Shown here one piece after another: positions 1 through 64,000 of a DNA stretch of 64,000 bases; the first letter of the stretch is position 1; every line of letters begins with the position of its first letter. The notes beneath the pieces are model-generated. The model was not told where the DNA came from. It saw only the letters and a list, made by a program, of their open reading frames with translations, and did not search any database. Made by a program: the position numbers and the translations under genes. Source of the DNA: Pseudomonadota bacterium (GTDB lineage: Bacteria > Pseudomonadota > Gammaproteobacteria > Acidiferrobacterales > UBA6901); NCBI GenBank assembly GCA_021785515.1, contig JAJYEX010000001.1, positions 62,001-126,000 on the forward strand, read 5' to 3'.

Positions 1-629
1 TCAACCATCTCACTGCGAATATTCTTCAACACACGAACCATGGGTTTGAGCCACTTCGATGATGCCTGATGCTTCGCCGTCAGATTTGCCAAATGCTGCT
101 TCGGGTAGTTCGCAATTCGTTCGCCGGCAGCGTTGAAGAAACAGATTCCTTCGACGTACTCGGAGTCGCTCGCTGACCGGAACTTGAAGTACCGCCGGAA
201 TTGCGTCGCGACAATCACATCCGACTTGCGCCGTGAACCACTCGCACCGATGGCAATTGCCTTGTCGCCAGTTTTCACTGCCGAGCCGTATTGATCTTCA
301 AGCACCGACAGCACGTCCCGCTTGAAGTCGGTGTGCGTGTAAGTCGCGTCGCTGAATGCCTGCTTGTAGGCCGACTTTTCGTCATCGGACAGCGATTCGA
401 GATCGCTGTGGAAGCAGTCATCGAGCCGGATGACGATGTCCACGTCGCTCTCGGCATAGATATTCGTGTCGTTGCCGTATGAGCCTTGAAGGAACACCTT
501 GAAGTTCTTGCCAGCGTAGGGCGTGGTGCTGGCCTCCAAGACACTTTTGATCGTGTTATAAGTATTGCTCGACTGGGTGATCGAGCCCTGATGTGACCAC
601 GTTTCGAGCTGTGATTCTGGAATAGGCAT
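1..629 (-). CDS. CD-NTase (cGAS/DncV-like nucleotidyltransferase), CBASS, 3' truncated
   Basis: This is the N-terminal 209 residues of a CBASS cyclic-oligonucleotide synthase, cut by the window edge. The nucleotidyltransferase signature is clear: GSYGN at residues 49-53, then ESDVDI at 60-65 giving the metal-binding pair D62 and D64, and a likely third acidic residue in the segment KSDVIV near 129. The ATG at 629 follows a strong ribosome site (AGGGGGAAAG). The gene lies 12 bases downstream of the capV-like phospholipase on the same strand. In CBASS, phage infection triggers such enzymes to make a cyclic di- or trinucleotide that activates the effector. Which nucleotide is made cannot be read from this fragment. 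The capV-then-cyclase order recalls Vibrio cholerae capV-dncV, which continues with cap2 and cap3; those would lie left of the window. Confidence 0.9.
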
Positions 630-641
630 CTTTCCCCCTGG

Positions 642-1589
642 CTATATCAAATACTCGCGAAGCTGTTGCTCCCGTGACGCGAACGACTCCCGCCCTCGCT
701 GGAACAAGATGTCCAGCTTATTAAGGTCGTGCTCCAGCAGATCGGTCGCCATTTCAGGGGTGACGTAGGAGTCACTGATCCGAATGGTCGGTATGTCATG
801 GAAAAGGATCTGCCGCAGTTGGTCCATCGACTGCGTGTTGATTTCCAATGTCTTCTGCAGCAACTGCACGCTAACGAGATATTTCTTCGCCAGCCTCATC
901 AGGAAGCTCGGCTTCGGGTCGGGGTAGACACCCACGCCAACACTCACAAGCCGGATGTCCTTGCGGTCACTTTGCTGTGCCTGGACTGCGTCGGCGATCG
1001 CGTACAGCGTCGGGTTATTTGCGCAGTACCCGCCATCGATCAGCTCGATGTCCTCACCCATTGATGTTCTTACGATCGTCCGCTCAAAGAACGGGTAAGC
1101 TGAGCACGATGCCTTGACGGCGTCTGCGATGCTTACGCCAAAGCCCGGGACGAACGTGCCGACACGTCCATGCGCTTGGGCAACGCTGCCCTTGAAGATC
1201 ATCGGGCGCTCGGTCAGCCACTTGGCTGTGACGATCCCTATACCCGTTTTCACATCATCGAACGCTGTATTGCCGAAGACCTCGCTCGCCAGATTTTTCA
1301 GTGCCTGCGACCTGGCCGGAGCGGTCTTCTGTGACATCACGGTAGGCACGTGCTTGCGGTAAAGCTGCAAGATGGAATCGACGTCGTGGCCGAGCGCAAT
1401 CAGTGAGGCGATGATCGCGCCCGTGCTGGTCCCAAAAACCAGATCGAATTTTTGGTGCAGTGGGCACCCGACCATAGCCTCGATTTCCTTGAGTACCCCC
1501 AGCGTGTAAAAGCCCTTGGCACCGCCGCCGTCTAGTGTAAGGACGCGCAGCAAGGCAGATGACGTCGAGACATCCTTCGATTCCACCAT
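642..1589 (-). CDS. capV: CapV-type patatin-like phospholipase, CBASS effector
   Basis: A patatin-family lipase. Near the N-terminus it has the oxyanion-hole motif DGGGAKG. The nucleophile elbow GTSTG follows (Ser at about residue 55 from the chosen start), and the dyad aspartate sits in LIDGGY near 200. In CBASS such enzymes are activated by the cyclic nucleotide from the partner cyclase and degrade the inner membrane, causing abortive infection. The adjoining cyclase gene makes that role likely here. I chose the ATG at 1589 (MVESKD) because GGGGATGG lies 8-13 bases upstream; in-frame ATGs at 1601 and 1622 have no well-placed ribosome site. The protein is about 315 residues, normal for the family. 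The gene is divergent from the regulator at 1874. Confidence 0.88.
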   Translation of the reverse strand: MVESKDVSTSSALLRVLTLDGGGAKGFYTLGVLKEIEAMVGCPLHQKFDLVFGTSTGAIIASLIALGHDVDSILQLYRKHVPTVMSQKTAPARSQALKNLASEVFGNTAFDDVKTGIGIVTAKWLTERPMIFKGSVAQAHGRVGTFVPGFGVSIADAVKASCSAYPFFERTIVRTSMGEDIELIDGGYCANNPTLYAIADAVQAQQSDRKDIRLVSVGVGVYPDPKPSFLMRLAKKYLVSVQLLQKTLEINTQSMDQLRQILFHDIPTIRISDSYVTPEMATDLLEHDLNKLDILFQRGRESFASREQQLREYLI

Positions 1590-1873
1590 TTTCAACGCCA
1601 TCCCCAGAACTGATGAACACATGCAATATCGGCGATCATCAGCCCAATCCCGGGACTGAAATCGTGCCGCGCCAGCGTCTCTGGCTTGAGGTGAAGCTCT
1701 GCGAAATTTTGCATGGCGCCCGTACCGGTCCTTTTATCGCTGCGCCGCCAATTATTATCACAATGCGACGTACGAACGAATCAAAATAGAGTCATGGACA
1801 GATTCTAGAGCAGATAATATACTTTCCGCAATAACCAGCACAAGCATTCGCTAACCCGAACGAGCCAGTCAGG
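1590..1873. promoter_or_regulatory. Divergent control region between CBASS and the BREX block
   Basis: About 280 bases separate the starts of capV (leftwards) and the WYL regulator (rightwards). The stretch 1740-1860 is clearly AT-richer than the genes on either side and holds a TAATAT hexamer near 1819, a possible -10 box for the rightward block, without a convincing -35 partner. BrxR-type WYL regulators are known to bind near their own promoters, so an operator is expected here, but I see no clean inverted repeat to call as one. Confidence 0.35.
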
Positions 1874-2779
1874 ATGTCGAACGAACAGCTTACAGATCTA
1901 ACCCAGCCACAACGCGACCGGCTCGCGTTTGTGGAGTTGCGCGTGCGCTTCATTGGGGAGATACGCCGTCAGGACTTGGTCACGCGGTTTGGCATCCAGT
2001 CCGCCGCCGCATCCAGGGATCTGGCGCTGTACAAGGAGTTGGCCGCGGGCAACATTAATTACGACTCCAAGGGCAAGTCCTACGTCCTGGGGCCGGACTT
2101 TCGGCCCGTCTTCGACTTCCCCCCGGAGCGGGTGCTGTCGTGGTTAACCCAGGGCTTTGGCGACGGCGAGCCGATGCGGCTCAAGGCGTGGGTGGCCAGT
2201 GAGAGCCCGTCACGACTCACGCACCCGGATCTGGATGTGCTGGCGAGCGTGACCCGGGCGATCCACCAAGAGTGTCCGCTCGGCATCGAGTACCACTCCA
2301 TTTCCAGCGGCCGCACCGAGCGGGAGATCGTCCCGTTCGCGCTGATCGACAACGGCCTCCGTTGGCACGTCCGCGCCTTCGACCGGAAGTCCCAAGAGTT
2401 CCGGGATTTCGTCATTACTCGGATCAAGCGCCCGGTCCTTATGAGGGATGCAGATGTGCAGCCCCATGAGCGCAGTGATCAGGACATCCAATGGACCCGG
2501 ATCGTGGAGCTGGAGATGGTGCCGCACCCGGACCAGCCCCGTCCTGAAATTACGGAGATGGACTACGGCATGGTTCGCGGGTCACTGCGGATGAAGCTGC
2601 GTGCTGCCACCGCCGGATACATCTTGCGGCAGTGGAGCGTGGACTGCTCTCCGGACCACAGTCTGCGCGGTTACGAATTCAGGCTCTGGCTGAAAGATCA
2701 TCTGGCGCTGTACGGCGTCAAGAACGCTGTGTTGGCGCCGGGCTACCGCTCGCCCGACCAGAACAAGGGAGAGCAATAA
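1874..2779 (+). CDS. WYL-domain transcriptional regulator, BrxR-like
   Basis: A 301-residue regulator with an N-terminal winged helix-turn-helix (about 12-70, helix region around RRQDLVTRFGIQSAAASRDL). A central WYL domain follows at about 130-190 (EYHSISSGRTERE, then LRWHVRAFD), with a WCX-like C-terminal part. This three-part layout and length match BrxR, the regulator heading many BREX and other defence loci, thought to sense a ligand through the WYL pocket. The ATG at 1874 has AGG just upstream. Its stop is one base before the start of the helicase gene, so it heads the co-directional block and probably represses it. Direct control of the CBASS pair is possible but only inferred from position. 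Confidence 0.85.
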   Translation: MSNEQLTDLTQPQRDRLAFVELRVRFIGEIRRQDLVTRFGIQSAAASRDLALYKELAAGNINYDSKGKSYVLGPDFRPVFDFPPERVLSWLTQGFGDGEPMRLKAWVASESPSRLTHPDLDVLASVTRAIHQECPLGIEYHSISSGRTEREIVPFALIDNGLRWHVRAFDRKSQEFRDFVITRIKRPVLMRDADVQPHERSDQDIQWTRIVELEMVPHPDQPRPEITEMDYGMVRGSLRMKLRAATAGYILRQWSVDCSPDHSLRGYEFRLWLKDHLALYGVKNAVLAPGYRSPDQNKGEQ

Positions 2780-2780
2780 C

Positions 2781-4859
2781 GTGGCCTACGACCCAAATCG
2801 CGCGTTGGAACTGCTCCGCATCGGCTCCGGGCGCGCTGATGCCACTTTCCGCGACGGCCAAGAAGACGCCATTCGTCACATCGTAGAAGGCAAAGGTCGC
2901 TTGCTGGTCGTGCAGAAGACCGGGTGGGGCAAGAGCTTTGTCTACTTCATCGCGACCAAGTTGCTGCGGGAAGCTGGGGCCGGCCCCGCGTTATTGATCT
3001 CGCCGCTGCTGGCGCTGATGCGAAACCAGATCGCAGCGGCAGAGCGGATGGGGGTTCGCGCTGCCACCATCAACTCCGATAACCAGGATGAATGGAAATC
3101 GGTTGAAGCCAAGCTCCGTCGAAACGAAGTGGACATTCTGCTGATAGCGCCAGAAAAACTGGGTAACGACTGGTTTAACACAGAGGTTCTGGCTGGTATC
3201 GCAGGCCAGATTTCGCTGATGGTTATCGATGAGGCCCATTGCATTTCCGATTGGGGTCACGACTTCCGTCCTCACTACCGACTGCTGGAACGTATCGCCA
3301 GAACGCTTCCAGCCAATCTGCGCCTGCTGGCCACAACGGCAACAGCAAACGATCGGGTTATGGAGGACCTTGTGGCTGTGCTCGGCCCCAATATGAAGGT
3401 GCTGCGTGGTGACCTGAATCGAGGTTCTCTGACGCTGCAAACGATGCGTTTACCCAGTCAGGCTGTCCGTCTGGCATGGATCGCGCAACAACTCAGTTCA
3501 CTTCCAGGGCACGGCATCATTTACACACTCACTATCCGAGATGCCAATCAACTGGCGGATTGGCTCAAGGCCCGGGGCTTTGCTGTAGAGGCCTATACAG
3601 GTAAGACAGGTGACCGGCGTGAGGAGCTAGAGCAGGCTCTGCAGGAGAACAAGGTTAAGGCACTTGTCGCGACCACCGCATTGGGTATGGGCTACGACAA
3701 GCCGGACCTGGCATTCGTTATCCATTTTCAGATGCCCGGCTCAGTTGTCGCCTATTACCAGCAAGTAGGGCGCGCAGGAAGAGCGCTGGAATCTGCATAT
3801 GGCGTGCTCTTGAGCGGAGATGAAGAAGAAGGAATTACCGACTGGTTTATCCGTAGCGCGTTCCCAACTCGCCAAGAGGTAGACGATGTCCTGGGGGCTC
3901 TTAATGAAGCGCCGGAAGGACTTTCAATACCTGACCTCATGACCTGCGTGAACATGAGCAAAGGCCGCATCGAGAAGACGATCACGGCACTCTCTCTCGA
4001 ATCTCCAGCGCCGATCGCCAAGCAAGGTACGAAGTGGCAGCTTACTGCAGCCGAGCTAGGAGACGGATTCTGGGCGCGAGCAGACCGGCTCACCAAGTTG
4101 AGGCGTGCCGAACTCCAGCAAATGCAGGAATACGTCTCTCAGCCTTTTGGGCAGCACATGGGCTTTCTGATTGATGCGCTTGATGGCGATTCAAGCACTG
4201 TCAGCCCACCGTCGTTGCCGCCGCTGTCAGAAGACGTAGATCAGTTGCTGGTTCGGGAAGCTGAGGAATTTCTTTGTCGCACAAGTATGCCTATCGAGCC
4301 TCGCAAAAAATGGCCCGTGGGGGGAATGCCGCAGTACGGAATTCACACCGCATCCACCATTCCCTATCAAGCGCAGCCAGGCAAGGCCCTCTGCGTCTGG
4401 GGCGATGCCGGTTGGGGTGGCTTGGTTCGACAGGGCAAATACCACGACGGCCACTTTTCCGATGACCTCGTTGCTGCGTGCGTGAAGATGATTCAGGAGT
4501 GGAATCCGCAACCGAGCCCGACCTGGGTGACCTGCGTTCCATCGCTCCGGCATCCTGAATTGGTACCGAATTTCGCGCAACGCTTGGCTGCTGCGCTGGG
4601 TCTGCCGTTTCATATGGTCATCGCAAAAACAGACGCAAGGCCCGAACAGAAAACGATGGCAAACAGTACCCAACAGGCGCGCAACATTGATGGTTCGCTC
4701 GCACTCAACGGTCAGTCCATTCCTCCCGGCCCGGTCCTCCTGGTGGATGACATGGTCGACTCGCGCTGGACGCTGACGGTGTCTGCATGGCTGCTGCGCA
4801 AAAGCGGTAGTGGCGCAGTTTGGCCTATGGCCCTTTCACAGACGGGGCACGACGAATGA
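2781..4859 (+). CDS. RecQ-type helicase fused to a ComF-like phosphoribosyltransferase
   Basis: A 692-residue fusion protein. Residues 20-400 are a superfamily 2 helicase of RecQ type: Q-motif-like FRDGQEDAI (23-31), Walker A KTGWGKS (46-52), DEAH at about 148-151 followed by [11 protein letters not shown], and motif [11 protein letters not shown] near 325. Residues from about 510 form a phosphoribosyltransferase-like domain with a ComF-like segment ([17 protein letters not shown]). A PRPP-loop candidate, [14 protein letters not shown], lies near 651-666; it keeps the double aspartate but has Arg-Trp where TG or GxT is usual. The RQC and HRDC domains of cellular RecQ are not evident. The GTG start at 2781 has GGGAGAG upstream, and the stop overlaps the DprA-like ATG. 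ShosT toxins are phosphoribosyltransferases paired with a DprA-like partner; a ShosT-like role here is inference. Confidence 0.85.
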
Positions 4860-6244
4860 CGCCAGTCCTCTCACCCAACACCCAGGCGATCCTGCTGCTG
4901 ACTGCGCCGCTCATTGCCGGACGAGGTACTGCGTCATCGGATCTGCTCTCGCCTGGCGAGTACAAACGTCTCGCGCGTCATTTGCGCGAAATCCAGCGTC
5001 AGCCTGCGGATCTCCTCTCGCCGGACACAGCTGAGATCCTGCGTGCGTGCCAACCGGTGATTGACGAGAGCCGCCTGCAGAAATTGCTGGGGCGCGGATT
5101 CCTACTGAGCCAAGTGATCGAGCGCTGGCAAGCACGCGCCATTTGGGTGGTCAGCCGCGCCGATGCCGAGTATCCGCGTCGCCTGAAGGCTCGTCTTCGT
5201 GAAGATGCGCCGGCAGTGCTCTTTGGCTGTGGCGACATGGCTTTGCTCGAAACCGGCGGGCTTGCCGTCGTCGGATCGCGCCATGTGGACGACGCCTTGA
5301 TTGACTACACCATGTCCATCGGGCGACTGGCTGCCCGCGCCGGCAAGACGCTCGTGTCAGGCGGAGCCAAGGGTATCGATCAGGCCGCCATGCGTGGTGC
5401 GCTTGAGGGGGGTGGAAAAGTTTGTGGCGTGCTGGCGGATAGTCTGGAAAAGACCACCATGAACCGCGAGCACCGCAATCTGCTGCTTGATGGGCAACTG
5501 GTGCTGATTTCGCCCTACGACCCGAGTGCCGGGTTCAATGTGGGCAACGCCATGCAGCGGAACAAGTTGATTTATGCATTGGCAGACACCTCACTGGTGG
5601 TCAGCTCCGATCTCAACAAGGGGGGCACTTGGGCGGGTGCTGTCGAGCAGCTCGACAAACTCAAGTTCGTCCCGGTTTTCATTCGATCGACGGGCGAGTC
5701 TTCCGCCGGATTGGATGGTTTACGAAAGAAAGGCGCACTTCCCTGGCCGAACCCGCAGGACGTGGATTCGTTCGAGGACGTGTTCAACGTGGCGATGCCA
5801 ACTCCGACGGCTTCCCCACAGGTTGGTTTTGCGCTGTTTTCGAACGAAGAGCCAACGGCGCCCGTGCCACGCGACGCCGCGCCAACGCCACAGGCCGAGA
5901 GCGAGCCATTGGCGCCGGTCGACGTTGTTTCCGATGCGCCGCCCCCCGCACCGGCATTGGAAGAACCGCCCTCAGTCACACCAGAGGCCGTACCGCCGCT
6001 AGACGGGGCCGAGGAACCTCCGCAGCCAGAATCGACCCCGGCCGAAGTGCTCTTCGCTGCCGTGCGCGCAGCGATTCAGCAGCTATTGAGAACGCCGATG
6101 AAAGACGCCGAAGTGGCGGCCGCGCTGGACGTTTCTAACGCGCAGGCCAAGGCGTGGTTGCAGCGCTTGGTCGACGAAGGCGTATTAGAAAAGCAGAAGA
6201 AGCCAGCGGGCTACGTCGTCAAACAAAAACGGCTGTTCGAGTGA
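4856..6244 (+). CDS. DprA-like Rossmann-fold protein with winged-helix tail
   Basis: A 462-residue protein with the DprA/LOG fold: [10 protein letters not shown] (137-146), [13 protein letters not shown] (166-178), then [15 protein letters not shown] and an [10 protein letters not shown] segment in place of the canonical SGSLxTA. A proline- and alanine-rich linker at about 305-390 leads to a C-terminal winged helix ([20 protein letters not shown]). Housekeeping DprA loads RecA on incoming single-stranded DNA. This copy sits in a defence operon and overlaps the helicase-phosphoribosyltransferase gene by ATGA, so translational coupling and physical partnership are likely. An in-frame TTG at 4820 exists, but the ATG at 4856 is the natural coupled start. 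By analogy with ShosA it could be the antitoxin or DNA sensor of the pair; that is inference. Confidence 0.85.
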
Positions 6245-6316
6245 ACCCATGACGATGCATCGACTTAATCACCGCGCGCTGTACTCATCCGGAATCACGG
6301 AAGACGGGAGGTGCAG

Positions 6317-6772
6317 GTGATCGCAAAACTCGAACGACTCATCGGCGAAATCGGCGACCTCAACAGCAAGTTGATCCTGCTGGTCGGACCCAGCCGCAGC
6401 GGCAAGACCCAGCTGCTCCGACAATTGGGCGCCAAGCTCAGCATCGAGCCGCTCAACGTTGGCCTGGAGCTGGGGCGTCGTTTGGCTGCCACGCCGAACA
6501 ACAAGCGCGGCTTCTCGGCAGGCGAACTGCTGCGGGAGATCGCGGACAAGGAACGAACGGAAGACCCGCTGCTGCTCGACAACCTCGAGTTGTTGTTCGA
6601 GCCCAGCCTGCAGATCAACCCGCTTGACCTTGTCAGGCGGCTGGCTCACTCCAAGCGCGTCGTGGCCGTCTGGCCTGGCGAGCTGCGCGGCGACCGCTTG
6701 GTATACGCCGACATGAGCCATCCAGAACATCGTGACTACAGCCGCGACGGCGTGGTCGTACTCGAAATTTGA
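6317..6772 (+). CDS. brxF: BrxF, small P-loop ATPase of type 3 BREX
   Basis: A 151-residue P-loop protein with Walker A GPSRSGKT at 24-31 and an acidic hydrophobic strand (DPLLLDNLELLF) that could serve as Walker B. Size, fold and place directly before brxC match BrxF, the gene specific to type 3 BREX, whose exact biochemical role is not settled. GTG at 6317 is preferred over GTG at 6311 because GGGAGGTG then sits at a workable distance. It begins 72 bases after the DprA-like gene and ends 35 bases before brxC. Confidence 0.82.
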   Translation: MIAKLERLIGEIGDLNSKLILLVGPSRSGKTQLLRQLGAKLSIEPLNVGLELGRRLAATPNNKRGFSAGELLREIADKERTEDPLLLDNLELLFEPSLQINPLDLVRRLAHSKRVVAVWPGELRGDRLVYADMSHPEHRDYSRDGVVVLEI

Positions 6773-6807
6773 CCGAAATTGGAAACATCAGGGGAAGGTA
6801 GAACAAT

Positions 6808-9800
6808 ATGACCAAGAACATGAAATACGGAGATCTGATCCAGTTCGAGCAAATCGAGTCAGTCATACAGCTGCTCGACGCCGGGCGCCCAGATGAAGCA
6901 AAGAAGCTCGTCGCGACCTACGTCATCTCCGACGATATGGCCGAGCGTATCTCAAAGCTCATGGTTCCCCAGCTCAGTTTCGATGATTCTGTCGATCACA
7001 AGGGCGTGCTGATCGTCGGCAACTACGGTACCGGTAAGTCGCACTTGATGTCGGTGCTGTCGCTGGTGGCAGAAGACGCCGCTTACGCGCCGATGATCCG
7101 CCACCCGAAGGTCGCCGAAGCGGTTACCCCGATCGCCGGTCGCTTCAAGGTGCTGCGCATCGAGGTGGGTGGCCTGCAGATGCCGCTGCGCCAGATCATC
7201 ACCCTGCAGCTTGAGCGTTCCCTCGAAAAGCTCGGCGTCGATTACACCTTCCCGACCGCCGACAAAGAGCTCAACAACAAGGACTCCTTCGAGGAGATGA
7301 TGGCCGCCTTCGGCGAGAAATTCCCGGACCAGGGTTTGCTGCTGGTGGTCGATGAGTTCCTGGAGTACCTGCAGTCCCGTCGCGATCACGAACTGGTCCA
7401 GGATCTGGCCATCCTCCGTCAGATCGGCGAAGTCACCAAGCACCTGAAGTTCCGCTTCGTGGCCGGCGTGCAGGAAGCCATCTTCGACAGCGTGCGCTTC
7501 CAGCATGTGGCCGACAGCATGCGCCGGGTCAACGAGCGCTTCACCCAGATCCTGATCGACCGCCAGGACGTTAGCTTCGTTGTCTCCGCGCGTCTGCTCA
7601 AGAAGACTGCCGACCAGCAGAACAAGATCCGCGAATACCTCACGCCGTTCGCCAAGTTCTATGGTTCCATGAACGAACGCATGGACGAGTACGTGCGTCT
7701 GTTCCCGGTTCACCCGGATTACCTGAAGACCTTCGAGCAGATCCACTTCACCGAGAAGCGCGGCGCGCTCAAGACCATCGAGGCCGCCATGCTGGCCATC
7801 CTCAACCAGGAAGTGCCTGCCGACAAACCGTTGTTCATCAGCTACGAGAGCTTCTGGAACACCGTCAAAGCCAACTCGGTCCTGCGCGCCGACCCGAACA
7901 TCAAGGAAGTCATGCGCGTGTCCGAAGTGCTGGAGTCCCGCGTCCAGCAAGCCTTCACGCGCTCGGCCTACAAGGCCATGGCACTGCGGGTCATCAACGC
8001 CCTGGCCGTGCATCGTCTGACCACCGGCGGCGACATTCATGTGCCCATCGGCCCCACGGCCGCCGAGCTGCGTGACGCGCTGTGCCTGTTCCAGCCGGGC
8101 GTGGAGGACATGCCGGGCGATCCGGCCGAAAACTTGCTGTCGATGGTCCAGACCGTCATGCGGGAAGTTCTGAGAACCGTCAACGGCCAATTCATCTCCA
8201 AGGCGCCGGACACCGAGCAGTACTACCTCGACCTCAAGAAGGACATCGACTACGACGCGCAGATTGAAAAGCGCGCCGAAGCCCTGTCCGACGACGCACT
8301 CGACCGCGCCTACTACAGCGCGATCAAGGCGCTGATGGAGTGCAGCGACGATCTGCGTTACCCCGGCTTCCAGATCTGGCAGTACCAGATCGAGTGGCAG
8401 GAGCGCCGCGTCGAGCGCATGGGCTACCTGTTCTTTGGTGCGCCGAACGATCGCCCTACCGCCCAGCCCGAGCGCGACTTCTACATCTACTTCATCCAGC
8501 CATTCGACAAGCCGAAGTTCAGCGACAACAACCTAGCCGACGAAGTGTTCTTCCGCATGAAGTCGCCGGACGAAGACTACAAGCGCTACCTGTCGCAATA
8601 CGCGGCGGCACTGGATCTGGCGTCTACGGCCAGCGGTGGCGCGAAAGCCATCTACCTGTCCAAAGCCCAGGACTCGCTGCGGTCCATGAGCAAGTGGCTG
8701 CAGGAAAAGCAGATGACCGCGTTCGAGGTCACCTACCAGGGCAAGACCAAGACGCTGCAGGACTGGTCCAAGGGCGTGTCCCTGCGCGACCGAGCCCGAC
8801 TGGGTCCTGACGAGCGCATCAACTTCCGCGACGTGGTGAACATCGTCTCCGGCCTGGCCCTCGGCCAGCGCTTTGCCGATATCTCGCCCGAGTACCCCAC
8901 CTTTTCGGTGCTGGTCACCGAGGCCAACCGTAAGCAACTGGTGGGCAATGCGCTGCGCGCCCTGGCTGGCGGCACCCGTACCAAGGATGCCGCCGCCATC
9001 CTCGACGCGCTGGAGCTGCTCGATGGCGACCGCGTCGATCCCGCCAACTCGCGCTACGCACTGGAAGTGCTCAACCGCCTCAAGGCCAAGGGCCACGGCC
9101 AGGTGCTCAACCGCAGCGAACTGCTGTCGGGCACATCGGACGTCGAGTATTTCGCGCCGATCAAGTACCGGCTGGAGCCCGACCTGTTGGTCACCGTGCT
9201 GGGCGGCTTGGTCTATTCCGGCGACATCGTGTTGTCGATCACCGGCGACAAGATCGACTCCGGCAAGCTGGTGCAGCTTGCAGAACGCTCGCTGGAAGAG
9301 CTCAAGCAGTTCAAGCACGTGGAGGCGCCCAAGGAGATCAACCTCGCGTTGCTGCGTGCCTTGTTCGAGTTGTTCGACCTGCCGTCCGGCCTGGCGCAGA
9401 AGGCCAGCCAAGGCGACACCGAGCCGGTCATCAAACTGCAGGAAAAGGTCAGCGCGCTGGTGCTGCGCGTGCTCAAGGCCGGCTCCGACCTGCAGCAAGG
9501 CAAGCTCGGCTTCTGGGGCCAGAACCTGCTGCGCGAGGAAGAAGCCAAAGACTGGCATGCTCGGCTGGACTCATTGAAGAAGTTCACCGAGTCGCTGGCG
9601 CCGTACAACACCGTCGGCAAGCTCAAGAACCTGCGCGTCACCCAGGAAGACCTGGACGGCCAGAAGAAGAATCTGGAGATCCTGGCCGCCGTCGAGCGTC
9701 TGCTCGAACTGGTAATGGAGCTGGGCAGCACGGCGTCCTACCTCTCGCAGGCCGAGATGGTGTTGCCCGCCGAGCACCCATGGGTAAAGCAGGCCGAGGC

Positions 9801-10548
9801 GGCCCGCAAGGCCCTGCAGGACAAGCTGAGCCAGGACCGCACTGCCGAGCACGCCTCCGAATACCGGCAGACGCTCAACCAGCTCAAGAAGGACTACATC
9901 ACGGCCTACATCGCCAGCCATAGCAAGGCGCGGCTGGGCGTGGCCGAGGACAAGATCCGCAACGCCCTGCGCAAGGACGATCGTCTGCTGGCACTGCGCG
10001 TGTTGGCCGGCGTGTCGCTGATGCCCACCAGCCAGCTCACCGCCTTCGAGGGGTCGCTCAACGGCTTGAAGAGCTGCTCCTCGCTCGACGAGCCGACCTT
10101 AGTCACGGCCGCCGTTTGCCCACACTGCCAATTCCGCCCGTCTGCCGAGCAATTGGAGCTGATCCCGGCGGCCAACCGCCTGCACAAGCTGGATGACGAT
10201 CTGGACGAGCTGCTGGCCAACTGGCAGCAGACCCTGCTGGAGAACCTGGAAGACCCGTTCACGCAGGACAGCCTGGGGTTGCTGCCGCCGGCCTCCAAGA
10301 AGCTGATCGATGCCTTCCTGGCCTCACGCAAGCTGCCGGACCCGATGACCACCGAGTTTGCGAATGCCGTGCAGGAGGCGCTGTCGGGGCTTGAGAAGAT
10401 CGCGGTCAAGGGCGATGAGATCAAGCAAGCGCTGCTGCAAGGCGGCTCGCCAGCCACGCCGGACGAACTGCGCAAGCGCTTCGACACCTTCATGAACGAG
10501 CGCTGCAAGGGCAAGGATGCCACCAAGCTGCGCTTCGTGATCGAGTGA
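6808..10548 (+). CDS. brxC: BrxC/PglY, large AAA-type ATPase of BREX
   Basis: A 1,246-residue ATPase, the normal BrxC size. Walker A GNYGTGKS is at 71-78, and a Walker B candidate LLVVDEF lies near 178-184, followed by EYLQSRRDHE. The C-terminal part is long and helical, with one CPHC pair near 1105 that could be half of a zinc site. BrxC is essential for BREX restriction and methylation in studied systems and interacts with the methylase and PglZ. The gene is GC-rich (one sampled 60-base line is 70%), with strong GC bias at third positions, in contrast to the next gene. The ATG at 6808 follows AAGGTAGAAC. Confidence 0.92.
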   Translation: MTKNMKYGDLIQFEQIESVIQLLDAGRPDEAKKLVATYVISDDMAERISKLMVPQLSFDDSVDHKGVLIVGNYGTGKSHLMSVLSLVAEDAAYAPMIRHPKVAEAVTPIAGRFKVLRIEVGGLQMPLRQIITLQLERSLEKLGVDYTFPTADKELNNKDSFEEMMAAFGEKFPDQGLLLVVDEFLEYLQSRRDHELVQDLAILRQIGEVTKHLKFRFVAGVQEAIFDSVRFQHVADSMRRVNERFTQILIDRQDVSFVVSARLLKKTADQQNKIREYLTPFAKFYGSMNERMDEYVRLFPVHPDYLKTFEQIHFTEKRGALKTIEAAMLAILNQEVPADKPLFISYESFWNTVKANSVLRADPNIKEVMRVSEVLESRVQQAFTRSAYKAMALRVINALAVHRLTTGGDIHVPIGPTAAELRDALCLFQPGVEDMPGDPAENLLSMVQTVMREVLRTVNGQFISKAPDTEQYYLDLKKDIDYDAQIEKRAEALSDDALDRAYYSAIKALMECSDDLRYPGFQIWQYQIEWQERRVERMGYLFFGAPNDRPTAQPERDFYIYFIQPFDKPKFSDNNLADEVFFRMKSPDEDYKRYLSQYAAALDLASTASGGAKAIYLSKAQDSLRSMSKWLQEKQMTAFEVTYQGKTKTLQDWSKGVSLRDRARLGPDERINFRDVVNIVSGLALGQRFADISPEYPTFSVLVTEANRKQLVGNALRALAGGTRTKDAAAILDALELLDGDRVDPANSRYALEVLNRLKAKGHGQVLNRSELLSGTSDVEYFAPIKYRLEPDLLVTVLGGLVYSGDIVLSITGDKIDSGKLVQLAERSLEELKQFKHVEAPKEINLALLRALFELFDLPSGLAQKASQGDTEPVIKLQEKVSALVLRVLKAGSDLQQGKLGFWGQNLLREEEAKDWHARLDSLKKFTESLAPYNTVGKLKNLRVTQEDLDGQKKNLEILAAVERLLELVMELGSTASYLSQAEMVLPAEHPWVKQAEAARKALQDKLSQDRTAEHASEYRQTLNQLKKDYITAYIASHSKARLGVAEDKIRNALRKDDRLLALRVLAGVSLMPTSQLTAFEGSLNGLKSCSSLDEPTLVTAAVCPHCQFRPSAEQLELIPAANRLHKLDDDLDELLANWQQTLLENLEDPFTQDSLGLLPPASKKLIDAFLASRKLPDPMTTEFANAVQEALSGLEKIAVKGDEIKQALLQGGSPATPDELRKRFDTFMNERCKGKDATKLRFVIE

Positions 10549-10594
10549 CACGGTGACCGCTCGACCATGACAACAAGAATTTGAGGAACGACAG

Positions 10595-13369
10595 ATGAGT
10601 GATCTTTTCCAGAACCACGCGGCCAAGTCAGGCCCGGTTGAATGCCTCGGGCAAACGTTCCCGAGTGACGAGGCTCGCCGCGAGCACTACCTGAAGCTGC
10701 TTGCCGAGAAGCTCAAAGACCCTGAGTTCCGGAAAATTGAGGGGTTTCCGATTGGCACTGACGAGGCAATCCTTGCGTTGTCCGACCCGCCTTATTACAC
10801 GGCCTGCCCGAACCCGTTTGTCGAAGATTTCATTGAGTACTTTGGCAAGCCTTACGGGGCTGACGAGGTGTTCAGCAAAGAACCCTTTGCTGCCGATGTG
10901 AGTGAGGGCAAAAGCGACTCGATTTACGGCGCACACACGTATCACACTAAAGTTCCGCCGAAAGCAATTGCGCGATACCTCCTGCACTACACACAACCAG
11001 GTGACATTATTCTTGATGGATTTTCTGGCACAGGAATGACTGGTGTGGCTTCGCAATTATGCGGGGATAAAGCATTCATCGAGGAGCTAGGCTATCGCGT
11101 CGAAAAAGGCGGCGTGGTTAGTCGTAAAGAGAGGGAGGATGGCAAAGAAAGTTGGCGTGCATTTTCTAAAATGGGCTGTCGCCTTCCATTGCTAAATGAT
11201 CTGTCGCCGATAGCGACGTTCATAACAAATAACTATGGAAGGCTGTTTAGTGTTAACGATTTCTGCATTGAGGCCCTCGATGTTATTTCGAAGGTGGAAT
11301 CACAGATTGGCTGGGTGTATCAGCATGGTTCAGATCGAGTTTCAAATGGAATATGGTCAGATGTCTTTCATTGCCCAATTTGTACGGCAGAGGTTGTTTA
11401 TTGGGACGCTGCGGTTAGAAATGATGAAATCTCAAAAACTTTCGCTTGCCCATCCTGCGGTGGAGTTGTTGGCAAGGCTGCATCGAAGGATGACGGCGCA
11501 ATAAAACTGGATAGAGCTTACGAGTCGAAGTACGACAAATATCTTGGATCGGCCGCAAAGATGCCGAAGTTAGTCTTGGTCGAGCAAACAATAAAGAGGG
11601 GCAAGAAGTCGCTCCGAATCAAACCGGAATCCATCGAATTCGAAGAGTTGGTAAACAAGATCGAGTCACAGCCAGCGATTTCATCTGTGCCGATTCTGAA
11701 GTTTGAGGGTGGGCGTCAAACAAACAAGCTCATCAATGGGAGCGGTATTGAATATGTCCACTGGATGTATACCCCTAGAGCGCTCTATGTGTACGGTAGT
11801 TTGTGGGATGTGAGTCTTTCTAATCCCGCGTTCACTTCGCTATTTCGGTTCTGCCTCACCGGAATCAACAACTACATATCACGCAAGCAAGGATACTTTG
11901 GTGGTGGTGGTGGCGTTGCGGGAACTCTTTTCACTCCGTCCGTTCACCTTGAACGGAACATCTTTGATGTACTCCGGCGGAAAATAAAAGGAATTGCTGA
12001 AGTTAACAGGAAGTCTGCTCAGCGGGGCTGCGTGTCCACGCAGAGCTCCGGATGCCTCAGCAATATTCCATCGGAAACCGTTGACTACATTTTCATTGAT
12101 CCTCCTTTCGGTGAAAACTTTCAATATGCAGAATTAAATTCCTTTGCAGAAGCATGGTTAAAAGTTAAAACCGACACGCCGAACGATTGCGTCATGAATT
12201 ATGTGCACAAGAAAGATTTATCTTTCTACATGCACGCCATGAAATCAGCGTTCCGCGAGTTTTTTAGGGTTTTGAAACCTGGGCGCTGGATGACGGTGGA
12301 GTTTTCCAATACTCAAGCAAGTGTATGGAATGCAATTCAGTCTGGGCTTCAAGAAGCGGGATTTGTAGTCGCTAACGTTGCCGCTCTAGACAAGCAGCAA
12401 GGTAGCTTTAATGCAGTTACCAATACTACCTCCGTCAAACAAGATTTGGTCATCTCCGCATACAAGCCGAACGGCGGTTTAGAAGATCGGTTCCAGAAGG
12501 GTGGAGGAGGCATAGAGTCAGTATGGGATTTTGTTGCCACACACCTCGAGTACATAACAGTTGCCAAATTGAAGAATGGGAAGCTTGACTTCATCTCCGA
12601 GAGGGACCCGCGCATCATCTTTGATCGAATGGTGGCTTGGTTCATTCGGCACAATGTCCAAGTTCCTATGTCTACTCAGGAGTTCCAGGCCGGCCTAGTG
12701 CAGCGTTTCATTGAGCGTGATGGCATGGTCTTCCTGCCTGATCAGGTCACCGAGTACGACAAGAAGCGAATGCAGGTAGCGCAGGCACCGCAGATGGAGC
12801 TTTTCGTCTGCGACGAGCGCAGCGCTATTGACTGGCTAACTGATTTCCTTAAGCGCCGACCATCAACATATCAGGAGGTTCATCCGGAATTCATTAGCCA
12901 GCTCGGTGCCGGTTGGAAAAAGCACGAGTCGAAGCCTGAGTTGTCGGCACTGCTGGCAAACAACTTTATTGAGTACGACGGAGTCGGCGATGTGCCGCCG
13001 CAGATTCATAGTTACTTATCAACAAATCATAAAGACCTACGCAACCTAGACAAAAGCAGTCCGGCTTTAGTAACTAAAGCAAAAGATCGCTGGTATGTGC
13101 CTGATGCGAACAAAGCCCAGGACCTGGAGAAGAAGCGCGAGAAGGCGCTGCTCAAGGAATTCGAGGCCTATCGGTCTTTCACCGGTCGCAAGATCAAGGA
13201 GTCGCGTCTGGAGGTGCTGCGTGCTGGTTTCCGCGCTGCGTGGGCAGCCAAGGACTATCAGACCATCATCAGCATCGCCAACAAGCTGCCAGAGGAAACG
13301 CTGCAGGAAGACGAGAAGCTGCTGACGCTCTATGACCTCGCGCTAACCCGTACCGAGGACGGGATCTGA
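10595..13369 (+). CDS. pglXI: PglXI, Zn-ribbon adenine-specific DNA methylase of type 3 BREX
   Basis: A 924-residue SAM-dependent DNA methylase. It has an early DPPYYTACPNPF (64-75), the SAM-binding motif LDGFSGTGMTG at about 137-147, two CxxC pairs near 264 and 287 (CPIC, CPSC) forming a zinc ribbon, and a second DPPF near 500. This matches the Zn-ribbon adenine methylase group (COG1743) used by type 3 BREX to mark self DNA at N6-adenine. The ATG follows GAGGAACGAC. Base composition is mosaic: about 10960-13080 falls to 37-40% GC in sampled lines, while both ends are GC-rich like the neighbouring genes. The AT-rich core should hold the specificity region, so a swap of target recognition is plausible. 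Confidence 0.9.
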   Translation: MSDLFQNHAAKSGPVECLGQTFPSDEARREHYLKLLAEKLKDPEFRKIEGFPIGTDEAILALSDPPYYTACPNPFVEDFIEYFGKPYGADEVFSKEPFAADVSEGKSDSIYGAHTYHTKVPPKAIARYLLHYTQPGDIILDGFSGTGMTGVASQLCGDKAFIEELGYRVEKGGVVSRKEREDGKESWRAFSKMGCRLPLLNDLSPIATFITNNYGRLFSVNDFCIEALDVISKVESQIGWVYQHGSDRVSNGIWSDVFHCPICTAEVVYWDAAVRNDEISKTFACPSCGGVVGKAASKDDGAIKLDRAYESKYDKYLGSAAKMPKLVLVEQTIKRGKKSLRIKPESIEFEELVNKIESQPAISSVPILKFEGGRQTNKLINGSGIEYVHWMYTPRALYVYGSLWDVSLSNPAFTSLFRFCLTGINNYISRKQGYFGGGGGVAGTLFTPSVHLERNIFDVLRRKIKGIAEVNRKSAQRGCVSTQSSGCLSNIPSETVDYIFIDPPFGENFQYAELNSFAEAWLKVKTDTPNDCVMNYVHKKDLSFYMHAMKSAFREFFRVLKPGRWMTVEFSNTQASVWNAIQSGLQEAGFVVANVAALDKQQGSFNAVTNTTSVKQDLVISAYKPNGGLEDRFQKGGGGIESVWDFVATHLEYITVAKLKNGKLDFISERDPRIIFDRMVAWFIRHNVQVPMSTQEFQAGLVQRFIERDGMVFLPDQVTEYDKKRMQVAQAPQMELFVCDERSAIDWLTDFLKRRPSTYQEVHPEFISQLGAGWKKHESKPELSALLANNFIEYDGVGDVPPQIHSYLSTNHKDLRNLDKSSPALVTKAKDRWYVPDANKAQDLEKKREKALLKEFEAYRSFTGRKIKESRLEVLRAGFRAAWAAKDYQTIISIANKLPEETLQEDEKLLTLYDLALTRTEDGI

Positions 13370-13371
13370 AC

Positions 13372-16179
13372 GTGGCCAGCAGCGGGTTCACCATTGGCGA
13401 CTGGTGCTGGTTCACCCGGCAGGCATCGCCGTGCCGCGTGATCGAACGCCAGGACGTGTGGGGCGAGGTGACTTACCGCGTGTGGCTGCCCGCCAAGGAC
13501 GCGGTGGTGCGCGCTCGGGCGGTAGATCTGGCCTCGCTGGAAAGCGTGCGCCCGAGCGTGGAGCAGATCCTGCACACCACTGCGGCGGCCAAGTTGCTGG
13601 ATGCACTGGAGGACAACCTGCTGTTGGCGCCCATCCAGTCCAGCGTGGTGCCGCTGCCGCATCAGCTCTATGCGCTGAACCGAGCCATCAGTCGCGACCG
13701 CATCCGCTACCTGCTGGCCGATGAGGTGGGCCTGGGAAAGACCATTGAGGCCGGCTTGGTGCTGCGCGAATTGAAGTTGCGTGGCCGAGTAAAGCGCATC
13801 CTGGTGGTTGCGCCCAAGGGGCTGGTGCGCCAATGGCAGGCAGAGATGCGTCTGCACTTCGGCGAGAAGTTTCAGTTCATCGAGCCGTCCGAACTGGCGG
13901 CCTTCCGGCAGTGGCGCAGCGGCGGCGCAGGCGAGGAAGAAAACCTGTGGCGCATGCACGACCAGGTGATCTGTTCGCTGGATTCGGTAAAGCCGCTGGA
14001 AGGCCGTCGTGGCTGGAGCCTGGAGCAACTCAACACCTACAACCGCGAGCGCTTCGAGGACCTGATCTCGGCGTCGTGGGATCTGGTCATCATCGATGAA
14101 GCTCACCGCATGGGCGGCAGCACCGAACAGGTGGCTCGCTACAAGCTGGGCGCCGCGCTGGCCGAGGCATCGCCCTATCTCTTGTTGCTGTCGGCTACTC
14201 CGCACCAGGGCAAGACCGACCAGTTCATGCGGCTGATGCAGTTGCTGGACCGCGAAGCCTTCCCGGACGAGAGCAGCGTCAGCCGTGACCGGGTACGGCC
14301 CTTCGTGATCCGCACCGAAAAGCGTGTGTCCATCAATGCGGAATGTCAGCCGCTGTTCAAGCCGCGTGTCACCAGGCTGCAGGCGGTGGCCTGGCAGGCC
14401 CGACACGGCTCGCAACAGCGGCTGTACGAAGCGGTGACCGACTATGTGCGCCACGGCTACAACCAGGCCATGGCCGCCAAGCAACGCCACATCGGCTTCT
14501 TGATGATCCTGATGCAGCGGCTGGTGACGTCCAGTACAGCAGCCATCCGCACCACGCTGGAAAAGCGCCAAGCTTTGCTCGATGCGCCTCAACCGCAGGC
14601 CAACCTGTTCGAGAACACCAGCGCCGACGAGTGGGCAGACCTGGACGGCCAGTCCCAGGTGGATCTGGCCATGCAGTCCAGTGGCTGGGAGCTGGAGAAG
14701 TCCGAAGTCGAAATGCTGCTGGAGCTGGCGCGGGAAACCGAGGCCGCGGGCACCGACGCCAAGGCCGAGGCACTGCTGGAGTTGATCTACAAGCTGCAGC
14801 AGGAGGAAGGCGACCCGGCGCTGAAGGTGCTGATCTTCACCGAGTTCGTGCCCACGCAAGCGATGCTGGCTGATTTCCTGGAGAGCCGTGGCTTTTCGGT
14901 GACGACGCTCAACGGCAGCATGGATCTGGAAACCCGCACCCGTGCGCAGCAGACGTTCTCCAAGGATGTGCGCGTGTTGATCTCGACGGACGCCGGGGGT
15001 GAAGGTCTGAACCTGCAGTTCTGCCACGTCATCGTCAACTTCGACATGCCGTGGAATCCGATGCGGATCGAACAGCGCATTGGCCGGGTGGACCGTATTG
15101 GGCAGAAGCATGTGGTCCGCGCCATCAACTTCGTGCTCGAAGACACTGTGGAGCATCGAGTGCGCCAGGTGTTGGAGGCAAAGCTCGAGGTCATCGCGCA
15201 GGAGTTTGGCGTCGACAAGGCGGCTGACGTGATGGATTCGGTCGAGGCCGACCCGATCTTCGACGAGCTGTTCGTGCATGGTCTGCAGAACCCGGATGCC
15301 ATCGAACAAGAGTGCGACGCGGTGGTGTCGCAGCTGCGAACCACCTTGGCGGAGTCGAAGAAGAACAGCGATCTGCTCACCACAGAGCACGATCTGGACG
15401 CCGACGATGCCCGCAAGTGGCGCGACCACCCGGCGCAGTTCTGGCTGGAGCGCGCCATCACCAGCGGGCTGGCTGCGCGCGGCGGCTCGGCAATGAAGGT
15501 TGGCAAGGCGTGGCGAGTGAAGTGGGCGGACGGCAGCGAGTCGGCGCAGGCCTGTTTTGACGCCCGCACGGCGGATGAAAACCCGGAGTTGGAATGGGTA
15601 ACGATGGAAGACCCACGCGCCCGTGCAGTGATCAGTGAGCTGCCACGCTTTGTCGCTGGGCAGCCGCTGCCGGTGATCCGCGTGACCGGGCTGCCGGATT
15701 CGGTCCGCGGCATCTGGTCGCTGTGGGAGATCAGTCTGGCGGCTGAAGGTTTGAGCCGGAAGCGCTTCCTGCCGGTGTTCATCAACGAGGAAGGCCGGCC
15801 CTTCGTGCCGACCGCGAAACGCGTCTGGGATCTGCTGCTCACTGAAACCGTAGACGTGCATGCCGTGACGGGTGCCGAGGAGTCAGCGAAGTGGTTCGAG
15901 GCATCGCATGCGGCTGCCAGTACCCAGGGCGAACGGATCTTCACTGAACTGCTGACCGAACACCGCGCCCGGCTGAAGGAAGAACGCGAGCGTGCGGTGT
16001 ATGCGTTCGAGGCCCGAGGTCAGGCCATTGGACGAATCGGCCTGCCCGCCGTGAGGGAGCACCGGCGCAAGCGGCTGCAACAAGAACACAATGCACGCCT
16101 GGCCGCCCTGGACGACATGGAGGCTAGCGTGCCGGATTTGAATGCCGTGATGATGGTGCGCGTCGGAGGTGATGCATGA
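13372..16179 (+). CDS. brxHII: BrxHII, SNF2-like helicase of type 3 BREX
   Basis: A 935-residue superfamily 2 (SNF2/RapA-like) ATPase. Walker A lies in DEVGLGKTIEAGL near 115-127, DEAH near 240 (IIDEAHRMGG), SATPHQGKTDQF follows, and helicase motif VI is EQRIGRVDRIGQ near 566-577. It starts with GTG two bases after the methylase stop, and its end overlaps pglZ by ATGA. BrxHII helicases occur in type 3 and type 5 BREX. The role is presumed DNA translocation or remodelling during restriction; it has not been resolved to a mechanism that the sequence could show. Confidence 0.9.
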   Translation: MASSGFTIGDWCWFTRQASPCRVIERQDVWGEVTYRVWLPAKDAVVRARAVDLASLESVRPSVEQILHTTAAAKLLDALEDNLLLAPIQSSVVPLPHQLYALNRAISRDRIRYLLADEVGLGKTIEAGLVLRELKLRGRVKRILVVAPKGLVRQWQAEMRLHFGEKFQFIEPSELAAFRQWRSGGAGEEENLWRMHDQVICSLDSVKPLEGRRGWSLEQLNTYNRERFEDLISASWDLVIIDEAHRMGGSTEQVARYKLGAALAEASPYLLLLSATPHQGKTDQFMRLMQLLDREAFPDESSVSRDRVRPFVIRTEKRVSINAECQPLFKPRVTRLQAVAWQARHGSQQRLYEAVTDYVRHGYNQAMAAKQRHIGFLMILMQRLVTSSTAAIRTTLEKRQALLDAPQPQANLFENTSADEWADLDGQSQVDLAMQSSGWELEKSEVEMLLELARETEAAGTDAKAEALLELIYKLQQEEGDPALKVLIFTEFVPTQAMLADFLESRGFSVTTLNGSMDLETRTRAQQTFSKDVRVLISTDAGGEGLNLQFCHVIVNFDMPWNPMRIEQRIGRVDRIGQKHVVRAINFVLEDTVEHRVRQVLEAKLEVIAQEFGVDKAADVMDSVEADPIFDELFVHGLQNPDAIEQECDAVVSQLRTTLAESKKNSDLLTTEHDLDADDARKWRDHPAQFWLERAITSGLAARGGSAMKVGKAWRVKWADGSESAQACFDARTADENPELEWVTMEDPRARAVISELPRFVAGQPLPVIRVTGLPDSVRGIWSLWEISLAAEGLSRKRFLPVFINEEGRPFVPTAKRVWDLLLTETVDVHAVTGAEESAKWFEASHAAASTQGERIFTELLTEHRARLKEERERAVYAFEARGQAIGRIGLPAVREHRRKRLQQEHNARLAALDDMEASVPDLNAVMMVRVGGDA

Positions 16180-18191
16180 GCCTTTGGACGGAACGCATCC
16201 TGAGCCACTTCACGGCCGACCTCACCCGACTGTGGGTGGCGTGCGACCCTGATGATGTGTTGCTCGACGAGAAGCTATTGACCGAACTGCGCGGTCGCGG
16301 TTTTGAGCTGATGCTGTACGAAGACCCGTTTTCCTTCCGCGCGGAATATGAGGAACGCTACCGCGCTGCATGGGACCGGGGTGAGCAAGGGCCAGCGCCC
16401 TCGCTAGTTCTGCATCTGCGTAGCGCCGACGCGAATGCGTTGCCGTGGGACATCGTGCATCACGGGCGAGTGGTGCGTCTCAGCCTTGCCGATCTGTTCT
16501 CCAAGCTGGCTTACAGCGCCGTGCAGCAGGTTGAGCCTGAGCATTTTGCCGGGCTGTTTCATGCCCACCAGACGGAATTGCAGAGTGCACGCGGCGAGAA
16601 CGAGTCGAAGGACTTCATCCTCGAACACGTCTACCAACTGGCGCCGAGGTCGATTCGCAACCCGGTCGACTTCTGGCGTGAGCTGCTACGCATGCACTTC
16701 GCCAATCGCTCGCTACCGCCCCTATTCGCCCAGCACGCGGCGAGCATCATCCAAGGCAAGGGGCTGTTCGCCGACCAACCCGTCACCACATGGCTGGCAT
16801 CCAAGAGTGCGCTGCTGCGCGTGGTGCAGGATGCTTGGTATCGCTACCTGAAGACACTTAGGCTGGATGGCAACCGTACTAGCGAACCGCCACCACCCGA
16901 TTACATCGCCAAGATCGAGATTCCGTTCGATCACTCCGATGTGCAGGTACTGGTCGACTCCATGTTCCTCGATGGCAGCTTGCATCCGCTGGCGGTGCAC
17001 AGCGTTCCGGCGGGGATGCCGAGTTGGATCAAGGCCGGCATTGTTCAGGACCCGGCGGCATTGCAGGCCTTGGTGCTTAAGGGCATCGATGGGCTGATCG
17101 AGACGACGCCGACGGCGGCATCTTCGCACAAGGACTGGAGCGAGTTCGCCAAGCGCTACGGTGAGATCCTGGCCCGCACGCATGGTCTGCCCGGCACGGA
17201 AGGTAGCGAACACTTGCCAGTGATTCGGGAGCGGATCAAGACATTGCAGGCGCAATCAGACGAGCATCTGCAAGCCTGGGTCGCAGCCAAGCATTACGCC
17301 GACCTGATTCTACAGCCAGTGACCAAGGGCCCGGTGATGGTGCACCACGTGCCGCGCTTCTTGCGCCATCGTCGGTCCGCAGGGGAAACCAAGGTCGCTC
17401 TGCTGGTCTTCGACGGGCTGGCCTTCGACCAATGGGTGCAGATCCGCGAGCGTCTGATCGCCACCACGAAACGATTCGCGTTCGACGAGGGAACCGCGTT
17501 TGCATGGCTGCCGACCGTGACATCGGTGTCGCGCCAGGCCCTGTTCTCCGGCCTGAAGCCACGTGAGTTCGACGATTCCATCGACCGGACGGACAAGGAG
17601 GAATCCTTGTGGAAGACGTTCTGGAAAAACGAAGGCGTCAACTCGAATGAGGTGATGTACCGACGCGCACTGCGCCAAGTCGATCAACTGGACGTGCTTG
17701 AGGCGGACTTGAACGACCGGCGCCCAAAGGTGGTGGGCCTGGTCATCGATGAAATGGATGACCGGCTCCACAAGGAGCGGTCGAAGAAAGACGTGGCGAT
17801 GTGGATCGGCAACTGGCTGACAACCGGTTTCGTCGACCGGCTGTTCTCGCTGCTGCTGGACAAGGGATACCACATCTATCTCACGGCGGACCACGGCAAT
17901 GTGGAGTCCACCGGCGTCGGCAGACCCAACCAGGGCGTCATTGCCGAGACGCGCGGCGAGCGCGTCCGGGTCTATCGGAGCGAACCATTGCTGGCCGATT
18001 CCGCTGCGGCCTATCCCACCACGGTGAGGTTGGACATCGCTGGACTACCCGCGAACTTCATGCCCCTATTCGCAGGCGGACGGACCGCCTTTGTGCCGGA
18101 GGGCGAGCAGGTGGTGGTCCACGGCGGGGTGTCGATCGAAGAGTTGATCGTGCCCTTTGTGAAAGTCAGTTATGTGATTGGTACTGAATGA
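16176..18191 (+). CDS. pglZ: PglZ, alkaline-phosphatase-superfamily BREX protein
   Basis: A 671-residue protein whose C-terminal half carries the PglZ domain. It shows the metal-binding strand VALLVFDGLAFDQW (about 406-419), the nucleophile region LPTVTSVSRQALFSG, and the second metal motif LTADHGNVES near 569. PglZ is the signature BREX protein of the alkaline phosphatase superfamily and is required for BREX function. The ATG overlaps the brxHII stop, and its own stop overlaps brxA, so translation is probably coupled across all three genes. The key acidic and histidine residues are all present, so it looks functional. Confidence 0.92.
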   Translation: MSLWTERILSHFTADLTRLWVACDPDDVLLDEKLLTELRGRGFELMLYEDPFSFRAEYEERYRAAWDRGEQGPAPSLVLHLRSADANALPWDIVHHGRVVRLSLADLFSKLAYSAVQQVEPEHFAGLFHAHQTELQSARGENESKDFILEHVYQLAPRSIRNPVDFWRELLRMHFANRSLPPLFAQHAASIIQGKGLFADQPVTTWLASKSALLRVVQDAWYRYLKTLRLDGNRTSEPPPPDYIAKIEIPFDHSDVQVLVDSMFLDGSLHPLAVHSVPAGMPSWIKAGIVQDPAALQALVLKGIDGLIETTPTAASSHKDWSEFAKRYGEILARTHGLPGTEGSEHLPVIRERIKTLQAQSDEHLQAWVAAKHYADLILQPVTKGPVMVHHVPRFLRHRRSAGETKVALLVFDGLAFDQWVQIRERLIATTKRFAFDEGTAFAWLPTVTSVSRQALFSGLKPREFDDSIDRTDKEESLWKTFWKNEGVNSNEVMYRRALRQVDQLDVLEADLNDRRPKVVGLVIDEMDDRLHKERSKKDVAMWIGNWLTTGFVDRLFSLLLDKGYHIYLTADHGNVESTGVGRPNQGVIAETRGERVRVYRSEPLLADSAAAYPTTVRLDIAGLPANFMPLFAGGRTAFVPEGEQVVVHGGVSIEELIVPFVKVSYVIGTE

Positions 18192-18910
18192 ATTCATCAA
18201 GTCCAAAAATAGGCTTTGATCGGTTCATTCGGCTTGATTGGACGGCTGCGGCACTGAATATTCGTGCGGGCGTGGCTGGGCTAGATGATCTGAATGCACT
18301 GCTTGATGCAGCCGAGCTTGGCGTGGAAGCCAAGAAGAAAACACGCACCGTATTGAATCGGCTGTGGCTGGAGCCACGCGCCGAACTGCTCGACTACGCG
18401 GATCGCGGCGTGGCCATCCGCAACACGCAACCAGACATTCCAGTCGCTGCGCTGTGCTGGGGCATGTCCGTGGCGACGTACCCGTTCTTTGGCAAGGTGG
18501 CCGAGCTGGTGGGCCGCCTGTCCGCCATCCAGGGCGACTGCGCGTCCGCCGAGGTGCATCGGCGGATGAGCGAAACCTATGGGGAGCGCGAAGGCACCCG
18601 GCGCATGACCAACATGGTCATCCAGAGCCAGGCGAGCTGGGGAGCTGTGGAGCGGGTTGAGAAAGGCAAGCGTGTCATCCGGCTGGCGCCAACACCGATC
18701 GACAACGACGAACTCACGGCCTGGTTGATCGAGGCGGCTGTGCGCTACGTCGGAAAGCCTGTTTCAGTGTCCAGCCTGCAGTCGCTGCCCGTGCTGTTCC
18801 CATTCACCCTGACGAGACCTCTGGCCTACGTGGTGTCGAACAGTGCGAACCTGATCCTTCGGTCGGAAGGACCGAGCAACCAGTTTGTCGCTTTGCGCAG
18901 CACGATTTGA
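18188..18910 (+). CDS. brxA: BrxA (DUF1819-like), small BREX protein
   Basis: A 240-residue soluble protein with no signal peptide or membrane segment. The segment YPFFGKVAELVGRLSAI followed by MSETYGEREGTRRM resembles the BrxA/DUF1819 family, small helical DNA-binding proteins of BREX. The assignment leans also on position: in type 3 BREX brxA is the last gene after pglZ, exactly as here, joined by an ATGA overlap. A brxB is not expected in type 3 and none is seen. Confidence 0.75.
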   Translation: MNSSSPKIGFDRFIRLDWTAAALNIRAGVAGLDDLNALLDAAELGVEAKKKTRTVLNRLWLEPRAELLDYADRGVAIRNTQPDIPVAALCWGMSVATYPFFGKVAELVGRLSAIQGDCASAEVHRRMSETYGEREGTRRMTNMVIQSQASWGAVERVEKGKRVIRLAPTPIDNDELTAWLIEAAVRYVGKPVSVSSLQSLPVLFPFTLTRPLAYVVSNSANLILRSEGPSNQFVALRSTI

Positions 18911-18928
18911 AGAAGAAGGAAGAAGAGA

Positions 18929-20764
18929 ATGGCCCGCATCGAAAACCACAAATACAGCATCGAGGAGGCATTCAGGGAGTGCTTCTACATCGTCCCTGAC
19001 TACCAGCGCGAGTACGTTTGGACGGACAAGGAAGTGCATCAGCTGCTGGAGGACATTGGTGAGCAGATCGATGCAGGCACGACGCGGGAATACTTCATCG
19101 GCACAGTGCTCGTGTCGCAGACCGAGCAGAAAAACCACTATGAAGTGATTGATGGCCAGCAGCGCCTGACAACTTTCTTCCTGTTGCTGTGCGCCTTGAA
19201 GCATTTGTTCCAGGGTGAACTGCAGCGTCAGATGCTTTCCGGGCTGATCTCGACCAGCTATGTGGATAGCGACGGCGAAGTGTGCACTACCCTGAAGTTG
19301 GAACCGCGTTACGAGAGCGCAGGCGAAGTGATGGCCAGGCTGGTAGAGCTGGATGCCGAGCCACAGACAGTGCGCGCGGGTATCCAGGCTGCAGGTATCA
19401 CGAGCTTCGGGTCGCTGGAAAACTTGGTCAACGCCTACAGTACGCTCTACCGCTACCTGAAGGACAACTACGACGATGTTGCCAAGCTGAAGAAGTATTG
19501 GGGCTATCTGGCCAATAACGTGGTGTTCATACAGATTTCCACCGACGTTAGCAGCGCGCTGAAGATTTTCGAGACCATCAACGAACGCGGCGTCGGCCTG
19601 AATCCGATGGACTTGCTCAAGAACCTGCTGTTCTCGCAGGTCAAGCAGACCCAGTTCACGCAGCTCAAGGACGAGTGGAAGAAGATCACTAAGCCGCTGG
19701 AGAAAGAGAAGGAAAAGCCGCTGCGCTTCCTGCGCTACTTCCTGATGGCCAACTACGTGATCAAGAACGAGCGCGGCGACGCGGTGGTACGCGAAGACGA
19801 GATCTACGACTGGTTCATCGCCAAGGGCAACGCGGCGTTGTGCGATTACGAGGGCAAGCCCTTTGAGTTTGTCCGCAAGGTGATCCGCAACGTCGAGCAC
19901 TACCTGGCCTTTGCCAACGGGCTGGGCAATGACGGCAAGCCCAGTCTGGCGATGGATAGTCTGAAGCGGCTGGCCGGTGGCGCGTTCAGCTTGCACTACG
20001 TCTTGCTGCTGGCAGCAGCGAACTTTCCGAAACCGTTGTTCGATCACTTCGTGGCGCAGCTGGAGAGCTTCCTCTTCTACTACATCTTCACCAAGACGCC
20101 GACCAAGGATCTGGAGCGCAGCTTCTCTCAATGGGCCGACGAGCTCCGCGCGATTGCGGAGACGACTGATCCCGTGAAGCAGAAGGTGCAGCTCAACGCA
20201 TTCGTCGCAGACCGTTTTGACAAAAATATGGCAGGTAAGTCGCAAGAGCTAGCCGATGCCCTAAAGCGCTTCACGTTGTATTCGATGCAGCAGTACCGTA
20301 CGCGCTACTTGCTTGCGCGGCTGACGCAACACGTCGAGATTTCATTCAGCGGCCTCAAGACACCGGGCAGTCTGGAGCCATTCACAAAGCTTGAAATTGA
20401 GCACATCCTGCCAGACAACCCGACCCCGGAACTGCGTGCCATGTGGGCAGAAGAGAACCCGAACGCCACGTACGACGACTACAAGAATCGCCTCGGCAAT
20501 CTGACTCTACTGGAAAAGCCGATCAACATCGTCGCAGGGAACGATTTCTATGTTGCAAAGCAGGCTGAGTACCGCAAGAGCGCCAACTACCTGACCCGCA
20601 GTCTGGTTGAACTGACCAATGTAGGCCAGAACACGTCCATTTCCCGGATCAACGCAAAGCTTGAAGCGTTCCCGTCGTGGGATGCCGCATCCATCGAGAA
20701 GCGGCACGGAATGCTCATCGCGCTGGCGCAGGATGTCTGGAAAACGACGCCTATCGATGTTTGA
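18929..20764 (+). CDS. GmrSD-type single-chain restriction enzyme (DUF262 + DUF1524), BrxU-like
   Basis: A 611-residue type IV restriction enzyme candidate. The N-terminal DUF262 (GmrS-like) domain has VPDYQREYVW (22-31) and the nucleotide-binding DGQQR (75-79). The C-terminal DUF1524 (GmrD-like, HNH) domain has EIEHILP near 488 and NRLGNLTLL near 523. Such enzymes cut phage DNA with modified bases, for example glucosylated hydroxymethylcytosine, and BrxU does this beside a BREX locus in Escherichia fergusonii. Starting 18 bases after brxA behind GGAAGAAGAG, it is probably the last gene of the block. It complements BREX by covering phages whose modified DNA escapes it; that division of labour is inferred. 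Confidence 0.88.
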   Translation: MARIENHKYSIEEAFRECFYIVPDYQREYVWTDKEVHQLLEDIGEQIDAGTTREYFIGTVLVSQTEQKNHYEVIDGQQRLTTFFLLLCALKHLFQGELQRQMLSGLISTSYVDSDGEVCTTLKLEPRYESAGEVMARLVELDAEPQTVRAGIQAAGITSFGSLENLVNAYSTLYRYLKDNYDDVAKLKKYWGYLANNVVFIQISTDVSSALKIFETINERGVGLNPMDLLKNLLFSQVKQTQFTQLKDEWKKITKPLEKEKEKPLRFLRYFLMANYVIKNERGDAVVREDEIYDWFIAKGNAALCDYEGKPFEFVRKVIRNVEHYLAFANGLGNDGKPSLAMDSLKRLAGGAFSLHYVLLLAAANFPKPLFDHFVAQLESFLFYYIFTKTPTKDLERSFSQWADELRAIAETTDPVKQKVQLNAFVADRFDKNMAGKSQELADALKRFTLYSMQQYRTRYLLARLTQHVEISFSGLKTPGSLEPFTKLEIEHILPDNPTPELRAMWAEENPNATYDDYKNRLGNLTLLEKPINIVAGNDFYVAKQAEYRKSANYLTRSLVELTNVGQNTSISRINAKLEAFPSWDAASIEKRHGMLIALAQDVWKTTPIDV

Positions 20765-21237
20765 TACTGGCTGCAGCGTGTCAAATCAAGCGGGACGAGA
20801 GAAGTGCGGTTTCGCCGGTGCAGCGTACGACAAGTCCGGGCAACACCTTGCCGCCGCCGTGCCCCCCCGACTAAGTTTCTACCGCACGGTCGACCAGTCC
20901 CGCTGATTGACCCGCCGCCATAGCGTAGACGTCTGCGACTGCCCCACGCTGAGTTTGAAGGTTGCAGTCCACGATGGTCGCGGGCCGTCCCTCCCGCTCT
21001 GTCGCCAGCTTCGAGCAGCAGCAAAGTTGCGTTCCCCTTTTAGCCGGCTTTTCCCAAAGCAGGTTTGCTACTACTCACGGCACTCCCAAGCTTGCGATGT
21101 CTAAATCGGAGCCTAATCGGTGCTGCTTCGAGCCTTGATGACAGACCAATCCTGATTCGCATGTCCCGCCAAAGACACATCGAAATGGACTGAACCGGTT
21201 AATTCAAATAAGGCGGTGCGGCAGGGGGCCGATCGGC
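20765..21237 (+). other. Gene-free spacer after the defence block
   Basis: No convincing coding sequence, RNA gene or repeat is visible in these 470 bases. Short open frames lack ribosome sites and family resemblance. The stretch marks the passage from the defence cargo to the decayed transfer genes and may itself be decayed coding DNA. Confidence 0.5.
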
Positions 21238-21240
21238 GTG

Positions 21241-22010
21241 CTGATGGCCCAGATCATGACGGTTTTCGCCATTGCATTACTGGGGCTATGGAGTGCCACA
21301 CAGTGGACGGCGGCTGCGCTGGGATACCAGATGCGGCTCGGCGCACGGTGGTTCGACCTGCTAAGTATGCCGGCCTATTACCCGTGGCGGCTGTTGGAGT
21401 GGTGGTATTTCTTCGCTGCCTACACGCCCGACATTTTCCTGCGTGGCGGCGCCATCGCGGCCTGCAGCGGTTTCGCCGCTGCCATGGCAGCCATCGCGAT
21501 GTCGGTATGGCACGCAGGGCACTCCCCGCTGAAATCTATCGTGCCGGCCTGACCAGACCCGCCGGAGTTTTCCTGGGCCGCAAGGACGGCGACTACCTAC
21601 ACCGTGAACGCCCCGAGCATGTAATGGCCTTCGCGCCCACCCGCGCCGGAAGAAGTGCCAGCCTGGTGGTGCCTACGTTGCTTTCGTGGCCGGGCTCCGC
21701 CGTCATCCGCGACATCGTGGGCTAGAACTGGAGGCTGACTTCCGGTTGGCGCTCGCGCTTTTCGCACTGCCCGCTGTTCAGCCCAACCGATGCGAAATCG
21801 ACCGCCCACAACCCACTACTCGAAGTGCGGCGCAGCATGCACGAAGTACGCGACGTGCAGAACATCTGCCGACATCCTGGTCGACCTCGAAGGCGCGCTG
21901 GAGCGGCGCAACCATTGGGAAAAGACTTCGCATGCCCTACTGGTCGGCGCGGGCCCGCCTGGCCATGCGGCGGCCCCGCAGGGCGCAGGCCGGACAGAAT
22001 CCGAATACCC
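21241..22010 (+). pseudogene. traG/virD4 coupling protein remnant, frameshifted and truncated
   Basis: Four pieces in three frames line up with conjugative TraG proteins. The first (about 21241-21540) is the N-terminal membrane part: WTAAALGYQMRLGARWFDLL and then YYPWRLLEWWYFFAAY. The second (about 21560-21725) is the Walker A region in another frame, reading EHVMAFAPTRAGRSASLVVP and then LLSWPGSAVIRDI; the Walker lysine is also altered (APTRAGRS, where APTRSGKG is usual). The third and fourth (about 21800-21960) read NPLLEVRRSMHEVRDVQN and, after a further shift, ADILVDLEGALERRNHWEKT. Everything after this, more than half of a TraG, is missing. It is a dead relic of a conjugative system. Confidence 0.8.
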
Positions 22011-22710
22011 GGTAGCCGCGCGAACCGCGCCGCCCGCGACAGGAGCCCACACCCATCGCCCGCCGAGTTCGATGAATCCATAGGGCGCGACGGCGACGGT
22101 AAGGCGGATTATCCGCTCCTGCAATGGGAGTTCCCTTAATACGAATTATCTTCTACTCCTCATCACGGTGCCTGAAGGGGCACCTTCTCGGCTAAAGAGG
22201 CGCGCGCGGGCGGTTTGGATTCGCGCTGCGCGAAGAAAATGAATTATTACAGTGGCAGGCGGGGGATAGCCCCGTCCGGACCGCGACCGTTCATTCGTCG
22301 TGACTTCCCTTGCATGCCACCGCCCTCTCGAAACCCGAGGCATCGAGGGAATGCCGAACCGACTCGCCGGTATGCCCTTCCGGCTCGACCATGAGGCCTC
22401 TTTGTCCAACAGCCCCGGGTGCTGTCCTCCTGCGCCATTGCCACCGCATCCTTGGGGCTGCCGCGCACCACGCATGATCTCTTTCCGACCCCTGCCGTGG
22501 CCGCGTCCTGCGACGCCCGCCCGCGACATGAAATCGAGCACGGTTGCCCCGCTTCCTCTCTAGGCGCAACCCCCGCCGCCTCTCCCGCACGCCACATCGC
22601 GCCGCACGCCACCCGCCAGCCGGATCTCACCACGGCTGTCATGCGTCCTGCCCGCCCGCGCGCCCAGCCTCCGAAGGCGGCGGTGGTCGCTGCCCACACC
22701 GGAGGAAATT
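22011..22710 (+). other. Non-coding stretch with a small hairpin
   Basis: No gene can be supported between the traG remnant and the RadC-family gene. A hairpin with stem GGTGCC/GGCACC lies at 22167-22184, without a T-run, so I do not call it a terminator. A 16-base stretch at 22148-22163 matches, inverted and with two mismatches, a site beside the integrase at 29271-29286. The rest is very GC-rich and shows no clear codon structure. Confidence 0.45.
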
Positions 22711-23199
22711 GTGGCAACCCCAATGCTCTATGTTCGCGAATCCGAGACGGGCCGCTACCGCCCGGCGGCAGAGTCCGAAGTCCTGAATCACGCCGCGGAA
22801 CTGCTCGCACCCCGCGTGCTCGGCCAGATCTTAAGTTCACCGCGCGATGCGCTGGATTTCCTGCGTACCCGGCTCGCCCGGCTCGAACACGAGGTCTTCG
22901 CCGTCCTCTATCTCGACAACCGCCACCGGGTGCTCGCCTTCGAGGAACTCTTCCGCGGCACGCTGAACGGCACGGCGGTCTATCCGCGGGAGGTCGTGAA
23001 GCGGGCATTGCATCACAACGCGGCGGCCGTGATTCTGACGCACAACCATCCCTCGGGCGTTCCGGAACCGAGCTCAGCGGACGAAGTGCTGACCCAACGG
23101 CTCCGGGAGACGCTGTCGCTCGTGGACGTGCGGGTGCTGGATCACCTCGTCATCGGGTGCGAAGGCGTCGTGAGTTTCGCCGATCGCGGGCTTGTGTGA
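22711..23199 (+). CDS. RadC-family JAB-domain protein
   Basis: A 162-residue protein of the RadC/JAB type. The metalloprotease-like motif HNHPSG is at 111-116, followed by a conserved Asp about 11 residues later (SSADEV), giving the H-x-H...D zinc-site pattern. Chromosomal RadC is longer (about 220 residues) with an N-terminal helix-hairpin-helix part; the short form here is typical of plasmids and integrative elements, where its role is unknown. GTG at 22711 follows an excellent ribosome site (GGAGGAAATT). It precedes the relaxase by about 200 bases. Confidence 0.88.
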
Positions 23200-23404
23200 G
23201 CCCCGTCCGGCACGACGCGCGGCGGCGCCGAGGGCCGCCTCACTGCGCGTAGGTTTCTGGTGAGTGTTCTGTCCCCCTCCGCCCGCGGCAATCATCCGGC
23301 ACGACATACCTGGCCCTCCTGCCCCGCTCTCGAATTTCCGCCGGGCGCCATTGGCAGGAACACAGGATTTCGTGGAAGCCCCGCTCACCCCAGGAGGACC
23401 GGAC

Positions 23405-26272
23405 ATGCTCAGCATCAAGAACCTCAAATCGAACTCTGGAGGCGCCGGGGCGGTCGCCCGCTACTGCGCCCACCACGCCAATAGCCGCGGGGTTGGCTAC
23501 TACGCCGACGCGGCCCCGTCGGCCTGGCACGGCGCCGGGGCGACCGCACTCGGACTCACCGGACCCGTGGAGCGCGACGACCTGATGCGGGTACTGGAAG
23601 GCAGGCTCCCCGACGGCACGGACCTCGCCACCCGCGGCAACCGAAAGCACGACCGCCGTCTCGGCGTCGATCTCACGATCTCCGCCCCGAAGTCCGTTTC
23701 GCTGCAGGCCCTGGCCGGCGGAGACGAACGCATACTCACCATTCATGACCACGCAGTACAGAAAGCGCTCGACCTGGTGGAACGCGAAGTCCTGACCGCA
23801 CGCCGCGGCCAGGGCGGCGCTGCGCGCGAGTATACCGCTTCACTGATTGCTGCCACCTACCGCCATGAAGACAGCCGCCCGGTCAACGGCCACGTCGATC
23901 CCCAGCTCCACACCCATTGCATCCTCGCAAACGCCACCCAACGCGCCGACGGCACCTGGTCGGCGATGGACCTCCAGTTCGGCGAGCACAGCATCCTGAT
24001 GCACTTGGCCGACGCCCACTACAAGAACGAACTGGCACGGGCGCTCAGACAGCTCGGTTACACCCTCCGCCGCACTCCGGACGGCTTCGAGTTGGCGCAC
24101 GTCACCGAGGCGCAGATCGCGCGCTTCTCGCAGCGCAAGGAACAGATCGACGCCGCGCTGGAGTCCCGGGGGCTCACCCGTGATACCTCGGATGCGACGG
24201 ACCGGATGCTGGCGAATCTCGCGACCCGGGAGGACAAGTCGCAGCAGGGCAAGTCCGGGCAACGATGGGTCTGGCGCCAGGAGGCGCGCGAGGCGGGGAT
24301 CGTCCTCGACCGTCCGGCAGGAGGTTACGCGGTCACGGCTCCCGACCTGTCCGTTGAAGCCGTGAAGGCCGCAACCCGCCACCTGGCGGAACGCGAGACC
24401 GTCTTTTCGCGCGGCGCGCTACGGCTCGAATCCCTCCAGGCCGGCATGGGCGATACCGATCTCTCCGGGGTGGACCGCGCGATCGAGGCGAAGGCCGGCG
24501 GACTGCTGGATGCCGGCGACAACACCTACACCACCCGCGATGCGCTGCACCGCGAGCAGGAGATCCTGAGCCGCGCCCGTGCTGGCGCAGGAACGGTCGA
24601 GGCGCTGATGACCGCGGAGGCGGCGGCGCTCCATATCGCGCAGCGCGAAGCCGCCCAGGGCTTCCGGTACAGCGACGGTCAGCGCCAGGCGCTCGCGCTT
24701 GGGCTAACGTCCGTCGATCGCGTGACCGGCATAGTCGGTGCGGCCGGCGCCGGCAAGACCACGGCGATGCGTGGACTCGTCGAGGCCGCGCACGGGCGCG
24801 GACGGACAGTGATCGGCATCGCGCCGTCGGCTCGCTCGCGCGACGAACTCGAAAGCGCCGGGGCCGAGGTCAACCGCACGGTCGCCGCCTTCCTCGCCTG
24901 CGAACACGGCTACGACGACCACCGCCTGGTGATGCTGGATGAGGCCGGGATGGTCTCGGCCAAAGACATCGACGCGCTGTTCGCCAAGCTCGAGCGCGAG
25001 GGCGGGCGCCTCGTGCTCGTCGGCGACCCGCGCCAGCTCAAGGCGGTCGAAGCCGGCCAGCCGTTCGCGCAACTGATCGAGACCGGCGCCATGACTCATG
25101 CCAGGATCGATGAGATCCAGCGCCAGACGGATCCGGCGCTTCGCGCCATTGCACAAGCCTTCGCCCGCGGCGATGCCGCCGGGGCGACAGAAAAAGCGCG
25201 GGACTATATGGTTCGCGCGGAGATCGCGCTTGTCCCGAAGACAGACCACAAGCGGGACCAAGACGGCAAGCCCATCCCCTCGACCGAAGAGCGGCGCTCA
25301 AGCATCGCCCGGGCAACTGCCGAGGCCTATCTCTCCCTCTCGGCCGAGGAACGCGAACGGACGCTGGTGCTGTCCGGGACGAACGCCGTCCGCAGCCAAG
25401 TCAACGCGCAGATCCGGGCAGGCCTGCAGGAACGCGGGGAGGTGTCGCGCACCGAGGTCCGGATCCGGGCACTCGAGAAGGCGGATCTCACCCGGGAGAA
25501 GGCGACCCAGGCCGAATCTTACAAGGCGGGCATGGTGGTCCGCCTCGAAGCGGGGAAGCGCCGCGCGCGACACGCCACCGACTATGCAGTCTCCCGGACC
25601 GAAGGCAATCGGGTCGTGCTGCGCGCCCCGGACGGCACGGAGAAGGTCTGGAACCCGGCCTGCGAGAAAGCCGGCGGCGTCTATGCGCCGCGAGACATGA
25701 TGCTCGCCGCCGGCGACCGGATCATGTTCCGGGAGAACCAGGGCCGGGGCGACGAAAAGATCGTGAACGGCCAAAATGCGACGATCGCCCGCGTTGGGCG
25801 TGACCCGGACGGCGGCACGGCGATCACGGCCCGGCTCGATGATGGCCGGGAAATCACGCTCGATCCCAGGCAATACCACCGCATCGATCATGGCTGGTGC
25901 CGGACGGTGCATGCCGCACAAGGTGCCACGGTGGACCAAGTGATCGTCGCGGGCGAGGCCTCGCGTGTGGCGACCGCCGAGACCGCCTACGTCGCCTGCT
26001 CCCGCGAACGCGAGACCTTACAGATCGTGACCGACGATCCGCAGCGTCTGCAAAAGTCCTGGGAGACCTGGGCCGCGAAGCGGCACGCCCTCGCCGCTAC
26101 CCGCGGGACGTCGATACCGGATCGGTCGCAGCTTCAGTCCCTGCGCGCGGCGGCCGCCCACGAACTCGGCCGAGCGGGCGACCTGGCACAGGCCCGGGAG
26201 GCCGGGCTCCTGATGGAGCGGGCGGCGCCGACCTCGGCGCCGTGGCGGCACGCGGTCGAACTCGATCGCTGA
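23405..26272 (+). CDS. MobF-family conjugative relaxase (TrwC/TraI type)
   Basis: A 955-residue relaxase-helicase. The N-terminal TrwC domain has candidate catalytic tyrosines in GVGYYAD (about 30) and the three-histidine metal site HVDPQLHTH at 163-171. The C-terminal half is a superfamily 1 helicase with Walker A GAAGAGKTT near 446-454, an MLDEAGMV Walker B and a late motif WCRTVHAAQGATVDQV. Such proteins nick the transfer origin, stay bound to the 5' end and unwind the strand for transfer. An upstream in-frame start at 23264 is possible, but ATG 23405 has AGGAGGACCGGAC in front and yields the usual MLSI N-terminus. No oriT was recognised; it would be expected nearby. Confidence 0.92.
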   Translation: MLSIKNLKSNSGGAGAVARYCAHHANSRGVGYYADAAPSAWHGAGATALGLTGPVERDDLMRVLEGRLPDGTDLATRGNRKHDRRLGVDLTISAPKSVSLQALAGGDERILTIHDHAVQKALDLVEREVLTARRGQGGAAREYTASLIAATYRHEDSRPVNGHVDPQLHTHCILANATQRADGTWSAMDLQFGEHSILMHLADAHYKNELARALRQLGYTLRRTPDGFELAHVTEAQIARFSQRKEQIDAALESRGLTRDTSDATDRMLANLATREDKSQQGKSGQRWVWRQEAREAGIVLDRPAGGYAVTAPDLSVEAVKAATRHLAERETVFSRGALRLESLQAGMGDTDLSGVDRAIEAKAGGLLDAGDNTYTTRDALHREQEILSRARAGAGTVEALMTAEAAALHIAQREAAQGFRYSDGQRQALALGLTSVDRVTGIVGAAGAGKTTAMRGLVEAAHGRGRTVIGIAPSARSRDELESAGAEVNRTVAAFLACEHGYDDHRLVMLDEAGMVSAKDIDALFAKLEREGGRLVLVGDPRQLKAVEAGQPFAQLIETGAMTHARIDEIQRQTDPALRAIAQAFARGDAAGATEKARDYMVRAEIALVPKTDHKRDQDGKPIPSTEERRSSIARATAEAYLSLSAEERERTLVLSGTNAVRSQVNAQIRAGLQERGEVSRTEVRIRALEKADLTREKATQAESYKAGMVVRLEAGKRRARHATDYAVSRTEGNRVVLRAPDGTEKVWNPACEKAGGVYAPRDMMLAAGDRIMFRENQGRGDEKIVNGQNATIARVGRDPDGGTAITARLDDGREITLDPRQYHRIDHGWCRTVHAAQGATVDQVIVAGEASRVATAETAYVACSRERETLQIVTDDPQRLQKSWETWAAKRHALAATRGTSIPDRSQLQSLRAAAAHELGRAGDLAQAREAGLLMERAAPTSAPWRHAVELDR

Positions 26273-26304
26273 GCGCCGGCGTTTCCGCATCAGTCCATAA
26301 ATAA

Positions 26305-26329
26305 GGAGGCCGGCGTCGCGCCGGCCTCC
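26305..26329 (+). terminator. Perfect 11-bp hairpin after the relaxase gene
   Basis: An 11-base-pair stem (GGAGGCCGGCG with its complement) closes a TCG loop, 32 bases after the relaxase stop. There is no following T-run, so it may be a weak or Rho-assisted terminator, an mRNA stabiliser or an attenuator before the coupling-protein gene. Confidence 0.5.
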
Positions 26330-26421
26330 TCGATGCAGAACCCAGTTCCACGGAGGAGAGAACCCCATGACGAAGGCAGCGCGCGGTCACCGGTTCAAAG
26401 GGACGCTCACCGGGTGGGGGG

Positions 26422-28008
26422 GTGCTGACGCTCCTGGGCTATTCCGGCGAGGCGTCCCTGCACCCGGCGGGCTTTGCAGACGGGGCGCGGGCGGCGGGGT
26501 TGTGGCTGCGCGCGCAGATGTTGGCAGCGCCTTCGCGGGACAGTGCGCTTTCGATCGTGGTGCAGCTAGCGCGCTTCCTGCCGCCGGTCGCATTTCTCGT
26601 GCCGGCCGCGGCAGCCGTGGTCGTTGCGGCGATCGTTTATTTTCTTGGGCGGCGCGGTGGCGATGTCGTTCAGCGCGGGGCGCGCCTGGGTCGGCCCGCG
26701 CGCCGGGAGCGCGGCGCCCTCCAAATTGGCCGGGTCTCGATGCCGCGCGCCATCGAAACGCAGCATATCCTGCTCACCGGCTCCACCGGCACCGGCAAAT
26801 CGCTCGCACTGCAAGGTTTGGTCGATACGCTCCGTGCGCGTGCAGGCGACCGGGCGGTCGTGGTCGACCCCAGTGGCGAACTCATGGCGCGGTACTGGCG
26901 GCCCGGCGACACGATGCTCAATCCTCTCGACGCACGCAGTGTCGCCTGGTCGCCGCTCGCCGAAATGCGAAGCGCTGCGGATGCGGACCGGCTCTCGAAG
27001 AGCCTGCTCCCCGATACCGACGGCCAGGATGCCCAGCAGTGGCAGCTCTACGCGCAGACGTTAGCCGCCGCGGTGCTGCAACGGCTGAGGGAATGCCGAG
27101 GCAGGAGTACGAATGCCGATCTGGTGCGCCTGCTCGCCGTCGCGAAATCGGATGAGCTCGAAGTACTGGTGGCGGGCCTGCCGGCGCAGACCCTGTTCGA
27201 TGCGGGGGCAGCGAAGATGCTGGGCTCGGTGCGCGCGATCGTCGGTGCCTATCTCGCGCCCTATCGGTTTCTGCCGCCCGGTGCGGGAGCGGACGCCTTC
27301 AGTCTCCGCCGTTGGGTCGAGCAGGGCCGCGGTTGGCTCTGGATGCCGGTGCGCGCGGATCTCACTACCACACTTCGGCCACTCGTGGCGGCATGGATCG
27401 GAGAACTGGTGAGTGCGGTGCTGGCGCTCGCACCCGATCGCGACCGGCGGCTGTGGCTGCTGCTGGATGAGCTCGCGGCCCTCGGGCGTGTGCAGTCGCT
27501 GTCGGAGGCGCTCACCCAGGGCCGGAAATTCGGGCTGTGCGCGTGTGCCGGTCTACAGACGGTCGCGCAGTTGCGCGCGGCTTATGGCCTGCCGGGTGCG
27601 CAGACGCTCCTAAGCTGCTTCTCTTCCCAGCTGATCCTGCGCGCTGCGGATCCGGAGACCGCGGACTGGGGCAGCCGTCTGCTCGGCGATCAGCAGCTGT
27701 CGCGTCGGGTAAGAAGCGAGGGGTCCAGTAGCGGCGGATCGCATTCCGGGGAAAGCGAACAGATCAGCATCGAACGGGTGGTGCTGCCGTCCGAGATCGC
27801 GGGGCTTGCCGATCGGCGGGGATTTCTCAAACTCGCGGGCGATGGGCCGATCGCCCGGGTCGAGATCCCGATCCCGCCCGCACGGGCGGAGGTTTGCAGG
27901 CCGTTTGTCACGGCAACCGCGACCGGAACATCCGTGGCGGCGCCTTTGGCTCCGACGGCGGTCGGGTCAGGCGCGGTCGCCGACCTGGTTGAGAGAACGA
28001 GGTCGTAA
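26422..28008 (+). CDS. Type IV coupling protein, TrwB/TraD-like
   Basis: A 528-residue hexameric-ATPase-type coupling protein. It has a hydrophobic segment at about 52-75, Walker A TGSTGTGKS near 118-126, Walker B LWLLLDELAALGR near 343-355, and the LILRAADPETADWGSRLLGD region typical of TrwB/TraD. It would link the relaxosome to a type IV secretion channel. The start is odd: a well-formed leader MTKAARGHRFKGTLTGWG begins at 26367 behind GGAGGAGAGAACCCC but runs into a G7 tract (26416-26422), after which the true frame continues as VLTLLGYSGEA. Either translation begins at the GTG at 26422, or a one-base change in the tract joins the two parts, giving about 18 more residues. Confidence 0.85.
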   Translation: MLTLLGYSGEASLHPAGFADGARAAGLWLRAQMLAAPSRDSALSIVVQLARFLPPVAFLVPAAAAVVVAAIVYFLGRRGGDVVQRGARLGRPARRERGALQIGRVSMPRAIETQHILLTGSTGTGKSLALQGLVDTLRARAGDRAVVVDPSGELMARYWRPGDTMLNPLDARSVAWSPLAEMRSAADADRLSKSLLPDTDGQDAQQWQLYAQTLAAAVLQRLRECRGRSTNADLVRLLAVAKSDELEVLVAGLPAQTLFDAGAAKMLGSVRAIVGAYLAPYRFLPPGAGADAFSLRRWVEQGRGWLWMPVRADLTTTLRPLVAAWIGELVSAVLALAPDRDRRLWLLLDELAALGRVQSLSEALTQGRKFGLCACAGLQTVAQLRAAYGLPGAQTLLSCFSSQLILRAADPETADWGSRLLGDQQLSRRVRSEGSSSGGSHSGESEQISIERVVLPSEIAGLADRRGFLKLAGDGPIARVEIPIPPARAEVCRPFVTATATGTSVAAPLAPTAVGSGAVADLVERTRS

Positions 28009-28195
28009 GTGTTGGCGTCCGGCCGCGTCGCGCGAGTGGGGATGCGGGCTGCGCGCGGCGCAGGAACGTCGGCTTTACGATTTCTTCCGGAGGCTGATCG
28101 AAGTCCCCCGGGGCGATCGTCGGGGTTCCGATGCACGGTGTCTGCCGCGGTGCCTGCCGTATTGAATGATGTTTCATCCGTCAGGCAAGGTGGCG

Positions 28196-29194
28196 TCAAC
28201 CGATCAACTCGACCAGATCCTCCGCCCGCAGGTGCGTGTAGCGCTTGAGCATCTGCAGGGTCTTGTGTCCGGTGATCGCCGCGACCTGCATGGGATTGAG
28301 CCCCTTCTCGAAGAGCCGCGAGGTCGCCTCATGCCTCAGATCGTGGAAGGTCAGACCCTCGATGCCGGCTGTAGAACAGATGCGCTCGAACGCCTGGCTG
28401 ATGGAATCCGGTTTCATGCCCCACACCTGCCCGTCGATGCGACAGACCAAACCGCCCAGAACCGTAAGCGCTCGGCTTGACAGTGGAACGCGCCGCGGTA
28501 TGCCGGCTTTGGTTTCTGGTACTAACAGCACACGCGCCTTCCAATCGATATGCTTCCATCGCATGGCTGCGATCTCGCCCCGGCGCATGGCGGTTTCGAT
28601 GGCCCAGGTGATGATGGGGCCGATCTCGCCACCGTAGGTTGCAGCGGTCGCCAGCAGCCGCGTCTCTTCGCCACTGACCAAGCGGCGGTCCCGACCCCGC
28701 GGAAGTTTCGGGCGCTGGCCGTTGATAAGTCTAATTGGGTTGGTGAGCGATTCCATGCCCCATGCCGAACGTGCGGTATTAAACAGGTGCGAGAGCAGCG
28801 CCAGCTCAAGGCGAACTGTGTTGCCTCCCACCCCGGCGGTTTCACGCGTACGGATGTAATCGGCTATATCTTTTCCCCGTACCGAGGCCAGGGTCCGCTG
28901 AGCCAACGGATGCGCTCGCCAGCGACGAATGAACCCGCTCTCGGCAATGCTCTTTTTGCGCGGTGTGATTTCTCTTTCATACCTCTGCAGAGCTTCATCG
29001 AGTGTGGTGCGCTCGGCTTCGGCGCGAGACACAAAAACGCCGCGAGCGATCTCGGATTCGATCGTCGCCGCCCAGGCCTGAGCGTCGGCCTTGGCGTCAA
29101 ATGTGCGGACCTGAGCTTGATATCCGCGTCGGCGGATATGGACTTGCCAGACGCGTTTGCCGCCCGGCCCTCGTCGCTGAATGAAACTCGCCAT
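28196..29194 (-). CDS. int: Tyrosine recombinase (phage-type integrase) of the element
   Basis: A 332-residue site-specific recombinase. An N-terminal arm-binding/SAM-like region is followed by the catalytic domain with R204 (TAMRRGE), K229 (PETKAGIPRR), H284 and R287 (HDLRH), H310 (TGHKT) and the nucleophile Y319 (KRYTHL). The full catalytic set is present, so it should be active. The start codon lies 110 bases from the 3' end of tRNA-Thr, the usual position for an integrase that uses the tRNA 3' end as its attachment site. No excisionase gene is evident next to it. Confidence 0.94.
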   Translation of the reverse strand: MASFIQRRGPGGKRVWQVHIRRRGYQAQVRTFDAKADAQAWAATIESEIARGVFVSRAEAERTTLDEALQRYEREITPRKKSIAESGFIRRWRAHPLAQRTLASVRGKDIADYIRTRETAGVGGNTVRLELALLSHLFNTARSAWGMESLTNPIRLINGQRPKLPRGRDRRLVSGEETRLLATAATYGGEIGPIITWAIETAMRRGEIAAMRWKHIDWKARVLLVPETKAGIPRRVPLSSRALTVLGGLVCRIDGQVWGMKPDSISQAFERICSTAGIEGLTFHDLRHEATSRLFEKGLNPMQVAAITGHKTLQMLKRYTHLRAEDLVELIG

Positions 29195-29303
29195 CTGCCA
29201 TCTTCCCTTGGCCCGAAACCCAAAGAAAGTCTACGTCGAATTACAGCGTAATTACAACAAATGGCAATTTATGAGGAGTAATAGATTCTAAGTCATTGAT
29301 TAT

Positions 29304-29381
<78 letters not shown>

Positions 29382-29449
29382 ACAAACGGAAGCAAGCGGC
29401 GGACGTCCGCCGCGGAACAACTGCACATTCGTCCCGCTTGGTCGGGGTT

Positions 29450-29914
29450 TTAGACGTGACGCATCCGGACGATAACGTCGACCCCTTCCATCTTGGTACC
29501 CGGCGGAAGAGCCGGCAGACCCGTGATCTGCACATCTTCATCTATGTCTGTCAGCACACCCGTGACGACATCATAGAAATGATGATGCGGAACCATATTG
29601 GGATCGTAAAACACTTTCGTTGGATCGACAATCAGCTGCCGGATCAGACCCTTCTCGGCAAACAGGCCAAGGGTATTGTAGACCGTCGCCTTGGACACCT
29701 GCGCCTGCTCGTTATTAACCAGCATGAACACGTCTTCGGCGGAAAAATGGCCTTTACGCGAAAACAGTTCCCGGGCGATCTCAACCCTCTGGGCGGTGGG
29801 ATTGATTCCGTGACCCCGCAGCATGGTCACAATCTCGTCATGCGTGTAGGTTTTCATGGGCATGGGTGCGCCATTCGTCGACACGAGCGCTGCGGAAGAA
29901 GGGGTATATTGCAT
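29450..29914 (-). CDS. Fur-family transcriptional regulator, cysteine-free
   Basis: A Fur-fold regulator of about 154 residues from the ATG at 29914; nearer in-frame ATGs at 29863 and 29857 (MKTYTHDEI) are also possible. The winged helix is clear (TAQRVEIARELF, then VSKATVYNTLGLFAEKGLI), followed by the dimerisation domain with the metal-binding cluster HHHFYDV. There are no cysteines at all, so the CxxC structural zinc sites of typical Fur and Zur are absent. That resembles Irr- or Mur-like branches of the family. Target metal or signal (iron, haem, peroxide) cannot be decided. It follows thiO by about 40 bases on the same strand. Confidence 0.88.
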   Translation of the reverse strand: MQYTPSSAALVSTNGAPMPMKTYTHDEIVTMLRGHGINPTAQRVEIARELFSRKGHFSAEDVFMLVNNEQAQVSKATVYNTLGLFAEKGLIRQLIVDPTKVFYDPNMVPHHHFYDVVTGVLTDIDEDVQITGLPALPPGTKMEGVDVIVRMRHV

Positions 29915-29956
29915 GGATTTAGACCCATTGTAGGTTAAGAATACTAACAAGTCTAA

Positions 29957-31045
29957 TCACATTCTCGTCAAACTGAATTGATCCGGATCAAGCAAAGGTC
30001 GTCGCGAGAGCGCCAGATCGGCAATCAGCCGGGCAGATGCCGGTGCGAGCACGATACCATTGCGAAAATGCCCTGTATTGACGTAGAGGCCGCGGATTTC
30101 GGGGTGCTGGCCGATGTAGGGGACTCCGTCGGGTGACCCAGGTCTCAGTCCTGCCCAGTGATGTTCGACATGCCAGTCTCCCAGCCCCGGGACCATGGAA
30201 TGGGCTGCTGCCAGAAGAAGCGCTCGCGCGTCCGGGGTAATCGATTTGTCGAACCCCTCCTCCTCTTGCGTGCTGCCGACCAGAATCTGCCCGTCACTTC
30301 TCGGGATCAGGTACCGGCTCTCACGCAGCAGGATATGCGAAAAAGGCGGAATTCCCCCTTTAAGCACCAGCATCTGCCCACGCACGGGTCGCAACGGGAG
30401 GTCTAGTCCGACCGCTGAAAGCAGCGTGGCACTCCATGGGCCTGCTGCAAGCACGCAGCGATCTGCCGGCAATGTGCCGCCATTTGTCCGGATCCCGACC
30501 AGGTGCTGGGATACGGAATCAAAGCCGGTAACGGTCACGTTTTCCCTCAACTCCACTCCCATGGCCTGAAGCTGACGTTTGAGCGCCTGGAGTAGCCGCG
30601 GATTGCGGACCTGAGCCACTTCCGGTAACCGCAATGCCGCATCGGACCTAAGCTGCAGCCGGGGTTCGACCGCGGACACCTGGCTGCGATCGAGCCGTTC
30701 CGCGCTGAGACCATGCGCGGTGGACCAGGCGAGTCCCGTCGCGCTGTCCTCGGCATCCAGAATCAGCAGGCCGCAGCGCCGCCACTCAGGATCGATCCCG
30801 GTCTCGGTCCGCAGCATCTCCGTCAGCCGGGGATAATACGTTTGACTCCAGCGTGCAAGCGGATCGATCACCTCGGGGTATCGCCAGGGGTACAAGGGGG
30901 AAAGAATGCCGCCCCCCGCCCAGGACGCCTCTCTTCCCACCGTCTGCCGATCGAGAATCACCACGCGTTCGCCGGACGCAGCCAACTCGTAGGCCGACAA
31001 CAGGCCGATGATGCCACCGCCGACTATGTACCAGGGAGCATCCAT
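29957..31045 (-). CDS. thiO: Glycine oxidase ThiO-like FAD oxidoreductase
   Basis: A 362-residue DAO-family flavoenzyme. The FAD dinucleotide motif IVGGGIIGLLSAYELA is at the very N-terminus, and the C-terminal part has WAGLRPGSPDGVPYIG and NTGHFRNGIVLAP, both typical of glycine oxidase ThiO. ThiO makes the iminoglycine used for the thiazole half of thiamine. No thiG or thiS is adjacent, so the assignment rests on sequence features. The ATG at 31045 follows GCAGGTG. A related D-amino-acid dehydrogenase function remains possible. Confidence 0.82.
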   Translation of the reverse strand: MDAPWYIVGGGIIGLLSAYELAASGERVVILDRQTVGREASWAGGGILSPLYPWRYPEVIDPLARWSQTYYPRLTEMLRTETGIDPEWRRCGLLILDAEDSATGLAWSTAHGLSAERLDRSQVSAVEPRLQLRSDAALRLPEVAQVRNPRLLQALKRQLQAMGVELRENVTVTGFDSVSQHLVGIRTNGGTLPADRCVLAAGPWSATLLSAVGLDLPLRPVRGQMLVLKGGIPPFSHILLRESRYLIPRSDGQILVGSTQEEEGFDKSITPDARALLLAAAHSMVPGLGDWHVEHHWAGLRPGSPDGVPYIGQHPEIRGLYVNTGHFRNGIVLAPASARLIADLALSRRPLLDPDQFSLTRM

Positions 31046-31187
31046 CACCTGCGCTGCGGGGGCTCAAGATCGACACGAACCCGTCTCACGAAGCGGTGCG
31101 CCCGACGGCCTGACCCTTTCGCGGGCGCGACCGGGACTTCAGCCTCCCGTATACGGAGGCAAACAGATTCGGGGCCCCGGACGCCGG

Positions 31188-32117
31188 TCATGGCGCGCCC
31201 CGCAGTTCTCTGGGCACCGGAAAGATCACGTTTTCCACTACTGCAGTCCGCTCGGCAACCAGCACTGCGCCCCACCCGCATAGCTGATCCACGACCTGCC
31301 GGACCAGGATCTCTGGCGCCGATGCCCCGGCGGTAAGCCCCACGCACCGCGCATCGGCCAGCCATTCGCGACGGATATCCTGCGGGCCATCAATCATGTA
31401 GGCCTGCACCCCGAGCGCCTCCGCAACCTCGCGCAAACGATTGGAGTTGGAGCTGTTTACCGAGCCCACGACGAGCACCACGTCGCAGCGGCTGGCGAGC
31501 GCCCGCACCGCATCCTGGCGATTCTGGGTGGCGTAGCAGATGTCATCCTTCCGCGGGCCCTGAATCTTCGGAAACCGCGCCCGCAGCGCCTCGATTACCC
31601 GTGCCGTATCATCCACCGACAGGGTGGTCTGGGTGACGAATGCCAGCCTCTCGGGATCTCGCACCGGCACCCGCATCACATCATCCGGCGTCTCCACGAG
31701 ATAAATTCCGTCCTGTGCCTGTCCCAGCGTACCCTCGACCTCGGGATGACCAGCGTGGCCGATCAGAATGCATTCGATGCCATTACGGCGGTGACGGACA
31801 ACCTCCATATGCACCTTGGTCACCAGCGGGCAGGTGGCATCGAATACCTTGAGGCCGCGGCGTTCGGCTTCGCTGCGGACCGTCTGGGAAATCCCGTGCG
31901 CGCTGAATATGACCGTGGCGTCGTCCGGTACCTGATCGAGGCTGTCCACAAATGCAGCGCCCTTGGCACGCAAGCCATCGACCACGAAGCGGTTGTGCAC
32001 CACCTCATGACGCACGTAGATCGGCGCCCCGAACCTGGCCAGCGCCAACTCGACGATCTCGATCGCGCGATCCACACCGGCGCAAAAACCGCGCGGACTG
32101 GCAAGGATAAGTTCCAT
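31188..32117 (-). CDS. ispH: 4-hydroxy-3-methylbut-2-enyl diphosphate reductase
   Basis: The last enzyme of the MEP isoprenoid pathway, 309 residues. The three cysteines that hold the iron-sulfur cluster are all visible: C12 (RGFCAGV), C96 (DATCPLVTK) and C194 ([10 protein letters not shown]). It follows fkpB by 41 bases, in the lspA-fkpB-ispH order usual for gammaproteobacteria. Its products feed IspB, encoded at 42726. Confidence 0.96.
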
Positions 32118-32158
32118 GAAACGGGTCTGGGTAATCGCGAAAGACGCGGAAACAGATA

Positions 32159-32629
32159 TTATGATCGCGCTGGACCGCCCGATACAACGGCCGGCGGCTC
32201 CACGGCGATAATTTCCACATCAAAAACAAGGTCATGGCCGGCCAGCGGATGGGAAAAATCGACCGCCGCCATGCTGTCATCGACGGCCACGATTCTCCCC
32301 GGAACCGCTTCACCCGACGGCAAGGTGAACTCCATGACCACGCCCGGCTCAAGATTCGCGTCCGCCGGAAACTGCTCACGCGCAATCACGTGAACGTTCT
32401 CCTCCAGTCTCGGTCCGTAGGCGTTGTCCGCCAGGACATCGAAATGCCTCCGGTCACCGCAACGCAGGCCAATCAGGCAGCTCTCCAGACCGGGAGCCAG
32501 CTCATTGCGACCGAGCGTGATGACCAAAGGCGCGTCCTGCTCGCTGCGGTCGATCAGCGTCCCATCGGTCAGCGTCAGAACAAAGTGCAGGGTGACCTGG
32601 CAGCCCTGTACAACCGCACTTCCGGTCAC
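32159..32629 (-). CDS. fkpB: FKBP-type peptidyl-prolyl isomerase FkpB (SlpA)
   Basis: A 156-residue SlyD-like prolyl isomerase. It shows [16 protein letters not shown] near the start, the [20 protein letters not shown] turn, an insert-in-flap domain, and [18 protein letters not shown] near the end. The start is the GTG at 32629 with AGGACAGGGAC upstream; the open frame extends further but those residues fit no family. The C-terminus has no histidine-rich tail, unlike SlyD. It sits between lspA and ispH as in E. coli. Confidence 0.9.
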
Positions 32630-32678
32630 GTCCCTGTCCTGCAACGGCAGCAGCCGCACCGCATTGCGCCGCCCACCG

Positions 32679-33158
32679 TCAGGTCCGCGACCGCCCACGC
32701 CGGTCGAAGCGCAGCCCGATCGTGTCCAGCACCAGCAGCACCGCCCCGACCGAAATGGCCGAATCAGCGACGTTGAACGTCGGCCAGTGCCAGGCCCGGT
32801 AATACAGGTCCAGGAAATCGACGACAAAGCCGCGCATCAGCCGGTCGGTTACATTGCCTGCGGCACCGCCCAGAATCAGCATCAACGCCACCGCCATCTG
32901 CACTTCGTCATGACGGAGATGGGCGATCATGAACAGAATGATGATCGAAGCCGCGATGCCGACGAAGATGAAAAAGGTATTCTGCCAGCCAGAGGCCGAA
33001 CTGAGAAAGCTGAACGCCGCCCCGGTGTTGAACGCCAGCGACAGGTTCAGGAACGGCGTCACCGCGATTTCGTGTCCCCGCAGATACACCATGGCCATAT
33101 GCTTCGTCACTTGGTCGGCCGCGTAGACCAGCACCGCAATCCAGATAAACTTGAACAT
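32679..33158 (-). CDS. lspA: Lipoprotein signal peptidase LspA
   Basis: A 159-residue inner-membrane aspartyl protease with four hydrophobic segments. The catalytic aspartates are D114 (GFVVDFLD) and D132 (TFNVADSAIS), with the conserved GNVTDR just before. It removes signal peptides from diacylated prolipoproteins. Its ATG overlaps the ileS stop (TGATG), so the two are translationally coupled. Confidence 0.96.
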   Translation of the reverse strand: MFKFIWIAVLVYAADQVTKHMAMVYLRGHEIAVTPFLNLSLAFNTGAAFSFLSSASGWQNTFFIFVGIAASIIILFMIAHLRHDEVQMAVALMLILGGAAGNVTDRLMRGFVVDFLDLYYRAWHWPTFNVADSAISVGAVLLVLDTIGLRFDRRGRSRT

Positions 33159-35992
33159 CAGGCAAAGACCCTCGATTCTCCCGCTCCCGTTACGTTACCG
33201 GCACAACGACTGCACAGCCCGGGGTGCTCGGAGTTCGCTCCGACATCCTCGCGCCGATGCCAGCATCGCGCACATTTCTCGTGCGTGGATGGCGTCACCT
33301 GGATCTTCAGCCCAACCATCCCCGAGGGATCCACCGCCGCGGGGGCATCCTCCAGCCGGTGAATCCTCGCGTACGAGGTGATCAGCACGAAGCGCAGCTC
33401 GTCCTGGAGCAGGGCAAGCTTGGCATGTAACGGCGGCACACAGTAAAGATCCACTTCTGCGTCAAGCGACGACCCGATGGCACCGGCGACGCGGGCTCTC
33501 TCGAGCTCCCGTGCCACCTGCTCGCGGACGTCCAGGACGACCCGCCAGAACGCATCGGTCATCACTTCCGGCGAATCCGGTATCGGCGCCGGAATGGCAT
33601 GCCACTGGTCCAGAAACACGCTTTCGACGGTGCGCGCAGGCATGATCTGCCAGATCTCCTCAGCCGTGAAGCTCAACACCGGCGCGATCCAGCGGACCAG
33701 CGATTCGAGCATGTGAAACATCGCAGTCTGGGCAGAGCGGCGTGCGCGGCTGTCCTTCATGGCGGTGTAGATGCGGTCCTTGATCACATCAAGATAGAAG
33801 CTGCCCATTTCGACCACACAAAACTGGTGCAGCCTCTGGTAGACCAGATGAAAGGAAAACGTGTCGTAAGCTTCCTGCAGTTGCTGCTGCAGACGGTAGG
33901 CGCGTTCGAGCGCCCAACGATCCAGCGCGAGCATCTCCTCCTCGGCCACGGCGCTGTGGAAGTCGAACCCGGCCAGATTGCCCAGCAGATAGCGTGCGGT
34001 GTTGCGTATGCGGCGATAGGAATCCGCCATGCGCGTGAGAATCTCGTCGGAGATGCTCATCTCGGAACGGTAATCCGTGGCGGCCACCCACAGCCTCAGG
34101 ATATCCGCACCGAGGGAGCCGATCACCTGCTGCGGAACAACCTGGTTGCCGAGCGACTTAGACATCTTCATGCCCTTCGCGTCGACCGTGAATCCGTGTG
34201 TCAGCACCGCGCGATAGGGAGCCACCCCGCGGGTCGCAATCGAAGTCAGCAGAGAGGACTGAAACCATCCGCGATGCTGGTCGGACCCCTCAAGATAGAG
34301 GTCTGCGGGATGCCGCAGCTCCGGCCGCCGCTCGAGCACGCACGCATGGGTCACGCCCGAGTCGAACCACACATCCAGGGTATCCGTGACCTTTTCGTAG
34401 CGCGCGGCCTGCTCTCCCAGCAGCTCAGCCGCCTCAAGGTCAAACCAGGCATCCAGGCCGCGCTGTTCGATCAGACAGGCCACCTTCTCGATCAGCGCCG
34501 GGGTATCCGGATGCAATTTTCCGGTCTGGCGTTCGACAAACAGCGCAATCGGCACCCCCCAGGTACGCTGACGCGAGATGCACCAGTCCGGCCGGGTGGC
34601 AACCATACCCTCTATGCGGGCCTGCCCCCATTCCGGGACCCAGCTTACCCGGCCGATCTCGGCAAGCGCCTGCGTGCGCAGGCCCGCCCGGTCCATGCTG
34701 ATGAACCACTGCGGCGTGGCCCGGAAGATGATCGGCGTCTTGTGCCGCCAGCAGTGCGGGTAGCTGTGGCGCAGCGCCTCGACGCGCAGCAGCGCACCGC
34801 GCGCCTTCAGCAGATCGATGACATGCTCATTCGCCGAAAAGACATGCTCACCGGCGAAATATTCGGTTCCCGGAAGAAACCGCCCGTCGCCGCCCACCGG
34901 GTTCTCCACTGCAAGCCCGTAGCGGGTGCCGACAACATAATCATCCTGTCCATGCCCGGGGGCGGTGTGCACGGCGCCGGTTCCGGCATCCGTAGTCACG
35001 TGGTCACCCAGGATGACGGGTACCTCCCGATCGAGGAATGGATGCCGCAGCCGCAATCCTTCCAGGTCGGTTCCGCGGCAGGTGGCCAGCACGTGATAGC
35101 CTTCCATGCCGTAGCGCAGCATGGCGTCCTTCATAAGGGCCTCGGACAACAGCAGACGCTCCGGGCTGCTGTCGCTACCGCATTGCACCAGGACATACTC
35201 GATAGCCGGATTTACCGCCACTGCCTGGTTTGCCGGCAGCGTCCAGGGCGTAGTGGTCCATATCGGAACGGATACCGGACCCCGGCCGCCGCGCCGCCCG
35301 CCGCAGCGGACGAACAGCTCGTCCTCATCGATCAGCGCAAAACGCACGTCTATGGCCGGGGACGTCTTATCCTCGTACTCGACTTCCGCCTCCGCCAGCG
35401 CTGATCCGCAATCGATGCACCAATGCACGGGCTTGAAGCTTTTATACAGGTGACCGCGCGCGGCCACCTTGCCGAGCTCACGCACGATGTCCGCTTCAAA
35501 CTGAAAGTCCATCGTCAGATAGGGCCGCTCCCAGTCCCCCACCACGCCCAGCCGCTCGAAGTCCGCGCGCTGCGCCGCGACCTGCTTGGCGGCGTACTCG
35601 CGGCAGGCCTTGCGGAACGCCGCGGCCTTGACCTTTTCGCCGGCCTTGCCGATTTTCTTCTCCACCATGAGCTCTATGGGCAGACCGTGGCAGTCCCAGC
35701 CCGGCACATAAGGCGCGTCAAATCCCGACAGCGTCCTGGACTTGACGATGATGTCCTTCAGCACCTTGTTCACGGCATGGCCGATATGGATGGCGCCGTT
35801 GGCGTAGGGCGGGCCGTCATGCAGGATGTATTGTGGCCTGTTCGCGCCGCGCTCCCGCATGCGCTGGTACAGGCCGATCCGCTGCCAGCGCTTGAGCACT
35901 TCCGGCTCACGGGCGGCCAGGTTGGCCTTCATGGGAAAATCCGTCTGCGGCAGATTCAGGGTGTGCTTATAGTCTTTTTCTTTCGCATCCAT
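33158..35992 (-). CDS. ileS: Isoleucyl-tRNA synthetase
   Basis: A 944-residue class I synthetase. HIGH is at 69-72 within [17 protein letters not shown]. The editing domain contains [19 protein letters not shown] occurs near 606-610 ([11 protein letters not shown]), and a C-terminal zinc finger has [12 protein letters not shown] and CSRCAGN. This is the eubacterial type (IleS1) that ends with the zinc domain. It is flanked by ribF and lspA. Long open frames on the opposite strand here are shadows of its codon use. Confidence 0.97.
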
Positions 35993-36091
35993 CGGTACGG
36001 CCTGTCAGTCTTCGGGCGGTCGGTGTGGCAGAAGACGGGGGATAAAAAAGCGCTATTTTCCGCTGCGGCGGCGCAAAAGTCCAAGGCAGGA

Positions 36092-37030
36092 TCAACGTCC
36101 GCCATGCACCCGCAGCCAGGCGCCCGCCTCCTCGATATCCCGGTCTATGCGCACCCGCAATTCATCAAACGAGGCGAAACGCTGCTCGTCACGCAGTTTG
36201 TGCAGAAACTCCACGCTGACGTGACGGCCATAGATATCACGGTCGAAACCGAACAGATGCACCTCGAGCAGCGTGCGGGTCCCGTCAACCGTCGGCCGCG
36301 TACCCACATTGGCCACTCCGGAAACCGGCTCGCCATCCACACCGAACATCTCGACCGCGTAGACCCCGCGCAGCGGCGACACCTTGCGGTGCAGATGGAT
36401 GTTCGCCGTCGGCACGCCGATCGTGCGCCCGCGCTTGTCGCCGTGCGCCACCCGGCCGGACATCCGGAAACCGCGTCCGAGCAACCTGGCCGCCCCGGCA
36501 AGATCACCCGCCGCCAGCGCTTCACGGATGCGGGTACTGCTGACACGCATGTCATCGACGCTGAAGGTGTGCATGGGCGCAACGACAAATCCGTATCGTT
36601 CGCCGAATCTCTGCAGCATGGCAAAGTCGCCGGCACGTCGCTGCCCGAAACGGAAATCGTCTCCAACTACCACATAGCGCACCCCGAGCCCTTCGACGAG
36701 GATCGTGCGGATGAAATCCTCGGCGGACATTTCCGCCAACCGCCGGTCGAAGCGCAGGCACAGCACGCGATCCACCGAATAGCGCCGCAGCACCATCAAC
36801 TTGTCCCGCAGCCGCATCAGCCGGGCGGGTGACGAATCCTGCTGGAAGTACTCCTGCGGCTGAGGCTCGAACAGAACGACCACCGTGGGCAGCCGCAGTT
36901 CCGATGCCTTTTCGGCAAGCTGGCCAATGACCGCCTGGTGGCCGAGATGGACACCATCGAAATTTCCGATGGTGGCAACACAGCCGTTATGGGACGGCTG
37001 CAGATTATGGTATCCGCGTATCAGTTCCAT
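36092..37030 (-). CDS. ribF: Bifunctional riboflavin kinase / FAD synthetase
   Basis: A 312-residue enzyme that makes FMN and FAD. The N-terminal nucleotidyltransferase half has GNFDGVHLGHQAVI and VVGDDFRFGQRRAGD. The C-terminal kinase half has GVPTANIHLHRKVSPLRGVY followed by GVANVGTRPTVDG. It lies 99 bases before ileS, the common gammaproteobacterial order. Confidence 0.96.
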   Translation of the reverse strand: MELIRGYHNLQPSHNGCVATIGNFDGVHLGHQAVIGQLAEKASELRLPTVVVLFEPQPQEYFQQDSSPARLMRLRDKLMVLRRYSVDRVLCLRFDRRLAEMSAEDFIRTILVEGLGVRYVVVGDDFRFGQRRAGDFAMLQRFGERYGFVVAPMHTFSVDDMRVSSTRIREALAAGDLAGAARLLGRGFRMSGRVAHGDKRGRTIGVPTANIHLHRKVSPLRGVYAVEMFGVDGEPVSGVANVGTRPTVDGTRTLLEVHLFGFDRDIYGRHVSVEFLHKLRDEQRFASFDELRVRIDRDIEEAGAWLRVHGGR

Positions 37031-37145
37031 GGAACACGCGGCAGCCGACCGCTGGCCGTTGCCCTGGCGCCCCGGCCACCCGGAAGCGGGTCGGCCGCGA
37101 AGCCCGGCAGCAGGCTCCCGGTCTGGTGTGCGCCGTACGCGGCGC

Positions 37146-37559
37146 TCACACTGCCCAGTCCGGATCGAATTCCTGGATTACCTCATCCAGCGGCCGTCGG
37201 CCAGAATATCCCTCATGATATGCATGGTAATGACCGATCCGCAGTTCTGGAAATTTCCAGCAGAGATAGCCATCCCCGGTATCGAAATCGACGAGCCACA
37301 GCCCCTTGACGACCAGACCCAGCCGCTCCATCTTGGCAACCCAGCGTTTGACGATGGATTCGTAGCGGGATTCGACTTCCCGGATCAGCGGATTGGTCGG
37401 AACCATGGACTCCAAGCGGCGGCGGACCGGCTCCAGTTCGGCGTGCGCGGCCTGCGTGATCGTCCGCACCAGCGGAAACAGCTCCTGGGCTTCCGCCAGA
37501 GTGAAAATGCGCGGATCATCCGGCGCCACGATCTGAAAAATGCTTGAACCCCTACTCAT
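37146..37559 (-). CDS. DUF2203-family protein of unknown function
   Basis: A small soluble protein of 137 residues: FTLAEAQELFPLVRTIT near the start, a charged helical middle and WKFPELRIGHYHAYHEGY near the end. These match the DUF2203 family, which has no known function. The ATG at 37559 overlaps the end of murJ by 8 bases, so it is probably translated with murJ. The open frame extends further upstream inside murJ, but without family resemblance. Confidence 0.75.
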   Translation of the reverse strand: MSRGSSIFQIVAPDDPRIFTLAEAQELFPLVRTITQAAHAELEPVRRRLESMVPTNPLIREVESRYESIVKRWVAKMERLGLVVKGLWLVDFDTGDGYLCWKFPELRIGHYHAYHEGYSGRRPLDEVIQEFDPDWAV

Positions 37560-39111
37560 CCGCATCGGCCTTCTGCAGAACCAGCTGGCGCGGGCGGACA
37601 CCCAGCAACAGCAGCACGCCCACATAAGTCAGCATACCAGCAACCACCCAGAATGCCAGCCGTCCAATCCGCAGCAGGGCCCGCGCATCGAGCCAGGTCG
37701 ACAGATGACCGGCACCCCACCACAGCAGTGTCCCCATCACCAGGCTGGCCGCCGCAAGTCTGGCCGTATAGCCGATCATTCCGGAACCCGGCCGATACAC
37801 CTTCCGCCGCAGAAGACCACGCAACAGCAACCCGGCGTTGATGTACGCCGAAATCGACGTCGCCAGTGCCAGCCCGGCATGGGCCAGCGGAAGTATCAGG
37901 CTCAGGCTGAGGACCATGTTGGACACGAGGGCGACCACGGCGATCCGGACCGGAGTCTTGGTGTCCTGGCGGGAATAGTACCCTGGAGCCAGAACCCTGA
38001 TCAGGAGAAAACCCGTGAGACCGAAGGCAAATGCCATAAGGCTGCGCGAGGCCATGACGACGTCGTGAGCACTGAACGCCCCGTAGCGGAAAAGCGTGGC
38101 CAACATCGGCCCGCGCAGGGCAATCAGGCCTACCGTGGCGGGAAAGCCCACCAGCAGGACCAGGCGGATTCCCCAGTCGAGCGTATGCGAAAAGGCCTCA
38201 TGCGACGCGCGCGCATGCTTGACGGAAAGGCTCGGCAGGATGACCGTGCCGATGGCGATGCCGAACACCCCTACGGGAAACTCCATGAGCCGGTCTGAAT
38301 AATAGAGCCACGACACGCTGCCGGTAACCAGAAACGACGCCAGCAGGGTATCGACCAGCAGATTGATCTGGGACACCGAGACTCCGAATATCCCGGGGAG
38401 CATGAGACGGAACACCCGCCGCACGCCCTCATCGCGCAGTACCGGCTTTGGTCGCGGGAGCAGTCGCAATCGCATCAGGAACGGCAACTGGAACAGCAGC
38501 TGAATCACACCGGCGACTGCCACCCCCCAGGCAAGCGCGATCACCGGAATATGCAGGCGCGGGGCAAGCAGCAGCGCGGCGGCGATCAGCGACAGGTTGA
38601 GCAGCACGGGCGTGAAGGCGGGAACGGCAAACCGTCCGTAGGTATTCAGTATGCCGGCTGACATGGACACCAGCGAGATAAACAGGATGTACGGGAACGT
38701 GATGCGCAGCATCTCCACCGTGAGATGGAATTTTTCCGGCACCGCGAGAAATCCGGGGGCCATCACCGACACCAGCAGCGGGGCGGCAAGGACTCCGATT
38801 ACCGCTACAACCAGGAGCACCAGCGCCAGCACCCCGGAAACATGGTTGACAAACTCCTGGGTGGAATGGGCATCGTCCCGGGTCTTGTACTCGGAAAATA
38901 CCGGCACAAACGCCTGGGAAAACGAGCCCTCGCCAAAAATGCGCCGCAAGAAGTTGGGGATACGGAACGCGACGTAGAAGGCGTCGGCGGCGATACCCCC
39001 GCCGGCCCCGATGAGATGGGCAAATATGGTATCCCGTATAAGCCCGGCGATGCGCGAAATAAGCGTTATGGCGCCTATGAGGGCAGTGGACTTGATCAGC
39101 TTTTGTGACAT
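37552..39111 (-). CDS. murJ: Lipid II flippase MurJ
   Basis: A 519-residue polytopic membrane protein of the MATE/MVF family with about 14 hydrophobic segments. Typical MurJ segments are visible: IGAGGGIAADAFYVAFRIPN, FLRRIFGEGSFSQAFVPVF and VKIAVVAL-like text in TKTPVRIAVVALVSN. It moves lipid II across the inner membrane for cell-wall synthesis. It is divergent from rpsT, as in many gammaproteobacteria. Confidence 0.96.
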   Translation of the reverse strand: MSQKLIKSTALIGAITLISRIAGLIRDTIFAHLIGAGGGIAADAFYVAFRIPNFLRRIFGEGSFSQAFVPVFSEYKTRDDAHSTQEFVNHVSGVLALVLLVVAVIGVLAAPLLVSVMAPGFLAVPEKFHLTVEMLRITFPYILFISLVSMSAGILNTYGRFAVPAFTPVLLNLSLIAAALLLAPRLHIPVIALAWGVAVAGVIQLLFQLPFLMRLRLLPRPKPVLRDEGVRRVFRLMLPGIFGVSVSQINLLVDTLLASFLVTGSVSWLYYSDRLMEFPVGVFGIAIGTVILPSLSVKHARASHEAFSHTLDWGIRLVLLVGFPATVGLIALRGPMLATLFRYGAFSAHDVVMASRSLMAFAFGLTGFLLIRVLAPGYYSRQDTKTPVRIAVVALVSNMVLSLSLILPLAHAGLALATSISAYINAGLLLRGLLRRKVYRPGSGMIGYTARLAAASLVMGTLLWWGAGHLSTWLDARALLRIGRLAFWVVAGMLTYVGVLLLLGVRPRQLVLQKADADE

Positions 39112-39308
39112 CCGGAGCGCCGGGTGAGACCGCGGATAAAGCCGCGATGATAAGCCAAGTCGTCCAACACCGCACTCTGCGCCCGGATGTCCGCCTAAGT
39201 TGGCAAAACTGCCCCGCTGCTGGAATGGCTGCCGGGATTGACAAACCGCTGCAAAATCAGGATAGTTGCCCCCCTTTAACGAGCCCGTTCAACGCGAGGG
39301 ACACGGTT

Positions 39309-39572
39309 TTGGCAAATACGGTTCAGGCAAAAAAGCGCGTACGCCAGGCGCAGAAGCATCGGCAGCACAATGCGGCCATGCGTTCCATGCTCCGCACCCA
39401 CATCAAGAAGGTGCTGAAGGCAGCGGAAAACAAAGACGGCGCTGCAGCCAAAACAGCGTTCCAGGCTGCCATGTCGGTCATCGACCGGGCAGCCGGCAAG
39501 GGCCTCATCCACAAGAACAGCGCGGCACGCCACAAGAGCCGGCTCAACCAGCGCCTGCGCGCGCTGGGCTGA
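39309..39572 (+). CDS. rpsT: 30S ribosomal protein S20
   Basis: An 87-residue basic protein with the S20 pattern (ANTVQAKKRVRQAQKHRQHN at the start, IHKNSAARHKSRLNQ near the end). The start is a TTG at 39309 preceded by GAGGGACACGG; there is no ATG or GTG in a fitting place. E. coli rpsT also starts with UUG, where the weak start is part of translational control, so similar control is plausible here. Confidence 0.95.
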   Translation: MANTVQAKKRVRQAQKHRQHNAAMRSMLRTHIKKVLKAAENKDGAAAKTAFQAAMSVIDRAAGKGLIHKNSAARHKSRLNQRLRALG

Positions 39573-39605
39573 GGCGTCCCCTACCGGCCGGACCCGCAGG
39601 TCACG

Positions 39606-41781
<2,176 letters not shown>

Positions 41782-41845
41782 TCAGGCTGGTCGCTATGTG
41801 GCCGGTCAGGGGGTCTGGCCGCTAACTGTGAACAGAACCCCGAAA

Positions 41846-41881
41846 AACAAAAAACCCCGCACCGTCCACCGATGCGGGGTT
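41846..41881 (-). terminator. Rho-independent terminator after rplU-rpmA
   Basis: On the minus strand the stem AACCCCGCA pairs with TGCGGGGTT across a short loop and is followed by a T-run (TTTTTTG). It lies between rpmA and obgE, so it should end or thin out transcription before obgE. Confidence 0.85.
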
Positions 41882-41904
41882 GGGTGCGCAGAAGTCCGGA
41901 CCTG

Positions 41905-42162
41905 TCAGGCTGGCACGATGCTCACGGTCTTGCGGCCACGTGGGCCCTTCAGCCCGAATACAACCCGTCCGTCCGCCAGCGCGAACAGCGTGTCGTCCTT
42001 GCCGATCCCGACATTGGTACCTGGATGAAATTTGGTGCCCCGCTGGCGCACCAGGATATTCCCGGCGAGCACCTGCTGTCCGGCATAACGCTTGACGCCG
42101 AGACGTTTCGATTCCGAATCGCGGCCGTTACGCGAACTGCCGCCTGCCTTTTTATGTGCCAT
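41905..42162 (-). CDS. rpmA: 50S ribosomal protein L27
   Basis: An 85-residue protein with the L27 N-terminus [20 protein letters not shown] and the [21 protein letters not shown] core. There is no cleavable N-terminal extension of the Firmicutes type. It lies 38 bases after rplU. Confidence 0.97.
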
Positions 42163-42200
42163 GGAGTCAACTCCTGCCGTTACTGCCGGTGCGGTGCGGC

Positions 42201-42521
42201 TTACTGGGCCGCGCCCGTGATCCCGGTGATTTCGAGTTCGGTATAGTACTGCCGGTGGCCTGCCTGCTTGCGATAATGCTTGCGGCGGCGCAACTTGAAG
42301 ATACGCGTCTTGTCGGCCCGGCCGTGGCCCCGCACCGTGGCGTTTACGGCGGTGTCCGACACCACCGGATTGCCGACACGCACTTGGTCACCGTCGGCGA
42401 CCATGAGCACCTTATCCAGGCGGACAGTCGCGCCGGCATCCGCGGTGATCTTCTCCACCCGCAGGACATCGCCAACCGCCACCCGGTATTGCTTGCCGCC
42501 TGTCTCGATCACCGCGTACAT
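42201..42521 (-). CDS. rplU: 50S ribosomal protein L21
   Basis: A 106-residue protein with [18 protein letters not shown] at the start and KIRR-like [17 protein letters not shown] near the end, the L21 signature. It is the first gene of the rplU-rpmA-obgE group and is divergent from ispB. Confidence 0.97.
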
Positions 42522-42575
42522 TCTTGAATCTCCGCAAAAAAACGGCCGCCGGCAGGCGGCTCACCAAAGCGGCGT

Positions 42576-42604
42576 AGTGTACTGCGTGGCGGGCCTACTT
42601 ACAA
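42576..42604 (-). promoter_or_regulatory. Predicted sigma-70 promoter of rplU
   Basis: On the minus strand TTGTAA (-35) and TACACT (-10) are separated by 17 bases and lie about 55 bases upstream of rplU. Each box matches the consensus at four of six positions. Confidence 0.5.
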
Positions 42605-42653
42605 GTTCTGGCGCGGCCCGCACCCGCCGCCCGCGGACATCCACACCCTATCC

Positions 42654-42682
42654 TTGCAGCCGGGTCAATCATAAACTAGCAT
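42654..42682 (+). promoter_or_regulatory. Predicted sigma-70 promoter of ispB
   Basis: TTGCAG (-35) and TAGCAT (-10) are spaced by 17 bases, about 44 bases before the ispB ATG. The call rests on spacing and partial consensus match only. Confidence 0.45.
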
Positions 42683-42725
42683 GCGCGCCCAATTGTGCGA
42701 TCTTAACCTTCTGAAGACAGGTCCC

Positions 42726-43694
42726 ATGGATCTAGACGCCATCATGGCGCTTACCCGGGACGACCGACAGGCGGTCGACCGCGAAATCGCGCGCCGGCTG
42801 CAGTCGGATGTCGCCCTGATCAACCAGCTCGCTGGCTACATCATACACAGCGGGGGCAAACGCCTGCGGCCGTTGATCGTGCTGCTGGCGGCCCGTGCCT
42901 GCGGCTACCAGGGCGAAGATCACATCGCTCTGGCTGCCATCGTCGAATTCATCCATACCGCGACCCTGCTGCACGACGATGTGGTTGATTCGTCCGAGCT
43001 GCGGCGGGGGCAGTCCACGGCCAATGTCGTGTGGGGCAATGAGGCCAGCATTCTGGTCGGGGACTTTCTGTACTCGCGGGCGTTCGAGATGATGGTCGAT
43101 GTCGGCAATATGCGCGTCATGCAGGTCCTGTCGCGGGCAACCAACACGATCGCCGAAGGCGAGGTGATGCAGTTGCTCAACTGCCGGGAACCGGACATTC
43201 CCGAGGAACACTACCTCTACGTCATCCGCAGCAAGACCGCCAAGCTGTTCCAGGCCGCGGCCCAGCTCGGCGCCATCATCGGCGGCCACGGCGGGGCCGT
43301 AGAGGAGGCGTTGGCCACTTACGGCATGCACCTCGGCACGGCCTTCCAGCTGATCGATGACGTGCTCGACTACAGCGCCGACCGCCAGGAGCTGGGCAAG
43401 AACATCGGGGATGACCTGGCAGAGGGCAAACCGACGCTGCCGCTGATTCATGCGCTGCGCGCTGGCAGTTTCCAGCAGCGGGAACTGCTGCGCTCGGCGT
43501 TGCGGGAAGGCGGGCTCGGTCATATAGACGAGGTGATGGCTGCCATTGAATCAACGGGGGCCATCGCGTACACTGCACGCCTAGCCGAGGACGAAGCGGA
43601 CCGGGCAGCGAAAGCCCTGGCCGAGATTCCCGATTCGCTCCATACGCGCGCGCTGCTCGACCTCGCCCATTTTTCCGTGCATCGCAATCACTAG
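42726..43694 (+). CDS. ispB: Polyprenyl (octaprenyl) diphosphate synthase
   Basis: A 322-residue trans-prenyltransferase. The first aspartate-rich motif is LLHDDVVD (D84, D85, D88), the second LIDDVLDY near 210, with GGKRLRP at 43-49 for substrate binding. It makes the side chain of ubiquinone or menaquinone; chain length cannot be told reliably from the sequence. The ATG at 42726 is chosen over an upstream in-frame ATG at 42681. Divergence from rplU is the usual gammaproteobacterial order. Confidence 0.94.
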   Translation: MDLDAIMALTRDDRQAVDREIARRLQSDVALINQLAGYIIHSGGKRLRPLIVLLAARACGYQGEDHIALAAIVEFIHTATLLHDDVVDSSELRRGQSTANVVWGNEASILVGDFLYSRAFEMMVDVGNMRVMQVLSRATNTIAEGEVMQLLNCREPDIPEEHYLYVIRSKTAKLFQAAAQLGAIIGGHGGAVEEALATYGMHLGTAFQLIDDVLDYSADRQELGKNIGDDLAEGKPTLPLIHALRAGSFQQRELLRSALREGGLGHIDEVMAAIESTGAIAYTARLAEDEADRAAKALAEIPDSLHTRALLDLAHFSVHRNH

Positions 43695-43700
43695 ACCAAT

Positions 43701-43777
43701 CGGGGTGTAGCTCAGCCTGGTAGAGCACTAGCTTCGGGAGCTAGGGGCCGGAGGTTCGAATCCTCTCACCCCGACCA
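43701..43777 (+). tRNA. tRNA-Pro (anticodon CGG)
   Basis: A full cloverleaf with acceptor CGGGGTG pairing with CACCCCG, an anticodon stem CTAGC/GCTAG and the loop TTCGGGA, giving CGG for codon CCG. The CCA end is encoded. It starts 6 bases after ispB. Confidence 0.95.
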
Positions 43778-43829
43778 TGTGGCGGAATCGCCGCACGACG
43801 GCCTGGCGTGCCACATCGGGAGTCCGGGA

Positions 43830-44075
43830 ATGGAGGAACTGCTACGCCTTATCCTGATCCTTGTCGCGGTCTGGTTTATCGCCCGCGCACTGAGGCGCCC
43901 GAATACCCGCAGCGGCGTTTCCCCCCGTTCCGCCACCCGGAACCCCCCTGCCAGCAGCGTACCGATGCTGCGCTGCGCGCATTGTGGCGTGTACGTGCCC
44001 CATGATGAAGCCATCACTGCGCACGGCCTGACCTACTGCTGCCGCGAACACGCTTCCCGGGGAGCCCGCCGATAA
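43830..44075 (+). CDS. Small membrane protein, PP0621 family
   Basis: An 81-residue protein with one N-terminal membrane segment (about 4-21), a basic serine-rich linker and a C-terminal CAHCGVYVPHDEAI plus TYCCREH, a likely zinc-binding knuckle. Proteins of this PP0621 type are often found just before pilS; their function is unknown. The ATG at 43830 follows CCGGGA. It lies 50 bases before pilS on the same strand. Confidence 0.75.
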   Translation: MEELLRLILILVAVWFIARALRRPNTRSGVSPRSATRNPPASSVPMLRCAHCGVYVPHDEAITAHGLTYCCREHASRGARR

Positions 44076-44124
44076 TCTGACCGTTACTTTGCGTACTGCC
44101 GGAATCTGTGCTAATCCAACAAGA

Positions 44125-45783
44125 ATGACCGCCACGGACAGCAGCATCTTTGATACCGGAATGAGCGTCGCAGAAAGCGAATCGGCCGTCGTATCCGAAA
44201 ACTGGAAACTTCTGCGCTATTTCAATAGTTATCGCGCATTCATTGCCTGTGTCGCGGCAGGCTATGCCGTGTCCGGGGCTCGAATAGCGCCATTCGGCGA
44301 GACCGACCGTCCGCTGTTCTTCGCAACCGCCCTAGTCTACGCCGCCGTGATGCTCGCCGGCCTTGGGGCGTCATGGAAACGCTGGCCGGCATACGAGACC
44401 CAGACCGCCATCCTGTCTTTCCTCGATATCGTCCTGCTTACCATACTGTTGCATGCCAGCAGCGGCCTGGGCAGCGGACTCGGCCTGCTGCTCGTGGTTT
44501 CAGTCGGCGGCAGCAGCCTCATACTGGGGCCCCGCCTCACTGTTTTCTTCGCCGCCCTCGCCACCGTGGCCATCGGCGTGGAGGTAAACTGGGCGTTCCT
44601 GACGGGCGGTGTCTGGGCAACGGATGGCTATACCCAGGCCGGCTTGCTCGGTCTTGGCCTGTTCGCCACCGCCCTGCTGTCCCATACCCTGGCGAGCCGG
44701 CTGCGCGCCACGGAAGCGCTCGCCCAGCGCCGCGGCGTCGATCTGGCAAATCTGTCCCAGATCAACGAATTGATCATCCAGCGCATGCAGTCAGGCGTAC
44801 TGGTGTGCGATGCTGACGGACAGGTACACATGCTCAACAAGACTGCACGGGACTTCCTCGGCCTGCCTGAGCCGCTCGCCGGCAAACCGCTTCTGACGGA
44901 CATATCGGCCAGCCTGGCAAGTCAGCTTGGCGACTGGTTCGGCAAGTCAGCTGCCAACCGTGGCCGGCAGCTTGTCACCACCCGGGCCGGCTACACCCTG
45001 CTGCCGCGCTTCCTGGCGATCGGTGATCGGGAAAGCTCGGGCGTCCTGATATTCCTGGAGGACACGGCGATACTTAAGCAACAGGCGCAGCAGCTCAAGA
45101 TGGCGGCGCTCGCCCGGCTCACCGCAAGCATCGCCCACGAAATCCGCAATCCGCTCGGCGCCATCATTCATGCCGGGCAGCTCCTGAGCGAGTCAAGCAA
45201 CCAGACCGGAGAGGAAAAGCGGCTGGTGCGGATTATCGAAGACCAGAGCCGCCGCATGAACATCATCATCGAGAATGTGATGCAGCTCAGTCGCCGCGAC
45301 CAGGTCAACCCCGTTGTGCTGGATATCAGCAGCTGGGTAAAGGACTTTGCGCAACATTTTGCCGAAACCGGCGACAAGCCCATGGCAGTGTTCTCCATCG
45401 CCGCACCTGGTGCCGTGCAGGTCTGCATGGACCCGGACCAGCTCAACCAGGTCGTCGGCAACCTGTGCCAGAACGCGCTGCGTCACAGCCCGCCCTTTAC
45501 CGGACAACCCCAGATCGCGCTGAAAGTCGGCGCCGATTCCGAGCGGCGACCCTTTCTGGATGTCGTGGACTGGGGCTCGGGCGTTCCACCGGAAATCGTC
45601 GACAACATATTCGACCCGTTTTTCACCACCACGCCGCGGGGCACCGGTCTCGGTCTTTATATCGCCCGGGAGCTGTGCGAAGGCAATGGCGCCCGCCTCG
45701 ACTACTATCCTGGCGAGGGAATCGGCAGCCGCTTTCGCGTAACCTTTCTGCGCGCCGAGGAATGCGGCGGGATGGCGGCGTAG
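44125..45783 (+). CDS. pilS: Sensor histidine kinase PilS
   Basis: A membrane histidine kinase of about 552 residues. About six hydrophobic segments fill the first 190 residues, a PAS-like sensor region follows, then the HisKA box ASIAHEIRNPLGAI with the phospho-accepting His near 338. The ATPase domain ends in FDPFFTTTPRGTGLGLYIA. PilS senses pilin levels in the membrane in Pseudomonas and controls PilR. The start could be ATG 44125 or ATG 44161. The stop lies directly against the pilR start. Confidence 0.92.
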   Translation: MTATDSSIFDTGMSVAESESAVVSENWKLLRYFNSYRAFIACVAAGYAVSGARIAPFGETDRPLFFATALVYAAVMLAGLGASWKRWPAYETQTAILSFLDIVLLTILLHASSGLGSGLGLLLVVSVGGSSLILGPRLTVFFAALATVAIGVEVNWAFLTGGVWATDGYTQAGLLGLGLFATALLSHTLASRLRATEALAQRRGVDLANLSQINELIIQRMQSGVLVCDADGQVHMLNKTARDFLGLPEPLAGKPLLTDISASLASQLGDWFGKSAANRGRQLVTTRAGYTLLPRFLAIGDRESSGVLIFLEDTAILKQQAQQLKMAALARLTASIAHEIRNPLGAIIHAGQLLSESSNQTGEEKRLVRIIEDQSRRMNIIIENVMQLSRRDQVNPVVLDISSWVKDFAQHFAETGDKPMAVFSIAAPGAVQVCMDPDQLNQVVGNLCQNALRHSPPFTGQPQIALKVGADSERRPFLDVVDWGSGVPPEIVDNIFDPFFTTTPRGTGLGLYIARELCEGNGARLDYYPGEGIGSRFRVTFLRAEECGGMAA

Positions 45784-47157
45784 GTGGGAACCAGGGCAGC
45801 GGCACGGGGTCAGGTCCTGATCGTCGACGACGAGCCGGACATCCGCGAGCTGCTCGAGCTCACTCTGGGACGCATGAACCTCGAGACGCGTGCGGCCGAG
45901 AATCTCGGCGAGGCCCATCATCTTCTCGAACAGTTTCCCTTTGATCTGTGCCTGACCGACATGAAACTGCCGGACGGCAATGGCATCGACCTGGTACGGC
46001 ACATCCAGAGCCGTTACCCGCAGGTTCCCGTGGCCGTGATCACCGCCCACGGGAACATGGAAACAGCCATTACGGCACTCAAGGCGGGAGCCTTTGATTT
46101 CGTCTCCAAGCCGCTTGATATCAACGATCTGCGCAACATCGTGCGCTCCGCACTGCGCGTCGGCCACAACCCGGCGCCAGCGGCGGTTGCTGCGCCCGGC
46201 GCCGGTGCCCGTCAGCTGCTTGGCGAATCGGCCGCAATCGAAAAAGTACGGACCCTGATCGAAAAGCTCGCCCGTGGCCAGGCGCCGGTCTACATCCACG
46301 GCGAATCAGGGACCGGCAAGGAACTGGCCGCCCGCCTGATTCACAGCCTGGGTCCGCGCGCCGACAAGCCGTTCGTGCCGGTGAATTGCGGGGCAATCCC
46401 GGAACAGCTCATGGAAAGCGAGTTTTTCGGGCACAAGAAAGGCAGCTTCACCGGCGCAGTACAGGACAAAGACGGCCTGTTCAAAGCGGCTGACGGCGGC
46501 ACCCTGTTTCTGGATGAAGTCGGCGACCTGCCGATCCCGATGCAGGTCAAGCTTCTGCGGGCCATCCAGGAAAAGACCGTGCGTCCGGTGGGCAGCCAGA
46601 GCGAGATTCGGGTCGACGTACGCATCCTCAGTGCGACGCACCGTGACCTCCATGGTCTGGTGCGGGACGGCAAGTTCCGCCAGGATCTGTACTATCGCCT
46701 CAACGTAATCGAGCTGGCCATACCGAGCCTTCGCACCCGGCCCGAGGACATTCCGATACTGGCGGAACACCTGAACGCCAAGCTCACGGCCGAGATGACG
46801 GGCACACCCCCCAAACTTTCAGCCGGAGCCCTGGAGGTGTTGTCGCGTTACGACTTTCCGGGCAACGTGCGCGAACTGGAAAACATACTCGAACGCGCTC
46901 TGACCATGTGCGACGGAGGCGAGATCCAGGCCGCGGACCTGCAGCTGCGGGACAGCACCACGGACAGCGAAAACACCAGCGCGCCGACCGAACTGGGCGG
47001 CAGCGAATCACTGGAGGAATACCTGGCGCGGGTCGAGGAATCTGCCATCCGCGATGCACTGCAGCGCACCAACCAGAACAAGACCGCCGCCGCCAGGCTA
47101 CTCGGTATCACTTTTCGCGCCCTGCGTTACAAGCTCGAAAAACTCGGAATCGAGTGA
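45784..47157 (+). CDS. pilR: Response regulator PilR, sigma-54 activator
   Basis: A 457-residue NtrC-type regulator. The receiver domain has [12 protein letters not shown] and the phospho-accepting Asp in [11 protein letters not shown]. The AAA domain has Walker A GESGTGKE (about 174-181) and the sigma-54 contact loop GSFTGA (about 219). The C-terminal Fis-type helix-turn-helix is [20 protein letters not shown]. It starts with GTG immediately after pilS. Its expected target is the pilin promoter predicted at 47402. Confidence 0.95.
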
Positions 47158-47636
47158 TACCCGCACCACAGCAGGGCGCCTACCGATCGCCTCTCCTTCT
47201 ATACCTCTGGTCGGATGCCCTGCGCAGCGCCAGCCAGGCCGGGAGCGACGCCCAGTGTCACCCGCTGCCGCGGGACGGCGGAGCAGCCCTGCCGGCGCTC
47301 GCGCTTCGGCTGAACGGCAGCTGTTCCGAGGGACAAAAAAAACCTTACCCTTCAAGGCAAACCCTAACACGCGCTTTGGGATCCACCCAGGTCATTCGGA
47401 ATGGTACGGATTATGCACTTCCCATCATTGGAAAGGGCCCCGGTATTCGGCCGACGGGAACAGGCCTTTTGACCGGACCCCGAACGTCTGCTAGTTGTTG
47501 TTGGAGGGTTGGAGATCCGGGAGCGCATTTATCCAGAGCACTGGGCAACATGGGTGATGTGCGAATACGGCTTGAGAATTTGGCTAGCCGTCTTTTCGGA
47601 ACACCGGCCGAACGAAAACTTGAACCGGAGGTTTGT
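47158..47636 (+). promoter_or_regulatory. Long control region before the first pilin gene
   Basis: These 479 bases hold no supported gene. They contain a sigma-54 promoter match at 47402-47417, and an AGTGTC at 47254-47259, about 145 bases upstream of it, which fits the kind of (C/G)TGTC element reported for PilR binding in Pseudomonas. An A8 run is near 47335. The stretch from the promoter to the pilin start would be a leader of about 205 bases. Confidence 0.55.
47402..47417 (+). promoter_or_regulatory. Predicted sigma-54 promoter of pilA
   Basis: TGGTACGGATTATGCA has the required GG and GC dinucleotides exactly 10 bases apart and matches TGGCAC-N5-TTGCA at most positions. It lies downstream of pilR, a sigma-54 activator, and upstream of the pilin gene, as in Pseudomonas. 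Confidence 0.65.
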
Positions 47637-48113
47637 ATGAAGAAGCAGCAAAGTGGTTTCACGCTGATCGAGTTGATGATCGTCGTGGCAATCATCGGTA
47701 TTCTCGCCGCGATTGCCATCCCGGCGTACCAGGACTACACCGTCCGCGCGAAGATTACAGAGGGCCTGAGTCTTGCTGATGAAGCTCAGACGGCCATTGC
47801 CGAAACCTTTCAGAGCGACGGGTACATGCCTGCGGGAGGCAACGTCAGCTTTGGTCTGCCGGGCGCTGCGAGCATTACCGGCCAATACGTTACCGGTGTA
47901 ACGGTCAGCTCTGCGGGCCAGGTCCAGATCACCTACGGCAACAATCTGACACCCTCGATCACATCCGGCAGCAACATGCTGACGCTGACGCCCGTCACCT
48001 CCAGCGGCGGCGTAGCCTGGATCTGCGGCAACGGAACTCGGGCGCCGCTCACCGGCACGGGTGCCGGAACCACCGTCCCGGCGAAATATCTGCCCGCAAA
48101 CTGCCGTCCGTAA
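47637..48113 (+). CDS. pilA: Type IV major pilin PilA
   Basis: A 158-residue type IVa prepilin. The basic leader MKKQQSG is cut before F8 by the prepilin peptidase, with Glu at +5 (E12), and is followed by the hydrophobic helix typical of pilins. The C-terminal disulfide loop is bounded by C130 and C156. The ribosome site CCGGAGG is good. It is followed by a strong hairpin and then by a second pilin gene with the same first 41 mature-side residues. Confidence 0.94.
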
Positions 48114-48138
48114 TCATCGCCTGATACAGGCAACGTCC

Positions 48139-48167
48139 GGAAACGCCCCGCGCTGCGGGGCGTTTCC
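48139..48167 (+). terminator. Perfect 13-bp hairpin between the two pilin genes
   Basis: GGAAACGCCCCGC pairs fully with its complement across a three-base loop, 25 bases after the pilA stop. No clear T-run follows, so termination may be partial, or the hairpin may protect pilin mRNA from 3' decay. Confidence 0.65.
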
Positions 48168-48195
48168 ACTTCTGACAACCGGATCATAGCCCGCC

Positions 48196-48687
48196 ATGGT
48201 GCAAGCGGATGACGGTTTCACCCTGATCGAGCTGATGATCGTTGTGGCGATCATCGGCATTCTCGCCGCGATTGCCATCCCGGCCTATCAGGACTACACC
48301 GTCCGCGCAAAGATTACAGAAGGCCTGAGTCTTGCCGAAACCGCGGAGCTCGCAGTTACCCAGGCCTATCAAGAGCAGGGCAGCCTGCCGGCAGGCAACT
48401 CCAACGCAAGCTATGACCTCCCCAGCCCCACGAGTATTTCCGGGCACTATGTCCAGTCGGTGTCCGTAGCCCCGACAACAGGCATCATCACCATCGCGTA
48501 CAATCACACGCTTGGCGGCCTGCCGACCGCAAACGGGACAGATCTCACGCTTGTTCCGATTACTGACAGTAACGGTACGGTGGTCTGGGAATGTGGCCGG
48601 GCGACTGTCCAGGCCTTGGGCAAAACCCAGCAGCCGTCCAGCCAGACGAGCGTTCCGCCGCTCTATCTGCCGGCAAGCTGCCGGTAA
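48196..48687 (+). CDS. Second type IV pilin, unusual acidic leader
   Basis: A 163-residue prepilin-like protein. Residues 7-47 are identical to the same residues of the pilin just upstream, and the DNA of this part is also very similar; the rest differs. A disulfide pair C133 and C162 is present. Two oddities stand out. The leader MVQADDG has no basic residue and carries two Asp, unlike normal prepilin leaders. No ribosome site precedes the ATG, and an in-frame stop lies 9 bases upstream, so no longer leader is possible. It may be poorly expressed and act as a sequence donor for pilA, or be a minor pilin. Confidence 0.85.
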
Positions 48688-48771
48688 GGATCCCGGGCGC
48701 AGAGGCCAGGCACAACAACCCGCCCGGCGTCCCGGAGTTTATAGGAAAGACAACATCCGCATGGGTACGCC

Positions 48772-50853
48772 ATGGCCATCAATTTCACTGCAATCCGCCA
48801 GATGGTGCCGGCGTTGATCTGGAAAAACTCCGCCTCCCCCCTGCCCATCGAGCGCCACCGGGCGATTCGCATTACCCTGGTTCTATTGGCCTTAGGGTTG
48901 ACGGTCATCGCCTATTATCCTGGCCTGTCGGGAGGTTTTGTCTACGATGACTTCCCCAATATCGTCAACAATGCCGCGTTACATCTCCATGAACTGACCT
49001 GGAGATCCTTGGAGGCGGCGGTTTTCTCCTCGCGCGCCGGCATCCTGCGCCGGCCGGTGAGCATGCTCACCTTTGCGCTGAACGAGTACTTTTTCGGACC
49101 CGCGCCGTACTCCTTCAAGGTGGTAAACCTCCTTATCCATCTGGCAAACGGAGTTGGGCTGCTCGTCTTCGGCAACCTGCTGCTGGATGTCTACCGCCAG
49201 ATCTGGAACCCCAGACTCACCCGCCGCGAGATCTTCTGGATCTCCCTGGCTGCCGCCACGGCCTGGCTGCTGCACCCGCTTAATTTCACCAGCGTGCTGT
49301 ACGTCGTCCAGCGCATGACCAGCCTGGCTACTCTGTTCATGATAATCGGCCTTTGCTTTTACCTGCGTGGACGGACACAGCGCTGGCACGCGCAGGGGGG
49401 CATGGCCCTTATGGTCACCGGCGCGGTAGTGTTCGGGACGCTCGCCGTGCTCAGCAAGGAAACCGGCGCGCTGTTGCCGCTCTACATGATCGTCGTGGAA
49501 CTGGCAATTTTCCGCTTCCGCTCCAGCACCGGACGGATCGATCGCGCAATTCTTGCCTACTTTCTGGTGTTTCTCGCGTTACCAGCGGCGGCCGGTCTGG
49601 TCTGGATGGCGCGTGATCCCGCCGTGTTTTTCGGGGGATATCTCTTACGTACCTTCACACCACTGCAGCGCGTGCTCACCGAAGCGCGGGTGATCGTATT
49701 CTATCTTCGCCTGACGGTTATGCCGTCGCTGAACCAGCTCGGCCTTTACCATGACGATATCGCCATCTCCCACGGCCTGCTGCATCCACCGCAGACGCTG
49801 GCCTCCATAATCGTGATTCTGGCCCTATTCGCCACCGCGGCCCTGATACGGCGCCGTGCACCACTCATGACACTGGGCATTCTGTGGTTCTTTACCGGCC
49901 AGGTACTCGAATCCACGGTACTGCCACTGGAAATCGCATTTGAGCACCGCAATTACCTCTCTGACTACGGCATACTGCTGCCGTTATGCGCGATGCTGCT
50001 AGACGCTGGATACTCTGCCGCAACGCTCGCGCTACGCCGTGGCCTGCTCGTCCTGTTCATCGGCATGCTTTCCGTCACCACCTGGATGCGGGCCGAGAAC
50101 TGGAGCAGCGTGCTCATGGAAGCCGTAACCGAGGCGCAGTTCCACCCAGACTCTGCGCAGTCCCAGTATGACGCCGGACGGGCCTACGCAAATCTCGCCC
50201 TGTCCGGACAGAAACAGTACACCAAACTTGCCTACCGGCACCTCGAGCGTGCCGCCCGCCTCGACCATTCCGGCATCATGGCGGATGCCGGCCTCGTTAT
50301 CTTTGCCAGCAAGAACGGTGACCGGATAGACCCCCGCTGGATCGCCGCCATAAAACGGAGGCTGGCGCGCGTGCCGGTCGCACCGAGCGTCATCACCAGC
50401 ATGCAACAGCTGCAGGCCTGCCAACAGAGGGTGTGCCAGATTCCGGATTCCGACATGACGGCGCTGTTCAGCGCGGCCTTTCGCAATCCGCTGCTCCACC
50501 GAACCACCCAGCAGTATGCGGACATGGTCACGATCTACGGGAGCTTTCTGATCAACCGCCTGCATGATCCTCAGGATGGCGTACGTGCCTTCAGAAAGGC
50601 GGCACAAATCGACCCTGGACAGCTCCAGTACCAAGTCAATCTGACCCGATTACTGATGGCAATCGGGCGCTATCGCACCGCACGCCGACATGTCTCCGAA
50701 ATGGCCCGGGCGGATACTCTAGGCCACTACCGATTTGACATTGAATCGCTACGCCGTGAACTGGCCAAGCTGCCCGACCTCAACGTGCCGAATTTGAAAC
50801 GCAGCCAAGCGCCGGTTCCGGCCGCCCGGCTGCTCGATCTGATCAAAGGCTAA
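48772..50853 (+). CDS. Polytopic membrane protein, TMTC-like, with TPR-like tail
   Basis: A 693-residue protein with about ten or more hydrophobic segments to residue 450 and a soluble helical tail with TPR-like pieces (HLERAARLDHS; DGVRAFRKAAQIDPG). The N-terminal loop FVYDDFPNIVNN (56-67), followed by RPVSMLTFALNEYFFG, is the pattern seen in TMTC and related GT-C glycosyltransferases that use lipid-linked sugars. Placed directly after two pilin genes and before glycosyltransferases, it may glycosylate pilin. It is not a recognisable PilO/TfpO or PglL, so this role is inferred. Confidence 0.7.
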   Translation: MAINFTAIRQMVPALIWKNSASPLPIERHRAIRITLVLLALGLTVIAYYPGLSGGFVYDDFPNIVNNAALHLHELTWRSLEAAVFSSRAGILRRPVSMLTFALNEYFFGPAPYSFKVVNLLIHLANGVGLLVFGNLLLDVYRQIWNPRLTRREIFWISLAAATAWLLHPLNFTSVLYVVQRMTSLATLFMIIGLCFYLRGRTQRWHAQGGMALMVTGAVVFGTLAVLSKETGALLPLYMIVVELAIFRFRSSTGRIDRAILAYFLVFLALPAAAGLVWMARDPAVFFGGYLLRTFTPLQRVLTEARVIVFYLRLTVMPSLNQLGLYHDDIAISHGLLHPPQTLASIIVILALFATAALIRRRAPLMTLGILWFFTGQVLESTVLPLEIAFEHRNYLSDYGILLPLCAMLLDAGYSAATLALRRGLLVLFIGMLSVTTWMRAENWSSVLMEAVTEAQFHPDSAQSQYDAGRAYANLALSGQKQYTKLAYRHLERAARLDHSGIMADAGLVIFASKNGDRIDPRWIAAIKRRLARVPVAPSVITSMQQLQACQQRVCQIPDSDMTALFSAAFRNPLLHRTTQQYADMVTIYGSFLINRLHDPQDGVRAFRKAAQIDPGQLQYQVNLTRLLMAIGRYRTARRHVSEMARADTLGHYRFDIESLRRELAKLPDLNVPNLKRSQAPVPAARLLDLIKG

Positions 50854-50975
50854 CCGGGGGATCATCGCAAAATCCGGCACCGGGGCGCTGCAGACTGGCC
50901 TATAATTAGGCTACCAAGCCGGCCGGCGGCCTCTGCCATCCCAAAACTGGGCACTGAAACCCGACTTTACGATCC

Positions 50976-51857
50976 ATGGAACCCGGAATTAGCATCGTTA
51001 TCCCGGCCAAGAACGAGGCCGCAAGCCTGGAGACCCTGCTTCCCGCTATAAAGCGGGTCTGCGCGGGAGCGGAGATACTGGTCGTCAATGACGGCTCCAC
51101 GGACGATACGGTTCGCGTCTGCCAGGAACACAAGGTCAGGCACATCAGCCTGCCCTACTCGATTGGCAATGGCGGCGCCGTGAAACACGGCGCACGAGCC
51201 GCACAGGGGCACCTTCTGGTGTTCATGGATGCCGACGGACAGCACGATCCGAACGACATTCCGCGGATGCTTGCAAAGCTCGAGGAAGGGTACGACATGG
51301 TCGTCGGGGCCCGCACCGGGAACTCCCACGCCGGCCTGCATCGCGCCACCGCCAACGGCCTGTACAACCGTCTGGCCAGCTGGATGACTGGACAGAAAAT
51401 CCCGGATTTGACTTCCGGATTCCGTGTTGTTTACCGACAGAAGTTCCTGCGGTTTCTGTACCTGCTTCCAAATGGGTTTTCCTACCCAACCACGATTACC
51501 ATGAGCTTTTTCCGCGCCGGTTATCTCGTTACCTATGTGCCGATCAAGGCTGCACGCCGGTACAGTCAAAGCCGCAGCCACATCCGGTTGCTGCGGGACG
51601 GATTCCGGTTTCTGCTGATCATCTTTAAGGTCGGATCGTTGTACTCGCCACTGAAGCTGTTTCTGCCGGTCAGCATCGTGTTTTTCCTGGTCGGCCTGGG
51701 TCGCTACCTGTACACCTATTTCACGTCCGGACGATTCACCAACATGAGCGCACTGCTGCTGGCCACTTCGGTCGTGGTCTTCCTGATAGGCATCGTTTCG
51801 GAGCAGATCAGTGCACTGAACTACAAGGATAGCGAGAGGCGTGAACACCAGGACTAG
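50976..51857 (+). CDS. Glycosyltransferase family 2, dolichyl-phosphate-mannose-synthase type
   Basis: A 293-residue GT2 enzyme: SIVIPAKNEAASL (6-18), VVNDGSTDDT (36-45), and the metal-binding MDADGQHDP (84-92). Two C-terminal hydrophobic segments (about 222-285) anchor it to the membrane. Enzymes of this build load a sugar on a polyprenyl phosphate. That would fit a lipid-linked sugar donor for the neighbouring GT-C-like protein. The sugar is unknown. It begins 122 bases after the TMTC-like gene. Confidence 0.87.
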   Translation: MEPGISIVIPAKNEAASLETLLPAIKRVCAGAEILVVNDGSTDDTVRVCQEHKVRHISLPYSIGNGGAVKHGARAAQGHLLVFMDADGQHDPNDIPRMLAKLEEGYDMVVGARTGNSHAGLHRATANGLYNRLASWMTGQKIPDLTSGFRVVYRQKFLRFLYLLPNGFSYPTTITMSFFRAGYLVTYVPIKAARRYSQSRSHIRLLRDGFRFLLIIFKVGSLYSPLKLFLPVSIVFFLVGLGRYLYTYFTSGRFTNMSALLLATSVVVFLIGIVSEQISALNYKDSERREHQD

Positions 51858-51875
51858 CAGCAACTGCGTTTTGGC

Positions 51876-53021
51876 ATGACTGCGACGACACCGATATCCA
51901 GAATTCTGCTTGTCACCCGCAATTTTCCGCCGCTTCTGGGAGGAATGGAGCGCCTCAATTGGCATGTGGCGGAAGAGCTTTCAAAACGTTATGAAGTCCG
52001 GGTGGTAGGACCGCAAGGGGCTGGCCGCCTTGCGCCTCCAGGAATACAGGTCCACGAAGTTCCGGTCCGCCCGCTGTCGCGCTTCCTTCCGGCTGCCTGC
52101 TGGCAGACACTTCGAACCGCCCGCGGTTTTGCGCCGGGAGTCATCATATCCGGCAGCGGGCTCACGGCACCCATGGCATGGATGGCCGCACGCGCATGCG
52201 GTGCACGGGCTGCAAGCATCGTCCATGGACTGGATATCAGCGTTCCCAATCCAGTCTATCGTACAATCTGGCTCCAATTCCTCAGGCATATGGACCGGCT
52301 GATTGCCAACAGCCACGCCACCGCGGTCCTGGCCGGGGACATCGGAGTGCCGGCGACACGCATCGGCATCGTCCATCCCGGAGTGCACATGCCGGCACAT
52401 GATCCGCAGGCCCGTGCACGCTTCCGGACCACTCACGCACTGGGTGACGATCCGGTACTGCTATCCGTAGGCCGGCTCAGCGGTCGCAAGGGTCTGCGGG
52501 AATTCGTGACCGAAGTGCTGCCGCTCATCCATGCCAGACTTCCACGCGTCCGACTTGTGGTCATGGGTGACTCTCCGGAAAATGCACTGTTCGGACAGGC
52601 CCAGACGGCAGACAGCATTCGGGCGGCGGCGAACGCGGCCGGGGTCGGATCGCAACTGTCATTCCTGGGTAGAGGCACCGATCAGGAACTTTCCGATGCC
52701 TATTCCGCGGCGGACATCCATGTATTTCCGGTGCGTCATATCCCGGGTGATCCTGAAGGGTTTGGAATGGTTGCGGTGGAAGCGGCCGCTCATGGGCTGG
52801 CCACCGTGGCCTATGCGACGGGTGGCATCCCGGAATCGGTCGCGGACGGGCTCAGCGGCAGACTGCTGGCACCGGGCGACGCTCCAGGCTTCGCCAGCGC
52901 GGTGATCGAACTGCTCGCCAAACCACTGCCGGCAGCGGGCATACGAAACTTTGCCAGCCGGTTCGAATGGACGCACTTCGGAACAGCTCTGGCATCCGAG
53001 ATCGAAGCGTGCAGCATATGA
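51876..53021 (+). CDS. Glycosyltransferase family 4
   Basis: A 381-residue GT-B enzyme. An N-terminal acceptor domain starts LLVTRNFPPLLGGMERL, and the C-terminal domain has VGRLSGRKGL and the nucleotide-sugar motif DPEGFGMVAVEAAAHG. No membrane segment is seen. It probably adds a hexose to a lipid-linked glycan. It overlaps the next glycosyltransferase gene by ATGA. Confidence 0.88.
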   Translation: MTATTPISRILLVTRNFPPLLGGMERLNWHVAEELSKRYEVRVVGPQGAGRLAPPGIQVHEVPVRPLSRFLPAACWQTLRTARGFAPGVIISGSGLTAPMAWMAARACGARAASIVHGLDISVPNPVYRTIWLQFLRHMDRLIANSHATAVLAGDIGVPATRIGIVHPGVHMPAHDPQARARFRTTHALGDDPVLLSVGRLSGRKGLREFVTEVLPLIHARLPRVRLVVMGDSPENALFGQAQTADSIRAAANAAGVGSQLSFLGRGTDQELSDAYSAADIHVFPVRHIPGDPEGFGMVAVEAAAHGLATVAYATGGIPESVADGLSGRLLAPGDAPGFASAVIELLAKPLPAAGIRNFASRFEWTHFGTALASEIEACSI

Positions 53022-53962
53022 GCTGTGAACTCCCGGAAGATCCCTGCCTGGAACAGATCGCCACAGTGACGGTCACATTCAATCCGGACACCAACGTACT
53101 GGCATCACAGCTCTCGGCGCTCCCGCGGGCGTGCCCTAAGTTCATCGTTGATAACGCGTCGGAACCAGGAGTGACTGAATCCGTTGCAGAACTGGCTGCC
53201 CGTACCCCGAATACGACGCTGCTTCGCAATCGTAAAAATTACGGTCTCGCGGCGGCACTTAACCTCGGGGCTCTTACGGTCCATCGGGAAGCACCGTCGG
53301 TACGGTTCGTACTGCTGCTCGATCAGGACAGCGAACCGCTGGCGGGCAGTATTGCGGCTTTGGTGTCGGCATTCGAGGCGCTCGAAAACAGCGGCCACCC
53401 CGTGGGCTGCGTGGGTCCGTTGCTAATCGATGCGAAAACCAACCAGCAGCATGGCTTCCACCAGGCCACGCGCTGGCGCTGGCGTCGCCTTTTCCCCGCG
53501 CCCTATACAGGTCTTCCGGTAAGGTGCACAAACCTCAACGGCAGCGGGACGCTCGTTTCCATCGATGTCTTTCTGAAGCTTGGCGGCTTCGATGAGGAAC
53601 TGTTCATCGACCATGTCGATACGGCCTGGGCATTCCGCGTGCTGGCGGCCGGGTACGAGCTGTGGGGAACTCCAAAGGCTGTATTCAAGCACCGCATGGG
53701 CACCTCCAGTCTCCGATTCTGGATGTGCGGCTGGCGCATATGGCCAGTGCGGTCCGCCGCACGGCATTATTATCTCTTTCGCAATGCCATACTTTTGATG
53801 CGGCGGCCGGCGGTACCACGTGTCTGGAAGTTTTGGGCTGCCCCCAAGCTCGTCCTGACCGCGCTGCTTCATGGCCTGTTTGACCCCAACCGCCGCGAAC
53901 AGCTGCGGCAGATGCGGCGCGGTCTGGCAGACGGTCTGCGCACGAGGGATGTGCGGCGGTAG
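53018..53962 (+). CDS. Glycosyltransferase family 2, rhamnosyltransferase-like
   Basis: A 314-residue GT2 enzyme. It shows VTVTFNPDTNVL near the start, VLLLDQDSEPLAG as the metal-binding strand, and GGFDEELFIDHVDTAWAFR, a pattern frequent in rhamnosyltransferases. The ATG at 53018 overlaps the stop of the family 4 gene. Substrate is not determinable. Confidence 0.86.
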   Translation: MSCELPEDPCLEQIATVTVTFNPDTNVLASQLSALPRACPKFIVDNASEPGVTESVAELAARTPNTTLLRNRKNYGLAAALNLGALTVHREAPSVRFVLLLDQDSEPLAGSIAALVSAFEALENSGHPVGCVGPLLIDAKTNQQHGFHQATRWRWRRLFPAPYTGLPVRCTNLNGSGTLVSIDVFLKLGGFDEELFIDHVDTAWAFRVLAAGYELWGTPKAVFKHRMGTSSLRFWMCGWRIWPVRSAARHYYLFRNAILLMRRPAVPRVWKFWAAPKLVLTALLHGLFDPNRREQLRQMRRGLADGLRTRDVRR

Positions 53963-53966
53963 CCCG

Positions 53967-54875
53967 ATGCGTACGACAGTGCCCATAGTGGGGTTAACCC
54001 TAAACTTCCGCGATGCCGCCCGCACCATCGAATGCGTGCGTTCACTGCTCGCAGAGGGGGTCCACCACGTTCTGGTCTGGGACAACTCGGAGGACGAGGG
54101 CCGGTCCGCCCTCACCGTGCGCACCGGCTTGGGCGACGAAAAACGCGTCAGCATCGAATTAAGTGCGGTCAACCTGGGCTTTGCTGCGGGCGTCAACTGC
54201 GGAATAGACCGGATCCTGGACGTCTATCCGGACGCGTGGATACTGCTTATCAACAATGATGCGCGTCTCACAACCGGTGCCCTTGCCGAATTGCGTAATG
54301 GACTGCTGCGCGCCCCGATGGCCGGCATAGCCTACCCGGCCATATTTCAAAACGGACGGATTTCCGGCACGGTACATTACCAGAGATGGTTCGGGCTGCT
54401 CTCCAGGCGCCCCCTGCCCGGCAGTGATCCGCATGCCAGCGGCTGCTGCATGCTCATCGACCCCGCCTGCACGGGCCGCGCGGTATTCGACGAGGATTTT
54501 TTCATGTACGGGGAGGACGCCGAACTGGGGTGCCGGCTTCGACACCGGCCTGGCACACTGTTACATGTCCCGCAGGCGCGCGTGGAACACGAAGGGTCCG
54601 CGACCGGACACAATGGATCGCCATTCTACGAGACACGCCTGGTCGCTGCTCATCTCATTCTGGCGCGCAAGCTCGCACGCAGCCGTTTCGGGCACTTCGG
54701 GCTGTTGCTGGGCCGCGCCGTTATGCTTCCGGTGCGGGCACTCTTGCGTGCGGTGCGTCAGCGCTCGCTTGTGCCGCTGCACGCACTCTTCGGCGGATGG
54801 CGGCTGGCTCATGGGCACGATCCGCTGCTTGCAAAAGCGCGCCGCTTTTCCCCCAGATCCGGCGGTCAAGATTGA
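53967..54875 (+). CDS. Glycosyltransferase family 2
   Basis: A 302-residue GT2 enzyme with GLTLNFRDAARTIECVRSLL near the start, ILLINNDARLT as the metal-binding strand and FDEDFFMYGEDAELGCRLR as the catalytic acid region. It is chosen from ATG 53967, four bases after the previous stop, although the frame is open further upstream. It ends the plus-strand glycan run; about 185 gene-free bases separate it from the convergent gene. Confidence 0.85.
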   Translation: MRTTVPIVGLTLNFRDAARTIECVRSLLAEGVHHVLVWDNSEDEGRSALTVRTGLGDEKRVSIELSAVNLGFAAGVNCGIDRILDVYPDAWILLINNDARLTTGALAELRNGLLRAPMAGIAYPAIFQNGRISGTVHYQRWFGLLSRRPLPGSDPHASGCCMLIDPACTGRAVFDEDFFMYGEDAELGCRLRHRPGTLLHVPQARVEHEGSATGHNGSPFYETRLVAAHLILARKLARSRFGHFGLLLGRAVMLPVRALLRAVRQRSLVPLHALFGGWRLAHGHDPLLAKARRFSPRSGGQD

Positions 54876-55061
54876 TTTCCTATCCCAACTCCCTGTTGAG
54901 AATTAGCTAATTGGGTATTGATCACCACGGCAACTGCATCGGCTTCCAGAGCGCCGCGATGATCTTCGTGCACCGCTGCATCGCGTGCGGCTCCGGCCGT
55001 GCGACATCGGAGTTCTAAGTCAGAACGATGCGCATAAACGCGTCGCTTATTCGGGCAATTC

Positions 55062-56273
55062 CTATATAGTGCGCGCGCTGTCCCCTTCCCGGTCCACCGC
55101 AAGCAGCGGCTCCATCGCCGCCCACATGGCATCGACCGAAATCAACTGCATGCAGGGATATGGATCGCCTTTTACCGTGCGGTACCGGCATATCCAATTA
55201 CAGCCGAAACAGTCCATAGGTTGATAGACAGTCACCGGCATCGCTATACACGGTGAAACGGCTCCGTCATACGGATAACAGCGTCCGAAATGGCCTCCTC
55301 CGACCGCAACTACGCTGTTTGTGCCACAGTACGCCGCCATGTGTCCGATCGCTGAGTCGTTGCCCACCACCAGGCGGGCCCCGGCAACGAGCTCCAGCAG
55401 TGTCTGCGGATTCGTCTTGCCAGCCATGTTCACCGCCGCCGACCCGATTGCGGCCACAACCGATTGCGCAAGCCCATACTCTGCATCGGTTCCCACAACG
55501 ATACACCGCCACCGCGACCGGTTCTGCAAAACGCGCCTGGCCAGCGCGGCAAAGCGCTCCCCGGGCCACTTCCGAAACGCGCGGCTTGCCCCTGGCGCAA
55601 CCAGAATATAGCTATCTGCCGCTGTGCGGTCTGCGGGCAATCTCGACGGGGTCGCCGCAGAAGACCGCGGGGGCGCCACACCGCAGGCCCGCAGAAACTC
55701 GGCATAACGGCGTTGCTGATGTACGTGCGGCAACGGCGGCAAAAGACACGTATAGGCGCGGCGCCCCGCAACGCGATCCAACCCCGGTCGCTCGCCAAAT
55801 TCTGCAGCCCATCCGGTTGTGGCGGGTCCAGCGAGCGCCAGCACCATCGCATCCAAGACGATGCCATCGCGCGGATAGGTCATAGCGAATGTCTGAGAGG
55901 GTGCAATGCGCCGCAGTTCCCGCAACATGATTGCCCGATAGCGCCATTCGCGAATGAACCGCTGGCGATCTATCGCAACAACCCGGCATCCGGGCAACTC
56001 CTGCGCCACCAGGGACGCGCATGCCTGGGAACATATCAGCGTCACCTCCTGCCCCTGTTCACGCAGCGCGTCGGCCAGTACTTTTCCGAATGGCAGCCAG
56101 AGGAACAAATCGCCCAGCAGTTCCACATGCACGACCGCGGCCCGTCCGGGAACCGGCGTAACGGTCCCGGCGGTCCACAACACCAGGCGATCCAGTACCC
56201 CATAGACCAAAAATTCCAGCATGCGCTTCGTGCGGCGCCAACCCAGCCGCATCGTTGCTCTTACCGCCGTCAT
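55062..56273 (-). CDS. Glycosyltransferase family 9 (heptosyltransferase-like)
   Basis: A 403-residue GT-B enzyme with VVHVELLGDLFLWLPFGKVL near residue 47, VAPGASRAFRKWPGERFAAL in the middle and VVGNDSAIGHMAAYCGT near 310, the pattern of ADP-heptose:LPS heptosyltransferases. The C-terminal part is rich in cysteine (DCFGCNWICRYR), which is unusual for WaaC or WaaF and recalls GT9 proteins of O-antigen clusters. Substrate is uncertain. Confidence 0.82.
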   Translation of the reverse strand: MTAVRATMRLGWRRTKRMLEFLVYGVLDRLVLWTAGTVTPVPGRAAVVHVELLGDLFLWLPFGKVLADALREQGQEVTLICSQACASLVAQELPGCRVVAIDRQRFIREWRYRAIMLRELRRIAPSQTFAMTYPRDGIVLDAMVLALAGPATTGWAAEFGERPGLDRVAGRRAYTCLLPPLPHVHQQRRYAEFLRACGVAPPRSSAATPSRLPADRTAADSYILVAPGASRAFRKWPGERFAALARRVLQNRSRWRCIVVGTDAEYGLAQSVVAAIGSAAVNMAGKTNPQTLLELVAGARLVVGNDSAIGHMAAYCGTNSVVAVGGGHFGRCYPYDGAVSPCIAMPVTVYQPMDCFGCNWICRYRTVKGDPYPCMQLISVDAMWAAMEPLLAVDREGDSARTI

Positions 56274-56544
56274 ATGCCCCTCGGTGACTATCTTCCTGCC
56301 CCTGCATATAGGGGCTAATGGCCAGCCGGCTCCGGCATGACTGTCCCCCGCCCGGGCGAACAGGATCCGGGAGAAGTCACCGGGTCTGGCGGGTACCTCA
56401 TCATTGCTGATCGCGGTTCAACCCGAGTTCTTCGAGGTCGCCGGCAATGTGAACGCCGGGATATGCCGCCGGACCGCACTTTCTATCATGCCGCTCCTGA
56501 GGCAAGCACTTGACGAACCAGACAGGGCTGACCCCAGACCATAT

Positions 56545-57306
56545 CTAGCGCTGCGCCAGCACTTCAATCTCGGTCTCAAATACCTTCGGCATGGGAAACA
56601 CATCAACCAGCCTGTAGAGCAGGCGATGCATGACATTATTCACGTGCCACCGTATCCGGTTCAATATACGTAGCAGCGCCCGAATGACGTGTCGCCACGA
56701 CCAGAAAAGTTGCGGCGGATGCTGCACCAAAACACAGTGTTTGGCCGTGAATCCGGCCGCCTCCAGGACCTGCTGAAGAGAATTCTCAGTGAAATGAACG
56801 ACGTGGGTAAAGTCCACGAAACAGGCATACCCCGCACCCAAACAGAGTGCATTCGGCACCTTGACGCTCAGGTACCCCCCGGGGGCGAGACACCGTCTCA
56901 GTTCCCGCAACAGGGGCACGGTGTGCTCGCGCGGCACATGCTCCAGCACATGATGGAACAATATGACATCAAAACCGCCGTCCGGCGTTCCCGCCAGAAA
57001 GTCATGGATGTCTGACAAATGAACCGCAACCTGACCTCCAAGCCTGCGGCGCGCCGCATCGACGAGCTCCGCCGAAACATCCACACCGCTAAGCCGGGTG
57101 TACCCGCTGTCGCGCAACAAACTCAGCAGGTAACCCGTTGCGCAGCCGGCATCCAGAATTCTGGCCTCTTTCGGGATCTGTTCAATCCAGCGCGGTATTC
57201 GTTCTAAACGAAGCGCACGAACCCTGTCGAGAGGTTCGTCCGCCAGGCGTTTACCTTCGTAATACGACTTATAGTGATCAAATATTTCCCTTGATGGATC
57301 GCTCAT
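56545..57306 (-). CDS. Class I SAM-dependent methyltransferase
   Basis: A 253-residue methyltransferase with the SAM motif ILDAGCATGYLLSLL near 49-63 and FDVILFHHVLEHVPREH as motif IV. It resembles the methyltransferases of polysaccharide gene clusters. A membrane-leaning C-terminal helix is possible. It lies between a GT9 and a flippase gene on the same strand, so a sugar or lipid-linked glycan is the likely substrate. Confidence 0.83.
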   Translation of the reverse strand: MSDPSREIFDHYKSYYEGKRLADEPLDRVRALRLERIPRWIEQIPKEARILDAGCATGYLLSLLRDSGYTRLSGVDVSAELVDAARRRLGGQVAVHLSDIHDFLAGTPDGGFDVILFHHVLEHVPREHTVPLLRELRRCLAPGGYLSVKVPNALCLGAGYACFVDFTHVVHFTENSLQQVLEAAGFTAKHCVLVQHPPQLFWSWRHVIRALLRILNRIRWHVNNVMHRLLYRLVDVFPMPKVFETEIEVLAQR

Positions 57307-57391
57307 TGAAAACTGTTACACCTCCGTTGCCTTGCCGCATCTGCATGAACCGGCGGCACGGCTCACACCACCGCGCCGCCCGCTGATTCGA

Positions 57392-58687
57392 CTACGACCC
57401 GCTTGACGAATCCTGTCTACCCAGCGGGGCTAACAGCAGTGCGAGCTGCGTGACGACAATTGCAAACTCCGTCAAATAGATCGCCGCCGTGGCACCAGCC
57501 AGTCCATATTTGACAACCAGAACCACCGTCGCCGTAACACCGGCGACAGCGCCGACCGTGTAGGACCATACGAGCGCAGACCTCCGATGGGTCGCTATGA
57601 CGTGAAACGTGCCCACGTTACGCACCACCTGCAATGCCGGCACCCACGCCAACCAGCGCAGCACCCGGACCGTGCTGCTGAAACCCCGACCGAGCAAAAG
57701 CGGAAGCAACGGCGCGAGGATGTACAAAAATGCGCCTCCGGTTACCGCAAGACATAACATTGCGATCGCCGAAACCAGCATCCGCCGCGAGTGATTCGGG
57801 CTGGCGTACAAACGCGGCCATAATGCGTCTTGCATGGCGTGGAGCGGAAGATTCGCTACACCCACGATGCGCTGCGAAACAGTGAACGTGCCGGCAAGCG
57901 CGAAACTGAACTGCGCCAACACCGGCTTGTTGAATTCCGACTGGAGCCTCTGGGAAAATTCACCCCAGGCAAATGCGAGGCCGTCGCGCACCAGGGTGTA
58001 CCGCAGGGCCTGCCTGCCGCCCGGATGATAAGTCCGCAAAACCAGGACGAAGAGGACTGACGCGCAGGCCGCGCTGGCGGCTGCATACGCCAGCATCCAT
58101 GCCGCGACGGTCATGTCACCGAGCACGACAAAGATCCCGAGGACGGCAAGGCGCGCCAGCACCAGGGACGCTGTGATTGCGCCATAACGGCCGATACGGT
58201 GCTGCGACTGCTCGACCCGGGCCAACAGGTTCACCAGGGAAGCGCTCGCGATCTCGGCGGGAACAAATGCCAGCAACACCAGAGCGGACACCTGCCCGTG
58301 CAGCACGGTCAGCGCCGTCACCAGACCCAGAACGCTGAATGTCGCCGCCCCCCGCCACCACAGACGCAATACCTGGGATAGATCTTCGGACAGCCGCTGC
58401 GGTGTACGCGCAAGATCGCGCAGCATCACCCCCGGAAGACCCAGTCCGGCAAGAGGAGTAAAAAATGCTGTGATTGCAACCGCCGTGACAAACCGTCCGA
58501 AGCCATCGGCACGGAGCAGTCTCGCAAGAAGGATGACCAAAACCGCCTGGCCGGCCGCCCGCAATGCCATCCAGCCGAACAGCTGACCGCTCGCCCGCAT
58601 GTACCCGCCGGGACGCCACGACCACAACCGCCGGACGCTGAATCCTGTCTCGTGCTTTTCCTGACCGGAGACGCCCGTGGATAACAT
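57392..58687 (-). CDS. Polysaccharide flippase, Wzx-like
   Basis: A membrane protein of about 431 residues with twelve or so hydrophobic segments, of the MATE/PST type (LARLLRADGFGRFVTAVAIT near the first helices; LPLLLGRGFSSTVRVLRWLA near the last third). It would move a lipid-linked oligosaccharide across the inner membrane. The start is uncertain: ATG 58687 is given, but ATG 58600 has a better ribosome site (GGCGGGTAC) and begins just before the first helix. About 130 further bases to 58798 stay open without resemblance. Confidence 0.78.
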   Translation of the reverse strand: MLSTGVSGQEKHETGFSVRRLWSWRPGGYMRASGQLFGWMALRAAGQAVLVILLARLLRADGFGRFVTAVAITAFFTPLAGLGLPGVMLRDLARTPQRLSEDLSQVLRLWWRGAATFSVLGLVTALTVLHGQVSALVLLAFVPAEIASASLVNLLARVEQSQHRIGRYGAITASLVLARLAVLGIFVVLGDMTVAAWMLAYAAASAACASVLFVLVLRTYHPGGRQALRYTLVRDGLAFAWGEFSQRLQSEFNKPVLAQFSFALAGTFTVSQRIVGVANLPLHAMQDALWPRLYASPNHSRRMLVSAIAMLCLAVTGGAFLYILAPLLPLLLGRGFSSTVRVLRWLAWVPALQVVRNVGTFHVIATHRRSALVWSYTVGAVAGVTATVVLVVKYGLAGATAAIYLTEFAIVVTQLALLLAPLGRQDSSSGS

Positions 58688-58929
58688 TCTGCCGCTCTGC
58701 GGCCTGGTCATGCTCGCCGGGCGGCCGCGCTGCGGGCATATGGCACAGGTGCATGCCCGGTCCGGATGCCGCGCAAGAGCACCCCCCGCGCCACACAATA
58801 CGCCGGTGTCGCTGACCGAATCATCGAGGGGATCCCGTATAGGGGTGACAAAACCCGGACTCCCGCAACGACATGATCACGCGCTGCGACACAACCGGTC
58901 CCGGCAAACCCCGGAGCCTGCAAACGCGA

Positions 58930-59799
58930 CTATCCATGCACCTGATCGTCCCCCACCACCGCTGTACGCCACGCGTAACCACGGGAGCGAACAGCGAATT
59001 CCATCGGAGGAAACAGGGTGTAATCCATCGCCAGCGGACCGGTATTCCATTGCCAATCGAACGTGCGCATGCCGTTTCCTCGCGTTGGTCCGAACATCCG
59101 CAGAACGGGTTCGAGCGCAGCCGAATTTGCATTGGGTCTGGCCATGCCGTTGAAGTTACCCGTTCCCGTGGCCGGCTCCCACTGTCCAGTTCCGCTGATC
59201 CCGAGACTACCGCTTAGCGTCTGCAGGCGCAGCGCGACACTTCGGCCGTGACCCTCCAAGTATAGCCGGTAATCCCCCAGCGGCCGGACACTGGACAGGC
59301 TGCTCGCCGCCCGCTGCCACTCAATCGCGACCCGTCCGCTCAGGGTCCCGTTACGAACCGCAAACCGCTTGGAGTCAACATGGAACTGCCCCGCGGGACC
59401 GAACAGCCCGGCCGGACTGTAAAAGCTGCTGAGGAGTTGTGCCGGAAAGCTGGCATTGAGGTCGCTCAGTGCGATGCGGTGGTAACCGAGATCGATGTCG
59501 GCCTGCAGATTGGCGCCAGATCCGTCGATCGCAGTGTGTACGCGCAGCCTGCCCAGAAACAGCCACAAAGGATTGAATTCCCACCGGACTGAACCCACGC
59601 TCCGTGGCAGTGCCGACGCCACGCGCACTGCCAGGATACCGCGGCCGCGCCAGACGGTGCCGGAGGGCCGGGCGATATTCACCTCGCCGCGGCTTGTACG
59701 CGCAAGCGCCCAGGAAACCCAGCCGGCCGGCGCCGTTGCCACCAGAAACATCAGGTACAGCGCCAACCCCAGAAAAACGTACCACAGCCAGCGCCGCAT
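58930..59799 (-). CDS. gspN: Type II secretion protein GspN
   Basis: About 289 residues, with one N-terminal membrane anchor (WLWYVFLGLALYLMFLV) and a mainly beta periplasmic domain, the GspN layout. It is the last gene of the gspH-to-gspN run. The ATG at 59799 overlaps the gspM stop (TGATG). GspN occurs in only some type II systems and its role is not well defined. Confidence 0.85.
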   Translation of the reverse strand: MRRWLWYVFLGLALYLMFLVATAPAGWVSWALARTSRGEVNIARPSGTVWRGRGILAVRVASALPRSVGSVRWEFNPLWLFLGRLRVHTAIDGSGANLQADIDLGYHRIALSDLNASFPAQLLSSFYSPAGLFGPAGQFHVDSKRFAVRNGTLSGRVAIEWQRAASSLSSVRPLGDYRLYLEGHGRSVALRLQTLSGSLGISGTGQWEPATGTGNFNGMARPNANSAALEPVLRMFGPTRGNGMRTFDWQWNTGPLAMDYTLFPPMEFAVRSRGYAWRTAVVGDDQVHG

Positions 59800-60320
59800 C
59801 ACGTACCAGGCCCCCGCAGCTCCAGGCGCGCATCAACGATTCCCGGTGAAGATTTCGCCTCGATCGCCGCATTCCGGACGCGCACGCCGTTGTGTAGCTG
59901 TAACGCCCGCAACCAGGTCACCAAAGTGTTGAACGCAACTCCGCGTATTACCAAACGCGCCCCGCTGGAGCCATCCGGTTCCAGCTGTGCGAGTGATTGC
60001 TTCAGGCCGTAATCGGCCGCGGACTGCTCGAGGGTTGCAAGAATAGCGGCGCCGCTGCCCAGGTGCGCAACGCCGCCCGTCGCGCGCAACCGTTGAATCT
60101 CCAACGCCTGCGACCGCATCGTCGCCAGACGGGCACGATCGCGTGGCACCGCCACACGCAGTTCGTGCAGTTCGTGCGCCATCGGAGCCCACAGAAAGTC
60201 ATAAGACAGGAACCCGCCGAGCACCACGACTGCGATGACCACGGCCACACGCTCACGGGTCTGCAGCGCACGCCAACGCGCGAGATGCGGCTCCAGAATG
60301 GACGGCAGGGAGCGCTTCAC
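59799..60320 (-). CDS. gspM: Type II secretion protein GspM
   Basis: A 173-residue inner-membrane protein with one hydrophobic segment (about 27-44, VVIAVVVLGGFLSYDF) and a small periplasmic ferredoxin-like domain. GspM partners GspL in the inner-membrane platform. The GTG start overlaps the gspL stop. Confidence 0.87.
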   Translation of the reverse strand: MKRSLPSILEPHLARWRALQTRERVAVVIAVVVLGGFLSYDFLWAPMAHELHELRVAVPRDRARLATMRSQALEIQRLRATGGVAHLGSGAAILATLEQSAADYGLKQSLAQLEPDGSSGARLVIRGVAFNTLVTWLRALQLHNGVRVRNAAIEAKSSPGIVDARLELRGPGT

Positions 60321-61600
60321 GGCGAACCTTCCGCCTTGACCCGGATGCGGCCATCAACAACCCCGCGATGGCTGGTGGCGTCCAGCACTTTGGCACGCAG
60401 GCCGTGCGCAACCAGCGCGCTGCGCAACGCCTCTACGGCCTGATAGTCTGTCACGCGCACATCGATGGTGAGACTTGAGCCCGAGTAGCTGAGGTTGCTC
60501 AGGTGTCCGCCCGGAACTGACTGGATCGCCGGAGCCGCATCTGCCAGCAGCGGCAGGAAATCGCCGGGCACGGGCTGGCCGCTGCCCGACTGCAGGGCGG
60601 CCAGCTGTCGCGCCATCTGCAGGGCAGGGTCGACAATGACATGGGCATCGGGAAAGCTGTGCCGAAACAGTTCGTACATCTCGCGCCGCTGCGCCAGTTC
60701 CACCCGCTTTAGATGCCACCACGTGCCGATATTCACGCCAAGGCTGATCAGAAACCACGCCAGCAGGATAACTCCGGCTGGCCGCAGGGCGCCCAAGGTC
60801 TGATGCAGCGGATTTGTGGGTGAGAATTCATTCTGCAGAAGGCTGAGTTCAGGACTGTCGGACTCCTGGGCCCAGAAGTCCTGCTCCATACCCCGCACCG
60901 GTAATCCCAGGGTCTCGGACCAGCGTCCAAAATCGATGCCGGCAGGCGGGTTGTAAAATGACAACGATTCCGGGGCCGCGGTTCCGGCCCGCGCCCCGCG
61001 GATCGCGATAACCAGGGCCTCCGGTACATCCGCCCCTTGTGACAGATCGCAGGGAAAACCCGACCAGGCGCCCGTACGCACGATCAGTTCGCCGCCGTCC
61101 CCGGTGAGCGACCAGACCGAGTCGTTCCAGGGCAGCGCGAAAACTTCCGGACACAGTACTGTCGGCTGCAGCCCTGACGCCTTGAAAGCATCGACCCAGG
61201 CCTGGAGGCGTGCACGTTCCGTCACCCCAACGGCCAGGCTTCCACCGCCCAGTGAACGATAGGCAAAATGGAGACTATCCGGTTCCCCCAGCAGCTGATC
61301 TTCCAGGGCATACGGCAAGGCCTGGGCGATGCGCGCGCGCGACTTGGTCGGCAAGGTCACCTGCGCCAGCATCGTCTCCGCGGCTGGAGTCCAGACCCGG
61401 ACGCGTGTGCTGTGCGGCGGCGGCGACAGCTCGTCCAGCCGGGAGACTTCACCGCGGCGTACGGCGCCACTTGCCTCGTGCAGCCACCACGCGACCGGCA
61501 GACCACCCTCCGGCCAGCCCAGAGGCAGCCGCAGGCTGAGCAGTGCGCGATCCCGGGGACGCAAACGCACGACCCTACTCTTCGCTGATACGCTCACCAC
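60317..61600 (-). CDS. gspL: Type II secretion protein GspL
   Basis: A 427-residue protein with an actin-like cytoplasmic part (QALPYALEDQLLGEPDSLHF; GVTERARLQAWVDAF). One membrane segment near 275-292 (GVILLAWFLISLGVNIG) precedes a periplasmic ferredoxin-like domain. GspL recruits the ATPase GspE to the membrane. It follows gspK with a gap of about 100 bases; the GTG at 61597 is an alternative start. Confidence 0.9.
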   Translation of the reverse strand: MVSVSAKSRVVRLRPRDRALLSLRLPLGWPEGGLPVAWWLHEASGAVRRGEVSRLDELSPPPHSTRVRVWTPAAETMLAQVTLPTKSRARIAQALPYALEDQLLGEPDSLHFAYRSLGGGSLAVGVTERARLQAWVDAFKASGLQPTVLCPEVFALPWNDSVWSLTGDGGELIVRTGAWSGFPCDLSQGADVPEALVIAIRGARAGTAAPESLSFYNPPAGIDFGRWSETLGLPVRGMEQDFWAQESDSPELSLLQNEFSPTNPLHQTLGALRPAGVILLAWFLISLGVNIGTWWHLKRVELAQRREMYELFRHSFPDAHVIVDPALQMARQLAALQSGSGQPVPGDFLPLLADAAPAIQSVPGGHLSNLSYSGSSLTIDVRVTDYQAVEALRSALVAHGLRAKVLDATSHRGVVDGRIRVKAEGSP

Positions 61601-61704
61601 GGGGTCACCGATAAGCCGGTTTTTGTCTTCACGCGATCGGGGTTCCAGAAGCGGTCGGACCTCGCCCGCTCACAGCAGCAGACAGGGCCATCACAGTGTA
61701 ACCG

Positions 61705-62724
61705 TTATCCACCATTCTGTCCCACTCCGGAGGACGATTGCCCTGTACCGGTATCACCTTTCGGCAAATTGGCCTGCAGGACCCCCGACTGCCATAAAAC
61801 CTGCGCAGACTGCGCTCCTCCCGGACTGTAAACAAGCGTGCGGCTGTCATTGTAGATACGCCCGAAGGAAGTCTGGATGTCAACGATGTAATAAGACGTC
61901 TTCACATCGAAACTCTGGCCGTTCTGCGGCGCCTGTCCTGCGCGGGACTGGAGCTGGCCTGGATCCGTGAACGGGTCCGGGGTGTTGTCCCTCTGGGCCA
62001 CAAGCGTCTGGGCAGTCTGAGGCGACATGGATGTAAACAGCGCGCTCAGCACCATGGCATCGGCGGTATTGATATTGACGGGCGTGGAGACCGGCAGAGC
62101 CACCACGTACGGCCGCAGGGCTTCCACGATCTTGGCATTGAAACCGCGGACCAGACGCAACTCCTCCACGCTCTGCAGCGGCTGGTTGGCGGCACGGTAT
62201 GGTGGGGTGAGCGTCAGGTAATAGTCGCTTTGCGCGCCGTCGGGCCGGGGTGGCCCTGGCGGGCCGATCCAGTCGAGCAGTGCATCCATAATCGACGGAT
62301 CGATACCCAGCGCGCGCAGCAGATTCTGGAACACAGCGATGTCCGGCTGACTTGGAACATTGCCGCTCATGAGATTATTGAGGTTAAATCGCGACTGGGC
62401 ATCAAAGATCCGAACCACAACGGTTCCGTTGGCAACCGGCATCGGCGGCAGCGCACGCGCCCATTCCTGCGTGAGATTGTCAGTAGGGTTGTTCTGCTTG
62501 GCATTGTCGTCCAGCACCTTGAGGGCTAGCGCGAGCGCACCGTCTCGAACTTCCTCCGCCTGTGAGCGGTCTGCCAGATTCTGCACCTGGCGTATCCACA
62601 CCTCCGTGCTCAGACTGAGATAGGCCGCTATCGTGGCGACAATGGCTACCACCAGCAGGGCGGTAATCAGCGCAAGCCCGCGCTGACCATGCCGGATCCA
62701 CCGCTGCCGCCGGTTGCTAGTCAT
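61705..62724 (-). CDS. gspK: Type II secretion minor pseudopilin GspK
   Basis: A 339-residue, unusually large pseudopilin, as usual for GspK. A basic leader is cut at RG before LALITALLVVAIVATIAAYL, and the position normally held by Glu+5 is not acidic, the known GspK exception. The alpha insertion domain includes SVEELRLVRGFNAKIVEALR and VNINTADAMVLSALF, a helix-hairpin-helix-like part. ATG 62724 overlaps the end of gspJ by 8 bases. Confidence 0.92.
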   Translation of the reverse strand: MTSNRRQRWIRHGQRGLALITALLVVAIVATIAAYLSLSTEVWIRQVQNLADRSQAEEVRDGALALALKVLDDNAKQNNPTDNLTQEWARALPPMPVANGTVVVRIFDAQSRFNLNNLMSGNVPSQPDIAVFQNLLRALGIDPSIMDALLDWIGPPGPPRPDGAQSDYYLTLTPPYRAANQPLQSVEELRLVRGFNAKIVEALRPYVVALPVSTPVNINTADAMVLSALFTSMSPQTAQTLVAQRDNTPDPFTDPGQLQSRAGQAPQNGQSFDVKTSYYIVDIQTSFGRIYNDSRTLVYSPGGAQSAQVLWQSGVLQANLPKGDTGTGQSSSGVGQNGG

Positions 62725-63412
62725 GGACCAGGAACAGCCACTTAAATCGCCCACGGCCGCGGACCGCAATCTTTACCTCAACACCACGGGGGAGCGGACT
62801 GACCATCCCGGGACCCGGTATCGTAGAGTTTGCAATGCCGCCTGGAGGCTGGACTCCTCCCGGAGACTGGGAATTTCCGGAGGGCTGCGGCCATAAACCC
62901 GACCACAGCTGGTCGGCTGTGAATGCCTGCACATCAAACGACGTAACATGACGCAGGATTGCCGACTTGACCGGCACCGTGCTGGGCGCTCTGTCCAGCA
63001 CCGGCCAGCTCAGGCGCCAGAGCACGTGGTGCCGCAACGCATAACCCACGCGCTCCAGGTCCCCGCGCACTGCGTTCCCGACCACCAGGACCCCGCCACG
63101 GGTAAATTCGAGCTGCGGAGCATCGAGAGTGCGGACGTCAGCCGGCCGGATGATGAACGCCGGAAGGGTCAGGCCGTCATCATCTATCACGGTCCGCGGC
63201 CGTGCCTGCGTCAGATCGTCCTGCAACTGCGCATAGCACATGGCGAGTCTGCTCCAGAACCGCCGCTCCGCCGCTACGCCGTTGCGAACACGCAGCACCT
63301 GATCCAGCGTGCTGTAGGCCATGATGCCCAGAATCGCGAACAGGGCCAGCGCCACAAGCATTTCCAACAATGTCAGGCCACGTGCGCGGCCTGCTGCGTA
63401 GCCGCACTTCAT
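62717..63412 (-). CDS. gspJ: Type II secretion minor pseudopilin GspJ
   Basis: A 231-residue pseudopilin with processing site ARG before LTLLEMLVALALFAILGIMA, Glu at +5, and the FWSRLAMCYAQLQDDLTQ pattern of GspJ. The frame is open further upstream but ATG 63412, overlapping the gspI stop, is the natural start. Residues 190-215 are rich in Pro and Gly (SPGGVQPPGG), longer than usual. Confidence 0.92.
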   Translation of the reverse strand: MKCGYAAGRARGLTLLEMLVALALFAILGIMAYSTLDQVLRVRNGVAAERRFWSRLAMCYAQLQDDLTQARPRTVIDDDGLTLPAFIIRPADVRTLDAPQLEFTRGGVLVVGNAVRGDLERVGYALRHHVLWRLSWPVLDRAPSTVPVKSAILRHVTSFDVQAFTADQLWSGLWPQPSGNSQSPGGVQPPGGIANSTIPGPGMVSPLPRGVEVKIAVRGRGRFKWLFLVHD

Positions 63413-63777
63413 GATGGCTTTCTCAGGAAACCAATGACCTGCCCGAGGATTTCGCGGTGGCGCTGGGCCCGTACCTCGATCTGCAGGCGACGGAAGTCGG
63501 CGATCGCAGTGGCTGAAACCTGCTGGTGCCAGTACCATTTCCTGCCGTTGAACTCCGTGGTGCCGCTGGTGGTGTCCGCAGACGGCCACTCCTTGCGCAG
63601 CTGCAGCTCGGTAATGCGGTTTACGGCGATCCATTGCGCTTCCAGGTGACTGCGCAGGCTGATACTGGTGTCGGTGGACTGGATGACCACACGCATGAGC
63701 GCGCTCAGGGCGATCGCCAGGATCAGCAGGGCGACCAGAATCTCCAGCAGCGTAAATCCACGGTCAGAGCTAGGCAT
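63409..63777 (-). CDS. gspI: Type II secretion minor pseudopilin GspI
   Basis: A 122-residue pseudopilin, MPSSDRG cut before FTLLEILVALLILAIALSAL, with Glu at +5. The WIAVNRITELQLR segment is typical of GspI. It overlaps gspH by 8 bases and gspJ by 4. Confidence 0.93.
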   Translation of the reverse strand: MPSSDRGFTLLEILVALLILAIALSALMRVVIQSTDTSISLRSHLEAQWIAVNRITELQLRKEWPSADTTSGTTEFNGRKWYWHQQVSATAIADFRRLQIEVRAQRHREILGQVIGFLRKPS

Positions 63778-64000
63778 GCTGCCGTACCATCCGGATGGTG
63801 CCGCCGGCCGTTCCCTGCACGCTCCAGTTCACACCCGAACGGCCGAGCACGATGTCGAATTTCGGCAACTCGCCGGTCGGCAGCAGGATCAGCTCCGGGC
63901 GATCCCCGCCGGCAGCGCCATTGATCGTGACCGAGAGGATATGCATGTTGGCCGGAAGGCGCCGTGGCCGCAGGATCTCGTTCGCCCGCACGGCCTCGAA
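63770..64000 (-). CDS. gspH: Type II secretion minor pseudopilin GspH, 5' truncated
   Basis: Only the C-terminal 76 residues lie in the window (FEAVRANEILRPRRLPANM to the end). The beta-rich tail and the position before gspI support GspH. The pseudopilin N-terminus would lie beyond 64000, probably with gspG before it. Confidence 0.78.
   Translation of the reverse strand, partial: FEAVRANEILRPRRLPANMHILSVTINGAAGGDRPELILLPTGELPKFDIVLGRSGVNWSVQGTAGGTIRMVRQHA

What the first reader, a model, noticed from the sequence alone, without database searches (positions are those of the whole stretch)
6317..18910. Complete type 3 BREX locus
brxF, brxC, a Zn-ribbon adenine methylase, brxHII, pglZ and brxA occur in exactly the order given for type 3 BREX, with all key motifs intact and gaps of 46 bases or less, or short overlaps, from brxF on. 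Type 3 is far less studied than type 1.
Basis: partly seen in the sequence, partly recalled or inferred. Interest (0 to 1): 0.55.

Follow-up and report, generated by a model that had tools for sequence, protein, structure and literature searches.

The report
Type 3 BREX with swappable parts
This is an intact but already known kind of bacterial anti-virus system (type 3 BREX); its ten-gene run also holds a toxin-like gene pair and an extra DNA-cutting enzyme, and comparison with relatives shows that the part thought to read the DNA target is swapped between strains while the rest stays much the same.

Summary
Six intact genes match brxF, brxC, pglXI, brxHII, pglZ and brxA of type 3 BREX, with gaps of at most 46 bases or 4-base overlaps. 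As a type this is known.

The unit is wider than reported: ten co-directional genes (1874-20764): a BrxR-type WYL regulator, PsyrT-PsyrA (RecQ helicase with a phosphoribosyltransferase site; DprA-like), BREX-3, then a GmrSD-type gene. The only plus-strand promoter-like site found (1795-1823) precedes the regulator and is shared with relatives lacking PsyrTA. The run rides on a 46.8 kb integrative element at tRNA-Thr.

Two results go further. First, across 68 PglXI sequences, PglXI is uncoupled from the core (rank correlation with BrxC about 0 over residues 89-632; 0.49-0.89 for BrxF, BrxHII, PglZ, BrxA); its Zn-finger insert is exchanged between loci. Second, PsyrTA lies directly before brxF in 5 of 84 relatives (regulator visible in three), apparently moving between BREX-3 lineages; it also sits inside type I restriction operons.

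Methylation and defence were not testable. Verdict: new variant of a known kind.

The parts
1795..1823 (+). promoter-like site TGGACA-17-TATACT upstream of the WYL gene
   Evidence: only + strand promoter-like site in 1600-20900, although fewer sites were found (2) than in shuffles (mean 5.4); TATAC at the -10 place in 24 of 27 aligned WYL loci, window included; exceptions L037, L043, L102
1874..2779 (+). brxR: WYL-domain regulator
   Evidence: PADLOC WYL, Pfam PF13280; PDB 7qfz (BrxR of pEFER) E 1.7e-84, chain position Arg17 aligned to Arg16 here
2781..4859 (+). psyrT: RecQ-type helicase with C-terminal phosphoribosyltransferase site DDMVD at residue 656
   Evidence: PADLOC PsyrT 907 bits; motifs
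4856..6244 (+). psyrA: DprA-like; ORF opens at TTG 4820, but ATG 4856 overlaps the psyrT stop by 4 bases
   Evidence: PADLOC PsyrA 478 bits, Pfam PF02481, sequence
6317..6772 (+). brxF
   Evidence: NCBIfam NF033453 176.5 bits, cut-off 50; PADLOC BrxF
6808..10548 (+). brxC of type 3 (DUF6079)
   Evidence: PADLOC 1840 bits, PF19557 1950 bits
10595..13369 (+). pglXI (brxXI): adenine methyltransferase
   Evidence: PADLOC PglXI 1173 bits; FSGTG143, DPPF502; AlphaFold pLDDT 79.7
11180..12085 (+). part of pglXI coding residues 196-497: insert that carries the four-cysteine site, taken as the target recognition domain
13372..16179 (+). brxHII: Swi2/Snf2 helicase
   Evidence: PADLOC 1460 bits
16176..18191 (+). 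pglZ of type 3
   Evidence: NCBIfam NF033449 739.6 bits, cut-off 250
18188..18910 (+). brxA
   Evidence: PADLOC BrxA 236 bits
18929..20764 (+). GmrSD-family (DUF262 + HNH) type IV restriction gene, BrxU-like by family
   Evidence: PF03235 136.6 and PF07510 75.9 bits, both over cut-off; DGQQR75, EHILP491
28196..29194 (-). tyrosine integrase of the carrier element
   Evidence: PF00589
29304..29349 (-). end of tRNA-Thr (CGT), 46-base att repeat; its exact partner lies 46,820 bases to the left, outside the window

Best explanation
The locus is a complete type 3 BREX system built as a stable set of core genes with exchangeable parts. PglXI is inferred to methylate one adenine motif in the host genome, read by its Zn-finger insert; BrxF, BrxC, BrxHII, PglZ and BrxA are inferred to arrest DNA that lacks the mark. 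BrxR represses the promoter in front of the run and so sets the level of all genes behind it (inferred from BrxR of pEFER). PsyrTA sits second in the run. It is inferred to be a backup: PsyrA holds the toxic phosphoribosyltransferase activity of PsyrT in check until infection disturbs that balance. The GmrSD enzyme is inferred to cut phage DNA whose modified bases escape BREX. Shown here: gene content, order, intact motifs, the shared regulator and promoter region, the uncoupling of PglXI from the core genes, and recurrence of PsyrTA directly before brxF. Suggested by few sequences: movement of PsyrTA between BREX-3 lineages. Not shown: transcription as one unit, methylation, defence, or any interaction of PsyrTA with BREX.
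For: Families. Ten co-directional genes, gaps 1, -4 (with ATG 4856), 72, 35, 46, 2, -4, -4, 18. Exchange of PglXI: in 68 sequences (2278 pairs) insert identity has a median of 34% for BrxC pairs of 95-100% identity (59 pairs) and also 34% for 60-72% pairs (763); L036-L079 share 95% of the insert at 73% BrxC identity, L054-L070 91% at 68%. Rank correlation with BrxC is 0.00-0.06 in windows over residues 45-632, against BrxF 0.79, BrxHII 0.65, PglZ 0.89, BrxA 0.49 (67, 51, 41 and 33 sequences). PglXI of both pairs is far more alike than BrxC and drops at its last 100 columns. The insert lies between the methylase motifs in the model. PsyrTA or its visible end directly before brxF: window plus L031, L037, L055, L058, L066 of 84 loci; the regulator is seen in front in L031, L037 and L055, while L058 and L066 begin inside the pair. 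PsyrA of L055 is 85% identical to that of L058 (BrxC 73%) but 78% to the window (BrxC 92%). WYL lies directly before brxF in 40 of 72 loci. Literature: RqlH toxicity lies in its phosphoribosyltransferase domain and RqlI restrains it (PMC4670107, passages); BrxU complements BREX (PMC8565348, passages); BrxR represses (PMC9122601, passages).
Against: No expression, methylation or phage data. PsyrTA is a minority accessory: 5 of 84 relatives chosen for similarity to this BrxC, and 2 of 14 BrxF-positive genomes in the wider samples, of which one is the window's own and the other, G200, is the same contig as L066 and has its PsyrT on another contig; one of the 14 (G191) is cut off just before brxF. 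Of ten sampled genomes with a full or nearly full PsyrT, three were seen to have it in or next to a modification system. L031 has an extra reading frame between WYL and PsyrT. L037 has a diverged promoter region. PsyrTA of strain NILS69, cloned in E. coli K-12, gave no detectable protection against 15 phages and the strain had a growth defect (PMC12409345, section 8). The insert matches no solved structure, so its role as recognition domain rests on position and variability. The PsyrTA exchange rests on a handful of sequences and could also be read as movement of the core genes.
Confidence: 0.72

Rival explanations
1. PsyrTA and GmrSD are ordinary neighbours in a defence island; they share a strand with BREX-3 by chance and work alone.
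For: PsyrT and PsyrA occur with no BREX match in the stretches L141, L142, L143 and L147, and PsyrT in L156 with no BREX (and no psyrA) annotated. The island, with a CBASS-like pair at its left edge, rides on one integrative element.
Against: In all five relatives that have it (of 84) it lies directly before brxF, under the same regulator in the three where that is visible and, in L031 and L055, the same promoter region; psyrT begins one base after brxR; the pair appears to have moved between BREX-3 lineages at this place.
Confidence: 0.35
2. The PglXI insert differs because it evolves fast by point changes under phage pressure, not because it is exchanged.
For: Recognition domains are known to diverge fast (stated in PMC12839542, section 25); the median pair shares only about a third of residues.
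Against: Pairs with distant core genes share nearly the same PglXI (L036-L079, L054-L070) with a drop near the gene's end, and 8 of 10 multi-member insert groups (single linkage at 60%) mix near and distant BrxC.
Confidence: 0.08
3. The system is intact in sequence but silent or serves only as an orphan methylase.
For: Nothing here measures expression.
Against: All core motifs looked for are intact and no frameshift was seen in ten genes.
Confidence: 0.1

Closest known systems
Type 3 BREX (Rakesh and Krishnan 2026, PMC12839542; abstract, sections 25 part 1, 35 part 1 and 40 read)
   Same: Six core genes; methyltransferase with an insert that bears four cysteines; that paper also predicts the insert to be the recognition domain and lists GmrSD and Schlafen genes as auxiliary effectors.
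   Different: In the parts read, and in a term search of its main text (RecQ 0, DprA 0, WYL 2, both in the reference list), PsyrTA in the BREX-3 run is not described; no exchange of PglXI between loci is shown in the parts read. Its figures and supplements were not seen.
Type 1 BREX of plasmid pEFER (PMC8565348, passages; PMC9122601, passages)
   Same: BrxR regulator in front, GmrSD-family BrxU in the locus.
   Different: Type 1 core genes; brxU lies between brxC and pglX, here the GmrSD gene follows brxA; no PsyrTA is named in the passages seen.
PsyrTA / RqlHI (PMC4670107, passages)
   Same: RecQ-like helicase with phosphoribosyltransferase domain plus DprA-like partner in one operon.
   Different: There a two-gene unit; a term search by word start found restriction 0, hsd 0, phage 0 in that paper. 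Here inside a BREX-3 run.
Type I restriction operons with PsyrTA between hsdS and hsdR
   Same: PsyrTA embedded in a methylation-based defence operon: E. coli plasmid L157, L140, and a 10 kb block covered to at least 80% in 53 of 5426 E. coli genomes (12 of 54 records listed).
   Different: Different host system and a distant PsyrT (48-50% identical).

Membership tests
Type 3 BREX | BrxF | tested here: met
   NCBIfam NF033453 176.5 bits, cut-off 50
Type 3 BREX | BrxC of the DUF6079 kind | tested here: met
   PF19557 1950 bits, PADLOC 1840 bits; general NCBIfam BrxC model 48.6, below its cut-off 400
Type 3 BREX | PglXI/BrxXI with motifs and four-cysteine insert | tested here: met
   PADLOC 1173 bits; cysteines invariant in 45 of 45 aligned; model
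Type 3 BREX | BrxHII helicase | tested here: met
   PADLOC 1460 bits; no NCBIfam model over its cut-off
Type 3 BREX | PglZ of type 3 | tested here: met
   NCBIfam NF033449 739.6 bits, cut-off 250
Type 3 BREX | BrxA | tested here: met
   PADLOC 236 bits; nothing in Pfam or NCBIfam
Type 3 BREX | gene order brxF-brxC-pglXI-brxHII-pglZ-brxA (order recalled) | tested here: met
   same order on plasmid L026
Type 3 BREX | site-specific adenine methylation and phage exclusion | not testable with these tools
   needs host methylome and phage assays
PsyrTA | full-length RecQ-phosphoribosyltransferase protein followed by DprA-like protein | tested here: met
   PADLOC PsyrT residues 3-691 and PsyrA 14-468; site DDMVD
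PsyrTA | toxicity of PsyrT and relief by PsyrA | not testable with these tools
   needs expression
BrxR regulators | similarity to solved BrxR and DNA-contact arginine | tested here: met
   7qfz E 1.7e-84; Arg16 aligned to chain position 17 (role of Arg17 from PMC9122601 passages, if its numbering is that of the chain)
BrxR regulators | inverted-repeat operator before the gene | tested here: inconclusive
   only one 10-nt palindrome, at 1700-1713, far from the promoter-like site
GmrSD / BrxU | DUF262 and HNH domains in one protein | tested here: met
   PF03235 and PF07510 over cut-offs
GmrSD / BrxU | close relation to BrxU itself | tested here: inconclusive
   PDB sequence search found only 9jfl and SspE

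The most novel reading that the evidence does not exclude
PsyrTA has become a guard module of methylation-based barriers. Placed behind the BREX regulator in BREX-3 and between hsdS and hsdR in type I systems, it would kill or arrest the cell when a phage disables the barrier, so that BREX-3 here is a three-layer unit (mark and exclude, cut modified DNA, abort) whose target reader and abort module are both exchangeable cassettes.
Probability: 0.25. Interest if true: 0.75.

Novelty: new variant of a known kind. Interest (0 to 1): 0.45.

Why it matters
How BREX stops phages remains largely undetermined (PMC12205998, abstract), and type 3 is less studied at the bench than type 1 (recalled). Natural sets of loci with very similar core genes but different PglXI inserts (25 loci with BrxC at 90% or more, 20 of them with full-length PglXI) are ready-made swap experiments: they make the proposal that the insert sets the target motif directly testable. 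The recurrent PsyrTA position gives a concrete case in which a toxin-like pair appears wired into a methylation-based system.

Tried and rejected
Considered and dropped: that brxF or the 18188-18910 gene belong to other families. That cargo lies between the window's core genes: none; the slots brxC-pglXI (insert over 300 bases in 50 of 80 relatives) and pglXI-brxHII (18 of 64) are empty here (the counts rest on tblastn ends and include loci with partial PglXI). That PsyrTA is typical of BREX-3: it is a minority (5 of 84; 2 of 14). What stands before brxF in the remaining 28 of 72 loci was not worked out. A known fold for the insert: folded alone (pLDDT 86) it gave no PDB sequence hit up to E 0.1, best Foldseek E 0.34, best VIA Z 3.6 over 43 residues of 8slg and best E 0.033 in viral models; this does not show that the fold is new. 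An operator palindrome near the regulator promoter was not found. Paper searches that showed nothing on PsyrTA in type 3 BREX: 0 papers with both terms; 9 papers with PsyrTA and BREX; only PMC12409345 opened; 1 paper, not opened; 35 papers, 15 listed; only PMC4670107 opened. PglXI/BrxXI: (4 papers; only PMC12839542 opened). Only open-licence PubMed Central papers are searched.

Full report
What was checked. The window lies on an 851,967-base contig of a 3.05 Mb genome. Six plus-strand genes from 6317 to 18910 were scanned against PADLOC, Pfam and NCBIfam. They are BrxF, BrxC (DUF6079), PglXI, BrxHII, PglZ of type 3 and BrxA, each covered over nearly its full PADLOC profile. Three results weigh against a clean sweep: the general NCBIfam BrxC model falls short of its cut-off (48.6 of 400), no NCBIfam model reaches its cut-off on PglXI or BrxHII, and BrxA is unknown to Pfam and NCBIfam. 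The type 3 order is recalled from the first BREX survey and is matched on a Leisingera thetidis plasmid. Motifs are intact.

The unit is larger. Upstream on the same strand lie a WYL gene (1874-2779), psyrT (2781-4859) and psyrA (to 6244); downstream follows a GmrSD-family gene (18929-20764). The WYL protein matches BrxR of pEFER (PDB 7qfz, E 1.7e-84) and keeps the arginine that PMC9122601 found essential for repression. The WYL stop and the psyrT start are one base apart, psyrA can start at ATG 4856 across the psyrT stop, and 72 bases separate psyrA from brxF. The scan of 1600-20900 found one plus-strand promoter-like site, at 1795-1823 in front of the WYL gene; the total of 2 sites is below the shuffle mean of 5.4, so the match alone proves nothing. 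TATAC stands at its -10 place in 24 of 27 aligned WYL loci (window included), with and without PsyrTA; L037, L043 and L102 differ.

The carrier. An exact 46-base repeat of the tRNA-Thr (CGT) end lies at contig positions 44484 and 91304 (window 29304), with a tyrosine integrase beside the tRNA copy and MobF relaxase and coupling-protein genes inside. The BREX run is therefore most likely cargo of an integrative element of about 46.8 kb. Two further partial copies of the repeat at 43318 and 34313 suggest that other elements have landed there.

PglXI is exchanged. A scan of genome contigs (84,980 species genomes) with a BrxC alignment gave 332 confirmed relatives, of which the best 80 were kept; with four plasmid loci this made 84. 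In the 25 loci with BrxC at 90% identity or more, the mean identity to the window in blocks of 50 residues is 82-100% for BrxC (25 loci), BrxHII (16) and PglZ (11), while PglXI (20 full-length cases, blocks of 25) falls to 15-47% between residues 151 and 500 and is 51-88% after residue 550. Over all 68 full-length PglXI (2278 pairs) the insert has a median identity of 34% whether BrxC is 95-100% or 60-72% identical; the window's insert is at most 30% identical to any other by that alignment and 33% by another. Rank correlation with BrxC identity is 0.00-0.06 for PglXI windows from residue 45 to 632, 0.13 at residues 1-60, rises to 0.61 at the last 44 residues, and is 0.79, 0.65, 0.89, 0.49 and 0.53 for BrxF, BrxHII, PglZ, BrxA and WYL. 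L036 and L079 share 91-98% of PglXI in the first nine blocks of 100 columns, then 70%, between BrxC at 54-84% and BrxHII at 72-88% in the part that L079 holds. L054 and L070 show 79-97%, then 63%, beside BrxC at 52-84% and BrxHII at 56-89%; three further pairs show weaker contrasts. Eight of ten multi-member insert groups mix near and distant BrxC. This points to exchange and not only to fast drift. Cysteines 260, 263, 285 and 288 are invariant in 45 of 45 aligned sequences. In the AlphaFold model (pLDDT 79.7) about 175 of residues 95-627 align to Rossmann methylases (best Z 17.4, rmsd 2.7, 178 aligned), so a large insert lies between motif FSGTG and DPPF. PMC12839542 (sections 25 part 1, 35 part 1 and 40 read) predicts the insert to be the recognition domain from structure; the exchange data here are independent support.

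Slots. Inserts of over 300 bases lie between brxC and pglXI in 50 of 80 loci and between pglXI and brxHII in 18 of 64, but in 0 of 82 between brxF and brxC, 1 of 51 between brxHII and pglZ and 0 of 39 between pglZ and brxA. Among the representatives scanned are a Schlafen-type protein (group seen in 20 loci), an AAA_21 ATPase (PADLOC PDC-M07A), DUF4276 proteins, a PD-T7-3 match and a SIR2-HerA pair; some had no match. More distant type 3 loci break this pattern: L149 has 3.2 kb, and L181 a second pglXI, between brxF and brxC. The window has no cargo in these slots.

PsyrTA. It lies directly before brxF in L031, L037, L055, L058 and L066 (5 of 84) and in the window; WYL is visible in front of it in L031, L037 and L055, whereas L058 and L066 begin inside the pair. 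In L031 an extra reading frame separates WYL from psyrT. WYL lies directly before brxF in 40 of the 72 loci with enough upstream sequence, PsyrTA in 4, something else in 28. PsyrA of L055 is closer to L058 (85%; BrxC 73%, BrxF 56%) than to the window (78%; BrxC 92%, BrxF 91%), which suggests that the pair moved between BREX-3 lineages at one place, or that the core genes moved around it. Wider samples were less generous: 8 of 369 and 7 of 398 genomes are over the BrxF cut-off, 14 together as the window's genome is in both; 2 of the 14 have PsyrA before brxF, the window's and G200, whose contig is L066 and whose WYL-PsyrT end is on another contig; G191 is cut off before brxF. Of ten genomes with full or nearly full PsyrT, three were seen with it in or next to a modification system: the window's, G200 and G352 (hsdM-hsdS-psyrT-psyrA-hsdR). 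In the stretches of G267, G225, G070, G226, G097 and G083 no BREX gene matched; neighbours were scanned by Pfam in only some of these, and those of G289 were not examined. A 10 kb block from hsdM to hsdR with PsyrTA inside is held by 53 of 5426 E. coli genomes.

How it most likely works. Marking of the host motif by PglXI, exclusion of unmarked DNA by the core proteins, and repression by BrxR follow from work on other BREX types (PMC9122601 and PMC11341690, passages; PMC12205998, abstract). PsyrT keeps its helicase motifs and the acidic phosphoribosyltransferase site; in RqlH the toxicity lies in that domain and needs that site, and RqlI restrains it (PMC4670107, passages). Against a general defence role, PsyrTA of strain NILS69 in E. 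coli K-12 gave no detectable protection against 15 phages, and the strain had a growth defect (PMC12409345, section 8). A backup or abortive role beside BREX is inference. A GmrSD-family enzyme as cover against phages with modified bases is shown for BrxU of pEFER (PMC8565348, passages) and inferred here.

Verdict. An intact new member of type 3 BREX; with PsyrTA between regulator and brxF a variant that the searches made did not find described. Interest moderate: the core finding is ordinary, the exchange data and the PsyrTA position are not.

Noticed in passing
window 3-1622 (-): Patatin-like phospholipase (NCBIfam DS2_1_antiphage 507 bits) next to a SMODS nucleotidyltransferase: a CBASS-like pair divergent from the brxR gene; L031 carries the same pair.
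   Followed up: partly
window 28196-29379 and host contig 44484: 46.8 kb integrative element at tRNA-Thr (CGT) with MobF relaxase and coupling protein; further partial att copies to its left.
   Followed up: partly
L181 7145-9994: A second full-length pglXI match lies between brxF and brxC, so one type 3 locus may carry two methyltransferases.
   Followed up: no
L031 4587-5333: An extra reading frame sits between the WYL gene and psyrT.
   Followed up: no
L029 13489-18230: Klebsiella IncN plasmid where, in the stretch fetched, only brxC and a short piece of pglXI matched the window's genes, with a small gene at the brxF place, beside arsenic genes: a decayed type 3 locus.
   Followed up: no
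L140 5108-15217; L157 4682-14761: PsyrTA inside type I restriction operons between hsdS and hsdR.
   Followed up: partly
L102 15708-19270: A SIR2-HerA defence pair nested between brxC and pglXI.
   Followed up: no
L099 6309-6731; L048 17287-18630; L058 7500-9494: Recurrent cargo proteins in the brxC-pglXI slot without a Pfam match; the first and third also without a PADLOC match (the second was not tested there).
   Followed up: no
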